A stretch of DNA of 64,000 nt from Candidatus Cloacimonadota bacterium (GCA_030445745.1 JASUTE010000001.1:71664-135663); one strand, 5' to 3'. Shown: positions 1 to 64,000, counted from the stretch's first letter. Translations and numbers: made by a program. Notes: generated by a model not told the origin, from the sequence alone.

Positions 1-1
1 T

Positions 2-535
2 TCAGATTTTTTGAATGCCTTTTTCGAAAGTGAAGCCTATGTTCCCAAAAATCAAGAAGAGGAAAAAGAGTTAGAAGAATTTTCATTAGTATTACATAGC
101 ATGGCACTTCTAATTTACATAGCTAAAGCTAATAGAGTAATTGAGCCAGAGGTAAAACAGCAAATTATCGAAGATCTTACTTTTCAACTGCATCAAAGAC
201 CACCACGAGAATACCAAAAATTGAAAGATGAATTTGGTACTTACGAGAAAGAGATAATTTCCAATATTTTTGATACGATTTTAGCGGAATATGAAGAGGG
301 AAAAGTTGATGTCAACAAAATTATTAAAGCTATTAATATAGTTTATAAAAATAACCTAGAAAAACGTTACTATATTTTACGCTTATGTTACTACTGTGCT
401 TATTCCGATAATTATTTGGATAAGGAAGAAGCAAACCGAATTGCTGAAGTTGCTAAAAAATTGAAAATAGGAGATGATGTCAGACAAGCTGTGGAAGAAG
501 AAGTTATCGACGAATTACAAGCGAGTATGCATTAA
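2..535 (+). CDS. TerB-like/hypothetical protein, 5' end outside the window
   Basis: The reading frame is open to the left edge (residues S-D-F precede the first possible TTG at 11), so the gene almost surely starts upstream and only the last ~177 codons are seen. The visible part is all-helical and rich in charged residues, with two similar halves of the kind seen in TerB-like (tellurite resistance B) domains: a first helix pair around LIYIAKANRVIEPE and a second around YCAYSDNYLDKEEANRI, each an 'acidic loop after a hydrophobic helix' pattern. No catalytic motif is visible. It converges on rplS and ends 8 bases before a strong bidirectional terminator. Family assignment is by pattern only; the function is unknown. 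Confidence 0.6.
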   Translation, partial: SDFLNAFFESEAYVPKNQEEEKELEEFSLVLHSMALLIYIAKANRVIEPEVKQQIIEDLTFQLHQRPPREYQKLKDEFGTYEKEIISNIFDTILAEYEEGKVDVNKIIKAINIVYKNNLEKRYYILRLCYYCAYSDNYLDKEEANRIAEVAKKLKIGDDVRQAVEEEVIDELQASMH

Positions 536-536
536 T

Positions 537-570
537 AAAAAAAGGGAGCTTGAATAAGCTCCCTTTTTTA
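537..570. terminator. Bidirectional Rho-independent terminator between the TerB-like gene and rplS
   Basis: Perfect 8-bp stem GGGAGCTT (544-551) / AAGCTCCC (556-563) with a 4-base loop. A run of A (537-543) lies on the left and a run of T (564-569) on the right, so it can stop transcripts from both sides. It serves the plus-strand gene ending at 535 and the minus-strand ribosomal-protein run ending with rplS at 576. Confidence 0.9.
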
Positions 571-575
571 TAATC

Positions 576-926
576 TTAGTATCTCTTTTTCTCGCTAACA
601 CGCGCCGCTTTACCTTTGGCTTTTCTAAGATAAAACAATTTAGCTCTGCGTACACGACCATATCTTACAACTTCGATCTTGTCTATATGAGGAGAGTGGA
701 GGGGGAATATTCGTTCTACCGCTATACCATTACTTATCTTTCTAACAGTGAAAGTAGTAGACATCTGCATTCCTCTTTTTTGGATAACGATTCCTTGGAA
801 AATTTGAATTCTCTCTTTGGAACCTTCCTTAATTTTGTAGTGAACCTTGATTGTGTCTCCAACTCTAAATTCTGGAAGATCTGTTCTTAGTTGATCTTTA
901 CTAGCCTGATGAACAATATCCATCAT
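576..926 (-). CDS. rplS: 50S ribosomal protein L19
   Basis: L19 sits at the interface of the 30S and 50S subunits. The 116-residue protein matches the usual length, with the typical core [20 protein letters not shown], then [12 protein letters not shown], the [17 protein letters not shown] segment, and the basic tail [19 protein letters not shown]. The start has two adjacent Met codons, and the second is equally possible. It is the last gene of the minus-strand translation cluster rpsP-khpA-rimM-trmD-SPOUT-rplS, a very common bacterial order, and lies 7 bases after the SPOUT methyltransferase gene. The terminator at 537-570 closes the transcript. Confidence 0.97.
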
Positions 927-933
927 TCCTCCT

Positions 934-1494
934 TTATTTTTCGGAAGTTAACCTATCCAAAACAATTGCCACTGCACTTCTTACCGATAGATGATTGTAA
1001 GAACTTTTGGCTCTTATTGGAGTTAAAATATAATCAGCTTCTCTGTGAAGCTGCTCAACTAACCCGTTGCCGGTTCCAAATAAAATTAGAACAGGTCTGG
1101 TTAGCTCAAGTTGCTTAAACTCCTCAAAATCACTCTGATTTTCTCGTTCTAAAGCAGTAGTCGTCACAACAACTGGATAGATTCCTTCCTGATTTTTGAT
1201 ATATTCTTTTGCTGTCTCTATTGCAGGTTGGTAATTAATGATTGATAAAGCCGAGACTCTGTCTGGGTTATATTTTTCAGCAAGATCGCTTTGCCAAAAT
1301 TTTAAGATGCTCTGCAACATTTTTTCCTGTGTAGAAAGCGGATTAATCACAAAATAATTTTTTACTCCATAAGTTAGACAACTCCGGGCAATGTCGTGGA
1401 TATCTAAATTTGTAATAGAAGTTGTGATTATTTCTTGCCGTTTATTGTATACTGGATGATGAACCAAACCCAGGTAGTAATTATTTTTTTTCAT
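934..1494 (-). CDS. SPOUT-superfamily RNA methyltransferase (TM1570/Methyltrn_RNA_4 type)
   Basis: A 186-residue protein resembling the small SPOUT proteins that are often encoded beside trmD (the Thermotoga TM1570 type). Knot-like signatures are near the C-terminus: ILFGTGNGL around residues 136-144 and [16 protein letters not shown] at about 166-181, the expected SAM-binding trefoil-knot loops. The N-terminal half has [11 protein letters not shown], also typical of this group. It overlaps the 3' end of trmD by 14 bases and is followed by rplS, so it is translationally linked to tRNA and ribosome maturation genes. The RNA target is unknown. The family call rests on remembered motif patterns. 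Confidence 0.75.
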
Positions 1495-2161
1495 CTAAAA
1501 GTTCCGGCCGTATTTTTGTTGTTTTTTCTATAGCCTTTTTACGTCGCCAATCAGCAATTTTGGCATGATTGCCCGAAAGTAGAACTTCAGGTACTTTCAT
1601 ACCTCGAAACTCAGGAGGTCTGGTATAATGTGGAGCACCTAAAAGACCATTTTCATGGGAATCGGTAGCAGCTGACTCACTGTCGTTCAATACACCTTCT
1701 TGCAGGCGGGCAACGGCGTCGATAAAAACCATTGCCGGAAGTTCACCTCCCGAGAGTACATAATCTCCTATGGAATATTCAGCTGTTACCAAGCTGTCGC
1801 GTATTCGCTGGTCGATCTCTTTATAATGACCGCACAGTAGAATAAGATGATTAGCTGAGGCATAGGAACGTATAATTTTCTGGGTCAAAGGTTTTCCCTG
1901 TGGAGTAAAGTAAATTACCGGTACATTACTCTCATCCTTTACTGCAGTTATGGCTTCATACAAGGGCTCAGGTTTTAACACCATGCCAGCTCCGCCTCCA
2001 TAGGGATAATCATCTACAGAACGATGTTTATTGAAAGCGTAATCTCTAATATCTGTTAGCCTAACCTCTAAAGCTTTTTTATCTCTGGCAATTTTCACCA
2101 TACTTTCTTCTAAAAAATTAGTGAACATACCAGGAAAAAGTGTTAGTACATCAATTTTCAT
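1481..2161 (-). CDS. trmD: tRNA (guanine-N1-)-methyltransferase TrmD
   Basis: TrmD makes m1G37 in tRNAs reading CNN codons and so prevents +1 frameshifting. The 226-residue protein carries the family hallmarks: N-terminal MKIDVLTLFPGMF, the DYPYGGGAGMVLKPEPLY loop near residues 51-68, CGHYKEIDQRIRD near 110-122, and the SAM-binding knot YSIGDYVLSGGELPAMVF near 129-146. The C-terminus contains HYTRPPEFRGMKVPEVLLSG. It overlaps rimM upstream by 4 bases (ATGA) and the SPOUT gene downstream by 14 bases, which implies translational coupling. Length and motifs are complete. Confidence 0.98.
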   Translation of the reverse strand: MKIDVLTLFPGMFTNFLEESMVKIARDKKALEVRLTDIRDYAFNKHRSVDDYPYGGGAGMVLKPEPLYEAITAVKDESNVPVIYFTPQGKPLTQKIIRSYASANHLILLCGHYKEIDQRIRDSLVTAEYSIGDYVLSGGELPAMVFIDAVARLQEGVLNDSESAATDSHENGLLGAPHYTRPPEFRGMKVPEVLLSGNHAKIADWRRKKAIEKTTKIRPELLDEKK

Positions 2162-2661
2162 AACTGCATTAGCTCGTCGATATTTTTCAGAACAATCAAT
2201 TTTTGTTTTTCCTCTATTTGGGAAACGAATTCTGGTACTTTAGGTACCATAAATTCGTGTTGATTGGTTTTTACCACCAAAATTAGTTGCTCCTTGTTCC
2301 AAAAACTAGTAGTTATCTTACCGATAATTTTGTCTTTGTATTCAACCTTATAATTAAACAAAAAACCAGTTATTTCCTTGTTTACCCTTGACCATGTTTC
2401 CTGATCGAGCATCACCGTTACGTTCTTCAAATTTTTCATCTCTTCTAAAACTTCAGTTTCCAAAATACGAAACCGGTTTTTTCTGGTTGTAGCTACTTTA
2501 TCAATCGTCACATATCTCACTCTATGATCTGGAAAGACCAAAAAAATATCTTTAAGATTTTCCAAAGATATCTTTGTTCTGGGACGGAAAATAATAAAAT
2601 CATCCTCTTGGGAAATTGGAATACCCAATTTCCCAATAGGAATTAAATCAGAAATCTGCAT
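2158..2661 (-). CDS. rimM: 16S rRNA processing protein RimM
   Basis: RimM helps mature the 30S head and binds S19. At 167 residues it is near the normal size. The N-terminal RimM domain starts with IPIGKLGIPI (degenerate compared with the usual 'GkigkphGlkG' motif), and the C-terminal PRC-barrel covers roughly residues 95-165, ending in VPKVPEFVSQIEEKQKLIVLK. Sequence conservation alone is modest, so the assignment leans strongly on position: it sits exactly between khpA (0-base gap) and trmD (ATGA overlap), as in many bacteria. Confidence 0.85.
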   Translation of the reverse strand: MQISDLIPIGKLGIPISQEDDFIIFRPRTKISLENLKDIFLVFPDHRVRYVTIDKVATTRKNRFRILETEVLEEMKNLKNVTVMLDQETWSRVNKEITGFLFNYKVEYKDKIIGKITTSFWNKEQLILVVKTNQHEFMVPKVPEFVSQIEEKQKLIVLKNIDELMQL

Positions 2662-2892
2662 CTACTCGATGATTTCAAGAACCGCCCTTTTACCTTGTCT
2701 GGCAGAAACAGCATTTATTATTGTACGTATTGCACCGGCTGTGCGGCCACGCTTGCCAATAACTTTCCCAATGTCAGCTTTATTAGCCCGAAGTTCGTAG
2801 ATAGTTATTTTATCACCAGCTACTTCTTTCACTTCAATACTGCTGGGATCATCAACTAATGCCTTTACAATATACTCAATCAATTCTTTCAT
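2662..2892 (-). CDS. khpA: KH-domain RNA-binding protein KhpA (YlqC type)
   Basis: A 76-residue single KH domain. It has the opening MKELIEYIVKALVDDPSSI and the RNA-binding GxxG loop as IGKRGRTAGAIRTII at about residues 44-58. KhpA proteins bind many RNAs and act with KhpB/Jag in cell division and small-RNA biology in Gram-positives. The location between rpsP and rimM is the standard one. The stop abuts the rimM start directly. Confidence 0.93.
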   Translation of the reverse strand: MKELIEYIVKALVDDPSSIEVKEVAGDKITIYELRANKADIGKVIGKRGRTAGAIRTIINAVSARQGKRAVLEIIE

Positions 2893-2924
2893 TTTTCACT
2901 CCCCTTTTTCAAATTTTAATCCTG

Positions 2925-3239
2925 CTATACACTTTGCTCTTCTGTTTCAATTTCGTCAACTTTTTCCGTATTTTTTTCTAATTGCATCTTGTGCCATTGT
3001 TCCAAAATTCCAGCTTTTCGACATAAAGATCTAACAGTTTGGGAAAGTTGAGCACCTACTTTTAACCATTTAATAACTTTATCTGTGTCGATCTGCAGTG
3101 TCAAAGGCTCGGTTTTAGGATCATAATATCCTAAATTATCGAGATATTTCCCATCTCTTTTTTTCCGAGAATCTACCGCAACTATTCTATAAAATGGCTT
3201 GTTGATCGTTCCCATTCTTCTTAGTCTAACTTTAACCAT
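2925..3239 (-). CDS. rpsP: 30S ribosomal protein S16
   Basis: S16 is a primary-assembly protein of the 30S body. The 104-residue protein starts MVKVRLRRMGTINKPFYRIV and has the conserved DSRKKRDGKYLDNLGYYDP segment, then a lysine-rich acidic tail of ~20 residues that is variable in the family. It is the first gene of the rpsP-to-rplS sub-operon. A 126-base gap separates it from ffh upstream, enough for an internal promoter; a TATAAA box lies in that gap on the minus strand without a convincing -35. Confidence 0.97.
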   Translation of the reverse strand: MVKVRLRRMGTINKPFYRIVAVDSRKKRDGKYLDNLGYYDPKTEPLTLQIDTDKVIKWLKVGAQLSQTVRSLCRKAGILEQWHKMQLEKNTEKVDEIETEEQSV

Positions 3240-3365
3240 TTCAACTCCTTCTGTTTATATTTTCCCTTTTTTTAAAAAAGGACTTTTTTTTTATACCTTG
3301 ATATCGTCAAGAATTATTTTTGCTATTTCCAGAATATTAACTACTTAGCTGTGTTTATCAGGTAA

Positions 3366-4682
3366 TTAAAATGGAAGCATACCAGGGCTGGGCATTTTTT
3401 TTCCATTAAATTTTTTCATCATTTTTTTCATCTGGTCGAACTGTTTCAAGAGACGATTTACCTGTTGTATGGAAGTGCCACTGCCCTCAGCTATCCTTTT
3501 ACGACGGCTGCCATTGATGATTGCTGGTTTTTCGCGTTCTCTGTTTGTCATCGAATAGATTATAGCTTCCACATGTTTTATCTCTTTTTCATCTACCTGC
3601 AGATTTTTTATCTTGTTCATTCCGGGTAGCATTCCCAAAAGCTGGTCTAAAGGACCCATCTTCTGTATTTGCTGCAGCTGCTGTAAAAAATCGGTAAATG
3701 TGAACTGGTTTTTTTGTAATTTTTTAGCCAGTTTATCTGCTTCATCTTGTTTGATAGAAGATTCTGCTTTTTCTATTAGGCTCAGAACATCTCCCATTCC
3801 TAAAATGCGATTAGCCATTCGGTCGGGATGGAAATTTTCTAAATCGGAAATTTTCTCACCAGTTCCTACAAATATAACTGGTTTACCGGTAACAGCCTTT
3901 ATAGAAAGGGCAGCCCCGCCACGGGCATCGCTATCCATTTTGGTTAAGATAACACCATCGAATTCCAATTGAGCGTTGAATTGTTTGGCTACATTTACCG
4001 CATCTTGACCAGTCATAGCATCGGCAACAAAGAAAATGTAATCTGGGTTCACATTCTTTTTCAGATCACTCAATTCCTTCATCAGTTTTGTATCGATATG
4101 CAAGCGACCGGCAGTATCAAAAATAAGCAGATTGCTCTCGGATTTCTCAGCTTCTTTCACAGCTTTTTTCGCTATTTTCACCACATTTTTGCTTTTTTCA
4201 TCTGCAAAAACTGGAATATCGAGTTGCTTACCCAAAACCTGTAGTTGGTGAATAGCAGCTGGTCGATAAACATCGCAGGCAACCAGAGTTGGTGAGAAAT
4301 TCTTCTTTCTATATTTAGCAGCTATTTTGGCACAGGTAGTGGTTTTACCGGAACCTTGCAACCCTACCAACATTATCTTATTCAATTTATTTTGGTGTAG
4401 TTGCGGCTGAAAGTATTTTTCTCCCATCAGGTTAATCAATTGTTCATGGACAATTTTTACCACCTGATCACCAGGCGTTATACTCTTCATCACTTCCTGG
4501 CCTACTGCTTTTTGGCTAACTTTAGAGATAAAATTTTTCACAATCTTGAAATTCACATCTGCTTCTAAAAGAGCACGCCGAATTTCCCGCATTGCTTCTT
4601 TAATATTTTTCTCATTGAGTTTGCCTTTGCCCTTTAATTTGCGAAAAATATCATCAAAGCGTTCACTCAAATTGTTGAACAT
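3366..4682 (-). CDS. ffh: Signal recognition particle GTPase Ffh (SRP54)
   Basis: Ffh with 4.5S RNA delivers ribosome-nascent chains to FtsY and the Sec translocon. The 438-residue protein has the N domain (1-~85), G domain with P-loop GLQGSGKTTTCAK (~107-119), VACDVYRPAA, DTAGRLHID, TKMDSDARGGAAL, and the methionine-rich M domain (~300-438) with MGPLDQLLGMLPGMNKI and the SGTSIQQVNRLLKQF RNA-binding helix. It directly abuts rpe upstream (no gap). Complete and canonical. Confidence 0.98.
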   Translation of the reverse strand: MFNNLSERFDDIFRKLKGKGKLNEKNIKEAMREIRRALLEADVNFKIVKNFISKVSQKAVGQEVMKSITPGDQVVKIVHEQLINLMGEKYFQPQLHQNKLNKIMLVGLQGSGKTTTCAKIAAKYRKKNFSPTLVACDVYRPAAIHQLQVLGKQLDIPVFADEKSKNVVKIAKKAVKEAEKSESNLLIFDTAGRLHIDTKLMKELSDLKKNVNPDYIFFVADAMTGQDAVNVAKQFNAQLEFDGVILTKMDSDARGGAALSIKAVTGKPVIFVGTGEKISDLENFHPDRMANRILGMGDVLSLIEKAESSIKQDEADKLAKKLQKNQFTFTDFLQQLQQIQKMGPLDQLLGMLPGMNKIKNLQVDEKEIKHVEAIIYSMTNREREKPAIINGSRRKRIAEGSGTSIQQVNRLLKQFDQMKKMMKKFNGKKMPSPGMLPF

Positions 4683-5315
4683 TTACAACCTCAGACTTTC
4701 TATTTGCATTTTATAATCTAAATTTCCCAAAATATAGGAGCCAGCTACCAGAATATTACATCCCTTTTCTATAAGTTTAGGTGCATTTTGATTATTTACG
4801 CCACCATCCACTTCAATTTCGATCTCTGAATTCATCTGGCGGATTTTTTCTATTTTAGAATAAACAAGTGGTAAAAAATTTTGTCCACCAAACCCTGGGT
4901 TTACACTCATAAGTAACACAAAATCTAAATCTGGTAAGATTGGGAAAATTGTCTCAACAGGTGTAGCGGGATTCAGTGCTATACCTGCTCTTACTCCACC
5001 TTCTTTTAGCACAAACACTTGGCGGTGAATATGTGGTACAATTTCCTGGTGGAAGGAAACATACTCTATTCCTATTTCAGCAAGTTTGGAAAGGTAGTCC
5101 TGGGGATTAGTTACCATCAGATGTACATCAAGTGGCAAGGAAGTAGTTTTCCTAATTTGCTCAATAATAGGAGGTCCCAAGGTCAAATTTGGCACAAAAT
5201 GTCCATCCATAACATCCAGATGAATTATATCAGCGCCAGCATTTTCCAATTTACGAATTTCTTCTGCCAATTTGGTGAAATCGGCTGAAAGCAAAGAAGG
5301 TGCTATTTTTACCAT
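4683..5315 (-). CDS. rpe: Ribulose-phosphate 3-epimerase
   Basis: Interconverts ribulose-5-phosphate and xylulose-5-phosphate in the pentose phosphate pathway. The 210-residue TIM barrel shows the family strands: IAPSLLSADFTKL at the N-terminus, IHLDVMDGHFVPNLTLGPP (metal-binding His and Asp, residues ~34-52), VHLMVTNP, the VNPGFGGQNFLP loop, and IEVDGGVNNQN near 166-176. It overlaps the upstream DciA-like gene by 7 bases and is followed without a gap by ffh. Confidence 0.96.
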   Translation of the reverse strand: MVKIAPSLLSADFTKLAEEIRKLENAGADIIHLDVMDGHFVPNLTLGPPIIEQIRKTTSLPLDVHLMVTNPQDYLSKLAEIGIEYVSFHQEIVPHIHRQVFVLKEGGVRAGIALNPATPVETIFPILPDLDFVLLMSVNPGFGGQNFLPLVYSKIEKIRQMNSEIEIEVDGGVNNQNAPKLIEKGCNILVAGSYILGNLDYKMQIESLRL

Positions 5316-5608
5316 TTTTCACCTCGTTCCAAAAAGAAGACAATATCTTTAAGTGAAATGCCCAGCATCAGTTTTATATCTTCTATTATTTGCTGTTTAC
5401 GCAAAACCAATTCTTGCATCCACACATTGTTAGTAACACCTACGAATAGGGTTTGATGCTGTAATTTTTTAAGATTGGTTCTTTCCGCTAAAAGTTTTCC
5501 TACTATTCTTTCCCAATTAAATCTTATAGTAACAAGATCTCTATATTTTTCACCGGCAATGCTATAAACCAGTTTTTTTATAGCATCGCCGGCAAATAGA
5601 AAACTCAT
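5309..5608 (-). CDS. DUF721 / DciA-like protein
   Basis: A 99-residue protein with the DUF721 pattern: a central W-x-x-I-VGK-LA-x-RT segment (FNWERIVGKLLAERTNLKKL) followed by TLFVGVTNNVWMQELVLRK, where a hydrophobic strand is followed by the conserved W-x-Q-EL-x-x-x-K helix. DciA homologues load or interact with the replicative helicase in many bacteria lacking DnaC/DnaI. It overlaps rpe by 7 bases. Short but complete; the family is likely, the molecular role inferred. Confidence 0.75.
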   Translation of the reverse strand: MSFLFAGDAIKKLVYSIAGEKYRDLVTIRFNWERIVGKLLAERTNLKKLQHQTLFVGVTNNVWMQELVLRKQQIIEDIKLMLGISLKDIVFFLERGEKW

Positions 5609-5610
5609 AG

Positions 5611-6192
5611 CTATTTATTTTGACTGGAAAGAAGCGAAAATCCCCACCAACCAAACACAGCAATTGCCAGAGTCGCCCAATAAGTCATTCCCAAGGCGCT
5701 GTATAGGTCAGGGAATACTTCAATTATCTTATCGTTTTGGCTAACAATAAAAGCAGGGATGGCCGAGAGAACTATTAGTAGCAGATATCCCAGGAAAGTA
5801 GCAAAACTATTTTTTCCCAGAGAATTATTGATAATTATTACCGCTAATGCCCCTAATGCCATTAAAACAGCTGCAATTACTAAAATTAGGATATTAGTAG
5901 AGGTGGGGAAGTTTGCTTGATTAAAAATAGCCAAAGGACTTAAAATACCTAAAATTATTAAAATAATTCCAAATATGCGATGTACAAGGGCTACTGATTT
6001 CAAATTTGGTTCATGATGTTTCTGATGATTGCGTGTGTACAGATATACCAAGAGGAAAACTAAAATAAAGAAAACACCAAATACAGGCACTCCCACGGCC
6101 GGGTCATCACTACTGAATCCCATTGAAGAAAAAGCTGCTAACAACAAGACCCAACTGATTACATTGACCAATGTCTTAAAAAATTTTTTCAC
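5611..6192 (-). CDS. Hypothetical multi-pass membrane protein
   Basis: A 193-residue, very hydrophobic protein with about six membrane segments: WVLLLAAFSSMGF, VPVFGVFFILVFLLVYLY, IFGIILIILGILSPLAIF, ILILVIAAVLMALGALAVI, FLGYLLLIVLSAIPAFIV and WATLAIAVFGWWGFSLL. One cytosolic basic loop (YTRNHQKHHEPN) lies after the second. I do not recognise a family. It sits between rplI and the DciA-like gene with 2- and 15-base gaps, so it is co-transcribed with ribosomal protein genes. Nothing in its sequence suggests a link to translation. Confidence 0.7.
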   Translation of the reverse strand: MKKFFKTLVNVISWVLLLAAFSSMGFSSDDPAVGVPVFGVFFILVFLLVYLYTRNHQKHHEPNLKSVALVHRIFGIILIILGILSPLAIFNQANFPTSTNILILVIAAVLMALGALAVIIINNSLGKNSFATFLGYLLLIVLSAIPAFIVSQNDKIIEVFPDLYSALGMTYWATLAIAVFGWWGFSLLSSQNK

Positions 6193-6207
6193 CGTAACCT
6201 CCTCGGT

Positions 6208-6651
6208 TTACTCCTTTTCAATATTAACTTTTATATTTGTCTTAATCTCGGAAGTGAATTCTATCTCTACTTCAAAACTACCAAGTTCTTTCAGATGTTT
6301 AGGCAAGTTTATGTGAGAATAGTGTATTTCGATATCTTTTGCTGCTAAAGCATCCACTATATCATGTTCGGATACTGATCCGAAAAGATGATCATTCTCG
6401 TCTGCCTTGCGGGTAAAAGTAAGTTCCACATCTTTTAAAACATCTGCCAGAGCTTTATATTTGTTGTTAAGCTCTTCACGTAGTTTTAATGCTTCCTTTT
6501 TTATACCTTCAATTTTGTTTTTGTTGTACTCGTTAGCCATTATAGCTAAACCTTTAGGAAGCAGGTAATTTCTGGCAAAACCGTCTTTAACACTCATTAT
6601 TTCGCCAGCTTCTCCAATTCTGTTTATATCTTTGGTTAGGATAACTTCCAT
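6208..6651 (-). CDS. rplI: 50S ribosomal protein L9
   Basis: L9 links the L1 region of the large subunit through a long helix and helps frame maintenance. The 147-residue protein starts MEVILTKDINRIGEAGEI and has KDGFARNYLLPKGLAI, the family signature. The central helix with ALKLREELNNKYKAL is followed by the C-terminal lobe. Its start overlaps the stop of the DUF2232 gene by one base. The order rpsR-DUF2232-rplI is also seen in other phyla. Confidence 0.97.
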   Translation of the reverse strand: MEVILTKDINRIGEAGEIMSVKDGFARNYLLPKGLAIMANEYNKNKIEGIKKEALKLREELNNKYKALADVLKDVELTFTRKADENDHLFGSVSEHDIVDALAAKDIEIHYSHINLPKHLKELGSFEVEIEFTSEIKTNIKVNIEKE

Positions 6652-7508
6652 TAATTTCCTCCATCAATGTGAATTTTTCTGAAATTAAACCATACGTCAA
6701 CCAATCCTATTAAAATCAGCAAAAAAATCAAGTAAGGATTGAAAATAAATGCTAAGATCAATAAAACCAGTAAAAATTTATGATTTTTTAGATAATTGCC
6801 CCAATAGAAGTGGAGCAATGATATACCTTGAATTAAAAACAGCGGTGCTATCACAAGCAATCCGTTCAAACCTATCGTGCGTGTATTTTGGAACAAAATA
6901 AAAACCAAGATTATTAAAAGCAGATAGATAATAGCGAACGGGATTTGAATTTTTTTATGTTCCCATTTTATGAATAATTTACGTGATAGTAACAAAAGGC
7001 CAAGGTAAGCGCCTAAAGTTAGCATCACTATCCAAATTGCCGGGTTACAGGTTATAAAAAATTCGTGTAGATTTTCGCTAACTTGCCTAATTAACTCTAG
7101 TTGCTCACCATTTTCTATAATTCCACCTTGCAACATCTTATCGTATTGAGCAAAGATCAAGTTGATATTTTCAATTATCACTTTATGGAACAACAGGTGC
7201 CGAATTACTCCAAAGAAGATGAAATAGAGGGTAACCTGCAACAAAGTTCTCAAATAGTTAAAATCTTTGAAAATATTCACGAAAATAAGATAAGAACCTA
7301 TTCCCACACCCATTATAAGGTCGTAGGCTGTGTAAGTACTTATTGCCTTTGGAAAAAGTATTCCAAACAATAGGACTACACTGGCAAACACCGCATAGAA
7401 CACATATTTACGAGGGTAATATTTATACCCTGTTATTGTTATAAAGATCAAACCCCAAAATGGGGAAAACATTCCTATGAATGCAGCTAAAACAGCAAAA
7501 AGTATCAC
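6651..7508 (-). CDS. DUF2232 (YybS-like) membrane protein
   Basis: A 285-residue integral membrane protein with around eight hydrophobic segments, beginning ILFAVLAAFIGMFSPFWGLI. Its length, topology and place between rpsR (2-base gap) and rplI (1-base overlap) match the YybS/DUF2232 family, which in Firmicutes lies near rpsF-ssb-rpsR-rplI. Its function is not established; an ECF-like substrate-binding fold has been suggested for relatives. I see no polar active-site motif. Confidence 0.72.
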   Translation of the reverse strand: MILFAVLAAFIGMFSPFWGLIFITITGYKYYPRKYVFYAVFASVVLLFGILFPKAISTYTAYDLIMGVGIGSYLIFVNIFKDFNYLRTLLQVTLYFIFFGVIRHLLFHKVIIENINLIFAQYDKMLQGGIIENGEQLELIRQVSENLHEFFITCNPAIWIVMLTLGAYLGLLLLSRKLFIKWEHKKIQIPFAIIYLLLIILVFILFQNTRTIGLNGLLVIAPLFLIQGISLLHFYWGNYLKNHKFLLVLLILAFIFNPYLIFLLILIGLVDVWFNFRKIHIDGGN

Positions 7509-7510
7509 TT

Positions 7511-7786
7511 TTATTTGGAAGTGGGCGAGATTAGTGCCATTTGGCGAGCTTTTTTAATCTCGGTTGCTAATTTTCGCTGATGTTTTGCACACGTGCCGGA
7601 AAAACGACGAGGTGTTATCTTGCCGCTTTCGGCTATAAATCGCTTCATCAATTTTACATCTTTATAATCGATCTCTACTTCTGGATTTTTACAAAAGAAA
7701 CATCTTTTTTTGCGAAAGAAGAACTTAGGCCGTCTTGATCTGCTTGATCTTCTGCGAGAATCTTGGCGATTATTATTTTCTGCCAT
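7511..7786 (-). CDS. rpsR: 30S ribosomal protein S18
   Basis: S18 lies on the 30S platform with S6. The 91-residue protein has an Arg/Ser-rich N-terminus, then KKRCFFCKN (Cys pair), [19 protein letters not shown] and [20 protein letters not shown]. The three cysteines of the zinc-type S18 form (CFFC and C in SGTC) are all present with His in AKHQ. Classical rpsF-ssb-rpsR order. Confidence 0.97.
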
Positions 7787-7811
7787 TATTTACATCTCCT
7801 ATTTACGTTTT

Positions 7812-8249
7812 TTAAAATGGAACATCGTCGTCTGTTGTTGTAGCTTCCATCTGATTGGAATCTTGGGAACTGGAATAGTTCTGATTCGAGCTATCATTAT
7901 ATTCCTTTTCCAAAAAATTAACTCGGCTAGCAACGACTTCAACTACTTTGCGGTTTTGGTTATCTCTATCTACAAATGTTCTGGTTTGTAGATATCCTTC
8001 GATAAGAACAGCGCTGCCTTTATGGAGATATTGAGCGCATCTTTCAGCTATTTTGCTCCAAACCACTACATCTATAAAACTGGTTTCCGATTGCCATTCG
8101 CCGGAAGCATCTTTGTAGTTGCGATCGAAAGCAATAGGAAGTTTTGTTACTGGTGTACCACTCTGGGTATAGCGCAATTCAATATCACGCGTTAATCTTC
8201 CACTTAAAATTACTGTGTTCACTCTGGGAAGGCGTAATTCTTTAGCCAT
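7812..8249 (-). CDS. ssb: Single-stranded DNA-binding protein
   Basis: SSB coats single-stranded DNA and recruits partners by its C-terminal tip. The 145-residue protein has one OB-fold (residues ~5-113) with VNTVILSGRLTRDIELRYT, FIDVVVWSKIAERCAQYLHK and VLIEGYLQTRTF, a Ser/Asn/Gln-rich linker, and the acidic end DDDVPF that partner proteins bind. It lies between rpsF and rpsR with short gaps, the usual arrangement. Confidence 0.97.
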   Translation of the reverse strand: MAKELRLPRVNTVILSGRLTRDIELRYTQSGTPVTKLPIAFDRNYKDASGEWQSETSFIDVVVWSKIAERCAQYLHKGSAVLIEGYLQTRTFVDRDNQNRKVVEVVASRVNFLEKEYNDSSNQNYSSSQDSNQMEATTTDDDVPF

Positions 8250-8257
8250 GTTACCCC

Positions 8258-8542
8258 CTAATTCTTAGTAAGGATATTATATCGGATAATATTTTCGTTA
8301 AAACGATATTGTGTTTCCAGTTTATCGATATTTTGGGGATCAAATTCGAAATAGTTAACAAAATAGTAAGCATCAGTTTGCTTTTGAATTTCGTAGGCTA
8401 ATTTCTGTTTGCCCCATTCATCAGAATTGCTGACTTCACCGCCATTTTTATTGATAAAATCAACAATCTGTTGATTGATCTCATTAGCTTTATCTTCTGG
8501 TAAAGCTGGCGAGACCAATAACATACTTTCGTATTTTCTCAT
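8258..8542 (-). CDS. rpsF: 30S ribosomal protein S6
   Basis: S6 pairs with S18 on the 30S platform. The 94-residue protein begins MRKYESMLLVSPALPEDK, has WGKQKLAYEIQKQTDAYYFV at ~44-63 and ends with the RFNENIIRYNILTKN strand. The start overlaps the pth stop by 4 bases. It heads the rpsF-ssb-rpsR-DUF2232-rplI block. Confidence 0.96.
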   Translation of the reverse strand: MRKYESMLLVSPALPEDKANEINQQIVDFINKNGGEVSNSDEWGKQKLAYEIQKQTDAYYFVNYFEFDPQNIDKLETQYRFNENIIRYNILTKN

Positions 8543-9138
8543 TTTACCTCCTTTGGTCTTGCGATTCTAAGCTGCTCGATTTGCTCAGAATAGGATTCTT
8601 TATTTCTGCTGAAAAAATTCAGCATTTCAGAAAAATCTTTTTCCAAATACTTTGCAATCAAAGTTTCTGAAAACTGTAATACAATTTCAAGTATTTTTTT
8701 TTCTGTTTGGGAAAAATTTCCCAAAACATGTTCTGTTAAAGAGCTATTTTCGGGAGCTCCTACTCCCAGGCGTAACCTTTTGAAATCTTTGCTACCCAAT
8801 GTGCTAATGATAGATTTTAAACCATTATGTCCACCACTTCCACCGGCTTGACGCAGGCGAATGATACCCAGTGGCAGGTTTATATCATCCATACACACTA
8901 AAATATCATCAAGTTTATATTTAGTCATAGCCGCAAGAACAGCTTGACCACTCAGGTTCATGTAGGTCTTTGGTTTTATGAAAATAGCTTCTTTAAAAAT
9001 GAAATAATTATAATTTTTAGCTCGTCGTTCAGTTAAACTGTATTTTTTTTTTATTTCATCTAGAAGCTGAAACCCAATATTATGGCGATTATTCCGATAT
9101 TTGCGACCAGGATTGCCCAGACCTACTATCAGTTTCAT
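8539..9138 (-). CDS. pth: Peptidyl-tRNA hydrolase
   Basis: Recycles peptidyl-tRNAs dropped by ribosomes. The 199-residue enzyme has the active-site sequence GLGNPGRKYRNNRHNIGF (catalytic His20, Asn10), FIKPKTYMNLSGQAV, VCMDDINLPLG (catalytic Asp) and RLRQAGGSGGHNGLKSI. Its start overlaps the stop of the ctc gene by one base, reproducing the widespread ctc-pth pair. Confidence 0.97.
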   Translation of the reverse strand: MKLIVGLGNPGRKYRNNRHNIGFQLLDEIKKKYSLTERRAKNYNYFIFKEAIFIKPKTYMNLSGQAVLAAMTKYKLDDILVCMDDINLPLGIIRLRQAGGSGGHNGLKSIISTLGSKDFKRLRLGVGAPENSSLTEHVLGNFSQTEKKILEIVLQFSETLIAKYLEKDFSEMLNFFSRNKESYSEQIEQLRIARPKEVK

Positions 9139-9818
9139 TATTCTTGAGTTTCTTTTTCTTCTTCACTTTCCCCTTCACTAGTTTCTTCACCTTCAGTAGC
9201 TTCTTCGCCTTCAACTAATTCTTCACCTTCAATTTCTTCTTCCTCTTCGGTTTCTATAATTAGTTCGCTAGGTTCAGCAATAGTGAGAATAGTGGTTTCG
9301 GGTGACAAGTTCACGTCTATCTTATCGGGGTCGAATTCAAGATCGGCTACGTGGATAGAATCACCCATATCATATTTGGTTACATCTATTTGAATAGCAT
9401 CTGGCACATCTTTTGGCAAGCAGGTTATCTGGATATTTCTAACTAGAAATTCCAAAACTCCACCTTTTTTAACTCCTTCAGATTCACCAATAAGCTGTAC
9501 AGGAATATCGATAGTGATGGGTTTACCTTCCTGTAATTCCATGAAATCGATATGGAGTATTTTCCTAGTTAAGGGATGCACTTGTTTTTCTCTGATAACC
9601 GTAGTATAATTATGATTATCTAAGTTTATATCGAAGAAAGCAACCTCTCCAATAGATTTTCTATAGATCTTAAAAAAATCTGCATCATTGATGCTAATTA
9701 GGATGCCATCTCTACCTTGGCCATAGATTATAGCTGGTATCTGACCTTCATTTCGAAGTTGTTTCAAATCAGATTTCTTTTTTGTAGTTCTTTTCTGAGC
9801 TTCTACCTTTAAGTTCAT
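9138..9818 (-). CDS. rplY: 50S ribosomal protein L25/general stress protein Ctc
   Basis: Binds 5S rRNA. The 226-residue protein is the long (TL5/Ctc) form: N-terminal L25 domain (~1-95) with AQKRTTKKKSDLKQLRNEGQ, IPAIIYGQG and HIDFMELQEGKP; C-terminal beta domain (~96-190) with LVRNIQITCLPKDVPDAI; and a glutamate-rich tail of ~35 residues that is low complexity. Lies between prs and pth, as in many Firmicutes. Confidence 0.95.
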   Translation of the reverse strand: MNLKVEAQKRTTKKKSDLKQLRNEGQIPAIIYGQGRDGILISINDADFFKIYRKSIGEVAFFDINLDNHNYTTVIREKQVHPLTRKILHIDFMELQEGKPITIDIPVQLIGESEGVKKGGVLEFLVRNIQITCLPKDVPDAIQIDVTKYDMGDSIHVADLEFDPDKIDVNLSPETTILTIAEPSELIIETEEEEEIEGEELVEGEEATEGEETSEGESEEEKETQE

Positions 9819-9838
9819 TCTTTTCCTCCGTTAGTAAG

Positions 9839-10786
9839 CTATCTAAACAAGATACTGATAGACTCGTTTATGTGAATTTTTTTGATAACAATAGCAAGCA
9901 ATTCGGCGATAGATAATTGCACTATCTTTTTGCATTTTTTCTGTTCTGTTGTTAGCGGAATAGAATCTGTGACAAACAATTTTTCGATAGGAGAGTTGTC
10001 TAAATTTTCTATAGCCTTCCCAGATAGAATGCCATGGGAACAGGCCGCATAAACCTTTTTTGCTCCCTTTTTCTTCAGGGTGTTTGCAATGCGGATTATG
10101 CTACCGCCAGTGTCGATGATGTCATCAAAAAGTAGCGCATTTTTATCTGTAACATCGCCAATAATATTAAGTATTTCCGCTTTATCTTCGTTAGCCACAC
10201 GGCGCTTATCACCAATAGCCAAAGTGCAGTTCAGCCTAGCAGCCAGTTCTCTGGCACGATGTGTGCCTCCAGAATCTGGAGAGACCACAACTGTGTTTTT
10301 TAAATCCAAATTATCTCGGAAATAACGCGCAAAAATAGGTTGCGACGTGAGGTGATCCACAGGAATATTGAAAAAACCCTGTATCTGGTCAGAATGCAGA
10401 TCTAGAGCTATCACTCTATCCGCACCGGCTGTAGTAATAAGATCTGCTACTAATTTTGCCGTAATAGGAACACGCGGCTGATCTTTTTTATCGGACCGCG
10501 CATAGGCAAAATAGGGAATAACGCAATTTACTCGCTCTGCCGACGCCCTTTTTAAGGCATCAACCATTATTAAAAGTTCCATCAAGTTGTCGTTTACTGG
10601 TCTGCAAGTAGGCTGAATTATGTAGCAATCAGCTCCACGTACGTTTTCGTTTATTTTAACGAAAGTATTATCGTTGGAAAACTTGAAAACTTCAGCTTCG
10701 CTAAGTGGTGTTCCTGCAAATTTAGCTACTTCAGCAGACAAGGTTTTATTAGCGTTTCCGGTGAATATTTTTAAGCGGGAATACAT
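9839..10786 (-). CDS. prs: Ribose-phosphate pyrophosphokinase (PRPP synthetase)
   Basis: Makes PRPP from ribose-5-phosphate and ATP for purine, pyrimidine, NAD, His and Trp synthesis. The 315-residue protein has FSNDNTFVKINENVRGAD near the N-terminus, IPYFAYARSDKKDQPR (ATP loop), the DLHSDQIQGFF segment, VVSPDSGGTHRAREL and the PRPP-binding motif LLFDDIIDTGGSI around residue 217-229. The RSDKKDQPR loop is close to the canonical RQDRK form but with substitutions. It is flanked by spoVG (7-base gap) and rplY (20 bases). Confidence 0.96.
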   Translation of the reverse strand: MYSRLKIFTGNANKTLSAEVAKFAGTPLSEAEVFKFSNDNTFVKINENVRGADCYIIQPTCRPVNDNLMELLIMVDALKRASAERVNCVIPYFAYARSDKKDQPRVPITAKLVADLITTAGADRVIALDLHSDQIQGFFNIPVDHLTSQPIFARYFRDNLDLKNTVVVSPDSGGTHRARELAARLNCTLAIGDKRRVANEDKAEILNIIGDVTDKNALLFDDIIDTGGSIIRIANTLKKKGAKKVYAACSHGILSGKAIENLDNSPIEKLFVTDSIPLTTEQKKCKKIVQLSIAELLAIVIKKIHINESISILFR

Positions 10787-10793
10787 TTTCTAT

Positions 10794-11135
10794 TTAAAGT
10801 TCTTCACTTTCTTCCGCATACTCATTAGTTTTTTCTTGGGCTTCTTCCTCGCGAGTTTCTGCGGCAGTTAAAGCTTCAGAAAGGGTTTCCTTGTATTTTG
10901 CTATGATAGTATCTTCTACCAAGCGGCGTGTTTCTGTATTGATTGGATGAGCAATATCACGGTATTCTCCACTAGCTACTTTTCTACTAGGCATAGCTAC
11001 AAATAAACCGTTGTTACCTTCGATAACCTTGATGTTTCTTATGATGAATGCATCATCGATTACCATGTTTACGAAAGCTTTTAGTTGATTTTGATTTCCT
11101 TCTCTGATAAATACTTTTACATCAGTAATGTTCAT
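10794..11135 (-). CDS. spoVG: SpoVG-family RNA/DNA-binding regulator
   Basis: A 113-residue SpoVG-family protein: MNITDVKVFIREGNQNQLKA, VMIDD-like VNMVIDDAFIIRNIKVIEG, LFVAMPSRKV and YRDIAHPINTETRRLVEDTI are all signature segments, followed by an acidic ~20-residue tail. SpoVG proteins bind nucleic acid and act as global regulators outside sporulation as well. The start overlaps the ispE stop by 14 bases. The neighbours ispE upstream and prs-ctc-pth downstream match the Firmicutes order ispE-(purR)-spoVG-(glmU)-prs-ctc-pth, with purR and glmU missing. Confidence 0.95.
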   Translation of the reverse strand: MNITDVKVFIREGNQNQLKAFVNMVIDDAFIIRNIKVIEGNNGLFVAMPSRKVASGEYRDIAHPINTETRRLVEDTIIAKYKETLSEALTAAETREEEAQEKTNEYAEESEEL

Positions 11136-11976
11136 TTTGTACTCCTTTGGTTTTTGTTATGTAATTCCAATAGTTTTGCTTGGAATAGTGTTGCGCTAAT
11201 TTTTCTGCGGTTTTTCTGTCGGGACAAAAAGCTATCATAGTGGCTCCGCTACCAGAAAGAATAGCTTTATTAGCCCCGTTTTCCTCTAAAAAATTCAATT
11301 CTCTGTCGATCACAGCAAATTTCTGGCGTATACCCACTTCTAATTTATTAAAACAGGTTTCTGGGTTAAATGTACTTTTAAAAAAATCCCAATCCCTATT
11401 TTCTCCGTTTAACTCTACCAATTCGTAGGCAGTTTTGCTACTTATGGCAAAGCCAGGATTTATTAGAAGTATATTCTCTATTTCTAAATTGGAAAGTGGA
11501 GTTATCTGTTCTCCGCGATCTTCACCTAAACAAGTTCCACCTTGCAAAAAGAAGTTGATATCACTACCGAATTTAGCTGCAATTTCATGTTGCTGCTTAG
11601 GGGTAAGTTGCAGCTGCCATAGTTCGGATAATGCTTTGATAGTGGTGGCTGCGTTACTGCTGCCTCCGCCTAAACCAGCTGAGATTGGTATATTCTTCTC
11701 TAAGGTTATCTCCACACCTCTTTGCACATTATATTTCTGTTTTATAAAGAACGCTATCTTGTATACCAAATTCTCTTTATTATTTAGAGAATCCAGGTTG
11801 GACAAAATTTTTATACTATCTTTTTCTGTCAAAGTAAAATTTATAAGGTCACAGAGCTCCAATTCTGTGAAAACTGTTCTTATTTCATGAAATCCATTAC
11901 TCTTTTCCCTTAAAACATCGAGGAAAAGATTGATTTTAGCTGGACTTTTTAGGCAAAGCTCCGTCTTTTTTCTCAT
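11122..11976 (-). CDS. ispE: 4-diphosphocytidyl-2-C-methyl-D-erythritol kinase
   Basis: MEP-pathway GHMP kinase. An open frame begins at 12051, but family homology starts at MRKKTELCLKSPAKINLFLD, so I place the start at 11976. The preceding GGTAAGGAAG could serve as ribosome-binding site though it lies very close. Motifs: SPAKINLFLDV at the N-terminus, PISAGLGGGSSNAATT (ATP loop, ~95-110), and AILSGSGATMIAF near the C-terminus. The start lies inside the last 41 bases of the wzc-like gene, in another frame, and the end overlaps spoVG by 14 bases. It indicates isoprenoid supply through the MEP pathway. Confidence 0.92.
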   Translation of the reverse strand: MRKKTELCLKSPAKINLFLDVLREKSNGFHEIRTVFTELELCDLINFTLTEKDSIKILSNLDSLNNKENLVYKIAFFIKQKYNVQRGVEITLEKNIPISAGLGGGSSNAATTIKALSELWQLQLTPKQQHEIAAKFGSDINFFLQGGTCLGEDRGEQITPLSNLEIENILLINPGFAISSKTAYELVELNGENRDWDFFKSTFNPETCFNKLEVGIRQKFAVIDRELNFLEENGANKAILSGSGATMIAFCPDRKTAEKLAQHYSKQNYWNYITKTKGVQNEHY

Positions 11977-14215
11977 CTTCCTTACCATAGTAGTAATAAT
12001 AGTAGTAGTTATATTCATAGCTACTGTAGTACTTTTGAGGATGTATACCATTTATGATAGCACCGGTGAAATCGGAATCTACATTGTCCAATATCTCTTT
12101 TATTCTTTTTATCACTATCTTATCTGCTTGATTTATTCTTACAGCCAAAGCCCTTAAATCTACTTTTTTAGCTAAAATTATTGAATCTGTAACAGCCATA
12201 GTAGGTGGTGTATCCAGCAGAATGTAATCATATTTTTGTTTTAAGATATCCAAAACTTCGTCCATATGGCTGGAAGCAATTAGTTCGGAAGGGTTCGGTG
12301 GTATAAAACCCGATGTAATTATATCTAAGTTATCAATTTTTGTTTTCTTTATAAATGTCTCCAGTGCTTTATCATGATCATAAAGGAAATCGCTGATACC
12401 TTCATTTTTTTCCAAATCGAATATTTTGTGTTGCATCGGACGGCGTAAATCCAGGTCAACCAAAATAACTTTCTTATCCATTTGAGAAAGTGCAACAGCT
12501 AAGTTGGAAATAATCGTAGATTTACCTTCTTTGGGACCTGAACTGGTTACTAGTAAAGAAAGTGGTTGGTCCTTTTTCTTTTTGGCAACAATATTTGTAC
12601 GCAGCATGCGGAATGATTCCGAGATAGATGATTTGGGTGCGTAATTTGTTATAAGTTTGCTTTCAACTTGTTGTTTTATTTGTTTTAATTCTTCTTTTTC
12701 CTTATCTGTTGCGTTTTTTATCTGCTTTTCTAAGTAATCAATATCGGAATCATGCACTCTAATAAAGGGAATTGTTCCTAAAATTGGCAACGAAACATAA
12801 TTTCTTACATCATCGAAGGTTCTTATTTTGCTGTCCAGTGAGTGTAGCAGGAAGGAAGAACCAATTCCGCCACCTAAGCCCAAAACAATTGCAATTAGCA
12901 GGTTCATTTTTTTATTTGGTTTTATTGGAGCTCCAGGAAGTTGGGCTTCTTCCACGATACGTATTTTACCCATTTTAGATTTTTCTGCAATTCTTGCTTC
13001 TTCAAATTTCTCGTTCAGCATAGTATAAGTTTTTTCATTAATTCTATTATTTCTTTCCAGGCGGGCAAGTTCAATTTCGGCATCTGGTAGTAAAGAAAGT
13101 TGTCTATTATATTGTTCTACACTTTTACGTAGATTTTCTACCTTCGATTCAGCAATATTTTTTTCTACTCGAGCCTTCGAAATACTAGAAATTAGGTCTG
13201 CTCGATAAACCAATGGGTCGGCAGTACCAGCTTTTACATTCGTAGTTTTTTGTATTTCTTCGTTAAGCTGTCTTTTAGCGTTATCTATTTGATTTTTTAA
13301 AGCAACCAATTCGGGATGGTCTGGGGAGTAAGATGGTTTGCTAAGTAAGTTCAAATATTTTGACTGGTTTGTAACAATTTCCCGGCGCAATTGTTCCAAA
13401 AGTGGAGTGGTAATTATCGAATTGACGTCACTCAGAAGTTTATCTTGATCAGAAAGTTCGCTAGTAAGAAAATCTAGTCTGTTTTTGGCAACTGCATACT
13501 CGGTTTCTGCTTCTGAAAGCAATAATTCCAATTCGGCAGATTGCTCTATTATCTGGGTGGTTTCCTCCGAGAGCATCGAGATACCTTTGTCTATCTTATA
13601 GGAACGTAAATCTTCTTCGGAATTACGCAGGCGTCTTTCAGTTTCATCTAATCTGTTTTCCAAAAATTCTCGAACATTTTTGAATTCAATTCGAGCGTAT
13701 TCATTATCCTTGTTTTGTAAACCCAAAGCTAAAGCATTTGCTACTAATTTGGCTTCTCCTGGGTGAGTCGATTCGTAACTTATTTTGATTATATCGGTTT
13801 CGCGCTGTGATTCAACTGCTAGTTTTTCTTTTATCGCACCTATCGGGCTAAATTTATCTGGCTCTTCATGATTTGCTGGATTCAAGGGTATTTCTGGATA
13901 GATCTCTGAATTTTGTATAATACTATAAGCGGCTTCTAATACCGGTCTGCTTTTCAGGATCTCGATATAATTGTTTATCGAAGTTGCTTTGTTAGCCATG
14001 GAAGAAAATAGCAGATTTTCTGAGGATTTTTCTTCCAACATTATAGTAGATGATGCTGAATAAATTTTGGGAGAGTGAAAAGTATATATAACAGTAGCAG
14101 CAACTACTAAAACAAATATTGCTATTATAAGCCATTTATAACGGCTAATTATATGTAGATAGTCGGTTAATTTTATCTCTTGCTCTTCAGTTTGTTCATA
14201 AAATTGATCTTGCAT
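11936..14215 (-). CDS. Wzc-like polysaccharide co-polymerase with BY-kinase domain
   Basis: 759 residues, full-length fused form. The N-terminal Wzz domain has a membrane segment WLIIAIFVLVVAATVIYTFH (~30-49); there is a long coiled-coil periplasmic region (~180-420); the second membrane segment is LLIAIVLGLGGGIGSSFLL. The C-terminal cytosolic bacterial tyrosine kinase has Walker A SSGPKEGKSTIISN (~557), Walker A' VILVDLDLRRP and Walker B YDYILLDTPP. The tail is a tyrosine cluster (around ten Tyr within 17 residues), the autophosphorylation tail that controls polymerisation. Directly after the SLBB export gene (9-base gap), so the pair forms an exopolysaccharide or capsule export unit, but no glycosyltransferases are nearby. 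Overlaps ispE by 41 bases. Confidence 0.93.
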   Translation of the reverse strand: MQDQFYEQTEEQEIKLTDYLHIISRYKWLIIAIFVLVVAATVIYTFHSPKIYSASSTIMLEEKSSENLLFSSMANKATSINNYIEILKSRPVLEAAYSIIQNSEIYPEIPLNPANHEEPDKFSPIGAIKEKLAVESQRETDIIKISYESTHPGEAKLVANALALGLQNKDNEYARIEFKNVREFLENRLDETERRLRNSEEDLRSYKIDKGISMLSEETTQIIEQSAELELLLSEAETEYAVAKNRLDFLTSELSDQDKLLSDVNSIITTPLLEQLRREIVTNQSKYLNLLSKPSYSPDHPELVALKNQIDNAKRQLNEEIQKTTNVKAGTADPLVYRADLISSISKARVEKNIAESKVENLRKSVEQYNRQLSLLPDAEIELARLERNNRINEKTYTMLNEKFEEARIAEKSKMGKIRIVEEAQLPGAPIKPNKKMNLLIAIVLGLGGGIGSSFLLHSLDSKIRTFDDVRNYVSLPILGTIPFIRVHDSDIDYLEKQIKNATDKEKEELKQIKQQVESKLITNYAPKSSISESFRMLRTNIVAKKKKDQPLSLLVTSSGPKEGKSTIISNLAVALSQMDKKVILVDLDLRRPMQHKIFDLEKNEGISDFLYDHDKALETFIKKTKIDNLDIITSGFIPPNPSELIASSHMDEVLDILKQKYDYILLDTPPTMAVTDSIILAKKVDLRALAVRINQADKIVIKRIKEILDNVDSDFTGAIINGIHPQKYYSSYEYNYYYYYYYGKEDEKKDGALPKKSS

Positions 14216-14224
14216 AATACCTCG

Positions 14225-14707
14225 CTATAGATTCGAAATGGTTAAGTACATACTAAGAAAAATAGCTATATTAGATAGAAAATCTGCCCATCTGGTAAAG
14301 GCATAAAAAACAGTGCCTGACACTATAATTGTATCACCGGGTTGTAAAGTGGGAATCAGATTATCATTGGCGGTTTCCATATAATCCTTCAAGTCTACCA
14401 AAATTACCTCTTCACCTTCTTCTGTGGAACGAACTATTCTTACCTTGGAAAGTTTGGCATCTTCGGTAGGGCCATTTGCTAGAGATAATAGAGTAAGTAA
14501 ATCAGTATCATCAGGCACAATGTAGAGTCCAGGTTTCCTTACTTGTCCCCAAATATAGGTTTTTATTTTTAGTTGATCAGCTTCTTGCAAGGTTCCGCTA
14601 TATAAGTAGGCTGAACCAGGCGCAAAAGAAGAACTGGGGGCAGTGTCCTGACAAATAGCAACTGTGGCTATGCTTAATAAAAATAATATAATTAAAATTC
14701 TTTTCAT
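14225..14707 (-). CDS. Short SLBB-domain polysaccharide export protein
   Basis: 160 residues with a signal peptide (MKRILIILFLLSIATVAICQ). A SLBB domain follows: IWGQVRKPGLYIVPDDTDLLTLLSLANGP is split over ~52-80, then VRIVRSTEEGEEVILVDLKDY and LQPGDTIIVSG. It ends with a hydrophobic segment after the SLBB domain (WADFLSNIAIFLSMYLTI). It lacks the N-terminal poly-export domain of full Wza, so it may be an accessory subunit or shortened outer-membrane export protein. Followed after 9 bases by the wzc-like gene, which supports a role in polysaccharide export. Confidence 0.8.
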   Translation of the reverse strand: MKRILIILFLLSIATVAICQDTAPSSSFAPGSAYLYSGTLQEADQLKIKTYIWGQVRKPGLYIVPDDTDLLTLLSLANGPTEDAKLSKVRIVRSTEEGEEVILVDLKDYMETANDNLIPTLQPGDTIIVSGTVFYAFTRWADFLSNIAIFLSMYLTISNL

Positions 14708-14762
14708 TTTAACTCCCTTAATTTTACCAAAAATTATCAGAATAGATTTAGGTCAAGCAAAT

Positions 14763-15560
14763 TTATTGCTCGGTTATTCTTATCGTATATACATGCGATT
14801 CCGAACCAGAATGAATGGTATATTGAGTGCCATTAACTTCCTCATCCAAGGTGTTGCCAAAAGCATCTACTCGCCAATAGATTGTATTGTAAGAAGTTAG
14901 CTCAGGGCCTTCATATAAAACTTCATAATTAGCACCTCCAGGGTGGTCTGTAGGTTGAAAAGCCCATAATAAATCGTAGTTGCCATCAAATACAAGTAAT
15001 CTATACTCTATTACCTCAGCATTTTCATTCCATTGGAAATAGAGCTCATCACCTGCAGTGTAATTATAACCATCAAAAGGTGCCAGTAGCTCTGGTTTTT
15101 GTAGTAATTTATAGCAAGTGGTATCGGAGATACTGAAATTACCTGATGTATCGTATACCTTGATGTAATAAAACCATTTTTTGTTGATTGATGGATCGTA
15201 ATTAGCAAATTGGTCGAAATAGTAATTTTGCGTAGAATAGGCTACAGAATCGATCTTAATAGCTTCATTTTCTTGTAAATTAAATCTGTAAATCTGTAAA
15301 TAATCAATATCGTCATCGGTAAAAGTTTCCCACTGAATTTTTATCCAGTCATCTTCCGGGACGGCATCGATACCGTTGTTTTCGTAACCCACATTGTTAC
15401 AATAGTTTATTATATTTTCTCCATGAAGATCGCCGCTATCGCCCAAATGAGGTACCATTACGGGCTGTTGAGGCGGAGTGTTGTCGCTGCCCAAAGTTTC
15501 TTCACCAGCACAGGCAAATAGTAGCAAGGCTAATATTCCCCCCAAAATATAGAATTTCAT
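14763..15560 (-). CDS. Lipoprotein with fibronectin-III-like domains
   Basis: 265 residues beginning MKFYILGGILALLLFACAGEE: a signal peptide with a lipobox (LLFAC), so it is likely lipidated and facing the outer membrane. The rest is beta-rich with FN3-like turns: WIKIQWETFTDDDIDYLQIY, KKWFYYIKVYDTSGNFSISD, LYFQWNENAEVIEYRLLVFD and YNTIYWRVDAFG. No catalytic motif is seen. It lies 9 bases after the PorV-like gene in the same run as the C25 peptidase, which suggests a surface-assembly or accessory role. Confidence 0.72.
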   Translation of the reverse strand: MKFYILGGILALLLFACAGEETLGSDNTPPQQPVMVPHLGDSGDLHGENIINYCNNVGYENNGIDAVPEDDWIKIQWETFTDDDIDYLQIYRFNLQENEAIKIDSVAYSTQNYYFDQFANYDPSINKKWFYYIKVYDTSGNFSISDTTCYKLLQKPELLAPFDGYNYTAGDELYFQWNENAEVIEYRLLVFDGNYDLLWAFQPTDHPGGANYEVLYEGPELTSYNTIYWRVDAFGNTLDEEVNGTQYTIHSGSESHVYTIRITEQ

Positions 15561-15569
15561 ATCTACCCC

Positions 15570-16595
15570 TTAAAAGTTTATTCTTAATCCCACTCTATTT
15601 GTGTTGCCTAAATTATTTGTTAAAAAGGCATAATCTATTTCAAAATCATAAATATTTATACTTAAGCCCGCAGAAAAATTATCGCTTTCATCACTATTTA
15701 CGTTGTAGTAGCCAAATCGAAGAGAGACTAATTTATTATAATTGAATTCAAGTCCGTAATGATGAGTTCTACCATAAGCGTAATCGGTATCTTTACTTAA
15801 AATTATTTCACTTTTCCAGCTGGGAATTGTTTGGAAGTATGCTAAGCCTAATTTGGTATTGAACAGAATCTCATCTTCGTGTTTCGATTCTGTGTCCCAA
15901 CTTATTGTGGTTCCACCCAAATTTTGAACATTAACTGCAAATGCGAAATCACCAAACCAGTCTATGTCTAAAATAGTGGCTAAGTCGGTTTTTCCTAAAT
16001 AGGAAAAATCGTAGCCAATCCCGGTACCGATATTATCCATCATCTCGCGTCTTATATATTTCACATTAGTTCCTAGATACATATCGAAAGGAATTTCGAA
16101 AAATACCCAACCAAGATTTAAATCGTAGTGAATATGCTTGGCAAAACCAAACTGGAACAGGTCGTCTGCACTGGTGAAATTACCATCGGGCACAGCAGGC
16201 AATTGCAACTCTGGATCGGTAGCTCTTTGGTCTACAGTGGTACCCACTAGATAATTTTCTTTGTATATGGGTATATCGTCCACAGTTAAACGTGTCCAAT
16301 TCACACCTAATGTTACTCCATTTGGCAGGGGTTGGCAGTAGCTAAAGTTGTCGTATTTTGCCAAGTTTTCATATAAGAAGGCACGCATCACTTCTATTTG
16401 TGCTTCTCTGATTTGAGCCAGCCCGGCAGCGTTCCAGTAGATGGCTGCACCATCATCGGCAATAGCACTATAAGCGCCAGCAAGGCCTAAAGCACGCACA
16501 CCTGCTCCTATTGCCATAAAATCTCCAGCATATCTTGTGGCTGCTAAACTACAGAATATTATTACCGATAAAATAGTTAATATTGCTTTTTTCAT
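15570..16595 (-). CDS. PorV/PorQ-family outer-membrane protein
   Basis: 341 residues: signal peptide (ILTILSVIIFCSLAATR), then the hallmark N-terminus of PorV/UPF0164 proteins, MAIGAGVRALGLAGAYSAIA followed by DDGAAIYWNAAGLAQI, and a beta-barrel ending in an aromatic C-terminal strand (NRVGLRINF). In Bacteroidetes PorV (LptO) is the shuttle that brings T9SS cargo to the sortase PorU. Here it is 9 bases downstream of a C25 peptidase gene, the same porU-porV order. The next gene is a lipoprotein. The T9SS role is inferred; the family is well supported. Confidence 0.88.
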   Translation of the reverse strand: MKKAILTILSVIIFCSLAATRYAGDFMAIGAGVRALGLAGAYSAIADDGAAIYWNAAGLAQIREAQIEVMRAFLYENLAKYDNFSYCQPLPNGVTLGVNWTRLTVDDIPIYKENYLVGTTVDQRATDPELQLPAVPDGNFTSADDLFQFGFAKHIHYDLNLGWVFFEIPFDMYLGTNVKYIRREMMDNIGTGIGYDFSYLGKTDLATILDIDWFGDFAFAVNVQNLGGTTISWDTESKHEDEILFNTKLGLAYFQTIPSWKSEIILSKDTDYAYGRTHHYGLEFNYNKLVSLRFGYYNVNSDESDNFSAGLSINIYDFEIDYAFLTNNLGNTNRVGLRINF

Positions 16596-16604
16596 AAAAA
16601 TATC

Positions 16605-19600
16605 CTATTTTAAAATTGCCATTTTTTTGGTTTTTTCAATAGTTTTATTACCCTTTTTAGCAATGATTTTATAGAAATAAACTCCATTTGCTAAATAAAA
16701 ACCATCTTTATCTCTACAATCCCATCCCAGTACTTTTCTGGGGAATTCATGATAACCAACACCTGTTTCTAAATTTTTGAAAGTTCTAACCAAGCGGCCA
16801 CTGACTGTGTAAATTTTAATGGTAACCTCATCTGCACTATCGGTTAAGGTATAGGTAAAGCGGGTTCTTCCTTCATTATGTGAATCGATAGTTCGGGATT
16901 TTACAGGGTTGGGATAGTTGGCTATCTGGATTATATCAAATTGGTTGCTCACTACAAAACGAATAACCAATTCCTGATAATTCCCATTCACATCCGTGCA
17001 GCTTAAAGCCAGGGTATGATCGCCTTTATCCAGATTATTCAATTGATATTTCAGAGGAACATGCACCAAATTGCCGTAAGAAAATGACTGACTGTAATCT
17101 TCCTGGGGAACTAACTGGCTGTCTAAATAGATCGCTACAGTTTGGCTGAAAATATCTATACCATTGGCATCGGACATTGTAAATGAAATTACTCCATCTT
17201 TAGATATAAAGCCGCCGTGTGTAAATTCCTGACCTTCTACATTTGCCTCTATGGTAGGCGCTCGGCTGTCGTTATTTTGAAAAACAGAGTAGTTACCTAT
17301 CATGTCTAATTCAGTTTCGATATAATTTTCCTCTGTATTCAGCTCACCGCCAACTATAACCCATTTCTCATAGTCTGCTTGCCATCTATAAATTGCTAAC
17401 TTTCCTTGTTGTGCAGCAAGCTGGGTTAATGAATCTGTTGCAGAATAATAAAATTGTAGCTGAAATTCTTTTCCTTGAGGTAAATGGCCTAAACTGTCTG
17501 CTAAAAGCTCTTCATTCATTATAGAGATTTCGTAAGCTGGCGATTCACTTTCATCAGCGAAATTTATATTAACAATATCTGGTTGATTGATAGCAGTATA
17601 ACTACCTTTTTTTAGGAGTGAGAGCACGGTATTTTGCTCAAATAAGTTAGCCGGCATCTCACATACTGCATTGTTGTCTAAGCTTGTAGCTATTTGTCCT
17701 GCCGCTGTTAGTTCGAATAGGTTCAACTCTATTTGCTCGGTATTGGTCGCATTGTTGTACAGATTTGTCTCAGCAAAAGATTCACCATTTTCATTTACTA
17801 TAATTTTAAAAGTTTTGTTATCGTTTAAAAGCGGTATATTCAAGTTTTCCCAGCGTTCCTCCATAGTTTCAAAAGAGCCAATTTGTACTGAATCCATCAA
17901 TGTATTATTCATAAGATCATATAATTTTAAATAGGAAGCTGGCGCTTGATTGTCACCGCTATTTTGTATTAATACTTGGAAAACAGGGTATCCGTTTGAA
18001 GTAGAGCGACGATAATTCCTAATAACTAAATCGGGACTTACAAAATTAATTCGCTGCAGTTCGGTTTCTGTAAGTTGTTGCTGATTGTCTATAATTTTAA
18101 AATAGTAGGAAATTTGGTTAGCATCAGTGGTAGGTGGTATTTTTTCTGTTAACTCATAGCGATTGTCTGTCACAAGTTCCATCGGGATTTCAGCATAATT
18201 AACTACATAGCAGCTAATTTCTTGAATACCGTCTTTATCAAAGAAATCGGCACTAATATTTATGGAATCGTTTTGAGTGGGAGCGGTCGGTTCAATCTGC
18301 AAATTTACATAAGCTGTTTTGCCAACTGTGAAATTTGTACTACCCACACTTTCTCCCGTATTGCTGTATGAAAAGAGTTTTACATTTCTTTGGTAAATTG
18401 CTTCATCAATTTCAGGAACTACGAAATCTTCGTAGGTTATGGTGCTGTTTACAGCGGGTATTTCAAATGGATAAAATTGTGTAAAGGGTATTTGAACATC
18501 GTTTTCATTGTATATCCTATATTTTCCACCTATTGTTTCTGAACTCACCGCAGCCGAGAAATCCAAAGAGTCGCCCTCATTTACATTATAATCAGTTAAA
18601 TCAATGTCATTTTCCTGAAGTGGTAAAGTTAATCTTATCATGGGATCTCCCAAAAGAGCACAGCCCTGAATCAGAGCTGTGCCTACTTCTCCACTTCCAT
18701 ACGAACTGAAAAATTTTGCCTTGGTATAGTCGCTTATTTCCCCTAGTGAGCGTACATTTTCATTAATAATTCCCTGATTTAAATAGTTCCCAAAATATTC
18801 ATCTGCATTTTCATAGCCATATCCGGTAAAGCCCATATGCCCAATAGCACCTTTACCGGCTTGAAGTATAAGCTCTTCACCAATACAGGAACTTTGAGGA
18901 TAATTGAAAGCTGAACCATAACAGGAAAGGCTGGCAAAAAGAGGGAAGTTTTCGTTATTAAAAGTGGCAACATCGGCTTTGTTCAACAGGTTGTAGTCAG
19001 CCCAAACATATCCACCACCATGTCCCATAAATTGTACGTATAATGTGCCATCGTTAATATTGCTAATAAGGCTGGTTGTGTTACCTCCATATTCGTCAGG
19101 AATATCATCGGTATTACAGTAGACACGCGCAATATGATAGTCTGCTGGAATGTTGTTTTTTATAATTCTCTCCGATTGTTCGGCAAAAAAGGTACCTTCA
19201 CTTGGATTACCTCCAGCGGCAAAAGTAAAGCGGCTGTGCCACAGATCGGGATAATTGGGATTTTCCAAATAATGGGTTGCTTTATCGGCCATATCGTAAA
19301 TTTGCTCAGGTTCCCAAATATTTATACGGCCAATACTAACATCGCCAACAATATCGTCGCCCACTACACAGCCAAACCAGTTATCACTAGCAATTGCTCC
19401 ACGCTTATTTACCCAAACATTTCTGAATGGAATAAGATTATATCTTTCTTTTTGCTTGCGTAAATATTCATTATAATCACGTTCATCGGTAATTCCATCA
19501 CCCATAAAAAGTATGTGTGAAGGTCGCTGTGCCCAATTATAATAAGCAAATGATATAAAATCTTTAATTGCCTCGGCTGAGCGAATGCTATGGTTGAATT

Positions 19601-21620
19601 CATCGAAAATGTCTTGTAGATAAACTACTTTTGTATTGTAACCTTGCTGCTGCCAGATTTCGGCATATTGCTTAACGCCATTTCTTAAACCTTCTTCCAT
19701 CTCTTCCCACATAGAATCAAATTTGAATTTTTGTGGTGTGATGATAACATAATCTGCACCATTACTGTTCAATTTCAGATTGGAAGGATAATCAGGTTGA
19801 ATTTTCACAGGCTTTTTCTTATTGTTTTCCGTAACTGCGAAATATTGGATATTATCTGCAATCACACTATCTTGAAAAGTGATTTTATAAGGAGCACCAC
19901 CCGCTTGATAAAACGATTCTACACGCAGATTTTCCATATAGCTGGACCCCAATTTATACACAGAAACATCAGGCGAACTAAAGTTTTCCAATTCGAACTG
20001 ATACAAGCCATAGGGTTGGTGAATTTCAGCGTAATTATAGTCTGGTCTCGAGAATTTCATATAATCTTTATCAGTTTTATATTCTCTCCAATAGGTCATT
20101 TCAAAATAATCAAGTAACACATGTTCTTTATCACCTATTCCTGGAATTCCCGGCAAGCGAATATAAATAGTGTTTTGCCCATTATTCAAATATGTGTTAG
20201 GAAAACCTGAGGCATTAGCAAAAATTTGCTGACGTTGACCACTCCATTCAATATCATCAACTAAAACCGAATTAATACCACATATGGCATGATGGTCAAT
20301 TTCGTAACCCTCTGTATCAGAAAGCCCCCACACAGAAATATTACTATAAAATTTTCGGATACCGCTATCGTGCGGATATTCCAAATTAAAAGAGGTTAAA
20401 TTTAACTTAGGAGCATCTATCTTTTTCCAAAACCAAATATCCTCTCGGAAAAAATTGGGATTATAGCCAAATTGAGCACCTAAATTATCTTTTATATTTT
20501 GTTCTTCAAAATGAATTGTTTGAGGAAAGGATTCTGGTACAACGAATTGTGATTCATCGTTTACCTGTATTCCGCCATTTTCCACAGCCATACGGCAGCC
20601 ATAACCTTCATGCAAAGTGAGTTCGTAAACATTTACCGAGGAGTAATCGTCGTAGTAGGTATTTTCCCCGTGATGAATCTCACCCCAAAATTCAAAGTAA
20701 TCACCTGGGTCGAAAGAACCATCGGCCTCGCCCACAAAGCGAATAGGCACAGGACCATTTTTGTCTGTTAATTGCAAAAAACGGGGATCAATAGTATCCC
20801 AATCGAATTCGAGAGAATACTCTGGATATTTTTCCCAATAGGTGGCTAAAGAATCGGTGAGATATTGGTAGGAAATTTTATAAATTCCTTCCTCAGCTAC
20901 CAGTAATTGAATGGAGTCGACTATATTTTCATTTCGATAAGATTTTTTATTTCTATTTATTTCCTTTTCCAATCTCCATTTTTTAGAAGTTTCGTTGTTC
21001 AAACAAAAATCGCTATCTAATTGATCTATGTAGTTATTGCTGCTACGCCAATTTTTGCTGATTGTTTTCTTGCCATGCAGAGTAAATTGAATGGTGAGTT
21101 CTTTAGCTATCTGCAAACTTTTTGTAGCAGCATTGTATTGGAAAGGATAAATTTGGAAACTACCAAAATATCTGTCACCAATAAATGCTTTTTCTCCCAA
21201 TTTTATTTTTTTTTGTGGGTAGAAAAAATTCTGTTTTTCCAGAATTGGATTGACAGCTTCAGTTTCTATTTTGTCTTCTTTGTAAATTAGTTTGGGAGCT
21301 GGCTGTATTTGTACGCCATGCTTGGTTGTTATATTTTGTTCCACAATTTGTGCCTGCATATCGCCGTTTACTGGCAGTCCTACCAAATTGGAAAAATAGG
21401 GAAGTTCAGCATATCCAGTGTGGGAAGTTTTACCGTCGGCAAGGCAGAATATTTCAGAATAATTACCTGTTTGCTCAATTTTGTATTCGGGTAGAGTAAA
21501 TTTAACTGTCAATGAATTATCGGTTTCTTCTATTACTTCATAAACACTAGCTAACCCACTTGTTAGCAATAAGATGCTGAATAATACGGTAAAAAAGCGT
21601 TTCATAAATCTTCTCCACAA
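16605..21620 (-). CDS. Giant C25 (gingipain-like) peptidase, PorU-like, with FlgD-type C-terminal domain
   Basis: 1671 residues with a signal peptide (MKRFFTVLFSILLLTSGLAS; an internal Met at residue 6 may be the real start). The caspase-like C25 domain spans roughly residues 620-1000; the catalytic dyad is visible as His867 in FMGHGGGYVW and Cys900 in SLSCYGSAFN. Beta-rich Ig-like regions follow, and the last ~100 residues (from NYPNPVKSRT) are a FlgD_ig / T9SS type-A sorting-like domain ending NGVYFYKIIAKKG. C25 proteins are gingipains or the T9SS sortase PorU. The next gene is PorV-like, favouring PorU. Longer than P. gingivalis PorU (~1158 residues). Complete and not disrupted. Confidence 0.9.
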   Translation of the reverse strand: MWRRFMKRFFTVLFSILLLTSGLASVYEVIEETDNSLTVKFTLPEYKIEQTGNYSEIFCLADGKTSHTGYAELPYFSNLVGLPVNGDMQAQIVEQNITTKHGVQIQPAPKLIYKEDKIETEAVNPILEKQNFFYPQKKIKLGEKAFIGDRYFGSFQIYPFQYNAATKSLQIAKELTIQFTLHGKKTISKNWRSSNNYIDQLDSDFCLNNETSKKWRLEKEINRNKKSYRNENIVDSIQLLVAEEGIYKISYQYLTDSLATYWEKYPEYSLEFDWDTIDPRFLQLTDKNGPVPIRFVGEADGSFDPGDYFEFWGEIHHGENTYYDDYSSVNVYELTLHEGYGCRMAVENGGIQVNDESQFVVPESFPQTIHFEEQNIKDNLGAQFGYNPNFFREDIWFWKKIDAPKLNLTSFNLEYPHDSGIRKFYSNISVWGLSDTEGYEIDHHAICGINSVLVDDIEWSGQRQQIFANASGFPNTYLNNGQNTIYIRLPGIPGIGDKEHVLLDYFEMTYWREYKTDKDYMKFSRPDYNYAEIHQPYGLYQFELENFSSPDVSVYKLGSSYMENLRVESFYQAGGAPYKITFQDSVIADNIQYFAVTENNKKKPVKIQPDYPSNLKLNSNGADYVIITPQKFKFDSMWEEMEEGLRNGVKQYAEIWQQQGYNTKVVYLQDIFDEFNHSIRSAEAIKDFISFAYYNWAQRPSHILFMGDGITDERDYNEYLRKQKERYNLIPFRNVWVNKRGAIASDNWFGCVVGDDIVGDVSIGRINIWEPEQIYDMADKATHYLENPNYPDLWHSRFTFAAGGNPSEGTFFAEQSERIIKNNIPADYHIARVYCNTDDIPDEYGGNTTSLISNINDGTLYVQFMGHGGGYVWADYNLLNKADVATFNNENFPLFASLSCYGSAFNYPQSSCIGEELILQAGKGAIGHMGFTGYGYENADEYFGNYLNQGIINENVRSLGEISDYTKAKFFSSYGSGEVGTALIQGCALLGDPMIRLTLPLQENDIDLTDYNVNEGDSLDFSAAVSSETIGGKYRIYNENDVQIPFTQFYPFEIPAVNSTITYEDFVVPEIDEAIYQRNVKLFSYSNTGESVGSTNFTVGKTAYVNLQIEPTAPTQNDSINISADFFDKDGIQEISCYVVNYAEIPMELVTDNRYELTEKIPPTTDANQISYYFKIIDNQQQLTETELQRINFVSPDLVIRNYRRSTSNGYPVFQVLIQNSGDNQAPASYLKLYDLMNNTLMDSVQIGSFETMEERWENLNIPLLNDNKTFKIIVNENGESFAETNLYNNATNTEQIELNLFELTAAGQIATSLDNNAVCEMPANLFEQNTVLSLLKKGSYTAINQPDIVNINFADESESPAYEISIMNEELLADSLGHLPQGKEFQLQFYYSATDSLTQLAAQQGKLAIYRWQADYEKWVIVGGELNTEENYIETELDMIGNYSVFQNNDSRAPTIEANVEGQEFTHGGFISKDGVISFTMSDANGIDIFSQTVAIYLDSQLVPQEDYSQSFSYGNLVHVPLKYQLNNLDKGDHTLALSCTDVNGNYQELVIRFVVSNQFDIIQIANYPNPVKSRTIDSHNEGRTRFTYTLTDSADEVTIKIYTVSGRLVRTFKNLETGVGYHEFPRKVLGWDCRDKDGFYLANGVYFYKIIAKKGNKTIEKTKKMAILK

Positions 21621-21669
21621 TTTTTACTGAACCACAAATAAGTGATTTTAATAAATCTTGGCAAGTTAT

Positions 21670-22461
21670 TTAAAAATTTTCCCATATGAATTTTAATAAT
21701 TCTAAGGTTGCAAGTTGCCTTATTTTAGTGCGATTCCCTCTTAATTGTAATTTTTTATGGATCTTTTTTTCTTTGTTTGCAGCTGCGATATAAACCGTAC
21801 CTACAGGTTTTTCTTTAGTGCCTCCGCTGGGCCCTGCAATTCCTGTTACAGAAGCTGCAATATCGCACTGAAAAATCTGGCGAGTACTTGTAGCCATCTG
21901 GATAGCTGTTTCTTTGCTAACAGCACCATATTTTTCTAAAGTATCTTGTGGGATCTGTAAAATTTTCTGTTTAGCTCTATTGGAATAGGCTATCACACCA
22001 CCCATAAAGTACTTGGAAGCTCCACTATTGGCTGTGATGTATGATTGTATCATGCCACCAGTACAAGATTCAGCGATAGCTATTGTTAAGTTTTTAAATT
22101 GTAATTTCTTGTGTAGTTGCCAAGCAGCATTTTCCACTTTCTGTTCCAATTTCAGCTGTGGTTTAAGCGGTTTTGATTCCCATTTATTAGCTTTACCATG
22201 CCTTACTCCGTGTTTCTCTGGTTTTGGTTGCTGCTTTCTTTTGATGTCTCGATTTGCCTCTATCTTGATGTGTTTGTCTTCGAATCTAATTTCGTCGCCT
22301 ACTTTAACTTCAAACCGGGGTTTAAGCACAGTTTCATAGTTAACTGTTACCTTGCCTTCTTTCACTATGTTGCGAATATCGGCATATTTTTCGAATATTC
22401 CAGCTGCTTTTAATAGTTGGCCAACCTGTATCTTATCGTCTCTGTCTATCCAAAATTTCAT
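21670..22461 (-). CDS. Fusion of an S4 RNA-binding domain with CinA C-terminal amidase (PncC)
   Basis: 263 residues in two parts. Residues ~1-70 form an S4-like (YbcJ/RlbA-type) fold: VGQLLKAAGIFEKYADIRN and VKEGKVTVNYETVLKPRFEV then VKVGDEIRF. A basic linker (~70-105, RKQQPKPEKHGVRHGKANKW) follows. Residues ~108-263 are the CinA-C nicotinamide-nucleotide amidase: IAIAESCTGGMIQSYI (catalytic Ser-containing motif), KYFMGGVIAYSNRAKQ, and VTGIAGPSGGTKEKPVGTVY. PncC deamidates NMN in pyridine nucleotide recycling. I see no frameshift; one continuous frame. The gene abuts the proS stop (no gap) and precedes the C25 gene. I recall the two domains as separate proteins elsewhere; see findings. Confidence 0.88.
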   Translation of the reverse strand: MKFWIDRDDKIQVGQLLKAAGIFEKYADIRNIVKEGKVTVNYETVLKPRFEVKVGDEIRFEDKHIKIEANRDIKRKQQPKPEKHGVRHGKANKWESKPLKPQLKLEQKVENAAWQLHKKLQFKNLTIAIAESCTGGMIQSYITANSGASKYFMGGVIAYSNRAKQKILQIPQDTLEKYGAVSKETAIQMATSTRQIFQCDIAASVTGIAGPSGGTKEKPVGTVYIAAANKEKKIHKKLQLRGNRTKIRQLATLELLKFIWENF

Positions 22462-23985
22462 TTAGTACGCCTTTGCGAAAATTACTCTTTTCCTGCTCGG
22501 TTTGCCACAATAAATACATTTCCCCGATTCATTTTTAGCGTCCCAAGGAATAATGCGAATGGTTACCTTAAGATCATCCTTAATTTTCTCTTCACATTCA
22601 GCATTCCCACACCAAGGTGCTAAAACAAAACCGCCGTGTATCTCCGGGTTCTCTTTATTTTTGGGAGTGAAAAATTTATAAAACTCCTCTTTGTTGTCAA
22701 TGTTCTTAGTATTTTTTTCTCTAAATTCTTTCGCTTTTTGATAAATATTATGTTGGATTTCGGATAGGATCTGTGGTAATTCTTCTATAAAATTATCAAT
22801 CTGCAAGCTTTGTTTATCTCGTGGTGCTTTATCTCTTCTACCCATGAAAACGGAATTTTTCTTAATATCACGAGGGCCAATTTCCAAACGAATTGGAATT
22901 CCTTTTTTTATCCACTGCCAGGTTCTTTCACCACTAGTCAGGTCGCGGTCATCTAAGCGTACGATTATCTTATTTTCATCGTAGCGAACAGTTTTTAATT
23001 TTTCTTGGAGTGTAGTGATAAACTGCATTACTTCAGTTTTTTCTTCTTCATTCCGATAAATGGGAATTATGGCTACATGAGCCGGTGCCAGTCGCGGAGG
23101 TACTACCAAACCGTTATCATCGCTATGTGCCATTATAAGAGCACCGATAAGGCGGGTGGAAACGCCCCAAGAGGTAGTCCAAGCGTATTCTTCAACACCA
23201 TTTTGATTTTGGAATTTTATATTGGAAGCTTTGGAAAAATTTTGTCCTAAAAAGTGGGAAGTACCGGCTTGTAATGCCTTTTTATCTTGCATCATAGCTT
23301 CAATAGAAAAAGTATGTAAAGCACCTGGAAATCTTTCCGATTCTGTTTTCTCACCTTTTATTACAGGAATAGCTAAATAATCTTCAGCAAATTTAGCATA
23401 GATGTCCAGCATCTTTTTGGTTTCTATATATGCTTCTTCTTCGGTGGCATGCACGGTGTGGCCTTCTTGCCATAAAAATTCTGTTGTGCGTAAAAATAGG
23501 CGAGTCCTTAGTTCCCAACGTACCACATTTGCCCATTGGTTTATCAACAAAGGAAGATCACGGTAAGAATTCACCCATTTGCTAAAGGAAGCTCCGATAA
23601 TGGTTTCGCTGGTAGGACGCACAATAAGTTCTTCTCCTAGTTTGCCCGCCGGCCTCAGCCCACCCTTGCCATCGTCTTCCAAACGTGAATGGGTAACAAC
23701 TGCACACTCTTTGGCAAAGCCTTCCACATGTTCAGCTTCTTTTTCAAAATAACTCTTGGGAATAAATAACGGAAAATATGCATTCACATGTCCAGTTTCT
23801 TTGAACATATCATCCAAATTACGCTGAATATTTTCCCAAATCGTATAACCCCACGGTTTTATCACCATGCAGCCTCGCACTTCACTATTTTCTGCCAAAT
23901 CAGCAGCCATTATCACTTGCTGATACCAGGTAGGATAATCTTCCTCTCGGGTAGGATTTATCGCTGTTCTTGACTTTTTAGCCAT
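22462..23985 (-). CDS. proS: Prolyl-tRNA synthetase (archaeal/eukaryotic type)
   Basis: Charges tRNA-Pro. Start set at the second in-frame Met: a Shine-Dalgarno GGGAG lies 5 bases upstream of ATGGCT at 23985, whereas ATG at 23997 has none. ~507 residues: class II motif 1 around PWGYTIWENIQRNLDDMF, motif 2 with IVRPTSETIIGASF, QWANVVRWELRTRLFLRT, and motif 3 SWGVSTRLIGALIMAH; anticodon domain ~285-400; the zinc-binding C-terminus is C-G-N-A-E-C (6 residues) plus C-I-Y-C, ending VIFAKAY. The short form has no insertion editing domain. It is first of the 21-kb minus run. Confidence 0.96.
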   Translation of the reverse strand: MAKKSRTAINPTREEDYPTWYQQVIMAADLAENSEVRGCMVIKPWGYTIWENIQRNLDDMFKETGHVNAYFPLFIPKSYFEKEAEHVEGFAKECAVVTHSRLEDDGKGGLRPAGKLGEELIVRPTSETIIGASFSKWVNSYRDLPLLINQWANVVRWELRTRLFLRTTEFLWQEGHTVHATEEEAYIETKKMLDIYAKFAEDYLAIPVIKGEKTESERFPGALHTFSIEAMMQDKKALQAGTSHFLGQNFSKASNIKFQNQNGVEEYAWTTSWGVSTRLIGALIMAHSDDNGLVVPPRLAPAHVAIIPIYRNEEEKTEVMQFITTLQEKLKTVRYDENKIIVRLDDRDLTSGERTWQWIKKGIPIRLEIGPRDIKKNSVFMGRRDKAPRDKQSLQIDNFIEELPQILSEIQHNIYQKAKEFREKNTKNIDNKEEFYKFFTPKNKENPEIHGGFVLAPWCGNAECEEKIKDDLKVTIRIIPWDAKNESGKCIYCGKPSRKRVIFAKAY

Positions 23986-24057
23986 CTTCACTCCCATCTA
24001 CATTTATTGAAATCTAAAGTTTAAAATTGTACTTCTTTGTCAAACGAAAATACAGAA

Positions 24058-24213
24058 TTAACTAATTTTAACTAAGTTAATTATTTTCTTCTTAATAGCC
24101 TTTTTTATGCCATTCCTACTGGGAATATACTCAGCAAAAATATTGCGAGCATAATCGCATAAGCGGATTTCACCTATATTATTGGGTACGATATGTGTAT
24201 TTTGAATTTTCAT
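24058..24213 (-). pseudogene. Truncated RluA-family pseudouridine synthase N-terminus (S4 fragment)
   Basis: A 51-codon frame opens at ATG 24213 with a good ribosome-binding site (GGAGAAAA just upstream). The peptide MKIQNTHIVPNNIGEIRLCD then YARNIFAEYIPSRNGIKKAI resembles, from memory, the N-terminal S4 region of RluA-type pseudouridine synthases, including the PSRxGIKKAIKKK motif. It then stops (NLVKIS and TAA) where a GxxxVNG loop would be expected, and no catalytic domain follows before proS. I read it as the remnant of a deleted gene, or a small leader peptide before proS. Too short for a standard ORF cutoff. Confidence 0.5.
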
Positions 24214-24270
24214 TTTTCTCCACTAGTAGTTTTGCAGGCAAATAAAAATATGCCAAAAGTTTGTTTTATT

Positions 24271-24299
24271 TTGACATTTTTTCCAAATTTACCAATATT
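24271..24299 (+). promoter_or_regulatory. Possible promoter for the ASPIC/FG-GAP gene
   Basis: TTGACA (24271-24276), 17-base spacer, AATATT (24294-24299). The ribosome-binding site GGAGG follows closely, giving a very short leader before ATG 24314. The -35 is consensus; the -10 is weak. Confidence 0.4.
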
Positions 24300-24313
24300 T
24301 TCCCGGAGGCATT

Positions 24314-26548
24314 ATGAAATTTAGAAGTGTATTATTCATCTTTTTAGTGTTTTCAGTTTTAGCTGCCACAAACTACGACAGCTATGAAAAGCGCTGGCAA
24401 GTAATTGATAAAGAAACTAAATCTGCAGATAGTTTGAAAACTGAGATAATAGAAAAATTCCCTAATTCTCCGCTAAGCTTTCAATTTTGCCAAGACGAGT
24501 TTTATGATAAACTTTATCCCATTTGGAACAACGATTCTTTGAAAGTTGTAGTTATAACGAAACTTTTACGTAAGTATCCTCAAAACCAATGGGCGCGCAC
24601 TATGTACCGCTATTTGGCGCATTCTTTGTTTAACTTGAAAAAATATGAGCAATTACAGCAAACTCTAAGTGAGTTTAGGGAAAATTTTGCTGATGATTAT
24701 AAACCTTGGCAGCTTTCAGCAAAATATTATGTGGAAATGGGAAAACCAGTTAAAGCCCTTGAGTTTGCTAGAAAAGGCTACCGGTTAAGCAAAGATTATC
24801 CTGTTTTATCGCATTATCCGCCGCAGCAATGGAATCTGGAAAGACGCGCTGCCTCTGTTGTTGCTGCTGAAACCTATGCAGAAGCTTTAAAGGAAAATGG
24901 AAATTATGAAAAGATAATAGAGGTCTTAAAAACAGAACTACAAATCAATAAACTAGGCGTGAACGATGAGAAAACAGCAGCTGGACTGCATTATTGGGTG
25001 GCTGCAGCTTATTTTAAATTAGGAAGAGAGCAGCTGGCACTGCAGCATTCTATAACTGCAGCGCAATTAGGCGATAGAGGTAATATTTATGCCAAAAAAG
25101 CGGAAAAGCTGCTTCAAGAACTTACAGGTTTTTCGGAAGAGGAACTATTGCAATTTGCCCGCCAGAAAGTAGGTTATAACCGCGTTGTTTTTTCCAATAT
25201 AAACAAGCAGGTGGGGTTACAGAACATAAAAGCCAAAAGAGTGGCCTGGTCAGACTTCAACAAAGATGATTTTGATGATATTTTAGTAAATGGCAACCGG
25301 ATCTTCAAAAATTTGGCTGGGAAAGAATTTATTGAAGTAACTGATAGCATTTTTCTTGAAGCTCCAAACAGTAACGGTGGCTTGTGGGCTGATTTTAACA
25401 ACGATGGTTGGCTGGATATTATCAGTAAAGATCCTGAACAAATTTATGTGCAGGAAGATGGTAAGTTCCAGCTGTTAGCAAATTTGGATAATAAAGTAAG
25501 CACGGAAGGAGTAGCTGTAGGTGATGTAAACAATGATGGCTGGTTGGATGTATATTTGGCAAACTACGAAAGCAGACAAGATGGAACTATCAAATATCTA
25601 TCAGATCAATTTTATGTGAATAAAAATGGAGAAAAATTCTATGAAGCTAGCGAAAGAGCAGACCTGTATTCACCAGAACCCATGGCAGGACGGGGAGTGA
25701 ATATGTGTGATTTTGATATGGATGGAGATCTGGATATATATGTTTCCAATTATAGACTCTGCGAGAATTTTTTATGGGAAAACGATGGCAGTGGTCATTT
25801 CCAAAATAAAGCTGAAAAATTTGGTTTGGCTGGAAACGAAACAGATGGATGGTGGGGACATACGATTGGTAGCCAATGGGCTGATATCGACAGCGACGGT
25901 GATTGGGATTTACTAACCTGCAACCTAGCTCATCCTCGCTATATAGATTTTTCCAATAAAACTATGTTGTATGAAAACGAAAATCTGGAATTTAGGGATA
26001 TTCGAGCTGAAGCTGGAATTAAATTTGCTGAAACACATTCCGAACCATGCTGGGCAGATTTCAACAACGATGGCTACTTGGATCTTTATATTACCTGTGT
26101 TTATCCCCAGCGGCGTTCATTCCTATACTTAAATAATGCTGATGGAACTTTTAGTGACGTTACATATCTAAGTGGAACTCGCTATTTCAACGGTTGGGGA
26201 GTTGCCAGCAGCGATTTCGATAATGATGGAGATGTTGACCTGCTGGTTGCGGGTAATAAATTAACTTTGTATGAAAACAGAACCGCAAACGATTACAACT
26301 GGATTGAATTTAGAATTTATGGGGAAAATCATCTAGATGCTATCGGCAGCAAAATAATCTTACAGCATGCCAACGATAGCCAAATTCGACAAATCCAGGG
26401 AGGAAAAGGAACTACCAACCAGAATTCACTAAAGCAACATTTTGGTTTTAATACTGTACCAAAGTATGTAAAAATAATTTTTCCAGATGGGAAACAAAGA
26501 GTTCTGGAAAACATTATTCCCAACAATATCTATAATATCTACCAGTAA
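24314..26548 (+). CDS. Secreted TPR + FG-GAP/VCBS repeat protein with ASPIC/UnbV domain
   Basis: 744 residues with signal peptide FRSVLFIFLVFSVLAATN. Residues ~60-275 are helical TPR-like repeats (GNYEKIIEVLKTEL and AAYFKLGREQLALQHS). From ~300 come seven calcium-binding-like FG-GAP/VCBS repeats with D-x-D/N-x-DG motifs: DFNKDDFDDI, DFNNDGWLDI, DVNNDGWLDV, DFDMDGDLDI, DIDSDGDWDL, DFNNDGYLDL, DFDNDGDVDL. The last ~85 residues match the ASPIC/UnbV domain (LKQHFGFNTVPKYVKIIFPD). Likely extracellular, binding surface or partner proteins. Start follows GGAGG at a spacing of 5. Single gene flanked by opposite-strand genes. Confidence 0.9.
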   Translation: MKFRSVLFIFLVFSVLAATNYDSYEKRWQVIDKETKSADSLKTEIIEKFPNSPLSFQFCQDEFYDKLYPIWNNDSLKVVVITKLLRKYPQNQWARTMYRYLAHSLFNLKKYEQLQQTLSEFRENFADDYKPWQLSAKYYVEMGKPVKALEFARKGYRLSKDYPVLSHYPPQQWNLERRAASVVAAETYAEALKENGNYEKIIEVLKTELQINKLGVNDEKTAAGLHYWVAAAYFKLGREQLALQHSITAAQLGDRGNIYAKKAEKLLQELTGFSEEELLQFARQKVGYNRVVFSNINKQVGLQNIKAKRVAWSDFNKDDFDDILVNGNRIFKNLAGKEFIEVTDSIFLEAPNSNGGLWADFNNDGWLDIISKDPEQIYVQEDGKFQLLANLDNKVSTEGVAVGDVNNDGWLDVYLANYESRQDGTIKYLSDQFYVNKNGEKFYEASERADLYSPEPMAGRGVNMCDFDMDGDLDIYVSNYRLCENFLWENDGSGHFQNKAEKFGLAGNETDGWWGHTIGSQWADIDSDGDWDLLTCNLAHPRYIDFSNKTMLYENENLEFRDIRAEAGIKFAETHSEPCWADFNNDGYLDLYITCVYPQRRSFLYLNNADGTFSDVTYLSGTRYFNGWGVASSDFDNDGDVDLLVAGNKLTLYENRTANDYNWIEFRIYGENHLDAIGSKIILQHANDSQIRQIQGGKGTTNQNSLKQHFGFNTVPKYVKIIFPDGKQRVLENIIPNNIYNIYQ

Positions 26549-26549
26549 A

Positions 26550-26714
26550 TCATATACCTAAGTAGAATGTAATTAAGACACCTAATCCGGTAATTATTAA
26601 AAAGAAGACAGCAAAGGAAAAGATACGCTCTTTCCTCTGTTTTTTCACAGTGTTGTTACGTTCGTTTCGTTCCAGCTCTTGCGTTATTTTCGATAATTTT
26701 TCACGCTTATTCAT
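26550..26714 (-). CDS. Small single-pass membrane protein
   Basis: 54 codons, with a good ribosome-binding site (GAGGAAT) before ATG 26714. The charged N-terminus MNKREKLSKITQELERNERN is followed by a basic stretch and one hydrophobic helix (FAVFFLIITGLGVLITFYLG). Family unknown. It ends 1 base beyond the converging ASPIC gene and lies 41 bases downstream of folC on the same strand. Short length limits certainty. Confidence 0.5.
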   Translation of the reverse strand: MNKREKLSKITQELERNERNNTVKKQRKERIFSFAVFFLIITGLGVLITFYLGI

Positions 26715-26755
26715 TTATTCCTCATATATTTTTTTATGCAATTTTAATGCCAACT

Positions 26756-28036
26756 TTAAAATAACTCTTTTTTATGTTTTAATACTTCTGAAATCGTATA
26801 TAATGACCCTGATATCATAACCACGTCATCATTATTTGCCTGCCTTATAGCTGTTCGTGTAGCTTCCACTACATCCTCAATTTTCTGATAAGGCACTTTG
26901 TGCTGTTTCACATATTTTTCCTGTTCTTCAAGCTCGGCAGCGCGCTGTGAGTTATTTTTTGCAATGAAGATCTTAGCGCTTACCTGGCAAATATTAGCAA
27001 TAATGACCTTCAAATTTTTATCGCGTAAAATGGCAAGTACAAAATATATTTTTCGGTTAGGAAACAGTGAACGTAGATTAGAAGTGAGTACTTTTACACC
27101 TTCTTCGTTATGCGCACCATCAATTATTACCATTGGTTTTTGCTGTAAAATTTGCATACGTCCCGGCCAATTTACTTTACTGAGACCACGGCGTATTTTT
27201 TCTATCTGGGGAGTTATGTTTCTTTTTTCCAAATAAATTTTACAAGCCGTTATTGCTAAAGCAGCATTGCAAGCTTGGTGTTTTCCGATTAGATTTACAT
27301 AAATATTTTCATAGCTGCCGTCTTTATCTTCAAAATCGAAATGAGTGCCCCTATTATCAACTTCTATATTACTTACCTGGAAATCTTTGTTAACTTGTTG
27401 TACTGGGATATCTTTTTTTTCTGTTTTTTTTAAAATTACCTGTAAAGCATTTTGGGGGATGTTACCAAGAACTAAAGGGGTATTATTTTTTAAAATTCCA
27501 GCTTTTTCGAATGCAATTTTTTCGATAGTATCTCCTAAGCTTTTAGTATGGTCGTAAGAAATACTGGTAATCACTGTTACCGTAGATTGGAAGGGACGCG
27601 TACCATCTAAACGCCCTCCTAGCCCAACCTCAAAAATAGAAGCATCTACCTGATTATTATAGAATTGCCAAAAAGCCATAGCTGTAGTTATTTCAAAAAA
27701 AGAAGCTTCGTATTTCTCGAAAGTATTTTCCCATTTTTTATAAGTTTGCATCAATTCATCTAATTTAATATTTTTGCCATTTAAACGGATTCTTTCCCGA
27801 TAATCGATTAGATGTGGAGAAGTATTTAGTCCAGTAGAAAGGCCATGTTCCAACAGAATAGCTTCGCAAATAGCTGCAGTAGAGCCTTTACCGTTAGTGC
27901 CTGCAATATGAATACCAGTTAATTTCTGATTGGGATTATCCATTGCCTGCAAAATAGCATGGATTCTATCTAAACCCAGTTTTACATTGCCAGAATGACG
28001 TTTATAAATATATTCTAAAAATTTTTTGTAGGTCAC
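26756..28036 (-). CDS. folC: Bifunctional folylpolyglutamate synthase / dihydrofolate synthase
   Basis: Adds glutamate to (dihydro)folate. 426 residues: P-loop GIHIAGTNGKGSTAAICEA (~41-59), SPHLIDYRERIRLNG, FFEITTAMAFWQF, VGLGGRLDGTRPFQ, the SYDHTKSLGDTIEKIAFEKAG Mur-ligase motif (two parts) and VIIDGAHNEEGV near ~310. It is bounded upstream by a terminator of the pilin-like gene (28046-28074), so needs its own promoter nearby. Confidence 0.95.
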   Translation of the reverse strand: MTYKKFLEYIYKRHSGNVKLGLDRIHAILQAMDNPNQKLTGIHIAGTNGKGSTAAICEAILLEHGLSTGLNTSPHLIDYRERIRLNGKNIKLDELMQTYKKWENTFEKYEASFFEITTAMAFWQFYNNQVDASIFEVGLGGRLDGTRPFQSTVTVITSISYDHTKSLGDTIEKIAFEKAGILKNNTPLVLGNIPQNALQVILKKTEKKDIPVQQVNKDFQVSNIEVDNRGTHFDFEDKDGSYENIYVNLIGKHQACNAALAITACKIYLEKRNITPQIEKIRRGLSKVNWPGRMQILQQKPMVIIDGAHNEEGVKVLTSNLRSLFPNRKIYFVLAILRDKNLKVIIANICQVSAKIFIAKNNSQRAAELEEQEKYVKQHKVPYQKIEDVVEATRTAIRQANNDDVVMISGSLYTISEVLKHKKELF

Positions 28037-28045
28037 GATATCAAT

Positions 28046-28074
28046 AAAAAACCTTCAGGTAGCGTCCTGAAGGT
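28046..28074 (-). terminator. Rho-independent terminator after the pilin-like gene
   Basis: Perfect 9-bp stem ACCTTCAGG (28051-28059) / CCTGAAGGT (28066-28074) with a 6-base loop. On the minus strand a T-run (28050-28046) follows. It separates the pilin-like gene from folC. Confidence 0.88.
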
Positions 28075-28099
28075 GTAAAATTATAATTATTCCTCAACC

Positions 28100-28465
28100 C
28101 TATTCGATTATCGATTCTGGTAATTTATGATCGGGTAGTTCTTCTTCCAAAGGACATCTTACAATTATTTCACTAGTTTCATGATTGCCTTCGATATAGT
28201 ATTTATCATCTGGACGGCCTGAAGGACACACATAGGTTTTTTTAAGATAACCAGTTCGACGCAAATCTCTCTGAGTACCGTTAAAATCTAAATTACGCTC
28301 TTCCATATAACGCTCAACAGCTTTATATATGATCTTCATATTCTTAATACACTCTTCAGTATTCTTCTTCTCGTTAATATTGAAAAAAGAAGGTAACGCC
28401 AGTATAAAAATTAATACTAAAAACGCCACAATACTGATTAATTTGTAAATATTGAAATTCTTCAT
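28100..28465 (-). CDS. Pilin-like (type II/IV pseudopilin-like) protein
   Basis: 121 residues: one N-terminal hydrophobic helix (LISIVAFLVLIFILALPSFF), then NINEKKNTEECIKNMKIIYK AVE...YMEERN, the amphipathic extension typical of pseudopilins, and a small C-terminal beta part with paired cysteines (CIKN, TYVCPSG, RCPLEEE). There is no conserved prepilin peptidase GFxxxE motif before the helix, so the family call is tentative. Transcribed alone, ended by a terminator at 28046-28074. Confidence 0.5.
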   Translation of the reverse strand: MKNFNIYKLISIVAFLVLIFILALPSFFNINEKKNTEECIKNMKIIYKAVERYMEERNLDFNGTQRDLRRTGYLKKTYVCPSGRPDDKYYIEGNHETSEIIVRCPLEEELPDHKLPESIIE

Positions 28466-28548
28466 AAGAACTCCCTGAAATTATTTTTTGCGATTAACTT
28501 CAATTTTGCTTTTTCCGTCAAGTTCTTTTTATGAATTACCGATATTAC

Positions 28549-28576
28549 TTGACCTTTAATGTGCTATTTGTAAATA
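28549..28576 (+). promoter_or_regulatory. Promoter of the phosphoglycerate dehydrogenase-like gene
   Basis: TTGACC (28549-28554), 16-base spacer, TAAATA (28571-28576) within the divergent intergenic region, ~40 bases before the start codon and followed by the GGAGGGA ribosome-binding site. Confidence 0.5.
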
Positions 28577-28614
28577 ATGAAAATAGAAATCATAGGAATA
28601 AATGGAGGGAAAAA

Positions 28615-29544
28615 ATGGCAAAAAAAGTTTTAGTGGCAACTGTTAAACCGTTTGCATCCCAGGCAATTAACAAAATCACCGAAATTTGTAAAAATGGTGG
28701 TTATGAGTTGGAAATTTTAGAAAAATATGAGAGCAAGGATGAATTATTAGCTGCAGTGAAAACTGCTGAAGCTCTAATTGTACGCAGTGATAAGATAACA
28801 GCCGATGTTATCGCTGAAGCTCCACAGTTAAAAGTAATTGTTCGTGGTGGTGCTGGCTATGATAACATCGATTTGGAAGCAGCCGGTGAAAAAGGGATTG
28901 TGGTGATGAATACTCCCGGCCAAAATTCCAATGCAGTAGCAGAATTAGCTTTTGGTATGATGGTTTACATTGCCAGGGGCCAATTTAATGGCAAACCGGG
29001 ACGTGAACTGAAAGGCAAGAAACTGGGAATACATGCCTATGGCCATGTTGGTAAAAATGTAGCGCGCATTGCTAAAGGCTTCGATATGGAAGTTTGGGCA
29101 TACGACCCCTATGTGGATGATGCAGATATTAAAGCTGATGGTGTAAAACCAGTGCAAGAAGTAAAAAAGATGTATGAAAACTGTGATTATATCTCGTTGA
29201 ATCTGCCATCTATCCCAGCTACACAAAAATCAATTAATTATGAACTAATGAAAGATCTACCTCAAAATGCTACAATAGTTAATACAGCCCGTAAAGAAAT
29301 TGTCTGCGAAGATAGTATGATTAAACTGTTAACTGAAAGAGAGGATCTAAAATATGTTTCCGATATTGCTCCTGTAAAAAAGGACGAGATGTTGGAAAAA
29401 TTTGGTGACAGAGTCTTCTTTACTCCCAAAAAGATGGGTGCACAAACATTGGAAGCAAATGTAAATGCTGGTGTAGCAGCTATTAATCAGATAATTGGAT
29501 ATTTCGAAAAAGGCGATACCACCTTTCAGGTTAATAAGAAATAA
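28615..29544 (+). CDS. serA: D-3-phosphoglycerate dehydrogenase-like NAD-dependent oxidoreductase
   Basis: Start at 28615, which follows GGAGGGAAAAA; the longer frame from 28531 has no such site and covers a promoter. 309 residues without ACT domain. The dehydrogenase fold shows RGGAGYDNIDLEAAGEKG, MNTPGQNSNAVAELAFGMM, Rossmann GKKLGIHAYGHVGKNVARI (~138-156) and NTARKEIV. In the standard family the catalytic His lies in a TPHIG motif; here TPKKMGAQT carries a Lys. This form matches, from memory, the Bacteroidetes-type 3-PGDH subfamily (DIAP, then TPKKMGAQT), so it is likely a functional variant in serine synthesis. Confidence 0.85.
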   Translation: MAKKVLVATVKPFASQAINKITEICKNGGYELEILEKYESKDELLAAVKTAEALIVRSDKITADVIAEAPQLKVIVRGGAGYDNIDLEAAGEKGIVVMNTPGQNSNAVAELAFGMMVYIARGQFNGKPGRELKGKKLGIHAYGHVGKNVARIAKGFDMEVWAYDPYVDDADIKADGVKPVQEVKKMYENCDYISLNLPSIPATQKSINYELMKDLPQNATIVNTARKEIVCEDSMIKLLTEREDLKYVSDIAPVKKDEMLEKFGDRVFFTPKKMGAQTLEANVNAGVAAINQIIGYFEKGDTTFQVNKK

Positions 29545-29553
29545 AACTTTTTA

Positions 29554-29582
29554 TTGACACGAAATGGGAGTGTTTCTAAAAA
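29554..29582 (+). promoter_or_regulatory. Promoter of tRNA-Asn
   Basis: TTGACA (29554-29559), 17-base spacer, TAAAAA (29577-29582), ending 22 bases before the tRNA 5' end. Consensus -35 and correct spacing. Confidence 0.6.
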
Positions 29583-29604
29583 GTCACCCTAAATAACGTT
29601 AAAA

Positions 29605-29679
29605 TCCTGAATAGCTCAGCGGTAGAGCGGGTGGCTGTTAACCACTAGGTCGGGGGTTCAAATCCCTCTTCAGGAGCCA
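29605..29679 (+). tRNA. tRNA-Asn (anticodon GUU), CCA encoded
   Basis: 75 bases. Acceptor stem TCCTGAA (29605-29611) pairs with TTCAGGA (29669-29675), followed by discriminator G and encoded CCA. D-loop region TAGCTCAGCGGTAGAG, anticodon stem GTGG/CCAC with 7-base loop CTGTTAA (anticodon GTT), and T-arm with GGTTCAAATCC are all canonical. A terminator follows directly. Single-gene transcript. Confidence 0.97.
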
Positions 29680-29683
29680 TATT

Positions 29684-29709
29684 AAAGCCCCGAATTTCCG
29701 GGGCTTTTT
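29684..29709 (+). terminator. Rho-independent terminator after tRNA-Asn
   Basis: Stem AAAGCCCCG (29684-29692) / CGGGGCTTT (29699-29707), 6-base loop, followed by TTT. Lies 5 bases after the tRNA end. Confidence 0.85.
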
Positions 29710-29813
29710 ATTTAATAGAGCCTTTACCATTTTTCCTTAACTTTAGATTTACATTATTTCCTTGATGAATCCGATTCATTTACATTTAATATTTTTTTAA
29801 ATTGGAAGTGTGG

Positions 29814-31135
29814 ATGAAAAGGATTAAATTGGAGTAAATTATATAAAAAATAGTTGTTATTGCTATTCACCAGATACAGAGCGAGAAGAGACTACGGCAG
29901 TTCAAACCGCGGGCCGGTTCGCTGCTGCTATTAACGATAAGTTTTGAAAGCAAAATCAGTATCCGATTCTACCCAAGATTTCCTCAAAATCAAAGACTAT
30001 TCTTACTAAAAATTACCATGGAAATCTACTAAATACAGTCGTATTCGAGCTCCTTTCGATACTTTGTTGAGTGCAAATCAAGCTTTAGGAATAATAAATG
30101 CGAAACCTTCTTTCGATGTTATCAATCGTAAAGTACCACTAATCTATCAGGTGCAATCTAAAAAATTGCTGGAAATGTTTTTAGATTTTATTTGTAAGAT
30201 TATACAATTGATATTAAGTAACCTTTGCCAACAGATTCTAAAGGCTAATATCTGGTGAATTGGAACCACAGAAACAGTTTATCCCTTCCAGACTGAAATG
30301 TAATCGGCAGCGGCTGCCTCTTCGGAAGCTGAGGCGGGAAAAGTAATTTTAGGTGGAAATGAAATAGAGGTGACAATTATGTTTTCCGATATCTACAATT
30401 TTATCACCTATTCTGAAGGTAAAGCACCGCCGGAACTCGTAACCAATTTGAACCAGTATTTTGAAAAAATAGCTAACTTTGTCCTGGAAAACAATAGACT
30501 CTTGGATAAATATCCAAGTGATGGTATTATAGCGCTTTTTGAAATGCCAATCTATCGTGCAAATCATGCCTTTTCAGCTTGTAGAACAGCCTTGCAGCAT
30601 AAAAAATATTGTAAATAATTACAGCAAGAAGGTAAGGAATTTAACATTCCCGAAGAACTGCATTTAAAAACCAGATTGCATATAAATTCACGTGAGATAA
30701 TTACCGGAAATTTCGGAGCTGCAAAACGTTGGGATTATACTGCTATTGGTGACGCTACCAATTTAGCTGCAAGATTGGAAGGTGTGAATAAAATCTATCA
30801 GACTAATATTATATAAATCAGCGAAACAGGTTATGAATTGGGAAAAGATAAATTAGTGTGTCGAGAACTGGATTTTCTGCAGGTGCAGGACAAAACAGAA
30901 CCAACCAGAATCTATGAAATTGTAGGTGAAAAAGTTAAGAAAAAGAGTTAGAGTGGTTACATCACTATGAAGAAGCTCTACATCTGTATCGAAAAAAGAG
31001 TGGGAGAAAGCAGCAGAAATATTTTCTGAACTGATTTTACCTCCCATTACCGATCCACCTTCAAAGGTTATGCTTGACAGTTGCCGATATCTTTTTAATA
31101 AACATCCTGATAAGTGGGGTGGAATTTTAACATAG
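29814..31135 (+). pseudogene. Decayed CHASE2-domain adenylate/guanylate cyclase
   Basis: No intact frame, but a whole class III cyclase can be followed. A start-like ATG (29814) opens MKRIKLE, then two stops inside a would-be membrane anchor with KIVVIAI. A CHASE2-like stretch is near 30060-30180 (GIINAKPSFDVINRKVPLIY). The catalytic domain begins at 30352-30400 (LGGNEIEVTIMFSDIYNF) and continues with KYPSDGIIALFEM, then TAA at 30616, ITGNFGAAKRWDYTAIGDAT and NLAARLEGV, another TAA near 30815, and a C-terminal tail ending KHPDKWGGILT at 31135. A one-base shift occurs in an A-run near 31000. At least four in-frame stops plus the shift indicate a true pseudogene, not recoding. Flanked by tRNA-Asn and the lipoprotein gene. 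Confidence 0.88.
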
Positions 31136-31143
31136 GAGTGAAT

Positions 31144-33246
31144 ATGTATAGAAAATTGTTACCATTTTTATTGTTAATACTAATAGTTGCCAGCTGTTCT
31201 TTTCCGGAAGAATTTGGACTGCCTAGTTGGGAAACAACTTTTCACATGAATATTCTTAACGATTCTTACAATGTATTGGAATTGGCAGAAGAAGACAGTG
31301 CATTGGTTGCGATGGGAGATACTCTTGGATTTGTAAAATCGGATTCTGAATCGGTGAGTATTGAATTGGATCCTACCGGAGCCGTGAGTGAAGACAAAGA
31401 AATAGTAATTGGTAAAATCGAGATAAACGAACCAGAACCAAAGCAAACAGAAATTACTATACAGGAAATGGTGGAAGAACATGGTCTTTTTGTTCCAGGT
31501 TTGAACTCTTCTATGAATGGCCAGCCTGTCATGGTTCCCTCTTTTGAACTTGAGGATATAGAAAAAGGTTTCGATAAGTTCGAAGAGTTCCAGGAAGTAC
31601 ATTTTTCCAGTGGATACCTGGACATGAGCTTTACGAATAATATGATCTTCTGGTTGGGTTCGGTTGATGGTTCTCTTCCTTTCACGGCTACTCTTAAAGG
31701 GGTTTATACAGATGGAACAATTCAAGAGCTAATTAGCTTGGATTTTCCGCAAGGAATAGCTCCTAATGGCGGAGTTGTGGAATATAACAATTACGATATT
31801 TCTGGAATGGTAATTCCTGATTCACTTAGAATGATAATACATGGTTGGAGTGATGGTACAGCAGGGAATGTGGAAATTTTGGACTATTATGCTGGTTTGG
31901 ATATAGAAGTTGATTTCGAAGATTTTGTGATAGACCATGCTGTAGCACCTATTCCGGCTCAAGCTATCGATGATTCGGTGGAAGTGGAAGTTAGCGACGA
32001 ATATGAAATCTATGAAGCTACAATTGAAGAAGGTGAATATTTCTTGAACTTGGATATAGAAAACCAAATAGATTTGAATATAAATGCCGAAGTTTATATC
32101 GATAACATTTATGATCCCACCGGTAATTCCTATGAAACATCATTTACAATTCCTCGTAGCCAAGGAGGAACTTCCTATTTCCAAAAAGATATAAATTTAG
32201 CTGGATTTTCTGTTGGAGATGGCAGTGAACCTGTTCAGATAGTGAAAATTGATTTTTATACCTATACCCAAGATACCGAAGATGAAGTTAGGATCATAGA
32301 TGCTAACGATAAATTCACAGTACATGCAAACTTGCAGCCTCTTGATTTTGCCTACATAAATGCTGTTATCAGCCAAGAACAGGATATTGATCCCATTACA
32401 GGCGATATAGAGATAGATTTGGATGTGGAAACAGAAGGCGATTTTGAAATGGTAGGTGCTAGCCAGATGAAGTTAGATATCTCCTATGGGAATTCGAAAA
32501 TCCCAGCACGTTTGGAATTAAATCTTACAGCTTCCAATAATGAAGGTGAAACTGTAGAATTGATTGAATACTCTACCGGAAATGCGCCTATCATCGGTAT
32601 TCCAGCTCAATCCAATTTCACAATCATTAAAGATTTTAGCGACTATAATTTAAATGAGATACTCTCTATAATTCCAACTAATATCCAGTATGAGGTTGAT
32701 CCCATAGTGGGCGGTATTGGTTCAGAAGCTGCGGAGTTTTACGCTGGAGATACGCTCTATGCCGATATCGAGTTTTCTAGCAAAATAGATTTGGCAACTG
32801 ATAGCTGGATAATTCCTCAGGAAGATGGCGAGCCGCAAACCAATGAAGAAGATGTAGCAGATTTTGATCAGGATATTTACGATACGTTCAAAAATGGTCG
32901 AATAAACCTGAAATACATCAATACAACCGGTGTGGATGTAAAAGCAGAAATCTTGATTTCAGCTACTGAAAACGATCTTGTTCAGCAACTCTACCAGTTC
33001 GAAAATCCAGATACTACCAAGATAACAATTATCAGTATTCCATATTTGGAAACAACTAACGAAACTATGGAAAAGCAGGTGGAAGTAAAACAAACTGACT
33101 TGAAATATCTTTTACAAGATACAGCCTATATCGGTTCTCGTATTGGGGTTTACAGTGAGCAAGGTACTCCTCTTAGTGGCAGCGTGCAAATTCAAGCTGA
33201 ACTTGAAGTGCAAATTTTAGCTGGTGATCATTTATTGGATGACTAA
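31144..33246 (+). CDS. Large lipoprotein, unknown function
   Basis: 700 residues. Start at 31144 chosen because AGGAGTG lies 5 bases before it; the frame opens earlier at 31114 but without such a site. Signal peptide MYRKLLPFLLLILIVASC with lipobox (LIVAS-C). The protein is acidic and beta-rich with repetitive strands (EIDLDVETEGDFEMVGASQM) suggesting repeated Ig-like or beta-sandwich domains. No catalytic motif. The next gene (15 bases away) encodes a likely outer-membrane barrel, suggesting a surface pair. Unknown family. Confidence 0.75.
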   Translation: MYRKLLPFLLLILIVASCSFPEEFGLPSWETTFHMNILNDSYNVLELAEEDSALVAMGDTLGFVKSDSESVSIELDPTGAVSEDKEIVIGKIEINEPEPKQTEITIQEMVEEHGLFVPGLNSSMNGQPVMVPSFELEDIEKGFDKFEEFQEVHFSSGYLDMSFTNNMIFWLGSVDGSLPFTATLKGVYTDGTIQELISLDFPQGIAPNGGVVEYNNYDISGMVIPDSLRMIIHGWSDGTAGNVEILDYYAGLDIEVDFEDFVIDHAVAPIPAQAIDDSVEVEVSDEYEIYEATIEEGEYFLNLDIENQIDLNINAEVYIDNIYDPTGNSYETSFTIPRSQGGTSYFQKDINLAGFSVGDGSEPVQIVKIDFYTYTQDTEDEVRIIDANDKFTVHANLQPLDFAYINAVISQEQDIDPITGDIEIDLDVETEGDFEMVGASQMKLDISYGNSKIPARLELNLTASNNEGETVELIEYSTGNAPIIGIPAQSNFTIIKDFSDYNLNEILSIIPTNIQYEVDPIVGGIGSEAAEFYAGDTLYADIEFSSKIDLATDSWIIPQEDGEPQTNEEDVADFDQDIYDTFKNGRINLKYINTTGVDVKAEILISATENDLVQQLYQFENPDTTKITIISIPYLETTNETMEKQVEVKQTDLKYLLQDTAYIGSRIGVYSEQGTPLSGSVQIQAELEVQILAGDHLLDD

Positions 33247-33261
33247 GAATAGGAAGTGATG

Positions 33262-34485
33262 ATGAAAAAAATACTAACAATTACAATAATAGTGTTAATA
33301 ACCGTAAATACTTTTGCCTATTTCGATAATTTTTCGGAAAACCCTGCTCTATATGCAAGCCGCCAATATTTTGAATTTTACTTTCCTGGCTATTCCCATA
33401 ATGTCAATGTATATAATTCTTTAATAAACTTAAGTGATCTGAGTATGTTCGAAAAAGACCATCAGCTTACCAATTCCGAAAAAGAAACATTAACAGAACG
33501 GGATTTGGATCTGGATGCCTATATCGATTTTAAACCCCTAAGTTTTGGCTACCAAAATTGGAATCTGGATATAGCAGTTTATGGAAAGCTGAATGCTAAT
33601 GTCTTAAAAAAAAAATATACTGAAATTATTTTTTATGGCAATGAAGATGAACATTATACTGCCAGCAGTGGTAAGGGGTCTTGGGGTATTTCTTTTGTAA
33701 AAACCAGAGCCTCTTATGCTTATGATAAATCTCTTCAACTAAGTTTTATTCCGGAATCCATCACTAAATTCAAATATTGGGATAATACTGTGAATTATGT
33801 GCGAGAAATGCCAATATATGTAGGTGCGAATTTAAACCTATACAATGCCTTAGCTTATGGTGAGGTAACCAAGAGCGAGCAAAAATTTGGTACCTGTACC
33901 GATAGCACCTACTACAACTACGATATGCAATTTATCTATACAGATGACGAAACAGAATTGGCTAGCGCTGTTGGTTTTGGTTTGGGATTTAAAGCTAAAC
34001 TTCCCGAAGGCTGGTTTCATTTTAGTGTAGATGACCTGTTTGCTGAGTGGGAATATTCCAACCTTGCTGGGGCAGAATACCAGGGAACTTATGTAGATTC
34101 ACTACTCTACTTCGATGAGGATTATGAACCATTTGACGATAGCGTGGAAAATGATTCTTTGCGGGTAGATTTTAAAAAAGTACATATAAAACCTACAATT
34201 GTGTGGGGAGTGCAGCATAGGTTGTATAAAAAAGTGCACGGACTTTTTAAATATACCTCTTCCGATTATAAATGGGAAGGGACTGAATTCGGAATTTATA
34301 TGAAGCCTCTTCCATGGCTACCTTTGCAAACCTCTGTTGGGTTTGGCGAAGATACTCGTTGGAATTTTGGATTGGGAATAGATTTAGCAAATTTCGAATA
34401 TACAACTGCAATTACATTTATGAACGGCCTTTTTGCCAAATCACGGGGAATAGGTGTAAGTTCTGGAATAAAATTTAAATTTTAG
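33262..34485 (+). CDS. Putative outer-membrane beta-barrel protein
   Basis: About 407 residues; of three adjacent start options (GTG 33256, ATG 33259, ATG 33262) the last is best spaced from AGGAAG. Signal peptide KKILTITIIVLITVNTFAY is followed by a segment NFSENPALYASRQYFEFYFP, which resembles the N-terminus of DUF5723-like barrels. The remainder has alternating hydrophobic strands with many aromatic residues (FGLGIDLANFEYTTAITFM) and ends in a strand with terminal Phe (GIKFKF), a Gram-negative outer-membrane signature. Partner of the preceding lipoprotein by proximity. Confidence 0.7.
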   Translation: MKKILTITIIVLITVNTFAYFDNFSENPALYASRQYFEFYFPGYSHNVNVYNSLINLSDLSMFEKDHQLTNSEKETLTERDLDLDAYIDFKPLSFGYQNWNLDIAVYGKLNANVLKKKYTEIIFYGNEDEHYTASSGKGSWGISFVKTRASYAYDKSLQLSFIPESITKFKYWDNTVNYVREMPIYVGANLNLYNALAYGEVTKSEQKFGTCTDSTYYNYDMQFIYTDDETELASAVGFGLGFKAKLPEGWFHFSVDDLFAEWEYSNLAGAEYQGTYVDSLLYFDEDYEPFDDSVENDSLRVDFKKVHIKPTIVWGVQHRLYKKVHGLFKYTSSDYKWEGTEFGIYMKPLPWLPLQTSVGFGEDTRWNFGLGIDLANFEYTTAITFMNGLFAKSRGIGVSSGIKFKF

Positions 34486-34493
34486 GAGGTTTT

Positions 34494-34673
34494 ATGCCAA
34501 TTATCACAATGGAGAATGCAGGAGAATTAACCCTTCAGCAGAAGAAAGATTTAATTAAAAAATTCACCGATGCGGTTGTGGAAGTTACTAAAAAGCCAGC
34601 CTCAGCAGTTTATGTAAGAATCGATGAAGTGCCGCGTACCAATTTTGGTATTGGAGGAAAAGCTTTAGATTAA
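34494..34673 (+). CDS. 4-oxalocrotonate tautomerase-family small enzyme
   Basis: 59 residues: MPIITMENAGELTLQQKKDL, then KKFTDAVVEVTKKPASAVYV and RIDEVPRTNFGIGGKALD. Pro2 (Pro1 after Met removal) is the catalytic base of the family, and the VRIDEVPRTNFGIGG segment is the family's typical core. Such proteins assemble as hexamers. Preceded by AGGAGGT at 6 bases. Its stop codon overlaps the stop codon of the converging membrane protein gene. No pathway link in the neighbourhood. Confidence 0.9.
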   Translation: MPIITMENAGELTLQQKKDLIKKFTDAVVEVTKKPASAVYVRIDEVPRTNFGIGGKALD

Positions 34674-36622
34674 AGTAGTCCCCATTTACGGCGGAGAAAC
34701 AGTTCTAAACAAAAACAGAATAAAAATAGAGCGATTATATACCACTTTTTGTAAAGAGGTATTTGTTGCTCTATTTTTTGGGTTTTAATCTGGGCTTTCT
34801 GAATAGATAGCTGTTTAAGGTCATGGTAGACACTACCATCACTGATATGGCTCACATAGTTCAAATTATTGCGATTGAAACCTAAATTGAATTTTTCCAA
34901 TTGGGCCTTCTGCACAATAAATTCACCATTAGCCTGTAATTTATAGCGGTTATCTGAAACCTGAAATTTATAGTGCCCTGGCTCTAAGTTACCAGTAAAG
35001 TTAGCTACAAATCTATCTTGCTGTGGACTCATATAAACTTGCGCTATTTTTTCGTCATCTTGGTTAAAAAGTTCTGCCTTAGCTTCCAAATCTTGAATTA
35101 AATTATAAGCTTCATCGTATGCTTGCAAAAATATATCTATCTCTTCACCTTGGATATAGCTATTTTGACTGGGATATGCAATAAATCTGTCGGTTTCGCT
35201 GCTACCAAGCCATTGCAAAATATCTGAAAAGAATTGATGGAAATTGGCATTTTCCACTTCCATTTGCCACTGCCAAATATCGTGGAATAAAAATTCCAAC
35301 ACTTTGCCTTTGAAAAAATAATTAAACAAAATTGCTGGTGATTTCTGCTGATTGTTGAACTCAGCCAAAACCTGGCTCTGGGCTTTAGGCTTGGCAAAAT
35401 AGTAGGCTAAAGGAGCAATTTTAACTTGTTGAGAACGCCAAAGCTGAAAAGTAGTGAATTGATCTGCCTCATTAGAAATCCGTACACTACTTTTGCGTGC
35501 TGACTTAAATGAACTTCCTAAAATCGTGCTAAACTCTGCTGCTAAAGGTTTACCTATACTCAAAAGTGAATTCCCGTTTTTTAGGAAGTTTTCTACAAAA
35601 TCCAAATTTTCTATTTTTAAAGTTCCATTATTTATTATTATCAAAACGTTAGTTTTAGCTAAATTTTCCGGTGAGAGTTGGAACGGATATTTTTCGGGAA
35701 TAATGGTCTGATATTGCCAATTTTCTTGTCGTTTAATACAATCTTTCAAAAATTTCACATCCCAGTTAAGCTTATCGCTTAAAATTGTGATCTTAAAATC
35801 TCTTTTACTTACTTGCACAGCACCATAATAGAAATTATTTTGTTCGTTTGTTTCGTTTATTTTTTCACTGCTTATCTTCACTGTTAAACGTTTTAATCCC
35901 GTTTCTTGAAAAGCATGCTCGAAATTTATTTTATCAAAACTTTTTTGAGAAAAATCACATTCTTTTTGAGCTACAGTTTTCCCATCTACCTGCAGTTCAA
36001 CCTCTGCCATGCCTTTAAAATGGGAGGCTACTGCTGTAACCACTATCGGGTTAACTTCATCTTGCAGCGCTTTTGTATTGTGCTGCACTTCTTCTATACT
36101 CAAATCTTCATAAACCAAATTTTGATTTGGATAATACACATCTATGGGTATTTGTAAAGATTGTAATTGTTCTAACTCTTCATCTTGAAACCAGCCATCA
36201 GAGAATAACAGGATAGTTTTGGTATTAGATAAATCCTCCTGCTTTTGCAACTCAGCCATAGTTTTCAGCAGATAAGTTTTGTTGCTACTACCCTGTAATC
36301 CGTCGGCAAAAGTGTAGTTAACTACATTATAGTTTGCTTGCTTGTATTTTTTTTCTACTATTGGCTTAATGTTACTAAAATAGTTTCTCTTTTTTTCATC
36401 TATACTAGCTGAATTATCGGTTAATATTATTACTTTCTCGGGGTTAGAGCGCTTGCTTACATAATTCCAAATAGGATTAAGCAGAAATAAAAGTACAATG
36501 AAAAGTACTATTATTCGTAATGCCATTAGTAGATAACGTTTTACTGGTGTTAGCTGTGGCGTTGTTTTCCTATAAAAAAGCCAACCAATTGCGAATGCTA
36601 ATATCAATGCTAAAAAAATCAT
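34670..36622 (-). CDS. VWA-like membrane protein (BatA/GATase-like family), unknown function
   Basis: 650 residues: N-terminal membrane helices (IFLALILAFAIGWLFY and LMALRIIVLFIVLLFLLNPI), then a von Willebrand-type domain starting with KVIILTDNSASIDEK (a MIDAS-like D-x-S-x-S) and IVLLFSDGWFQDEEL, a long extracytoplasmic part with beta-sandwich features, and a C-terminal helix (KWYIIALFLFCFCLELFLRR). The layout resembles the large 'membrane protein with VWA and glutamine amidotransferase-like fold' seen in Bacteroidetes. Stop codon shared with the tautomerase gene. Overlaps the radical SAM gene by 4 bases. Confidence 0.65.
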   Translation of the reverse strand: MIFLALILAFAIGWLFYRKTTPQLTPVKRYLLMALRIIVLFIVLLFLLNPIWNYVSKRSNPEKVIILTDNSASIDEKKRNYFSNIKPIVEKKYKQANYNVVNYTFADGLQGSSNKTYLLKTMAELQKQEDLSNTKTILLFSDGWFQDEELEQLQSLQIPIDVYYPNQNLVYEDLSIEEVQHNTKALQDEVNPIVVTAVASHFKGMAEVELQVDGKTVAQKECDFSQKSFDKINFEHAFQETGLKRLTVKISSEKINETNEQNNFYYGAVQVSKRDFKITILSDKLNWDVKFLKDCIKRQENWQYQTIIPEKYPFQLSPENLAKTNVLIIINNGTLKIENLDFVENFLKNGNSLLSIGKPLAAEFSTILGSSFKSARKSSVRISNEADQFTTFQLWRSQQVKIAPLAYYFAKPKAQSQVLAEFNNQQKSPAILFNYFFKGKVLEFLFHDIWQWQMEVENANFHQFFSDILQWLGSSETDRFIAYPSQNSYIQGEEIDIFLQAYDEAYNLIQDLEAKAELFNQDDEKIAQVYMSPQQDRFVANFTGNLEPGHYKFQVSDNRYKLQANGEFIVQKAQLEKFNLGFNRNNLNYVSHISDGSVYHDLKQLSIQKAQIKTQKIEQQIPLYKKWYIIALFLFCFCLELFLRRKWGLL

Positions 36623-37593
36623 AGGTATTGTTTTGCTTTCTTCTTTTTAAAGCTAAAATAATTTGTCTTTGAACAGAGAGTTATTGGCAGTTTTGTTATA
36701 TTTAATGTTTTTTTTAGAAATTTAGCATTTTTGTGGTTGAAACCAGTTAATAAAGAGATATATCGCGGATTTAAGAATAAAGTGTGATTTTTTTTATAGT
36801 TTCTAATAAGTTCTTGGCATAAAATGCGCCCTTTCACTATTTCTCCCAAAGCAGGATGATATGGACCAGCGATCACTTCGTCGATATCGGAATGTAGTCC
36901 TATTTTTATTATCTGAATATTATTCTGAGAAAATTTTTCACTTGCTTCTGCACAAATCGTTATTGCTTCAGACAGTGATAAAGGTTTATAAGCTCCATTT
37001 TTATACAAATTCTCTAATTCTGTATTGGCAAGTACCACAGTTGGGTAAAGGCGTACGTAACTTGGTTGTAGATTTGCAGTGATTTCTAATGTTTTTTCCC
37101 AGGTTGATGGCAGAAAACCCGGCAGACCTGGCATAAGTTGAATTCCAAGTTTAAAGCCATTTTCTTTTATCAATTGGCAGCTGGTCTGTGATGTTTGGGA
37201 ATTATATCCACGCTTGCTAGCAGTTAAAACATCATCTGAAAAGCTTTGAATTCCCAATTCTATCACAGTTACTTTATTTTGGCGTAGATTTGCCAAAATC
37301 GATTCGTCGATAAAATCGGGACGGGTAGATATGCGAATACCATTAAGCTTGGGAAGATAGGGTTGAACTAGAGCAAAATATTCCTTCTGTAAACTTAAAG
37401 GAAGGCTAGTGAAAGTACCTCCAAAAAAAGCTACCTCCTTCGTTGTTTCCAGGTTTTTTTTGCAAAAATCAGCTAATAACTGCTCAGCTTTTTCAAAATT
37501 AAAACCACTACTCTTTGTTATAGCTTTCTGATTGCAATACAGACATTGGAAAGGGCAACCTTGATGTGTGATGAAGAGTGGTAGAATCTTCAT
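36619..37593 (-). CDS. Elp3-like radical SAM protein
   Basis: 324 residues. CxxxCxxC cluster motif CPFQCLYCNQ at 13-20, FGGTFTSLP, then IRISTRPDFIDE and ELGIQSFSDDVLTASKRG-like segments; the C-terminal half has LYPTVVLANTELENLYKNG. This belongs to the Elp3/HemN-like radical SAM proteins, often found beside rnc. It overlaps the 3' end of rnc by one base. The substrate (RNA?) is unknown; the N-terminal acetyltransferase of Elp3 is absent. Confidence 0.85.
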   Translation of the reverse strand: MKILPLFITHQGCPFQCLYCNQKAITKSSGFNFEKAEQLLADFCKKNLETTKEVAFFGGTFTSLPLSLQKEYFALVQPYLPKLNGIRISTRPDFIDESILANLRQNKVTVIELGIQSFSDDVLTASKRGYNSQTSQTSCQLIKENGFKLGIQLMPGLPGFLPSTWEKTLEITANLQPSYVRLYPTVVLANTELENLYKNGAYKPLSLSEAITICAEASEKFSQNNIQIIKIGLHSDIDEVIAGPYHPALGEIVKGRILCQELIRNYKKNHTLFLNPRYISLLTGFNHKNAKFLKKTLNITKLPITLCSKTNYFSFKKKKAKQYL

Positions 37594-38327
37594 TATAGCT
37601 TTAATTTTGTACAGGCACTCTTAGCTGCCTGTTGCTGAGCTTCTTTCTTGCTATTGCCTTTGCCACTACCCCAAAGTTTTTGGTTAATGTAAACCTCTAC
37701 GGTAAAAGTTTTATCGTGATCTGGCCCGTTTTCCGAAATTATTTTGTATTCTGGTACTACCTGATACTTCGATTGAGTGAATTCCTGCAACTTGCTTTTA
37801 TAATTGGTCATATCTTCTTCCGCAAGAGGGGATTTGTAATTTTTCACAATAAATTTATGGATAAAATCTGCCGCAGCTTTGATATCACTATCTAAATAGA
37901 TGGCACAAATCAAAGCTTCCATAGCATCACCCAAAATAGACCTGGAAAGACGGCCTCCATTTCTTGCAGCTTCAGAGCTAAGTAAAATATATTTTCCCAG
38001 ATTAAATTCTTTAGCTTTTAATGCTAAAAATTTTCTAGAAACCAGTTTAGCTTTTAATTTAGAAAGATTTCCCTCGGTATAATGTGGAAATTTATTAAAG
38101 ATAAATTCTGCTACTATTAAACCTAAAATAGAATCTCCTAAAAATTCCATTCTTTCAAAAGCAGAGTATTTTTCTTCTTTACTGTGGTAGGAAGTGTGCG
38201 TAAGTGCCGCTTTTAACAAAGAAGAATCGGTAAAATGATAGCCGATAACTTCTTGCAATTGTTCTAAATTAGCAATTTCTTCGGTAGCTGTTTTATCCGA
38301 GATTAGCTGTTTTATTAAATTTTTCAA
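37593..38327 (-). CDS. rnc: Ribonuclease III
   Basis: Cleaves double-stranded RNA in rRNA maturation. 244 residues: RNase III signature FERMEFLGDSILGLIVAEF (~61-79), HTSYHSKEE, the second acidic centre LGDAMEALICAIYLD, and a C-terminal dsRBD (~170-243) starting YKSKLQEFTQSK and ending GSGKGNSKKEAQQQAAKSA. Complete. Follows fabF after a terminator-like hairpin (38341-38365). Confidence 0.96.
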   Translation of the reverse strand: MKNLIKQLISDKTATEEIANLEQLQEVIGYHFTDSSLLKAALTHTSYHSKEEKYSAFERMEFLGDSILGLIVAEFIFNKFPHYTEGNLSKLKAKLVSRKFLALKAKEFNLGKYILLSSEAARNGGRLSRSILGDAMEALICAIYLDSDIKAAADFIHKFIVKNYKSPLAEEDMTNYKSKLQEFTQSKYQVVPEYKIISENGPDHDKTFTVEVYINQKLWGSGKGNSKKEAQQQAAKSACTKLKL

Positions 38328-38340
38328 AACAAATAAAATT

Positions 38341-38365
38341 GGAAGGACGGGATAACCGCCCTTCC
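38341..38365 (-). terminator. Hairpin after fabF (terminator-like)
   Basis: On minus-strand RNA it is a 10-bp stem (GGAAGGGCGG with CCGTCCTTCC) with one G-U pair and a 5-base loop, then AATTTTATTT. On the plus strand the same pair is an A-C mismatch, so the hairpin evolved for the minus strand. It lies 8 bases after the fabF stop and 14 bases before the rnc start. Confidence 0.6.
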
Positions 38366-38372
38366 CATAGTT

Positions 38373-39614
38373 TTAATATTTTTTAAAGATTATTACCCCA
38401 TTATGTCCACCAAATCCTAAAGAATTGCTGAGCGCATAGGAAATTTCCAGATCATATTTACCTGAAATTGTATAGTCGAGATCGCAATCTGGATCGGGGT
38501 TTTCTAAATTAATAGTGGGGTGAATTTGCTGAGTTTGGATAGATTTACAACAAACTATTGCCTCTATACCGGCGGCTGCACCTAAAGTGTGGCCAACCAT
38601 CGATTTAGTGGAATTTATTTTCAATTTATAAGCATGCTCTCCGAACACATTCTTTATAGAAGCTGTTTCAATTTTATCGTTCAATGGTGTAGAAGTTCCG
38701 TGAGCATTAACATAATCGATCATTTCTGGTTTTAACCCAGCATCTTGTAGAGCCATATTCATCGCTCTGGTTCCGCCTTCACCATCGGGAGCGGGTGCAG
38801 TAATATGGTAAGCATCACAGGAAGCACCGTAACCCACTATTTCAGCATAGATTTTCGCTCCCCGCTTTTTAGCATGTTCCAATTCTTCCAAAACAAGTAT
38901 TCCAGCTCCTTCAGCCAAAACAAAACCATCGCGTTCAGCATCGAAGGGGCGACAAGCTTTCTCAGGTTCATCATTACGGGTACTGATCGCCTTCATAGAA
39001 GTAAAACCAGCTAACGTAAGCGGTGTAACTGCAGCTTCTGAACCACCCGCAAGAATTATATCGGCATCTCCGTATTGAATAGAACGATAAGCTGTGCCTA
39101 AAGCATGGTTTGCTGAAGCACAGGCAGAAGTAATATTAAAATTTATTCCACGTAGTTTGTATTCAATAGCTACCTCTGCGGGAGAGGCGTTTGATATCAT
39201 TTTAGGTACGAAGAATGGGCTAATCCTTTTGGGGCCTTTCGTCACCATTTTTCTTGCTTCAGTTTCGAAGGTATACATACCACCAATTCCAGAGGAAATA
39301 ATAACTCCCGCTTTGTCTCTATTAAATTTTGCTTCCAATAGTTTGGCATCTTGCAGAGCTTCTTTGGCAGCTACAAGAGCAAATTGGGTGTAACGGTCTA
39401 ATTTTTTTATTCGTTTTCGTTCGAAATGATCTTTCGGATCGAAGTGCTTTACCTTGCCTGCTATATGACTGGCATAATCATCGGTTATTTCAAAGCGTTC
39501 GATTCTTTTAATTCCGCTCTTGCCAGCTAATAAATTTTTCCATGTATCTTCGGTATTATCGCCTATGGCATTCAAGGTGCCTAATCCAGTAATAACAACC
39601 CTTCTTTTTGACAT
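38373..39614 (-). CDS. fabF: 3-oxoacyl-ACP synthase II
   Basis: Condensing enzyme of fatty-acid elongation. 413 residues with Cys-His-His triad: TSACASANHALGTA (~164-177), VNAHGTSTPLNDKIE, and KSMVGHTLGAAAGIE. Opening MSKRRVVITGLGTLNAIGDN is typical. Downstream of acpP across a 74-base gap containing a hairpin (39650-39675). Start preceded by only a weak ribosome-binding site, as often with distal fab genes. Confidence 0.97.
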   Translation of the reverse strand: MSKRRVVITGLGTLNAIGDNTEDTWKNLLAGKSGIKRIERFEITDDYASHIAGKVKHFDPKDHFERKRIKKLDRYTQFALVAAKEALQDAKLLEAKFNRDKAGVIISSGIGGMYTFETEARKMVTKGPKRISPFFVPKMISNASPAEVAIEYKLRGINFNITSACASANHALGTAYRSIQYGDADIILAGGSEAAVTPLTLAGFTSMKAISTRNDEPEKACRPFDAERDGFVLAEGAGILVLEELEHAKKRGAKIYAEIVGYGASCDAYHITAPAPDGEGGTRAMNMALQDAGLKPEMIDYVNAHGTSTPLNDKIETASIKNVFGEHAYKLKINSTKSMVGHTLGAAAGIEAIVCCKSIQTQQIHPTINLENPDPDCDLDYTISGKYDLEISYALSNSLGFGGHNGVIIFKKY

Positions 39615-39649
39615 TTTTCAATACCCCTTTTTGTAGTAGATAAAATTTG

Positions 39650-39675
39650 GGTGGAGTCTATAAAGAAACTCCACC
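39650..39675 (-). ncRNA. Intercistronic hairpin between acpP and fabF
   Basis: Perfect 8-bp stem GGTGGAGT (39650-39657) / ACTCCACC (39668-39675), loop of 10, with no T-run. On minus-strand RNA it starts 13 bases after the acpP stop and ends before fabF. It may be a partial terminator or a 3' stability element that gives acpP higher expression than fabF. Confidence 0.5.
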
Positions 39676-39688
39676 ACATCAATGTTAA

Positions 39689-39922
39689 TTAGTTTAATTT
39701 TTCTTTTAGGAATTCTATAGCTTTTCCTACAGTGGTGAGTTTCTCAGCTTCTTCATCTTCAATATCGATGTCGAACTCTTCTTCAAATTTCATGATCAGT
39801 TCAACAGTATCCAGGGAATCTGCTCCCAGATCTTCGATGAAATTAGCATCCATGGTAACTTCATTTTCGTCCACGCCTAATTCATCAACAATGATTTCTT
39901 TCACTTTTGCTGTTACATCCAT
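39689..39922 (-). CDS. acpP: Acyl carrier protein
   Basis: 77 residues, very acidic. Phosphopantetheine attachment Ser in [19 protein letters not shown]; helices I-IV as expected. Good ribosome-binding site TAGGAGG with spacing 6. Central fab-operon gene between fabG and fabF. Confidence 0.98.
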
Positions 39923-39941
39923 TATTTCCTCCTAATTTAGA

Positions 39942-40682
39942 TTACATTACTAAGCCGCCATCTACGCAGATGGTCTGGCCGGTTATATAATTTGCTTCTT
40001 CAGAAGCTAAAAATAAACACAAATTAGCCACATCGTGGGGGGTACCCATACGATTCAAAGGAATTACTTCGGCATATTTGTCAATAACTTCTTGGGAAAG
40101 ATTATCGGTCATCTCGGTTTTAATGAACCCAGGAGCAATTGCATTAGCACGAATATTGCGACTGGCAAATTCTTTAGCAGTAGATTTAGTTAAAGCAATT
40201 ATGCCTCCCTTAGAAGCTGCATAATTGGCTTGTCCAGCATTTCCCATAATTCCAATCACAGAGGCAATATTCAAAATAACGCCATTTTTCTGTTTCATCA
40301 TATAACGACTTACCTTTTGGGTACAGTTGAAGGTTCCTTTTAAATTTACATTTATCACTGCATCCCAATCTTCCTCTTTCATTCTCATCATTAAGTTATC
40401 TTTGGTTATGCCAGCATTATTCACCAGTATATCAATCTGCTTAAACCTTTTATAGATCTGTTTAAAAATATCAGTGATCTGTTGGGAGTTGGTTACATCT
40501 GCAATATAACCAGTAGCATCTTCTTGCAATTTATTCAATTTAGCCACAGCTTTGTCTATGCTATCTTGGTTTAAATCAAGGATTACAACTTTTGCTCCTT
40601 CAGAAGCAAATTTCTCAGCTATACTGTAACCTATACCACGAGCACCACCTGTAATAACTGCTACTTTATTCTCTAATCGCAT
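39942..40682 (-). CDS. fabG: 3-oxoacyl-ACP reductase
   Basis: NADPH-dependent reductase. 246 residues: Rossmann GGARGIGYSIAEKFASEG, NNAGITKDNLMMRM, catalytic Ser in NIASVIG and YAASKGGIIALTKSTAKEF (Tyr-x-x-x-Lys), then PGFIKTEMTDNL. Canonical SDR, closely spaced between fabD (13 bases) and acpP (19 bases). Confidence 0.97.
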   Translation of the reverse strand: MRLENKVAVITGGARGIGYSIAEKFASEGAKVVILDLNQDSIDKAVAKLNKLQEDATGYIADVTNSQQITDIFKQIYKRFKQIDILVNNAGITKDNLMMRMKEEDWDAVINVNLKGTFNCTQKVSRYMMKQKNGVILNIASVIGIMGNAGQANYAASKGGIIALTKSTAKEFASRNIRANAIAPGFIKTEMTDNLSQEVIDKYAEVIPLNRMGTPHDVANLCLFLASEEANYITGQTICVDGGLVM

Positions 40683-40695
40683 CCTTATTCCTTTT

Positions 40696-41997
40696 CTAAT
40701 TTAGGGTTTTAAAAAATATATCCATCAATCTGCGGTTCATATCGGAAGTTTCTAAACCGCTCTCTTTTAATCTTTTCATAATGTTGAAAGCATATTCGAA
40801 ATTTTCTTTATATTCTTCCAAGTCGGAATGGAATTTTGCTCGGTTTTCTATTGTGATATCGTAATCATTCTGAGAAATATAATCCAAAACTTTAATAATG
40901 GAAGCACGGGGTTTTAAATAGAAGTTTATAGGTTGTAGCTCCTCCGATAATTTATGATCGTTGTGGATCATTTTTTCTACCAGATCTTTCAGAACTACAC
41001 TCAATTCATCTTTTTTGCTTGTCACCTTTTCTATGGAATCATCGAACTTTTGTTTTAGGTTCTCAATAATTTTTGCTTTTACATCTTGCAAATCTTCCAA
41101 TTTACTAAAGCTAATTACCTTTACCTTGCGGTTGATTTTGCGCATCATCCCTGACAGTACTTTTTGGGGACCAAATTCAATAAACAGGTCAACTCCCTGG
41201 TCTATCAAAAATTCCATTGATTCCAGCCATCTCACCGAAGATGTTACTTGCTGTGCCAGATTTTGTTTTATTTTTTTTATATCGATGGTAGGTTGTGCAT
41301 CTACATTGGAAACCAAAGGAATATAGCTGGGGGTGAAGAAGATATTTTCCATCTCTTGGCTTAGCCAATCTGCCGCTTTTGCTATTAATGGCGAATGAAA
41401 AGGTCCTCCTACAACCAGTGGCACAATACGTTTAGCTCCTTCTGCTTTTGCCAGCTTGCAAGCTTCTTCTACACCAGTTTTACTGCCAGAAATAACTGTT
41501 TGTACAGGTGTATTGAAATTTGCTGCAATCACTGTATCTTTTTGGGAAGCAAGTTCGCAGATTTCTTGCACTTTACTCGGCTTTAAACCAATAATTGCTG
41601 CCATACCATATGGTTTGCCTTCATTCGCTTCTATCATAAATTGCCCACGTTTATATACTAAGTACATGGCATCTTCCAAGTTAAGTACATTGTTCGCGAC
41701 TAAGGCAGAAAATTCTCCCAAGGAATGTCCAGCAACAAAATCTGGTTCCAAATCCAGCTCAGCTTGCAAAGTGCGCAGTGCAGCAATGCTATGGAAAAGA
41801 ATAGCGGGCTGGGTAAAGCGAGTTTCTTTTAGCTTTTCTTCAGGGCCATTTATCATAATATCTGCTAAATTGATATCATTTTTTCTTTCGAAATTTTCCA
41901 TAATCTTTTGTAGTTGTTCATTATTTTCTATGAAATCCTGAGCCATGCCCACATACTGGGCACCCTGTCCTGGGAAAATAAAAGCTATTTTAGACAT
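40696..41997 (-). CDS. fabD: Malonyl-CoA:ACP transacylase with C-terminal extension
   Basis: 433 residues; the normal FabD length is near 310. The catalytic part has MSKIAFIFPGQGAQYVGMAQ, GHSLGEFSALVANNV (Ser nucleophile, ~90-104), RGQFMIEANEGKPYGMAAI, PFHSPLIAKAADWLS (His) and FIEFGPQKVLSGMMRKINR. Residues ~310-433 are an extra charged, mostly helical segment (KVTSKKDELSVVLKDLVEKM, then helices with ENFEYAFNIMKRLKESG). No other domain is recognised in it. The reading frame is continuous. Flanks: fabH 8 bases upstream, fabG downstream. Confidence 0.93.
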   Translation of the reverse strand: MSKIAFIFPGQGAQYVGMAQDFIENNEQLQKIMENFERKNDINLADIMINGPEEKLKETRFTQPAILFHSIAALRTLQAELDLEPDFVAGHSLGEFSALVANNVLNLEDAMYLVYKRGQFMIEANEGKPYGMAAIIGLKPSKVQEICELASQKDTVIAANFNTPVQTVISGSKTGVEEACKLAKAEGAKRIVPLVVGGPFHSPLIAKAADWLSQEMENIFFTPSYIPLVSNVDAQPTIDIKKIKQNLAQQVTSSVRWLESMEFLIDQGVDLFIEFGPQKVLSGMMRKINRKVKVISFSKLEDLQDVKAKIIENLKQKFDDSIEKVTSKKDELSVVLKDLVEKMIHNDHKLSEELQPINFYLKPRASIIKVLDYISQNDYDITIENRAKFHSDLEEYKENFEYAFNIMKRLKESGLETSDMNRRLMDIFFKTLN

Positions 41998-42005
41998 AAT
42001 TCCTC

Positions 42006-43001
42006 TTATACTCGAATTAGTATGCTGCCAGAGGTTAATCCTGCTCCAAAAGAAGCCATTAAAACCAAATCGCCACTCCGTATTTTCCGTGCACGAATTG
42101 CTTCATCCAGGGCAATAGGAATGGTGGCAGAAGATGTATTAGCATATTTTTCAATATTTACGATAACTTTATTGCTATCTATTTTCAGCTTTTTACCCAA
42201 AGCTTCTATTATGCGCAAATTAGCCTGGTGAGTAATAAGCCAATGGATTGATTTTACATCAAGGTCATTTCTTTTCAAAACTGTTTCGCAGGCATTGTAC
42301 ATCGATTTTATAGCTAATTTAAATATCTTGTTACCTTGCATTTCCACAGTATGCTTATTTTCTTTGATTGTATTAGTTGAAGCTGGATTACGAGAGCCAC
42401 CAGCTGGTTGAATAAGATATTCGTAGTAGGTGCCATCTGCAGTAATTTCACTATCGATAATACGGGATATGTCTTTTGTTTCTGCTCGTGAAACAATAGC
42501 AGCCCCTGCACCATCGCCAAAAAGAACGCAGGTGTTGCGATCTTTCCAATTAGTAATTTTGCTTACAATTTCCACTCCAATTGTTAACACATTTTTCGCA
42601 ATGCCGTTTTCTATGTATTGTCTGGCCATATCCATGGCGTATATCCAGCCAGTACAGCCAGCAGAGAGGTCAAAAGCAGGGATATTTTTCAGTCCGAGTT
42701 TTTTCATCAGAATACAGGCTGTAGAGGGAAAGGGATGATCAGGGCTAATAGTGGCTACTACAATCATATCAATATCTTTGGTTCGTAAATTTGCAGCTTT
42801 AATAGCTTTTATTGCAGCATTATAAGCCAAATCAGAAGAAGCTTGATCTTCCGAGGCAATATGCCTTTCCCACATACCAGTTCGTTGTTTTATCCATTCA
42901 TCGGAAGTGTCGACGATTTTTTCTAAATCGTGATTATTCAATATCTTATCTGGTAAATAACGTCCAGTTCCAGAAATTTTAGCATAATATTTTGCTACCA
43001 T
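42006..43001 (-). CDS. fabH: 3-oxoacyl-ACP synthase III
   Basis: Starts fatty-acid chains from acetyl-CoA. 331 residues with the Cys-His-Asn triad: FDLSAGCTGWIYAMDM (~108-123), WLITHQANLRIIEALGKKL, and KYANTSSATIPIALDEA. Typical start YAKISGTGRYLPDKILNN with TSDEWIKQRTGM. Two bases after plsX, so coupled with the fab operon. Confidence 0.97.
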   Translation of the reverse strand: MVAKYYAKISGTGRYLPDKILNNHDLEKIVDTSDEWIKQRTGMWERHIASEDQASSDLAYNAAIKAIKAANLRTKDIDMIVVATISPDHPFPSTACILMKKLGLKNIPAFDLSAGCTGWIYAMDMARQYIENGIAKNVLTIGVEIVSKITNWKDRNTCVLFGDGAGAAIVSRAETKDISRIIDSEITADGTYYEYLIQPAGGSRNPASTNTIKENKHTVEMQGNKIFKLAIKSMYNACETVLKRNDLDVKSIHWLITHQANLRIIEALGKKLKIDSNKVIVNIEKYANTSSATIPIALDEAIRARKIRSGDLVLMASFGAGLTSGSILIRV

Positions 43002-43003
43002 TC

Positions 43004-43999
43004 TTAGTTCCTCTCATAATACTCACGCGTATGCTCCATAAAACCCGATTGGGAAATATGGGAAGCAAATTTTATCGCATTTTTTATTGCTATGGCATTA
43101 GCTTTGCCATGTGAAATAACAGAAATACCATTTAAACCTACTAAAAGTGCTCCACCATATTCAGAATGATCCATCTTTTTCTTTAAGTAAGTGTAAACTG
43201 GAAAAGAGAGTAAAGCCCCAATTTTGGCTATCCAATCTTTCTTGATCTGCTCTTTCATCATTGCAAAAATAGAAACTGCAGCACCTTCAACTGTTTTCAA
43301 CATCACATTTCCCACAAAACCATCGCAAACAACCACATCTACCACACCTTTCAGCAGCTCTTCACCTTCAATATTGCCAACAAAGTTGATGTCTTGATAG
43401 TTTTTTAGTTTCATATGAGCTTTTTTCACAACTTCGTTGCCCTTAGCGTCTTCTTCGCCAATATTCAAGAGCGCTACTTTGGGATTGGAATTTTGATAGA
43501 AAAATTTGGAATAAAGGCTTCCGAGCTTGGAAAATTGTACCAAATTATCTGCTGAGCAGTCCACATTAGCACCTACATCCAAAATTATCTCAGGTTGTTT
43601 TTGGGTGGGAAGGGTTATAGCAATAGCAGGCCTCAGCACGTTCTTTATGCGTCCATAGGAAAAAAGTGATGCAGCCATCACAGCGCCGGTATTACCAGCA
43701 CTAACCATAGCTGCCGCTTTGCCTTCTTTATGCAGTTGGATAGCCTTTACTAAAGAAGAATCAGGCTTTTGCTTAACCACTTTAGCAGGAGAATCTTCCA
43801 TTGTGATTTTCTGACTGGCCGCTACGATTTCAATACGCTCCTTATCGAAGTAGAATTTGGCTAATGTTTTTTCCAATTCTTGTTGGTTTCCCACTAGGAT
43901 GATTTTTTCGCAAACATCTTCCTTAATTGCAAGAATTGCACCTTCTACTTCAGGAGAAGGTGCATTGTCACTACCAAAAGCATCTAAGGCGATTTTCAT
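43004..43999 (-). CDS. plsX: Phosphate acyltransferase PlsX
   Basis: Converts acyl-ACP to acyl-phosphate for phospholipid synthesis. 331 residues: IALDAFGSDNAPSPEVEGAI (N-terminal), SAGNTGAVMAASLF, ILDVGANVDCSADNLVQFS, NIGEEDAKGNEVVKKAH, DGFVGNVMLKTVEGAA and EYGGALLVGLNGISVISHG. Directly abuts rpmF upstream (no gap). Confidence 0.97.
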   Translation of the reverse strand: MKIALDAFGSDNAPSPEVEGAILAIKEDVCEKIILVGNQQELEKTLAKFYFDKERIEIVAASQKITMEDSPAKVVKQKPDSSLVKAIQLHKEGKAAAMVSAGNTGAVMAASLFSYGRIKNVLRPAIAITLPTQKQPEIILDVGANVDCSADNLVQFSKLGSLYSKFFYQNSNPKVALLNIGEEDAKGNEVVKKAHMKLKNYQDINFVGNIEGEELLKGVVDVVVCDGFVGNVMLKTVEGAAVSIFAMMKEQIKKDWIAKIGALLSFPVYTYLKKKMDHSEYGGALLVGLNGISVISHGKANAIAIKNAIKFASHISQSGFMEHTREYYERN

Positions 44000-44179
44000 T
44001 TATTCCTTTATTTCAATTTCCTTCTTACCATTATAATATCCACATTTTGTACAAATATTGTGAGGTCTGCAAGGTTCTCCGCAGTTTGAGCAGGTTACAT
44101 AGGTTGGCATAGCTGCTTTGTAATGAGTTCTTCTTTTGTCTCTCCTGCTTTTTGATACTTTTCTTTTCGGTACAGCCAT
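44000..44179 (-). CDS. rpmF: 50S ribosomal protein L32
   Basis: 59 residues, too short for normal ORF cutoffs. MAVPKRKVSKSRRDKRRTHY is the L32 signature, followed by AAMPTYVTCSNCGEPCRPHN and ICTKCGYYNGKK. It keeps two cysteine pairs (CSNC and CTKC) for a zinc ribbon, the ancestral form. Ribosome-binding site GGGAG lies about 9 bases upstream. It heads the rpmF-plsX-fabH-fabD-fabG-acpP-fabF cluster, as in many bacteria; a DUF177/YceD gene that often precedes rpmF is absent. Confidence 0.95.
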   Translation of the reverse strand: MAVPKRKVSKSRRDKRRTHYKAAMPTYVTCSNCGEPCRPHNICTKCGYYNGKKEIEIKE

Positions 44180-44254
44180 TTTTATAACTCCCTTGTATTA
44201 TTTTAACTTATTATTTTTCAAACATCTATGTGCACGTTATTTTCAAGATGAACC

Positions 44255-44282
44255 AAATTATTTTCAGCTGTTGAGGTGTCAA
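44255..44282 (-). promoter_or_regulatory. Promoter of the rpmF-plsX-fab operon
   Basis: On the minus strand: TTGACA (44282-44277), 16-base spacer, TAATTT (44260-44255). It leaves a leader of roughly 70 bases before rpmF. The only intergenic region on this side of the fab operon. Confidence 0.55.
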
Positions 44283-44314
44283 GTGATTTCATATAAAATG
44301 AATTTAGTTCAATT

Positions 44315-45613
44315 TTAGCTCTCGCCTAAGATAATTGGCTGCTTGGCAATAGGTTCTGCACTTAATTGGTAACATTTTGCCAATTTAGCTGCTACAGCTT
44401 TTCCTGTTTTCTTGTTGTTGGCAAAAACTGTTCCGAGTTTTTCATCTTTTTGCAGTTTATCTCCAATTTTGTAGGGCAGATAAGCTCCGGTAGAGTGATC
44501 TATCTTAGATTCTAACGTTTTCCGACCAGCATTTAAATCTACCAAAGCATAGCCAATAGCCTGTGAATCGATATTTTTAATATATCCCGTAGCTGGAGAT
44601 TTGATATTTAATTCATATTTGGCTTGAGGCAGCAGCGAGGTATCGTCGCATACTGCTGGATCACCACCTTGGGTTTCTATGAAATTTTTGAAAAAATTCA
44701 GTGCTTTGTGGTTGGTAATAACTTCTGTAATCATTTTTTCAGCTTTGTTTCTGTTTTGTTCAATACCGGTCAAATTCAGCATTTGTATAGCTAAAGCTTT
44801 TGTTATTTGTTCAACATCGGCAGGCATTTTCCCTTTCAAGAATTCAATAGTTTCCAAAACTTCCAAACTATTACCTACATAATTTCCTAACGGAGCATTC
44901 ATATTGGTGAATATTACTTTTACTTTTTGGCCTAGATTTTCACCAGTGGTTTTGAGCAATTTGGCTAATTTTTTAGCATTTTTCATATCTTTAATAAAAG
45001 CTCCTGAGCCAATTTTTAGGTCGATTACCAAATTAGCTGCACCTTCTGCAATTTTTTTACTCATTATACTGGCAGTTATCAACGGTAAACTTTCCACGGT
45101 GCCAGTAACATCTCGTAATGCGTATATGCGTTTATCGGCGGGTACTAATTGCTGGCTTTGGCTGATTATTGCAAATCCATTCTTTTCGATTAGTTGTTTG
45201 AATTCGTTATCAGAAAAATCTGTTCGGAATCCTGGAATTGATTCCAATTTATCTAAAGTACCACCGGTGTGACCTAGTCCTCTGCCAGAAATCATTGGAA
45301 TTTTGCAACCACAAGCTGCTGCAATTGGGGTAAGCATCAAGCTTATTTTATCGCCTACACCGCCGGTGGAATGTTTGTCTACAGTATGCCATTTTGGAGG
45401 AAACTGCAACTGTTTGCCAGATTCGATATAGATCTTGGTTAGAGTCTCCACTTCCTGAGGTTGCATATCAGAGAAGAAGATTGCCATAAGTAGGGCGCTC
45501 ATTTGATATTCAGGAATCTTATTTTGCAGATATAGCTCGACAAAATTCCTAATTTCTGCTTCTTCTAATTTATTACCATTACGTTTTTTTATTATTATTT
45601 CTACCGGATTCAT
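44315..45613 (-). CDS. Pyrimidine-nucleoside (thymidine) phosphorylase
   Basis: Splits thymidine/uridine with phosphate. 432 residues: KHSTGGVGDKISLMLTPIAA (~84), CGCKIPMISGRGLGHTGGTL, the DKLESIPGFRTDFS loop and C-terminal domain with GRKTLESKIDHSTGAYLPYK. The N-terminal alpha domain has LMAIFFSDMQPQEVETLT. Could be DeoA or Pdp; sequence alone does not tell substrate preference. Starts 3 bases after the preceding lipoprotein gene's stop, so it is co-transcribed with the shikimate genes. Confidence 0.93.
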   Translation of the reverse strand: MNPVEIIIKKRNGNKLEEAEIRNFVELYLQNKIPEYQMSALLMAIFFSDMQPQEVETLTKIYIESGKQLQFPPKWHTVDKHSTGGVGDKISLMLTPIAAACGCKIPMISGRGLGHTGGTLDKLESIPGFRTDFSDNEFKQLIEKNGFAIISQSQQLVPADKRIYALRDVTGTVESLPLITASIMSKKIAEGAANLVIDLKIGSGAFIKDMKNAKKLAKLLKTTGENLGQKVKVIFTNMNAPLGNYVGNSLEVLETIEFLKGKMPADVEQITKALAIQMLNLTGIEQNRNKAEKMITEVITNHKALNFFKNFIETQGGDPAVCDDTSLLPQAKYELNIKSPATGYIKNIDSQAIGYALVDLNAGRKTLESKIDHSTGAYLPYKIGDKLQKDEKLGTVFANNKKTGKAVAAKLAKCYQLSAEPIAKQPIILGES

Positions 45614-45616
45614 ATT

Positions 45617-47167
45617 TTACCACCAAATCTGTTTTTCATTTTTAAAACTAAAAATTCGTTCATTTCCAATATCGTTAGTTTTTGTCAAACGATATATTCT
45701 ATTGGCTGGAATATTGGAAAAATGTAGGGCCTGTCCCGTGGTTGTTTTCTTCCCCAGAGAAATCCATTTTTTATGCCAAAAGAATAATTCATATTTTCCC
45801 TCTTCACCCTCAAAATATAAGGAATCGGATGGACTGGTAAACTTAGCTTTATCGACAGCGGTAAAAGTTATGCTCAAATTTTTCGCTTTTTTGCCATCCA
45901 AAACATACTGTTTGCCATTTTTTTGTAGAATAAAAGGTGGGCCTGCCGGAATCACCTTACGGTTATAATAGCAAGGCAGGTACATAATTTCTAAACCCAT
46001 ATCGATGAATTCTGCTGAATTTTGTTCTATCTCTGCCCAATCTATAGGACGCCAAGCCCCATTGTTGAAAACAGCAAGAAACAGGAAACGTGAATTTTCT
46101 GGCTGTGGATATTTCAGGGTATCTAATTTCACAACAATATCGTTTACTTTAGTATAAAACGGGGTTACATCGCGGCTGAATTTACTTCCTAACCATGGAG
46201 GTATTCGGTCGGCATTGTTTTGTTGAAAAGCCAGATTTTGCTGCTGCTTCCGAAATGATTTGCGGTATACTTTGGCAACTTTATGCGCTAATTCATACTC
46301 TCCCGGGTTTACTTCGCACCCCATAAAAGGAATGGTTTTGCCATCTAAAGTTATTAATGCATTCCAGACATGGTTGTTATTTGAATCTGCCCAATAGGGA
46401 GTATAATCTGCAGCTACACAGATACCATTAGCTCGCATAGCATAGATAGCAAAGGTGCTCATATCCTCACACCGTCCTTTGCCGCTTCTTAGCATTTGCA
46501 TAAAACTTTGGTCGGTAGGATGCAGATAATATTTGCTATCGAATTTAACCCAACTTTTCAATTTTTCGTTTATATAAGTTGCAGCTTCTATCATATCTTC
46601 CGGGTTTTCTAATTTTTGCGGCAAATCCTGATATTCTTTTAAGAAAAATTGGCGCCAATTTCCTATAGGTTCGTTATTAACGCGATAGGGTAGAATGTAT
46701 TCTTGGAATGATTGATAAGGAAACTGTTGTGCCCAGGGTTTATTTTTCCAAGCTTGATATGCTAATTCCACATTATTTATCAGATACTGAGAAGAAATTG
46801 CTTGTACATCTTCTATTTTTTTTGCTTTGTCCCAGTGCAATTTTCCATATTGATTTTCCAGGGAATCCATAGCTGCTTTAGCTTTTTGGTAGGAAGCATA
46901 ATCTTCTATATGCCACTCTATTTGATTGTTTTGTGCATCGAATAATCCAAATTCAAAATAATGGTGTCCCTCTATATTTTCCAATAAGAAATATAAAGAA
47001 CTCAACTCTAAAAAATTACCTTTATTCTGAAAGTAGTTAATAGCTTTTTTTAGTTCTAAGCTATTATCACCAGCAGCTTGCAATATTTCTTGGAAAACAG
47101 TGGGATAGCTGATGGTGACACAACCTGCTATAGCTAAAAACAAAGATAAAATTATTATCTTTTTCAT
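45617..47167 (-). CDS. Transglutaminase-like lipoprotein
   Basis: 516 residues: signal peptide MKKIIILSLFLAIAGC with lipobox (AIAG-C). A transglutaminase-core Cys-His-Asp set is plausible: GKGRCEDMSTFAIYAMRANG (Cys near residue 235), NNHVWNALITLDGK (His and Asp). N-terminal ~200 residues are helical; C-terminal ~180 residues beta-rich. It may act on cell-surface peptides, or as a protease-like protein. Four-base overlap with aroDE upstream; deoA-like gene 3 bases downstream. Confidence 0.82.
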   Translation of the reverse strand: MKKIIILSLFLAIAGCVTISYPTVFQEILQAAGDNSLELKKAINYFQNKGNFLELSSLYFLLENIEGHHYFEFGLFDAQNNQIEWHIEDYASYQKAKAAMDSLENQYGKLHWDKAKKIEDVQAISSQYLINNVELAYQAWKNKPWAQQFPYQSFQEYILPYRVNNEPIGNWRQFFLKEYQDLPQKLENPEDMIEAATYINEKLKSWVKFDSKYYLHPTDQSFMQMLRSGKGRCEDMSTFAIYAMRANGICVAADYTPYWADSNNNHVWNALITLDGKTIPFMGCEVNPGEYELAHKVAKVYRKSFRKQQQNLAFQQNNADRIPPWLGSKFSRDVTPFYTKVNDIVVKLDTLKYPQPENSRFLFLAVFNNGAWRPIDWAEIEQNSAEFIDMGLEIMYLPCYYNRKVIPAGPPFILQKNGKQYVLDGKKAKNLSITFTAVDKAKFTSPSDSLYFEGEEGKYELFFWHKKWISLGKKTTTGQALHFSNIPANRIYRLTKTNDIGNERIFSFKNEKQIWW

Positions 47168-48492
47168 AATTTGCCCTTCAATTGTTTAATGAAATATTTC
47201 AACTGTTCTTCTGCCTGCCAATACCAGAATTGTTGACCAGAAACAAACTGAAGTGAATTTTGCTGACAGAATTGTACTAATTCAGTTGGTTTTTTCTGGT
47301 AGGGAAGATCTATAAGTTTTGTGAATTTAGGAAGCATTTCTTGCTGCAATGATGTTGTAGAGGTGCCTCTCGGTGTGCAATTTACCAACAAGTGATACTG
47401 AGAAATTGGAGCAGAAGTAGCACTTTTCAAGTTAAATTTTTTTATAAATTTCTGCAGTTTAGTTTTGTTTCTACCATCTACGTATATATTTTCTTTAAAC
47501 TTTTTAGCTGCCAATAAAAAGGTTGTAGCTGTACCTCCGTAACCCCACAAGAGAATTTTATGATGTTCATTTATCTGCAAATGTGTTAAAGCTTTTTGGA
47601 AGGCAATGATGTCGGTGTTTGCAGCAATATTGCTAGATGGCAAAAACAGATTTATGGGTTGTTTTTGATCTAATTTTTTAGCTATTTTTTCTTTAAACGG
47701 CATAGTTATTGAAAAACCCAAAAAACCGCTGTTTCCCAGCAGCCAGTCCCAGAAATCATTAAAATTATCGCAGTAAAAGGGTAGGTAAACAGCGTCATAG
47801 TTGTGGCTATTGAAGTATTGATTATAAAATTCCAAACCTAAAGATTTTGCAACCTGCTCTCCTCCTACTATGCCTCCAATGCTACTGTTAGCGGTTAGTT
47901 TTTTCAATCTGAATTTATCTGCTTCCTGTCTGGTGAGTTGATTAGGTGCAGTAGGAAATTTTTCCAAACCATAAAAAGTAGCTGCTGCACCCAAAAATTT
48001 GTATAAAGCCCTGCTTAATTTTCCTAATTTGCCCAAACCAGCCCAAATAACAGGTTTATCGCTTGTTTCTATTAGTTTTTTTATTTGGCCTAATTGTTGG
48101 TAACTGTTTATTGGAATTGCTAATTTCAAAAATCTGGCCGGAAGTTGGTTTGCTAGGGCTATTATATTTTCTAACTGGTTAATTTCCCATTTCCCAAAAT
48201 TATGATATGACAGCACCAGATTGTGAGAAGGGAGATTAATTTTTTTATCATATTTAAGAATTTCCCAATCAACCAAGCAGTCATATTTTGCTATCATTTT
48301 TTTATAAAATATATTTTTCTGAGTTTTAGCGAAATGTCTTTTTCCACCCTCATCCGGTTCTCGTATGGTTAAAATTGTTTTTTTATCTACATTTTGGGCA
48401 AATTGATTCAAGCTGTGCAGGAAATCTAAGCGATATTCTTTCCAACTGGTAATATTTTCATTTAAATCGGCAGGTAAGGAACAGATTATCAT
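47164..48492 (-). CDS. aroDE: Fused 3-dehydroquinate dehydratase (type I)-shikimate dehydrogenase
   Basis: 442 residues from ATG 48492, which overlaps the aroC stop by 4 bases (ATGA); the longer frame to 48561 only runs inside aroC. Residues ~1-210 are a type I AroD: EYRLDFLHSLNQF, ILTIREPDEGGKRHF, SYHNF (His) and ARFLKLAI (Schiff-base Lys), then TFYG. Residues ~215-442 are AroE: GGIVGGEQVAKSLGLEFYNQ, GFSITMPFKEKIAKK (Lys), NTDIIAF, LLWGYGGTATTFLLAA (NADP Rossmann) and VNCTPRGTS. The order is that of the plant and Chlamydia AroDE. Both halves appear complete. Catalyses two successive shikimate-pathway steps. Confidence 0.9.
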   Translation of the reverse strand: MIICSLPADLNENITSWKEYRLDFLHSLNQFAQNVDKKTILTIREPDEGGKRHFAKTQKNIFYKKMIAKYDCLVDWEILKYDKKINLPSHNLVLSYHNFGKWEINQLENIIALANQLPARFLKLAIPINSYQQLGQIKKLIETSDKPVIWAGLGKLGKLSRALYKFLGAAATFYGLEKFPTAPNQLTRQEADKFRLKKLTANSSIGGIVGGEQVAKSLGLEFYNQYFNSHNYDAVYLPFYCDNFNDFWDWLLGNSGFLGFSITMPFKEKIAKKLDQKQPINLFLPSSNIAANTDIIAFQKALTHLQINEHHKILLWGYGGTATTFLLAAKKFKENIYVDGRNKTKLQKFIKKFNLKSATSAPISQYHLLVNCTPRGTSTTSLQQEMLPKFTKLIDLPYQKKPTELVQFCQQNSLQFVSGQQFWYWQAEEQLKYFIKQLKGKL

Positions 48493-49787
48493 TGTTGTTT
48501 GCGGCTTTCCGCTAAAATTATTTTCCAAATTTTCTCTACTGCAGCAGAATTTAGCTGCCACTCTTTGGCTTTTATCTGCAAATTTTGTAATAATTTTTCT
48601 TCGCGCTGTATATCTTTCACTGACATCTCTTTTTGTTTTTTTAGTTTTCCAATCGCCTGTGAAATATGGTTTCTACGAGTCAAAGCAATTAAAATGTCTT
48701 CATCGATCTTGTCGATAGATTCGCGTAGATCTGTTAAGTTCTGGGTTTTATTTTCCACCAGTTTTTGGTAGGAAGCAGCATCTGCCAGCACCAGTTTCAC
48801 CATAGCGATAGCTGCTGGTATAAGGCGTGGAACTACACAGACATCATGCCGACCAGATATGCTAATTGAGGCACTTTTGCCGGATTTAGTGATAGTTTGC
48901 TGTCGCCTGGCGATAGAGGGAGTAGGTTTTACTACAAAGCGGAATTTTATCTGTTCACCAGTGGAGATGCCACCTAAAATACCGCCGCAATGATTGCTAA
49001 GAAAACCCTTTTCATTCATCTGATCGTTTGCTTGTGACCCAGTTTGAGCTGCTAATGCAAATCCATCCCCAAATTCTATTCCTTTTACAGCTCCTAAAGA
49101 TAAAATAGCTTCAGCTAAAGCAGCATCTAGTTTTCTAAAAACAGGATCTCCCCAGCCAGGGGGAATATTATCTATCACAGCTTCCACTATTCCGCCTACT
49201 GAATTTTTCTTCTCTTGCACTTGTTGCAGGTAATTTTCCACTGCAGTTATGTTGTTATCTGGCCACCAAAGTGTATTTGATGGTGGAATACATTTTTTAG
49301 CAGCTTTCATTTTTCCTATTTGCACAGCATACATTTGAATTTTTATATTTTGCAGAAGATAATCGACTATTTCAGCTGCGGCTACCCGACATATTGTTTC
49401 TCGGCCAGAAGCGCGGCCACCTCCACGATAATCGAATATCTTAAATTTCTTAAAATAGGAAAAATCTGCATGGCCGGGACGGAAGAGATTTTTTATATCT
49501 TCGTAGTCCTGGGAACGTGCATCACGATTGGGGAAAATTATACAAATGGGCATACCGGTAGTTATGCCGTCAAAAACGCCAGATAAAATCTGGTAATCAT
49601 CTGTTTCCTGGCGGGCAGAAGTGAATTTATTCTGTCCGGGTTTTCTTCTGGCTAAAGCAGATTGCAGCTGCTGATGTGGGAATACCAAACCTGGCTTGAT
49701 ATCTTCCAGTACCACCCCCATCGCTTTTCCATGGCTTTCGCCAAAAGTGGTAATACCAAAAAATTTTCCCCAACTATTCGATTTCAT
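48489..49787 (-). CDS. aroC: Fused chorismate synthase-chorismate mutase (AroC-AroQ)
   Basis: 432 residues. Residues ~1-345 are chorismate synthase: [86 protein letters not shown] and [18 protein letters not shown]. Residues ~350-432 are an AroQ-type chorismate mutase: [35 protein letters not shown] and [14 protein letters not shown], with the Arg, Lys and Arg/Glu residues of the active site in place. There is a single continuous frame. The pair makes chorismate and prephenate. First gene of a minus operon aroC-aroDE-transglutaminase-deoA. Coupled to aroDE by ATGA. Confidence 0.92.
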
Positions 49788-49869
49788 CTTTACTCCTTTT
49801 CCAAAAAAAATATTTGGATTAAAGGTATGTCAACTAAAACGTTTATCTTCTATGCTATTGCAAGTATGA

Positions 49870-49897
49870 ATTATAATTTTTTCTATGAAAATTCCAA
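49870..49897 (-). promoter_or_regulatory. Possible promoter of aroC
   Basis: On the minus strand: TTGGAA (49897-49892), 16-base spacer, TATAAT (49875-49870). The -10 is consensus, the -35 moderate. The region is shared with the divergent exbB promoter (49905). Confidence 0.4.
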
Positions 49898-49904
49898 AAG
49901 TAAA

Positions 49905-49931
49905 TTGACATTTTAACTCTAACATTAAGAT
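49905..49931 (+). promoter_or_regulatory. Possible promoter of exbB-exbD-tonB operon
   Basis: TTGACA (49905-49910), 15-base spacer, TAAGAT (49926-49931). Consensus -35, short spacer; 30 bases before the start codon. Confidence 0.4.
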
Positions 49932-49960
49932 AGCGGAAAAAGAAAGTGACGGGAGGTACG

Positions 49961-50614
49961 ATGTTCCTATTAGCATTTTTACCCGGTGAAGAAACCAATT
50001 TACTAAATCTGGCAGCCAGAGGTGGTATTTTGATGGCGGTATTGCTATTGATCTCTATAATTGCTGTAGCCATCATCATTGAGCGGTTGATAAAGATAAA
50101 TAGAGCAAACAAGTTAAAAGATGAATTTTTGCAGGGAATATATGAAGATTTGGCAGCAGGTTACAATGATAAAGCAATACAAAAATGTGAAGAGAAGAAA
50201 AATTCAGCATTGGCAGGTGTGTTAGCCAAAATTATTGATAATTTTCAAAAACAGGTTTTTAATGATCGTGAGACGGTAGAGCTAGCAATTAATAACCAAA
50301 TACACAGGTTAGAACGAAATTTAGGCACACTTTCCACTTTTGCAGCTATAGCACCTTTAATTGGATTTTTGGGAACTGTGACGGGTATGGTTAAAGTTTT
50401 TATGCAGATTGGCGAGACTGGCGGTGGAGTGGATATTAGTTTGCTTGCAAATGGTATTTGGGAAGCGCTTTTAACTACTATCGGGGGGCTAACAGTTGGC
50501 ATTGTAACTATTCTCTTCTATAATTATTTAATAAGTAAATTAGAGGTGATTGAACAAAATTTGGAAGAAGAAGCACACAACTTTTTGGCTACTGTGAAAA
50601 ATTTGAGGAGTTAA
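49961..50614 (+). CDS. exbB: ExbB/TolQ-family proton channel protein
   Basis: Start at 49961, which follows GGGAGGT, chosen over an in-frame alternative at 49946. 217 residues with three membrane segments (ILMAVLLLISIIAVAIIIER; NLGTLSTFAAIAPLIGFLGT V; ALLTTIGGLTVGIVTILFYN). The family signature FLGTVTGMV and LTTIGGL is present. Uses the proton gradient to energise TonB. One base separates it from exbD. It forms the first gene of a TonB cluster that continues to folP, cdaA and coaE. Confidence 0.95.
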   Translation: MFLLAFLPGEETNLLNLAARGGILMAVLLLISIIAVAIIIERLIKINRANKLKDEFLQGIYEDLAAGYNDKAIQKCEEKKNSALAGVLAKIIDNFQKQVFNDRETVELAINNQIHRLERNLGTLSTFAAIAPLIGFLGTVTGMVKVFMQIGETGGGVDISLLANGIWEALLTTIGGLTVGIVTILFYNYLISKLEVIEQNLEEEAHNFLATVKNLRS

Positions 50615-50615
50615 C

Positions 50616-51032
50616 ATGAAAAGCCGTCTTAAGAAACAACGTATCTCTTCTTTGGGGCTTATATCATTCACCGATGTTATCTTCTTGCTTATTATATTTT
50701 TGCTTATCTCTTCCAATTTTGTTACACATGCCGGTATCAAGGTAGATCTGCCTGGAGCAGCTACTCACCAGAATGAATTTACTAAAAATATTAGTATTAC
50801 CTATACCAAGGATGATAAAATATTTGTAGGCGAGCAACAGGTTGACTGGAATAATTTGGCCGAAGTGCTATCTGCTCGACTAATCGAAGATCCACAACAG
50901 GTTGTGGTTATTCGCGCTGACCAGGAAATAGCACTAAAAAAAATTGTTAAAATAATAGATTTAGCCAAACTTTCAGGTACAGAACGCTTTTTCATAGCAA
51001 CCCAGATACAAAAACAAGAAAATGAGTACTAA
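50616..51032 (+). CDS. exbD: ExbD/TolR-family protein
   Basis: 138 residues, one N-terminal membrane helix (FTDVIFLLIIFLLISSNFV; the Asp in the helix is needed for proton use), then periplasmic domain with VDLPGAA and a C-terminal IRADQEIALKKIVKII. Stop overlaps tonB start by 11 bases. Confidence 0.94.
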   Translation: MKSRLKKQRISSLGLISFTDVIFLLIIFLLISSNFVTHAGIKVDLPGAATHQNEFTKNISITYTKDDKIFVGEQQVDWNNLAEVLSARLIEDPQQVVVIRADQEIALKKIVKIIDLAKLSGTERFFIATQIQKQENEY

Positions 51033-51768
51033 AAATTTGGCATTTGTTGTCTCTATTTTTTTGCATCTGCTCTTGGGGTTAGCAGGCTATCTTTATCAGG
51101 TTCAATTGCCCCAGGTTGAACAAAACGAAGTTATCGAAGTTTTGCAATTTGGAATTCCCCAAGAAGCAAACAACCAGAAAATCTTACAGCCAGCTGGATC
51201 TGCTGCTATTACAAAACAATATTCGCAGGGGAATAGCGGTAACATTATTCCTAAAAAAGTTGAACTGCCACCTGCAGCAGTTTCCCAGCCAGAAAACTTA
51301 TATTCTCCAGAGTTCAAAGAATTAGCTATGTCAACTTCCAAACAAACAGAAGATATTGGGAATGTGCAACAACCAATTCAGAGTAATATAGCTGCAAAAG
51401 GAATAAAACGAGAGCTAGAAGAGAAGCCAGATTTGGGAGATGAAGGAGATTTTTTAAATAGCCTTTCAGAGCGGCTTACAAGAGGAGATAATGTTTCTCC
51501 ATATATTTTGGAGGGAGAAATATCTAGTCGCACGATTTTGCATAAGCAGATTCCCGAATATCCGCAAGGAATACAGAAAAATGCTCGGGTAAAAATTAAA
51601 TTTCAGGTAACAGCACCTGGTGAAGTTGCTAATGTGGTGCTAGTACAAAAAGCCGATCCGATTTTAGATAGAATAAGTGTAGAAGCAATAAAAAAATGGC
51701 GATTCAACGCTATTGAGCAAGAGGTGAAGCAAACTGGCTTTATCACCTTTATATATCAGATAAAATAG
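51022..51768 (+). CDS. tonB: TonB-like energy-transducing protein
   Basis: 248 residues: N-terminal membrane anchor (LAFVVSIFLHLLLGLAGYLY), a long extended linker (~30-160), and a C-terminal TonB_C domain (~168-248): PEYPQGIQKNARVKIKFQVT, then VEAIKKWRFNAIEQE and FITFIYQIK. The linker is not proline-rich but has helical segments. Position after exbB-exbD makes the role clear: energises outer-membrane receptors. Confidence 0.92.
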   Translation: MSTKNLAFVVSIFLHLLLGLAGYLYQVQLPQVEQNEVIEVLQFGIPQEANNQKILQPAGSAAITKQYSQGNSGNIIPKKVELPPAAVSQPENLYSPEFKELAMSTSKQTEDIGNVQQPIQSNIAAKGIKRELEEKPDLGDEGDFLNSLSERLTRGDNVSPYILEGEISSRTILHKQIPEYPQGIQKNARVKIKFQVTAPGEVANVVLVQKADPILDRISVEAIKKWRFNAIEQEVKQTGFITFIYQIK

Positions 51769-51776
51769 GAATAAAG

Positions 51777-52973
51777 ATGGATAGGATTTTAACTATTAAC
51801 AATCTGCAGACAGCTAAACTGGAGCTGCAAAAAATTGGAGTGTCACGGCGTGGAATTGAGGCAATGTGCGGTAAAATGCAGAATTTAAATATCAAACTCT
51901 GTGATATAGAAATAGGAGCAGCTAATATTTTAAAGCAAGAGATGCTAAAATTGGGCGGAGATGCTGCTGTTGCAGCTGGAGTGGTAGAAGGTGTGCTGCA
52001 GAGTACCGATGTTATTTTAATGGGAAATAGAGTACAATTGCAAAAATTGGATCTTTCTAACTACCACAAGTTTCATCTACCAGATTTGGAAGTAAAAATA
52101 AAAGAACTGCTAAAGCTATACAGCTCGCACCAGCCCACATTGCTAAATTGTAGGGGGAAAGAATTAAAATTGGATACAACTAAAATTATGGGTATTTTGA
52201 ATGTGACTCCAGATAGTTTTTCGGATGGAGATAGATATACCGATAAGGATAAGGCAGTAGAACACGCTCTGCAAATGGTAAGAGAAGGAGCTGAAATCAT
52301 CGATATTGGTGGAGAATCTACTCGCCCTGGAGCGCAACCAGTGTCTTCTGCGCAAGAACTAGAACGAATTATACCAGTTCTCAAAGCTATTCGCAACAAA
52401 AGTGATGCCATAATTTCCATAGATACCAACAAAGCAGAGGTTGCTAAACAGGCAATTTTAGCCGGAGCCGATATAGTAAACGATATCAGTGCTCTGCGCT
52501 TTGATGATAAAATGATAGATGTATTAAATCAATTTCCTAATGTGCCCATAATTTTAATGCACATGCAAGGCACTCCGCGCAACATGCAGAAAAATCCACA
52601 TTATAACGATGTAATACAAGAAATTTTGACATTTTTGCAGAACAGAATAAAATTTTGTCAGCAAAATGGAATAAACAAAGACAGAATTATTATCGATCCC
52701 GGTATTGGCTTCGGCAAACATTATAACGATAATGTGGAGATTTTACAAAAAATAGGAGAATTTCGCAGTTTGGGAGTGCCAGTATTGCTGGGAGCTTCCC
52801 GCAAAAGCTTCCTAAAAAAAATATATGAAGAAAAAGCAGAAAAGCGGCTTAGTGGTACTTTAGCTACTACAGCTTGGGCAAGCTGGAATAAAATAGAAAT
52901 TGTGCGAGTGCACGATGTGAAAGAAAATTTCCGCTTATTACAAACTTTAAATGAGATAGAGAGTTTAACATGA
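51777..52973 (+). CDS. folP: Dihydropteroate synthase with N-terminal extension
   Basis: 398 residues; standard DHPS is ~270-280. Residues ~1-130 form an extra N-terminal region (RRGIEAMCGKMQNLNIKL; LGGDAAVAAGVVEGVLQST), a layout known from some thermophiles and anaerobes. The TIM barrel (~130-395) has IMGILNVTPDSFSDGDRY, AEIIDIGGESTRPGAQPV, SIDTNKAEVA, VNDISALRF, ILMHMQGTPRNMQ and DPGIGFGKHYNDN with GASRKSFL. All pterin- and PABA-binding motifs are present. The stop overlaps cdaA by 4 bases; folP-cdaA linkage is common in Bacteroidetes. Confidence 0.95.
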   Translation: MDRILTINNLQTAKLELQKIGVSRRGIEAMCGKMQNLNIKLCDIEIGAANILKQEMLKLGGDAAVAAGVVEGVLQSTDVILMGNRVQLQKLDLSNYHKFHLPDLEVKIKELLKLYSSHQPTLLNCRGKELKLDTTKIMGILNVTPDSFSDGDRYTDKDKAVEHALQMVREGAEIIDIGGESTRPGAQPVSSAQELERIIPVLKAIRNKSDAIISIDTNKAEVAKQAILAGADIVNDISALRFDDKMIDVLNQFPNVPIILMHMQGTPRNMQKNPHYNDVIQEILTFLQNRIKFCQQNGINKDRIIIDPGIGFGKHYNDNVEILQKIGEFRSLGVPVLLGASRKSFLKKIYEEKAEKRLSGTLATTAWASWNKIEIVRVHDVKENFRLLQTLNEIESLT

Positions 52974-53710
52974 GCTTTTTAGTTCCCAATTTAACTGATA
53001 TTATTGATATTCTCATGGTAGCGTTCATTTTGTACAACCTCATCATATTGTTTAGAAGAACAGGTGGTTTTCAGATATTGCTGGGTTTGGGAGTAGTGCT
53101 GCTAATGTATTTCGTAGCTTCACTGATGAAACTGGAGATGATGACTACTTTCCTAAGAATTTTGAAGGATTATTGGGTGATAGTATTTGTCGTTATCTTC
53201 CATCCAGAAATTCGCAGTATTTTCCGTAAAGCGATGACCAGTAAAGATGTATTTTCTTTTTTTCGGGGTAAGACAAAAAAAGTGAATACGCCACTTTTAA
53301 ATGCTATCTCTATTCTTTCTTTTAGGAAAATAGGCGCTTTAATAGTGCTGGAAAATAACAGGAAATTAGATCATTATGTGGAAACTGGTGAAATAATTGA
53401 TGCTAGAATTTCTACCAAGTTAATTCTAACTATTTTCAACAACAAAACTATTTTGCACGATGGTGCAGCAATAATTAGAGGAGAAAGAATTTGGGCTGTT
53501 AAAGTGGTACTGCCACTTTCTGAAAATTTGGAATATACTCAGAAATTTGGCACCAGACACTTAGCTGCTATTGGCATAAGTGAAGAAACAGATGCATTTG
53601 TTATTGTAGTTTCAGAAGAAACTGGGCGTATATCCGTAGCTAAGAATGGCGAAATTTTTACTGCTCTATCTTTAGATGAACTTTCGCAAAGGATAAAAGA
53701 TGCTACCTAA
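52970..53710 (+). CDS. cdaA: Diadenylate cyclase CdaA (DisA_N), membrane bound
   Basis: 246 residues: three N-terminal membrane segments (IDILMVAFILYNLIILF; ILLGLGVVLLMYFVASLM; YWVIVFVVIFHP), then the DAC domain (~105-246) with GALIVLENNRKLDHYVETG, ILHDGAAIIRGERI (DGA motif) and GTRHLAAIGISEETDAFVIV. Canonical enzymes have a Thr-Arg-His-Arg motif; here the last Arg is Leu. Makes c-di-AMP. Overlaps folP (4 bases) and coaE (11 bases). Confidence 0.92.
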   Translation: MSFLVPNLTDIIDILMVAFILYNLIILFRRTGGFQILLGLGVVLLMYFVASLMKLEMMTTFLRILKDYWVIVFVVIFHPEIRSIFRKAMTSKDVFSFFRGKTKKVNTPLLNAISILSFRKIGALIVLENNRKLDHYVETGEIIDARISTKLILTIFNNKTILHDGAAIIRGERIWAVKVVLPLSENLEYTQKFGTRHLAAIGISEETDAFVIVVSEETGRISVAKNGEIFTALSLDELSQRIKDAT

Positions 53711-54335
53711 GAAAAGGCCGAGGCTGGTTGCTATAACAGGCAGTATAGCTTCTGGCAAAAGTGAAGTGTGCAAATGGTTGGAAAATCAAGGATACCAAGT
53801 TTACTATGCCGATATAATAGCTCATGAATGTTTACAACAGGATTTTGTCAAAAAGCAGCTTTATTATAGATTCGGTAAAAATATTTTTGCTGAAGATGGG
53901 CAAATAGATAGAGCTAAGTTAGCCAAAATTGTGTTTAATAATCCCCAAAAATTGAAGTTTCTGAATTCTGTTATTCATCCCCTAGTACGCCAAAAAATGC
54001 AGAAAATTATTGATCAATCGGATAAAAATCTCCTAATTTTCGAGATTCCTTTACTTTTCGAAGCTGGACTGCAAAGTGCCTTCGACCTTACCGTTAACAT
54101 CTCGGTGAACAAACAGGTGCAGCAGAAGCGCTTGCAAGCACGAGATGATATTTCACCAGAACAGCAAAAGCAACGTATGGAAAGTCAGATGGGTAATGAT
54201 GAAAAAAATGAAAAAGCCGACCTGGTAATAGACAATAATGGTAGTTGGGAGCAACTCTATAATGAATTATATAAATTAAAATTGATAATTGAGGCTCTTC
54301 CAAGAAAACCTATTGACAGATTATCGGACTTGTGA
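53700..54335 (+). CDS. coaE: Dephospho-CoA kinase
   Basis: Last step of coenzyme A synthesis. 211 residues: P-loop TGSIASGKSEVCKWL (~13-27), YYADIIAHECLQQ, VIHPLVRQKMQKII, IFEIPLLFEAGLQ, and NKQVQQKRLQARDDIS with RMESQMGNDEK. All CoaE signatures found. The last gene of the tonB-folP-cdaA run. Confidence 0.95.
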   Translation: MLPKKRPRLVAITGSIASGKSEVCKWLENQGYQVYYADIIAHECLQQDFVKKQLYYRFGKNIFAEDGQIDRAKLAKIVFNNPQKLKFLNSVIHPLVRQKMQKIIDQSDKNLLIFEIPLLFEAGLQSAFDLTVNISVNKQVQQKRLQARDDISPEQQKQRMESQMGNDEKNEKADLVIDNNGSWEQLYNELYKLKLIIEALPRKPIDRLSDL

Positions 54336-54502
54336 TAATTAAGTAGATTGAGTAATTTAGATATAATTTTAATAATAGTTGGAAGATAATTTTTGTTTGT
54401 TTATTCGAGTTCTGCTCTATATTATCTAAAGGATTCGATCATATTTTGCAAAAAACATTATTTTAGCAAGAGAAAAAGAATTGAAAAAGTGAGAGGTGAA
54501 AA

Positions 54503-54949
54503 ATGAAAAAGCTTACAATATTGATTTTACTAGCGTTTGCATTAACTCTATTTGGTCAAAACGGAATAGAAACATTTAATCCTTCTTATAAAATACCCAG
54601 TTTGTTTGGTAACAGCTCACTGTTGAATCCCAATAAATTGAAAATGAATCACTCTGTGTTCTTTTTAGGAGGAGTTTCTTCTAATCAGCAGAGTTTTTAT
54701 GAATCTACCTACACCAATCATTTACAATATAATTTTAATCCTAAATTAAAACTAAATGTGGATTTGAACTTTGTGAACTTTGGCACTGCTAGCTTCGATA
54801 ATAATTGGAACATCGAGGGTAATAATGATAATTCAACCCAGGTTTTACCAAATTTCTCTTTGGACTACCGACCCACAGAGAATTCACGAATAACTATTCA
54901 GTTCAATCAATATGACCGGAACCGGTATTTTTGGGATTGGGATCACTAA
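54503..54949 (+). CDS. Secreted or outer-membrane beta-rich protein, unknown
   Basis: 148 residues with signal peptide MKKLTILILLAFALTLFGQ and a good ribosome-binding site (GAGAGGTG). The mature part is beta-rich, with aromatic, Asn-rich strands (LQYNFNPKLKLNVDLNFVNF) and FSLDYRPTENSRITIQFNQ. Resembles a small OM barrel or a repeat fragment. Its stop codon shares bases with the converging DUF512 gene, so no terminator fits between them. Could be a truncated larger barrel. Confidence 0.6.
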   Translation: MKKLTILILLAFALTLFGQNGIETFNPSYKIPSLFGNSSLLNPNKLKMNHSVFFLGGVSSNQQSFYESTYTNHLQYNFNPKLKLNVDLNFVNFGTASFDNNWNIEGNNDNSTQVLPNFSLDYRPTENSRITIQFNQYDRNRYFWDWDH

Positions 54950-56190
54950 ACTAATTTCCAGTCCACAAACTCTTCATCTATAATAAGTAATTTATTACCT
55001 AGTTTTTTTTTAAGTTCAGCTTGTTTCATGCCGTCTAGAGTATAGAATTCAGAATTGAACAAGTTGCTGCTAAAAGCGACGATTTCATCTTTTGCCAATT
55101 TTACCTGTTGTAAAATATCGGTAGCTGTAAGTAGTCCACTTACTGTTACAGTTTCACCAAAAAAGTTGTTTTTCACTACTTTAATTCTGGCTTTTTGGGG
55201 AATTTTCTCGTTTATTTCTTCAACAATATTTTTTATGTACTCAGCTACTAATTTTCCTGTTATAAAAACCACTTTGTAAGGTAAATCATCAATAAATTGC
55301 AAAAATTTTTGTTTAGAATTTCTCCAGTTTCTCAGAAGTAAACTTAACATCCCGATACCATTTTCCAATTGGGGGAAATCCTTATAAAACTGGTAACTTG
55401 GTAATGGTTGGTCGGCTAAAAGGTAGATTTCATCGGAACAGAAAACATTTGTGAACTTTTTACTTAACTGCAGTATTTTTTTTGCTTCTTTAGATGTTAT
55501 ATTTCTTATTTTAGGTAGATTTTGGCGAAATCTGGTAAGCCCCACCGGTACAATGCCAACTGAAAGTACTTTCAATTTAGTTAGCTGTTGCAAGGTTTGT
55601 TGCAGCTCCATACCATCGTTCCACTCAGGCACAACCACAATCTGGGTATGTAATTGAATTCCGGCAGCTGTAAGTTGCTGCAGCTTTTCTAAAATATTGA
55701 ACTGAAACTGATAACGTAACATCTTTTGATGTAAAACTGGGTTAGTAGTATGTACAGAAATATAAAGCGGTGAAATACGTTGCTCAATTATTTTATCAAA
55801 ATCCGTCTCACTCAAATTAGTAAGAGTTATAAAATTACCATATACAAACGAGAAGACATAGTCGTCATCTTTTACATATAAACTTTGGCGCAGGTTTTGG
55901 GGCATTTGATCTACAAAGCAGAAGATACATTTGTTGCAGCAAGTACGGCAGCTATGAAACTGGATCTCTATACCTAAATTTGTGGAAAAATCATTTTCTA
56001 CCTCAATAATATGTTCGTTGCCATGTTCATCTTGTAGCAGAAAAATTAGCTCTGGGTCAGCTGCATAGAACTGCAGATCTAAAAAATTGTTAATATTTTT
56101 ACCATTTATTTTCAATAATACCCAGCCTGGTAAAATACCATTATTGCTAGCTAAGCTGTTAGGTGCTATTCTTTTTATATAAACCGCCAT
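54946..56190 (-). CDS. DUF512-family radical SAM protein with PDZ-like N-terminus
   Basis: 414 residues. N-terminal PDZ-like region (~1-70: SLASNNGILPGWVLLKINGK). Cys-rich radical SAM motif CCNKCIFCFVDQMPQNLRQS (~82-101), then YVKDDDYVFSFVYGNFITLTN and C-terminal DUF512 parts (VPVGLTRFRQNLP; GETVTVSGLLTATDILQQ). The family has an Fe-S oxidoreductase label in many bacteria; function unknown. The end overlaps the 54503 gene's stop by 4 bases. Follows the AI-2E family gene with no gap. Confidence 0.9.
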   Translation of the reverse strand: MAVYIKRIAPNSLASNNGILPGWVLLKINGKNINNFLDLQFYAADPELIFLLQDEHGNEHIIEVENDFSTNLGIEIQFHSCRTCCNKCIFCFVDQMPQNLRQSLYVKDDDYVFSFVYGNFITLTNLSETDFDKIIEQRISPLYISVHTTNPVLHQKMLRYQFQFNILEKLQQLTAAGIQLHTQIVVVPEWNDGMELQQTLQQLTKLKVLSVGIVPVGLTRFRQNLPKIRNITSKEAKKILQLSKKFTNVFCSDEIYLLADQPLPSYQFYKDFPQLENGIGMLSLLLRNWRNSKQKFLQFIDDLPYKVVFITGKLVAEYIKNIVEEINEKIPQKARIKVVKNNFFGETVTVSGLLTATDILQQVKLAKDEIVAFSSNLFNSEFYTLDGMKQAELKKKLGNKLLIIDEEFVDWKLV

Positions 56191-57228
56191 TTAGTCGTCC
56201 GAAATTAATACCGAGATAAATTTCATCGAGTTAAATTCTTTAATGATGATGTTGAAAGAGGAGGTGAGAGGTACTGCCAGTATCATGCCCACAGGACCCC
56301 AAACCCAATACCAGAAAATCAAAGCGATTAATATCATTATAGGAGAAAGGTGTAGTCTGGTCCCCATCAATTTTGGTTCTACCACATTTGCCATGGTAGC
56401 TTGGGTTAGAATAAGTGAGCTAGACAGGGCGATAACTTGCCATCCAAATCCATACTGAATCATACAGACAACAATGGGGAAGAGAGTGGCGATTACAGAA
56501 CCAATATTAGGAATATAATTTAGAACAAACAGGAAAAAACCAGATATAATAACAAAATCTACTCCAAAAATATAGATGAAAAACATACCAATAAATGCTG
56601 TGAGTAAGCTTATAAAAGTCTTATTTATCAGGTAGGTCTTTAGTTGTTTTTCCAGTTTAGAAAACACTAAAACCGACTGCATAGCTCGCTCATGAGTGAT
56701 TATTTTTTCCATCCTTTTCAGTAAGTTGTTACGCCCTAACACAATGAACATCATAAAAACCACGATAAGTAAGAGATTTACCAAGAAATTTATGAAAGAA
56801 CCTGTGGTTTTTGAAACTACTTCGCTGAGTGATAATTTATCAACTATTTCTACCCAATTAACTTTATTATTCAGATAATTTGTAATTTGTTCTTGAGGTA
56901 TTTCCAATTCGATAATAAGGTTCTGTACCACATTTGTTATTTTAGCTTCATATTTAGGAAATTCCATAACAAAAGAAGAGATGCTAGCATACATTATGGA
57001 GCCAATTAATGTGAACACTGTTAGTATAATGAATATCATGATAACCAGAATGATAGCGGTAGGGATTTTTTTGCGAACCAAAAATCGGTTGAGAGGAGCA
57101 AATAAAAAAGATAGCATAATTGCAAAAGTTAAAGGAATAAAAATAGCTCTAAGTTCTTTTAGGATAACTACTACAATTGCAAATGCTATCAATCCCAAAG
57201 TAATTTTTAGGAACTTATTATCTTGCAT
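56191..57228 (-). CDS. AI-2E family (TqsA-like) membrane permease
   Basis: 345 residues with about eight membrane helices. Family segments: LRAIFIPLTFAIMLSFLFAP near the N-terminus, NYIPNIGSVIATLFPIVVCM (~240-259), and ILTQATMANVVEPKLMGTRL near 275-294 and WVWGPVGMILAVPLTSS near the end. Superfamily name comes from the AI-2 exporter, but members also move other solutes. Same strand as MATE and LysO genes. Confidence 0.9.
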   Translation of the reverse strand: MQDNKFLKITLGLIAFAIVVVILKELRAIFIPLTFAIMLSFLFAPLNRFLVRKKIPTAIILVIMIFIILTVFTLIGSIMYASISSFVMEFPKYEAKITNVVQNLIIELEIPQEQITNYLNNKVNWVEIVDKLSLSEVVSKTTGSFINFLVNLLLIVVFMMFIVLGRNNLLKRMEKIITHERAMQSVLVFSKLEKQLKTYLINKTFISLLTAFIGMFFIYIFGVDFVIISGFFLFVLNYIPNIGSVIATLFPIVVCMIQYGFGWQVIALSSSLILTQATMANVVEPKLMGTRLHLSPIMILIALIFWYWVWGPVGMILAVPLTSSFNIIIKEFNSMKFISVLISDD

Positions 57229-57301
57229 TTCACCTCTCCGATTATTTTTATTAAAAAATAAAAAAAGTTATTTTCTTGGCAATGATTTTCTTGAAACTTC
57301 T

Positions 57302-57904
57302 TTAGAAAGTGAGAATAAAACTAACTAGAAAGGGAACTAAGATGGTGAGAATAGTGCCATGAACCACAGAAACTATAGCATAGTCATGTCCACTAAAACG
57401 ACTGATGATAGGTAGTGTAGTGTCCATAGAAGTTGCTCCGCCAGCACTGATGGGAGCCAGTTTTCCAAATATTTTCACAAATAAAGGTGTAAACAACAAG
57501 GTGATAATTTCTCGACTTATATTGGCAAGTAGTGCAATCACTCCCACTGTTTCTCCAGCTTTTTGGGTTATTATAATACTTGATAGACTATAGTAGCCAA
57601 ATCCGCTACCTACGGCTAGACTTTCTTGTAAACTTGTACTTTTTAGAAAAATAGAGAGAAAAGCGCAGCCAGTTAAAGTGCCAATAATGGTGCCAACTGG
57701 AACCAATAAAATAGAAAATTTAGCCTGCTGTAATACATGCCAACTTTTTCGATCTGCCCCAATACTGATTCCAACCAATAAAATTAGAATATACAGCGCA
57801 TACAAACTGAAATCAGTTTCTTGCAAAACTATCGGGAGAAAATCACTATTCCCAATTAAAATTCCCAAAATGAAAAAAGCTAAAATAATGAAACTATTCT
57901 TCAT
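57302..57904 (-). CDS. LysO-family lysine exporter, C-terminal subunit
   Basis: About 200 residues from the preferred ATG 57904 (the frame extends to a TTG at 57940). Hydrophobic, ~6 membrane segments; DUF340-type elements: ILLVGISIGADRKSWHVLQQ, GTLTGCAFLSIFLK, VGSGFGYYSLSSIIITQKAG, and ANISREIITLLFTPLFV with AGGATSMDTTLPIISRFSG. The N-terminal part is in a separate gene upstream with an 11-base overlap. In E. coli LysO is one ~300-residue protein. Confidence 0.82.
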   Translation of the reverse strand: MKNSFIILAFFILGILIGNSDFLPIVLQETDFSLYALYILILLVGISIGADRKSWHVLQQAKFSILLVPVGTIIGTLTGCAFLSIFLKSTSLQESLAVGSGFGYYSLSSIIITQKAGETVGVIALLANISREIITLLFTPLFVKIFGKLAPISAGGATSMDTTLPIISRFSGHDYAIVSVVHGTILTILVPFLVSFILTF

Positions 57905-58178
57905 AATCTTGAAAGAAAAATTTATAGAGAAGCCAAGCAAGAAGTAAACTTCCAGTTAAACCAGCAAGAGTTAAAAGTAGAGCTGTGATACCTAAATTTG
58001 GTAGTGCGGTCATTATTATCGGGTTTGAACCAACCGAGATTCCTAGTAAAAACAGCAGTAAGTAAATAGCGTAGATGATGAATTTGTTATTTAATTGTAT
58101 TATTTTTTGCTTTTTGTGTAAACTAAAACCAATTATTAAACCTAACAACAGAAAGAATATAACCATATCCTCCCCCAA
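57894..58178 (-). CDS. LysO-family lysine exporter, N-terminal subunit
   Basis: 94 residues, three membrane segments (MVIFFLLLGLIIGFSLHKKQ, FIIYAIYLLLFLLGISVGSN, LGITALLLTLAGLTGSLLLA). The LLGISVGSNPIIM element mirrors the repeat of DUF340 proteins. The overlap with the C-terminal subunit gene shows the two products are made together. No frame disruption visible: the split looks natural. Confidence 0.78.
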   Translation of the reverse strand: MGEDMVIFFLLLGLIIGFSLHKKQKIIQLNNKFIIYAIYLLLFLLGISVGSNPIIMTALPNLGITALLLTLAGLTGSLLLAWLLYKFFFQDYEE

Positions 58179-59528
58179 TTATGTTTCTACCTGACAATAT
58201 TGTTTTATCTGCTTTATTTCCCTTAATATAAAGAAAAATGTTAGTGTGGCTGCGAATAGATCTGCTAATGGGAAGGCGATAAGGATTCCCTCTATTTGGT
58301 AGAAATTAGGTAAAATTAGCAATAATGGGATGAGAAACAGGATCTGTCTGGAAGTAGTAAGAATGAAAGCTGGTAATGCTTGTCCTGTTGCCTGATAGAA
58401 CATAGCACCATTGATTTGGAACCCTACCACTGGGAAGGCGATCACGATGGTCTTAATAATGTGTATGCCAATTTCTACTAATTTGGGATCGGTAGAAAGG
58501 ATATGCATAATATGGTGTGGAATCGAAAGCAGTAACACACAGGCAAAAGTGGAAAAAATAGTAGCATAGGTAGCTGCATATCTAAACGATTTTACTGTAT
58601 TCATATATCTTTTAGCTCCAAAATTGTATCCCACTATAGGCTGCAAGCCTTGCGCTATTCCAATTATTGGCATAATCGCAAAACTTATAAGGCGATTCAC
58701 AGCACCGAAAGCTGCTATGTAGATAGAACCACCATATTTGCCTAAACCGTTATTTACAATTATAACCAAAATACTTTGTCCTACAGAACGGAAAAAAGCA
58801 GAAATTCCAATAGCATAGATTTCTTTTAATAAATTCCAGTCTAATTTTAAATGTTTTAGTCGTAATTGGATAGTGCTTTTCTTACTGGTTAGAAAGAAGA
58901 AAATGTAAATCGAAGTAGTAATCTGAGCAATGACAGTAGCCAAGGCTGCACCTTTTATACCCATATCAAAGCTAAAAATGAAAATTGGATCTAAGATAAT
59001 ATTGGTGATGGCAGCTATTAGCATAGAACCCATAGCAGTTTTGGCACGTCCTTCTGAGCGTAGAATGTTGTTGCTGCTCATTTGGAACATCGATACAGCT
59101 GCATTTAATATGATAATACGCATATAAGCTCTGGCATGGGGCATAATTTCTGCGGTAGCTCCAAAAAGATTTAAAATAGGGTCAGTGAAAATTAATCCCG
59201 CAGTCGTAATTAATATGCCCCAAAAGATATTCGATAGCAATACATTTCCGTAAGCACGGCTAGCTTTGCTAAGATCACCAGCACCAATACTGCGTGAGAT
59301 CAAAGAAGCGCCTCCCATTCCCATCATTTGTCCTATTGCCATAATAAATATTTGAATAGGAAAAACTACCGCAAGTCCGCCAATAGCCATTGGCCCTACA
59401 CCACGACCGACAAAAATGGTATCTACCACATTGTACAAAGCCATAGTTAGCATACCGATAGTTGCTGGGATAGATAGCTTAAATAATAATTTTTGTATAT
59501 TTGTACCAGCTAATTTATGTTCTTGCAT
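58179..59528 (-). CDS. MATE-family multidrug/toxin efflux protein
   Basis: 449 residues, 12 expected membrane helices. Signature ATIGMLTMALYNVVDTIFVG near the N-terminus, GGASLISRSIGAGD, and the C-half GLQPIVGYNFGAKRYMNTVK. Exports cationic compounds using Na+ or H+. It overlaps the upstream marR gene by 14 bases, so the regulator and pump are co-translated; a MarR-controlled efflux unit. Confidence 0.93.
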   Translation of the reverse strand: MQEHKLAGTNIQKLLFKLSIPATIGMLTMALYNVVDTIFVGRGVGPMAIGGLAVVFPIQIFIMAIGQMMGMGGASLISRSIGAGDLSKASRAYGNVLLSNIFWGILITTAGLIFTDPILNLFGATAEIMPHARAYMRIIILNAAVSMFQMSSNNILRSEGRAKTAMGSMLIAAITNIILDPIFIFSFDMGIKGAALATVIAQITTSIYIFFFLTSKKSTIQLRLKHLKLDWNLLKEIYAIGISAFFRSVGQSILVIIVNNGLGKYGGSIYIAAFGAVNRLISFAIMPIIGIAQGLQPIVGYNFGAKRYMNTVKSFRYAATYATIFSTFACVLLLSIPHHIMHILSTDPKLVEIGIHIIKTIVIAFPVVGFQINGAMFYQATGQALPAFILTTSRQILFLIPLLLILPNFYQIEGILIAFPLADLFAATLTFFFILREIKQIKQYCQVET

Positions 59529-59958
59529 CTTTCTCCCTATCTGATTTTCTTAAGTTTTCCACAATTGTGTCCATCAGGTTGTAGAAATGTTTTTGTTCTT
59601 CTGGAGAAAAATCTTTTAAAATCATCTCTTGCCATTTGTTCATGCAAATTTCCATCTTTTTGGTTATTTCTTTACCATCTTCTGTTAAGAAAAGTCTGTG
59701 TTTGCGTTTATCTGATTTATCTACTTGGCAAATTAATAAATTCTGTTCAACTAATTTATTTACAGCTCGGGTGATGTTCGCTTTGTCGATATCAAAAAAA
59801 GCTGCTATATCTTTTTGAGTAATACCAGGTTGACGGCTAACTTTGGAAAGGACGCGGTAAGTGCTGGCATTAACTCCAAAAGGTTCTAATATTTTATCTA
59901 ATTCCTGATGAGTTTTTCTGCCTAAAAACGCAAAATATTTACCTAAACTTTTTTTCAT
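59515..59958 (-). CDS. MarR-family transcriptional regulator
   Basis: 147 residues with winged helix (~35-105): STYRVLSKVSRQPGITQKDI, AAFFDIDKANITRAVNKLVE (recognition helix), and KRKHRLFLTEDGKEITKKM (wing). It heads an operon with MATE, LysO pair, AI-2E and DUF512 genes. The inverted repeat just upstream (59963-60000) is the expected autoregulatory operator. Confidence 0.93.
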   Translation of the reverse strand: MKKSLGKYFAFLGRKTHQELDKILEPFGVNASTYRVLSKVSRQPGITQKDIAAFFDIDKANITRAVNKLVEQNLLICQVDKSDKRKHRLFLTEDGKEITKKMEICMNKWQEMILKDFSPEEQKHFYNLMDTIVENLRKSDREKDART

Positions 59959-59962
59959 TTCA

Positions 59963-60000
59963 CCTCTTTTTTAGTTGACGGCGCAACTAAAAAAATGAGG
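59963..60000 (-). promoter_or_regulatory. Likely MarR operator (long inverted repeat)
   Basis: CCTC + T6 + AGTTG (59963-59977), then ACGGCG, then CAACT (59984-59988), A-run and GAGG (59997-60000). The AGTTG-N6-CAACT core with outer CCTC/GAGG arms is a nearly perfect palindrome ending 5 bases before the marR start. On the minus strand a TTGACG (60013-60008) is a suitable -35 with a weak -10 inside the palindrome, so binding would block the promoter. Confidence 0.7.
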
Positions 60001-60031
60001 TATTATTCGTCAACTTTAAAATAAAAAAAGC

Positions 60032-60056
60032 TGCCCCGTCCTGAAATAGGTTGACA
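60032..60056 (+). repeat. Left terminal inverted repeat of the IS3 element
   Basis: Begins TGCCCCGTCCTGAAATAGG; aligns with the complement of 61310-61334 over the TG, GTCCT, AAATAG and TT..AC blocks. Confidence 0.9.
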
Positions 60057-60079
60057 GAAATCTAAAGTAGGGAGGTATA

Positions 60080-60463
60080 ATGAGTAAGAAGATTATGAAT
60101 TACCGATACAGCCAGAATTTTAAAGATGCTGTATTGCAAGAAGTTAGAAAAGAAGAGCTAAGTATAATGTCGATATCCAAGTTATACAATGTATCTTATG
60201 TTACTGTATACAACTGGATGAAAGAAAGTTCTATACCAACTCCAACAAGGGAGACGATCTACGTGGATTTAAAAGATCATAAAAGCAGTTTAGACAGGAT
60301 TTCAGAGTTAGAGAAGAAGATTCAACAGTTAGAATCAGCCTTAAGTGACAAGGTACTGGAAAATTGTGCTTTACAGTCTATGGTAAATGTTGCTAAGAAG
60401 AAATATGGCATCGACTTAAAAAAAAAGAGCGACAAGCCTGCATTGAAGAGTGCCGAGAAATAG
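60080..60463 (+). CDS. IS3-family OrfA (HTH protein)
   Basis: 127 residues, with helix-turn-helix region RKEELSIMSISKLYNVSYVT and VYNWMKESSIPTP that binds the terminal repeats, then a leucine-zipper-like coiled coil (SELEKKIQQLESALSDKVLE). Start follows GGGAGG. Ends in frame at TAG 60461; the fused product needs a -1 slip at 60421-60427. Confidence 0.93.
   Translation: MSKKIMNYRYSQNFKDAVLQEVRKEELSIMSISKLYNVSYVTVYNWMKESSIPTPTRETIYVDLKDHKSSLDRISELEKKIQQLESALSDKVLENCALQSMVNVAKKKYGIDLKKKSDKPALKSAEK
60421..60427 (+). other. Programmed -1 frameshift site (A-AAA-AAG) in IS3
   Basis: Nine A then G. In the orfA frame the codons read TTA-AAA-AAA-AAG, so the heptamer A-AAA-AAG is correctly phased. After a -1 slip the frame reads on with no stop into the orfB start region (GAG-CGA-CAA-GCC), giving an OrfAB transposase. 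Confidence 0.85.
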
Positions 60464-60468
60464 TCAAT

Positions 60469-61296
60469 ATGCACAATTACCCAATTACCGTTGATCAGAT
60501 ATGTAGTTATTTTGCCATAACGCGCCAAGGCTACTATAAGCATCGGCGTAACTTTGCAAGGGATAAGCTTTTTGAATCTAAGGTGTTGAATGCAGTTAAA
60601 TTAATTCGTGCCGATCAACCTCAAGTAGGTTGCAGAAAGCTTCAGAACATGATTAGTACATTAGGAATAACAGTAGGGCGAGACAGATTGTTTAATATAT
60701 TAAGAAAAAACAAAATGCTTTCAAAGGTTTATCGTCGTAAATTTAATAGTAGTTCCAACAGCGGAAGCGTTGTAAAATATCCCAATTTAGTTAAAGCGCA
60801 TGCTCCCATCCAGGAACCCGGAGAAATTATTGCTAGTGATATTACGGTAATTTATACCAGAAAAAGCAGATTATATTTAGCTTTAACATCAGATTATTTT
60901 TCTGATTATGTTTTAGGCTATTCCTTAAGTAAAGATTTTAGTACAAAAGGTCCTTTATCTGCATTAGTACAAGCCAGAAAAAAATTAGGCAAGAGGAGAT
61001 CAGCAGTTATTCATCATTCAGACCATGGCAGTCAGTATACCAGTAACCTATTTCAAGATACTCTACGTAAATATGGATACAAAACCAGTATGACAGGGAT
61101 TGGGAAATGTTATGATAACCCAAAGGCAGAAAGAATTAATGGTATTTTAAAGCATGAGTTAGGCTTGAAAAGGATATTTAGAGATTATGAAGAAGCACTG
61201 CTTTATGTAAGGGATGCTATCAAAATTTATAACGAAAAAAGAATCATCACTACCAAAGAGTATCGCACTCCAAATGAGATATTAAATGTAGCGTAA
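60469..61296 (+). CDS. IS3-family transposase catalytic part (OrfB, DDE)
   Basis: 275 residues from an internal ATG; probably made mainly as OrfAB fusion. rve/DDE core: D in IIASDITVIY (~124), second D in VIHHSDHGSQYTS (~185), E in YDNPKAERINGILKHEL (~222). The HTH_21-like N-terminal part has YFAITRQGYYKHRRNF. No disruption. Confidence 0.95.
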   Translation: MHNYPITVDQICSYFAITRQGYYKHRRNFARDKLFESKVLNAVKLIRADQPQVGCRKLQNMISTLGITVGRDRLFNILRKNKMLSKVYRRKFNSSSNSGSVVKYPNLVKAHAPIQEPGEIIASDITVIYTRKSRLYLALTSDYFSDYVLGYSLSKDFSTKGPLSALVQARKKLGKRRSAVIHHSDHGSQYTSNLFQDTLRKYGYKTSMTGIGKCYDNPKAERINGILKHELGLKRIFRDYEEALLYVRDAIKIYNEKRIITTKEYRTPNEILNVA

Positions 61297-61309
61297 AATA
61301 TAAATATAT

Positions 61310-61334
61310 TTGTAAACTATTTTAGGACTGGACA
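61310..61334 (-). repeat. Right terminal inverted repeat of the IS3 element
   Basis: Complement reads TGTCCAGTCCTAAAATAGT at the outer end and matches the left repeat. Directly followed by target duplication AGC (61335-61337). Confidence 0.9.
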
Positions 61335-61360
61335 AGCCTTCTGTGTACACAGAAGGCTTG
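61333..61360 (-). terminator. pckA terminator stem, disrupted by the IS3 insertion
   Basis: Perfect palindrome of CAAGCCTTCTGTG (61333-61345) with its complement (61348-61360). It lies 13 bases after the pckA stop on the minus strand. The matching U-tract (plus-strand A-run 60023-60029, before AGC) now lies across the element; with the IS and one AGC removed, the stem would be followed directly by T7. Confidence 0.8.
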
Positions 61361-61373
61361 ATTGTTAATGTTT

Positions 61374-63035
61374 TTATTTGCCGGGACATTGTTTTTTAAC
61401 AGCTTCTTCAATGCCTTTATTACCGTATGCTTTCTCAAAATGTTCAGAAAAATCGTTAGCCAGTTTTTTTGCTCTCTCTTGGAAAGCCTGTTTATCCTTC
61501 CAAGTATTTTTAGGATCCAAAATTTCATCTGGCACACCCGGGCAACTGGTGGGAATTTGAAGATGGAAAAGAGAATCAGTTTTGTATTTCACATCCTCTA
61601 ATTCACCACTCAAAGCAGCTTCCACCAAGCGTCTAGTAAGCAGAATATCCATTCTTTTACCCACACCAAAAGGACCACCGCTCCAACCTGTGTTTATAAG
61701 GTATACATTGGTTCCATGTTTTTTCATACGGTCGCCCAGCATTTTAGCATATTCATTTGGATTGCGGGGCATGAAAGGTTCGCCAAAGAAGCGAGAGAAA
61801 GTGCTTACTGGTTCAGTAATTCCGGTTTCTGTTCCTGCCAATTTGCTGGTATAGCCCATTAAAAACCACAACATAGCCTGTTCAGGAGTAAGCTTGGCAG
61901 CTGGTGGGATAACACCATTTGCATCAGCTGTGAGAAATAAGATAGTTTTGGGATGTCCGGATGTGGAAGCAGGTTTAATATTAGAAAGAAAGGTAAGAGG
62001 ATAGGAGCCGCGTGAATTTGGAGTCAAGCGTTCATCATCTAAATCGTAGGTACCATCAGGATACATCATAGCATTTTCCACAATAGCGCCATGTTCCAAA
62101 TAGGATGCCTTGTGGAAAACAGCGTTAAAAATTTCTGGTTCTTTGTCTTGGCGCAGATTAATAAGCTTAGCATAACAACCATTTTCAAAATTAGCGATAC
62201 CGTTATTGCTCCAGCCGTGCTCATCATCGCCCAAAAGTGCTCTGTTAGGATCAGCTGAAAGTGTAGTTTTTCCAGTTCCTGAAAGGCCTAGCAGCAAGGC
62301 CGAATCGCCATCTTTACCTTCATTTGCCGAGCAATGTAGAGGCAGAATACCTTCTGCTGGTAAGTAGTAATTCATTACAGTGAACATCAGCTTTTTCACA
62401 CTGCCACCATAGGCAGAACCGTAAACTATTCCTATGCAGCGATCAAAATCCATTCCTATTACCATGTTGGAAGTTTTACCATCTGGTAATTGTCGCAATC
62501 TATCTGCATATCTATCTCTATCTAATTTGTCATAAGGAAGTGCTATCAAAGTGAATTCTCTATCTGCAAAAATGCTTTTAGTAATATCTTTATTGCGAGG
62601 ACGAAACATATTATCGGTAAAGAGAGCGGTAAGTGCTTTGTCTGTTATGGTTTCTACTGGCAGGCTATAATCAGCATCTGCACCTAAACTACGTTTGGTA
62701 ACGTAGATCTTTTTCTTTTTTTTCAGGGTTTTAATAGCATCTACAAAAACCATATCGAAAGTTTCAGGATCAAGGGGAATATTATTGGGTGAATCCCAAT
62801 CAATATTGTGTTGACTGCTAATTCTTTTTACAATCATGGTGTCTTTAGGACTACGCCCCGTACTTTCTACAGGTGTCCAGGTGTTTAACGCTCCCCTGGC
62901 GGAAATAACCGCATTTTTGTTATCCACTGCTTCCTTAATTAAGTCAGCTCTTGGCAGATCTACTGCTATATTTTTGTGTGTAGCTAATAGTTGTTTTAGG
63001 GAATCTTTGATTTCTTTCATAGATTTAGTACCCAT
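61374..63035 (-). CDS. pckA: Phosphoenolpyruvate carboxykinase (ATP)
   Basis: 553 residues, slightly longer than E. coli PckA (540). Motifs: LLGLSGTGKTTLSADPNRAL (kinase-1a P-loop, ~260-279), LGDDEHGW (kinase-2), FENGCYAKLINL, GSYPLTFLSNIKPAS, and YTSKLAGTETGITEPVSTFS. Makes PEP from oxaloacetate or, in fermenters, oxaloacetate from PEP with ATP gain. Start follows AGGAG with 7-base spacing. Promoter TTGACC/AATATA lies upstream (63068-63097). Confidence 0.97.
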   Translation of the reverse strand: MGTKSMKEIKDSLKQLLATHKNIAVDLPRADLIKEAVDNKNAVISARGALNTWTPVESTGRSPKDTMIVKRISSQHNIDWDSPNNIPLDPETFDMVFVDAIKTLKKKKKIYVTKRSLGADADYSLPVETITDKALTALFTDNMFRPRNKDITKSIFADREFTLIALPYDKLDRDRYADRLRQLPDGKTSNMVIGMDFDRCIGIVYGSAYGGSVKKLMFTVMNYYLPAEGILPLHCSANEGKDGDSALLLGLSGTGKTTLSADPNRALLGDDEHGWSNNGIANFENGCYAKLINLRQDKEPEIFNAVFHKASYLEHGAIVENAMMYPDGTYDLDDERLTPNSRGSYPLTFLSNIKPASTSGHPKTILFLTADANGVIPPAAKLTPEQAMLWFLMGYTSKLAGTETGITEPVSTFSRFFGEPFMPRNPNEYAKMLGDRMKKHGTNVYLINTGWSGGPFGVGKRMDILLTRRLVEAALSGELEDVKYKTDSLFHLQIPTSCPGVPDEILDPKNTWKDKQAFQERAKKLANDFSEHFEKAYGNKGIEEAVKKQCPGK

Positions 63036-63067
63036 TGCATAACTCCTACTTGATATAAATTTTGCTC

Positions 63068-63097
63068 TATATTGAAAATTTTTCTATTAATGGTCAA
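63068..63097 (-). promoter_or_regulatory. Possible promoter of pckA
   Basis: On the minus strand TTGACC (63097-63092), 18-base spacer, AATATA (63073-63068), 32 bases before the start codon. Only one base off a consensus -35. Confidence 0.45.
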
Positions 63098-63114
63098 GAT
63101 TATTTTGGAAAATG

Positions 63115-63146
63115 AGCAAAAAAAAAGCAGCTCGAAAGCTGCTTTT
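63115..63146 (-). terminator. Rho-independent terminator after rpmA
   Basis: Stem AAAAGCAGCT (63123-63132) / AGCTGCTTTT (63137-63146) with 4-base loop; on the minus strand the stem is followed by a run of T. Ends the rng-rplU-rpmA transcript 29 bases after rpmA. Confidence 0.88.
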
Positions 63147-63175
63147 CAAAATTAGTAAGTTATTTTTACAAACAA

Positions 63176-63439
63176 TTAGCTGGTAGTTTCTGGATATACG
63201 TTCACATATTTTCGGCCAGCTTTTTTGGTTTCAAATTTTACAAAACCATCTACCAGGCTAAAAAGAGTGTTATCTCTTCCCATTCCTACATTCATACCAT
63301 TATGGAATTTAGTTCCACGTTGACGTACTATAATGTTTCCAGCTAATACTTTCTGACCACCATATTTTTTTATGCCCAGATATTGCGGGTTACTATCTCT
63401 TCCGTTTTTACTACTTCCAACACCTTTTTTATGAGCCAT
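63176..63439 (-). CDS. rpmA: 50S ribosomal protein L27
   Basis: 87 residues: [20 protein letters not shown], then [40 protein letters not shown] and [12 protein letters not shown]. Contacts the peptidyl-transferase centre. No N-terminal extension, so no processing step as in Firmicutes. Nine bases after rplU. Confidence 0.98.
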
Positions 63440-63448
63440 AACAAACCC

Positions 63449-63763
63449 CTATCTAGATATTTCTTTTATTTTTAATTCTGTATAATTTTGTCTGTGTCCT
63501 TGCTTCTTCTGATAACCTTTACGTCTTTTTTTCTTAAAGACGATAACCTTTTTATCTTTTTTATGTGCTAAAACTTCGGCAATAACTTTGGCATTTTCCA
63601 CATTAGGTTGTCCTATTTCCGTTTTACCATCGTCATCTATGAGTAAAACTTTATTCATCTCGACCTGTGCTCCAGCTTCTTTATCACCGAGATAAGCAAC
63701 TTGCACTGTTTGTTCAGGTTCAACTTTTAGCTGAGTACCTTTAAAATCAACAATCGCGTACAT
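63449..63763 (-). CDS. rplU: 50S ribosomal protein L21
   Basis: 104 residues starting MYAIVDFKGTQLKVEPEQTV and with VLLIDDDGKTEIGQPNVENA and KVIVFKKKRRKGYQKKQGHR plus QNYTELKIKEI: complete L21. Lies between the RNase G/E gene end and rpmA; the order rng-rplU-rpmA is common. Confidence 0.98.
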   Translation of the reverse strand: MYAIVDFKGTQLKVEPEQTVQVAYLGDKEAGAQVEMNKVLLIDDDGKTEIGQPNVENAKVIAEVLAHKKDKKVIVFKKKRRKGYQKKQGHRQNYTELKIKEISR

Positions 63764-63826
63764 TATATTTCTCCTTAACTAATTAACATTTTGGAAAATA
63801 CAAAAAATTTTCTCAACTTCAGTATG

Positions 63827-64000
63827 TCAAGAATTATATTTTGCAGTAAGGTCTTGCTTGTCTTTTAGGGAAATCACTTTAAAATCATCATAAGCTAAAC
63901 TGCTATCTGCTTTTATCTTAAGATTAATTTGCAATTCTTTGAAAAAGTCAGGATGACCCTGTAAGAATTTTTTTACATTTGGGTGAACGACAACCAAAAC
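63827..64000 (-). CDS. rng: RNase G/E-family ribonuclease, 3' end only
   Basis: The last 57 codons of a gene entering from the right edge: VLVVVHPNVKKFLQGHPDFF, then KELQINLKIKADSSLAYDDF and KVISLKDKQDLTAKYNS with TGA at 63827-63829. The VxVHPxV, then I-K-x-D-S-x-L-x-x-D-x-F pattern matches the C-terminus of RNase G. Context (rng before rplU-rpmA) is standard. Partial. Confidence 0.75.
   Translation of the reverse strand, partial: VLVVVHPNVKKFLQGHPDFFKELQINLKIKADSSLAYDDFKVISLKDKQDLTAKYNS

Follow-up and report, generated by a model that had tools for sequence, protein, structure and literature searches.

A long C25 protein encoded beside a PorV-family barrel and an SLBB protein in Cloacimonadota and distant phyla: a possible second T9SS attachment complex

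Judged by sequence, the long C25 protein encoded in the Candidatus Cloacimonadota DNA analysed here appears to belong to a third clade of C25 proteins, separate from PorU and from the gingipains, and the barrel encoded next to it differs from the genome's canonical PorV. The genes of this pair are followed by those of a lipoprotein and an SLBB protein, and the recurrence of this order in different phyla with changed flanking genes is the strongest evidence for a functional link. Since the cluster recurs in several distant phyla, it may serve to attach secreted proteins to a sugar on the cell surface, and such a coupling between protein sorting and a polysaccharide is plausible. What is understood of T9SS sorting comes from Bacteroidota, chiefly from P. 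gingivalis, in which the acceptor is an anionic LPS presented by PorZ. By analogy with that system, we propose that the run could be a second T9SS attachment complex, acting in parallel to the canonical PorU and using as acceptor a glycan handled by the Wza-like SLBB protein, a proposal that we regard as nearly evenly balanced between right and wrong.

The window, i.e. the whole stretch of 64,000 nucleotides that was analysed, belongs to a Candidatus Cloacimonadota MAG of 2.04 Mb that is 99.3% complete. Five genes lie on its minus strand with intergenic gaps of 9, 9, 55 and 9 bases: a long C25 sortase-like protein, here named PorU-L (16605..21605, 1666 aa), a PorV/PorQ-family, PorV2-like outer-membrane barrel (15570..16595, 341 aa), a lipoprotein with two fibronectin-III/Ig-like domains (14763..15560, 265 aa), an SLBB protein (14225..14707, 160 aa) and a Wzc-type chain-length determinant with a BY-kinase (11936..14215, 759 aa). 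The preliminary description had listed these genes in this order and at these positions, and had read in them a C25 domain with a His/Cys pair and a FlgD-type tail, a PorV-like protein, a lipoprotein, an SLBB protein lacking a poly-export domain and a Wzc-like kinase; all of these readings hold against the profile and alignment data. The run is embedded in housekeeping genes of the same strand, with CinA/S4-like (21670-22461) and ProS (22462-23997) upstream and IspE, SpoVG, Prs, RplY, Pth, RpsF and Ssb (7812..12051) downstream. A candidate for a conserved unknown gene of 415 aa upstream of the C25 gene was discarded, as its sequence is that of PurD. The scan for promoters and terminators returned sites no more numerous than in shuffled sequences. 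Just upstream of ProS, the opposite strand encodes a protein of 744 aa that combines FG-GAP repeats with an UnbV/ASPIC end (24314-26548). Additionally, the region 49946-53710 contains ExbB-ExbD-TonB-like genes and, behind them, FolP-like and DacA genes. The last two are about 30 kb away from the long C25 gene here, but in Calditrichota and Latescibacterota they stand immediately or almost immediately upstream of it.

Gene order was read at 36 loci in Cloacimonadota and at the 19 loci in Calditrichota that reached far enough. The C25-PorV-lipoprotein-SLBB order is kept in 21 of the 36 Cloacimonadota loci, with a 22nd lacking the lipoprotein only, and 22 of the 36 keep the order through to Wzc with or without the lipoprotein (among these, one PorV was found by tblastn and one locus has a small extra frame before SLBB). 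Eight further loci, all from family f12, have C25-PorV only, and the lipoprotein-SLBB-Wzc-IspE-Prs block is intact elsewhere in the genome; three loci break after the lipoprotein (two g22 genomes and G022), one holds the C25 gene alone and two are ended by contig ends. The long C25 copies of Poribacteria and of genome G060 have no adjoining PorV. In Calditrichota all 19 loci keep the four-gene order (the lipoprotein frame is broken in one, L288); upstream stand FolP-DacA where that side is covered, often with a cargo-like protein in between, and downstream a barrel-like protein of 384 aa, then often Cdd. One Latescibacterota genome reads C25-PorV-lipoprotein-SLBB-Wzi-nucleotidyltransferase (of sugar type)-IspE-Prs-RplY-Pth, one unclassified genome reads C25-PorV-lipoprotein-SLBB-nucleotidyltransferase, and in one Zixibacteria genome a complete polysaccharide operon adjoins C25-PorV, with genes for an epimerase, a Wza-type Poly_export protein, Wzz, an ATPase, a kinase and glycosyltransferases behind the pair. 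A locus titled Armatimonadetes (L173, JABMPU010000009.1) is the same as that of G055:C31 from the window's own family and is probably a mislabelled MAG. In some Cloacimonadota (L073, L092, L195, L201, L206) genes for gingipain-like C25 cargo are inserted right after C25-PorV-lipoprotein.

One would argue that such an arrangement is simply inherited: C25-PorV would be a second T9SS processing pair, consisting of a CTD peptidase and a shuttle, and the link to SLBB-Wzc would reflect chromosome order with no coupling between sorting and export. This is the main rival to our proposal, and we consider it somewhat doubtful though far from negligible. In Cloacimonadota the whole stretch ProS-CinA-PurD-C25-PorV-lipoprotein-SLBB-Wzc-IspE-Prs-RplY-Pth is conserved, so that the envelope genes sit inside a slowly rearranging housekeeping cluster, and SLBB-Wzc stays with IspE-Prs-RplY-Pth just as faithfully as with the C25 gene. 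Therefore, the order in Cloacimonadota alone would not indicate function, as the housekeeping neighbours are equally conserved. The separation of C25-PorV from SLBB-Wzc in family f12 fits inheritance as well, and so do IspE-Prs-RplY-Pth, which follow the run in Latescibacterota too. However, the flanks differ in Calditrichota and at locus L251, with FolP-DacA before and a barrel-like protein, Cdd or a nucleotidyltransferase after, and the four inner genes are still together; moreover, polysaccharide genes recur beside the pair in two further phyla. Identity between phyla is 26-45% across the cluster and 26-27% for the C25 protein; the four genes have thus been neighbours for a long time, during which their flanks changed. 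A compact five-gene module with Wzc as the general unit was rejected, since Wzc takes the position after SLBB in Cloacimonadota alone, and in some lineages the run is split. The suggestion that the run couples sorting to an exported polysaccharide therefore survives in part: the genome's translocon, its many cargo proteins, the SLBB link in at least three phyla and the adjoining polysaccharide genes in Latescibacterota and Zixibacteria speak for it, and the restriction of Wzc and the splitting of the run speak against it.

The lipobox cysteine of the lipoprotein is invariant in 26 relatives, and its structure is confidently predicted (pLDDT 90.9) as two FnIII/Ig-like domains, for which the fold search returned generic FnIII matches only. 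The SLBB protein consists of a signal peptide, a single SLBB domain and a C-terminal hydrophobic helix, which is long in the predicted structure (pLDDT 87); its best fold matches are Wza and Myxococcus WzaB. The domain search found no Poly_export (PES) domain in the SLBB proteins of the window and of Calditrichota. The Wzc protein combines Wzz, GNVR and AAA_31 kinase domains (TIGR01007, 174.9 bits, cut-off 108.05), and Walker motifs and a tyrosine-rich tail can be read in its sequence. With Wza and the short OPX proteins (E. coli Wza, M. xanthus WzaB, EpsY) the SLBB protein shares the fold, the signal peptide and the neighbouring Wzc-type kinase, but it differs from them in having no PES and only one SLBB domain plus the C-terminal helix.

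These features permit a reading in which polysaccharide export is primary: a truncated OPX-like SLBB protein, a barrel (PorV2-like here, Wzi or the 384-aa barrel-like protein elsewhere) and Wzc would form a composite translocon, and the C25 protein would do no more than process some of its parts. The SLBB fold matches Wza and the short OPX protein WzaB, barrel proteins always adjoin SLBB, and composite OPX/beta-barrel translocons, in which a short periplasmic export protein is likewise encoded beside outer-membrane barrels, are known (PMC9601211). However, the window system has no D1/PES part, which even the known short D1D2 OPX proteins retain (PMC9601211), its constant neighbour is a PorV-family barrel, the PorV-family barrels studied so far are T9SS shuttles, and a full Wza is encoded elsewhere in the genome. 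Thus we find this reading improbable.

The long C25 protein comprises a propeptide, a C25 domain with the His/Cys dyad, an Ig/CARDB-like region of about 550 residues and a FlgD-type T9SS C-terminal domain. Pfam recognises Peptidase_C25 (8e-76), Propeptide_C25 and FlgD_ig (3.6e-10), and the protein's own T9SS C-terminal domain scores 23.1-25.3 bits with TIGR04183, at or above the cut-off of 23. His867 and Cys900 are invariant across the family and align with the catalytic dyad of P. gingivalis PorU. This numbering follows the frame of 1671 residues in the preliminary description, which is indeed open from a TTG start up to 21620; the TTG overlaps the GGAGAAG ribosome site, and therefore the likelier start is the ATG at 21605, giving 1666 aa with the dyad at His862/Cys895. 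The tree of C25 catalytic domains has three groups: canonical PorU together with P. gingivalis PorU (support 100/99), a gingipain-like group with RgpB and four other C25 proteins of the window's genome (98/96), and the long window-type group (91/93). Placing P. gingivalis PorU in the long group gave p 0.083 in the AU test, just short of formal exclusion, and this single divergent reference is a fragment; for these reasons its place in the tree is not final. The long protein is present in 70 of 71 good Cloacimonadota genomes and 37 of 40 Calditrichota, and the clade extends to Latescibacterota, Zixibacteria and Poribacteria.

The preliminary description took the pair for PorU and PorV, and this identity was not sustained. 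To the PorU model NF033707 (cut-off 420) the long C25 protein scores 269.8 bits, whereas a C25 protein of 1028 aa on contig C21 of the same genome scores 393.8 and the relatives of the latter in other Cloacimonadota and Zixibacteria reach 606-755 bits, over the cut-off; the identity of the window protein as canonical PorU was accordingly rejected in favour of the C21 protein. The canonical PorU of the window's genome (L096:7637-10723, G000:C21) has a shorter N-terminus than its relatives of about 1290 aa and adjoins lpxD/lpxC-like genes, and in genome G012 the canonical PorU directly precedes CoaX-SprA. The barrel passes the PorV/PorQ family model NF033709 (PorV_fam) narrowly, with 91.6 bits where the cut-off is 90, and reaches 27.2 bits with canonical PorV (NF033710, cut-off 250); the best canonical-PorV score of the genome, 144.8 bits, belongs to a barrel on contig C6 that adjoins an M6-like CTD protein. 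That the window pair is nevertheless the canonical PorU/PorV of the phylum would be in line with the adjacency of the two genes and with the best PDB match of the long C25 protein by sequence, the P. gingivalis PorU structure (88.7 bits), but the better-fitting C25 protein and barrel elsewhere and the grouping of P. gingivalis PorU with the other clade, its AU value notwithstanding, make this very unlikely. Since the pair is not the genome's PorU and PorV, the roles of PorU as sortase and PorV as shuttle cannot be transferred to it directly. A second PorU-like/PorV-like pair is also described by the NCBIfam models PorU2 (NF052324) and PorV2 (NF052325), and PorV2 is the best match of the window barrel; however, the window proteins score far under both cut-offs (183.8 against 450 and 94.2 against 325 bits), and the C25 protein scores higher with PorU. 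Our literature search retrieved no paper using the name PorU2 and none joining the T9SS with SLBB.

That the long C25 protein should be cargo, a secreted protease of the gingipain type, and not a sortase is hardly credible: it has the C25 domain, Propeptide_C25 and T9SS C-terminal domain of gingipains, but RgpB groups elsewhere in the tree, on which ground the gingipain identity was rejected, the Peptidase_C25_C domain, which two of the four gingipain-like C25 proteins of the genome possess, is absent, and the gene is, unlike cargo, single-copy, near-universal and placed beside its own PorV.

The genome search located the Sov/SprA translocon on contig C27 (2035 aa, 502 bits, over the cut-off), with SprA present in all 71 good Cloacimonadota genomes searched. 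About 70 proteins of the window's genome share the T9SS C-terminal domain (type A tail), and together with Sov/SprA they indicate that T9SS parts exist there; a possible T9SS in Cloacimonadota was stated earlier (PMC11285876). GldM/PorM gave no match in this genome and six others, which says little, as no genome known to hold PorM was among those searched. MlaD/MCE-type lipid transport genes lie directly 3' of SprA (L094:7836-17063, G000:C27). At another locus (L103, G000:C10:35000-44031, positions 257-6709) the genes directly after ExbB-/TonB-like ones encode a PorV paralogue and a protein of 1027 aa whose C-terminal end resembles PorZ, possibly an energy link in a genome with no recognised PorM. 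Other PorV paralogues adjoin large CTD proteins, among them an M6-like inactive protease and a subtilisin-type protease (L101 7097-11289, L104 2289-10609), which suggests dedicated barrel-CTD pairs. Contig C21 carries a single cluster with genes for Wza, Wzx-like and Wzy-like proteins and sugar transferases. Thus Sov and glycosyltransferase genes are missing from the window, as was pointed out at the outset, but both occur elsewhere in the genome and the gap in the window is no sign of their absence. The complete polysaccharide cluster shares its contig with the canonical PorU and not with the window, which counts against coupling.

In P. gingivalis, PorU remains bound to PorV via its uncleaved tail, removes the tails of cargo proteins and attaches these proteins to A-LPS, which PorZ supplies (PMC10202324). 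The window run resembles the PorU-PorV-PorQ-PorZ complex in its C25 protein, with a Cys/His dyad and a CTD of its own, in the neighbouring gene for a PorV-family barrel, and in that the genome also encodes SprA and numerous CTD cargo proteins. It differs in that its C25 protein is of a distinct clade and longer (1666 aa versus about 1160), its partner is not canonical PorV, SLBB and the FnIII lipoprotein stand in place of PorZ/PorQ, and a canonical PorU is encoded in the same genome. In our proposal of a second attachment complex, the long C25 protein would be exported by Sec, pass SprA/Sov by means of its C-terminal domain and be held on the outer surface by this uncleaved domain bound to its cognate PorV2-like barrel. 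From a subset of cargo it would remove the C-terminal domain and pass these proteins on to an acceptor. This acceptor would be a polysaccharide or glycolipid that the SLBB protein encoded nearby, a cut-down Wza-like exporter, handles; in Cloacimonadota, synthesis of the acceptor would be controlled by the Wzc kinase whose gene lies next in the run. The lipoprotein, with its two FnIII domains in tandem, may bridge or scaffold the complex, and the SLBB/lipoprotein pair would fill the place of PorZ. What the sequences show is the gene content, an order kept across phyla, three C25 clades and the presence of SprA and cargo; that the C25 protein sits on the surface and acts as a sortase, what its acceptor is and what SLBB and lipoprotein do, we infer by analogy to P. 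gingivalis from domains and gene order.

In its most general form, the idea is that several FCB-group and neighbouring phyla possess a second T9SS sortase complex that works next to a canonical PorU in the same cell. It would anchor secreted proteins to an exported polysaccharide, and a pared-down SLBB protein together with a lipoprotein on the surface would deliver this polysaccharide, in place of PorZ and anionic LPS; we put this forward tentatively, as a possibility. If true, T9SS sorting would be wider than known from Bacteroidota, with more than one acceptor system. The four genes offer a target open to testing and a hint of how protein and sugar coats may be joined in uncultivated phyla.
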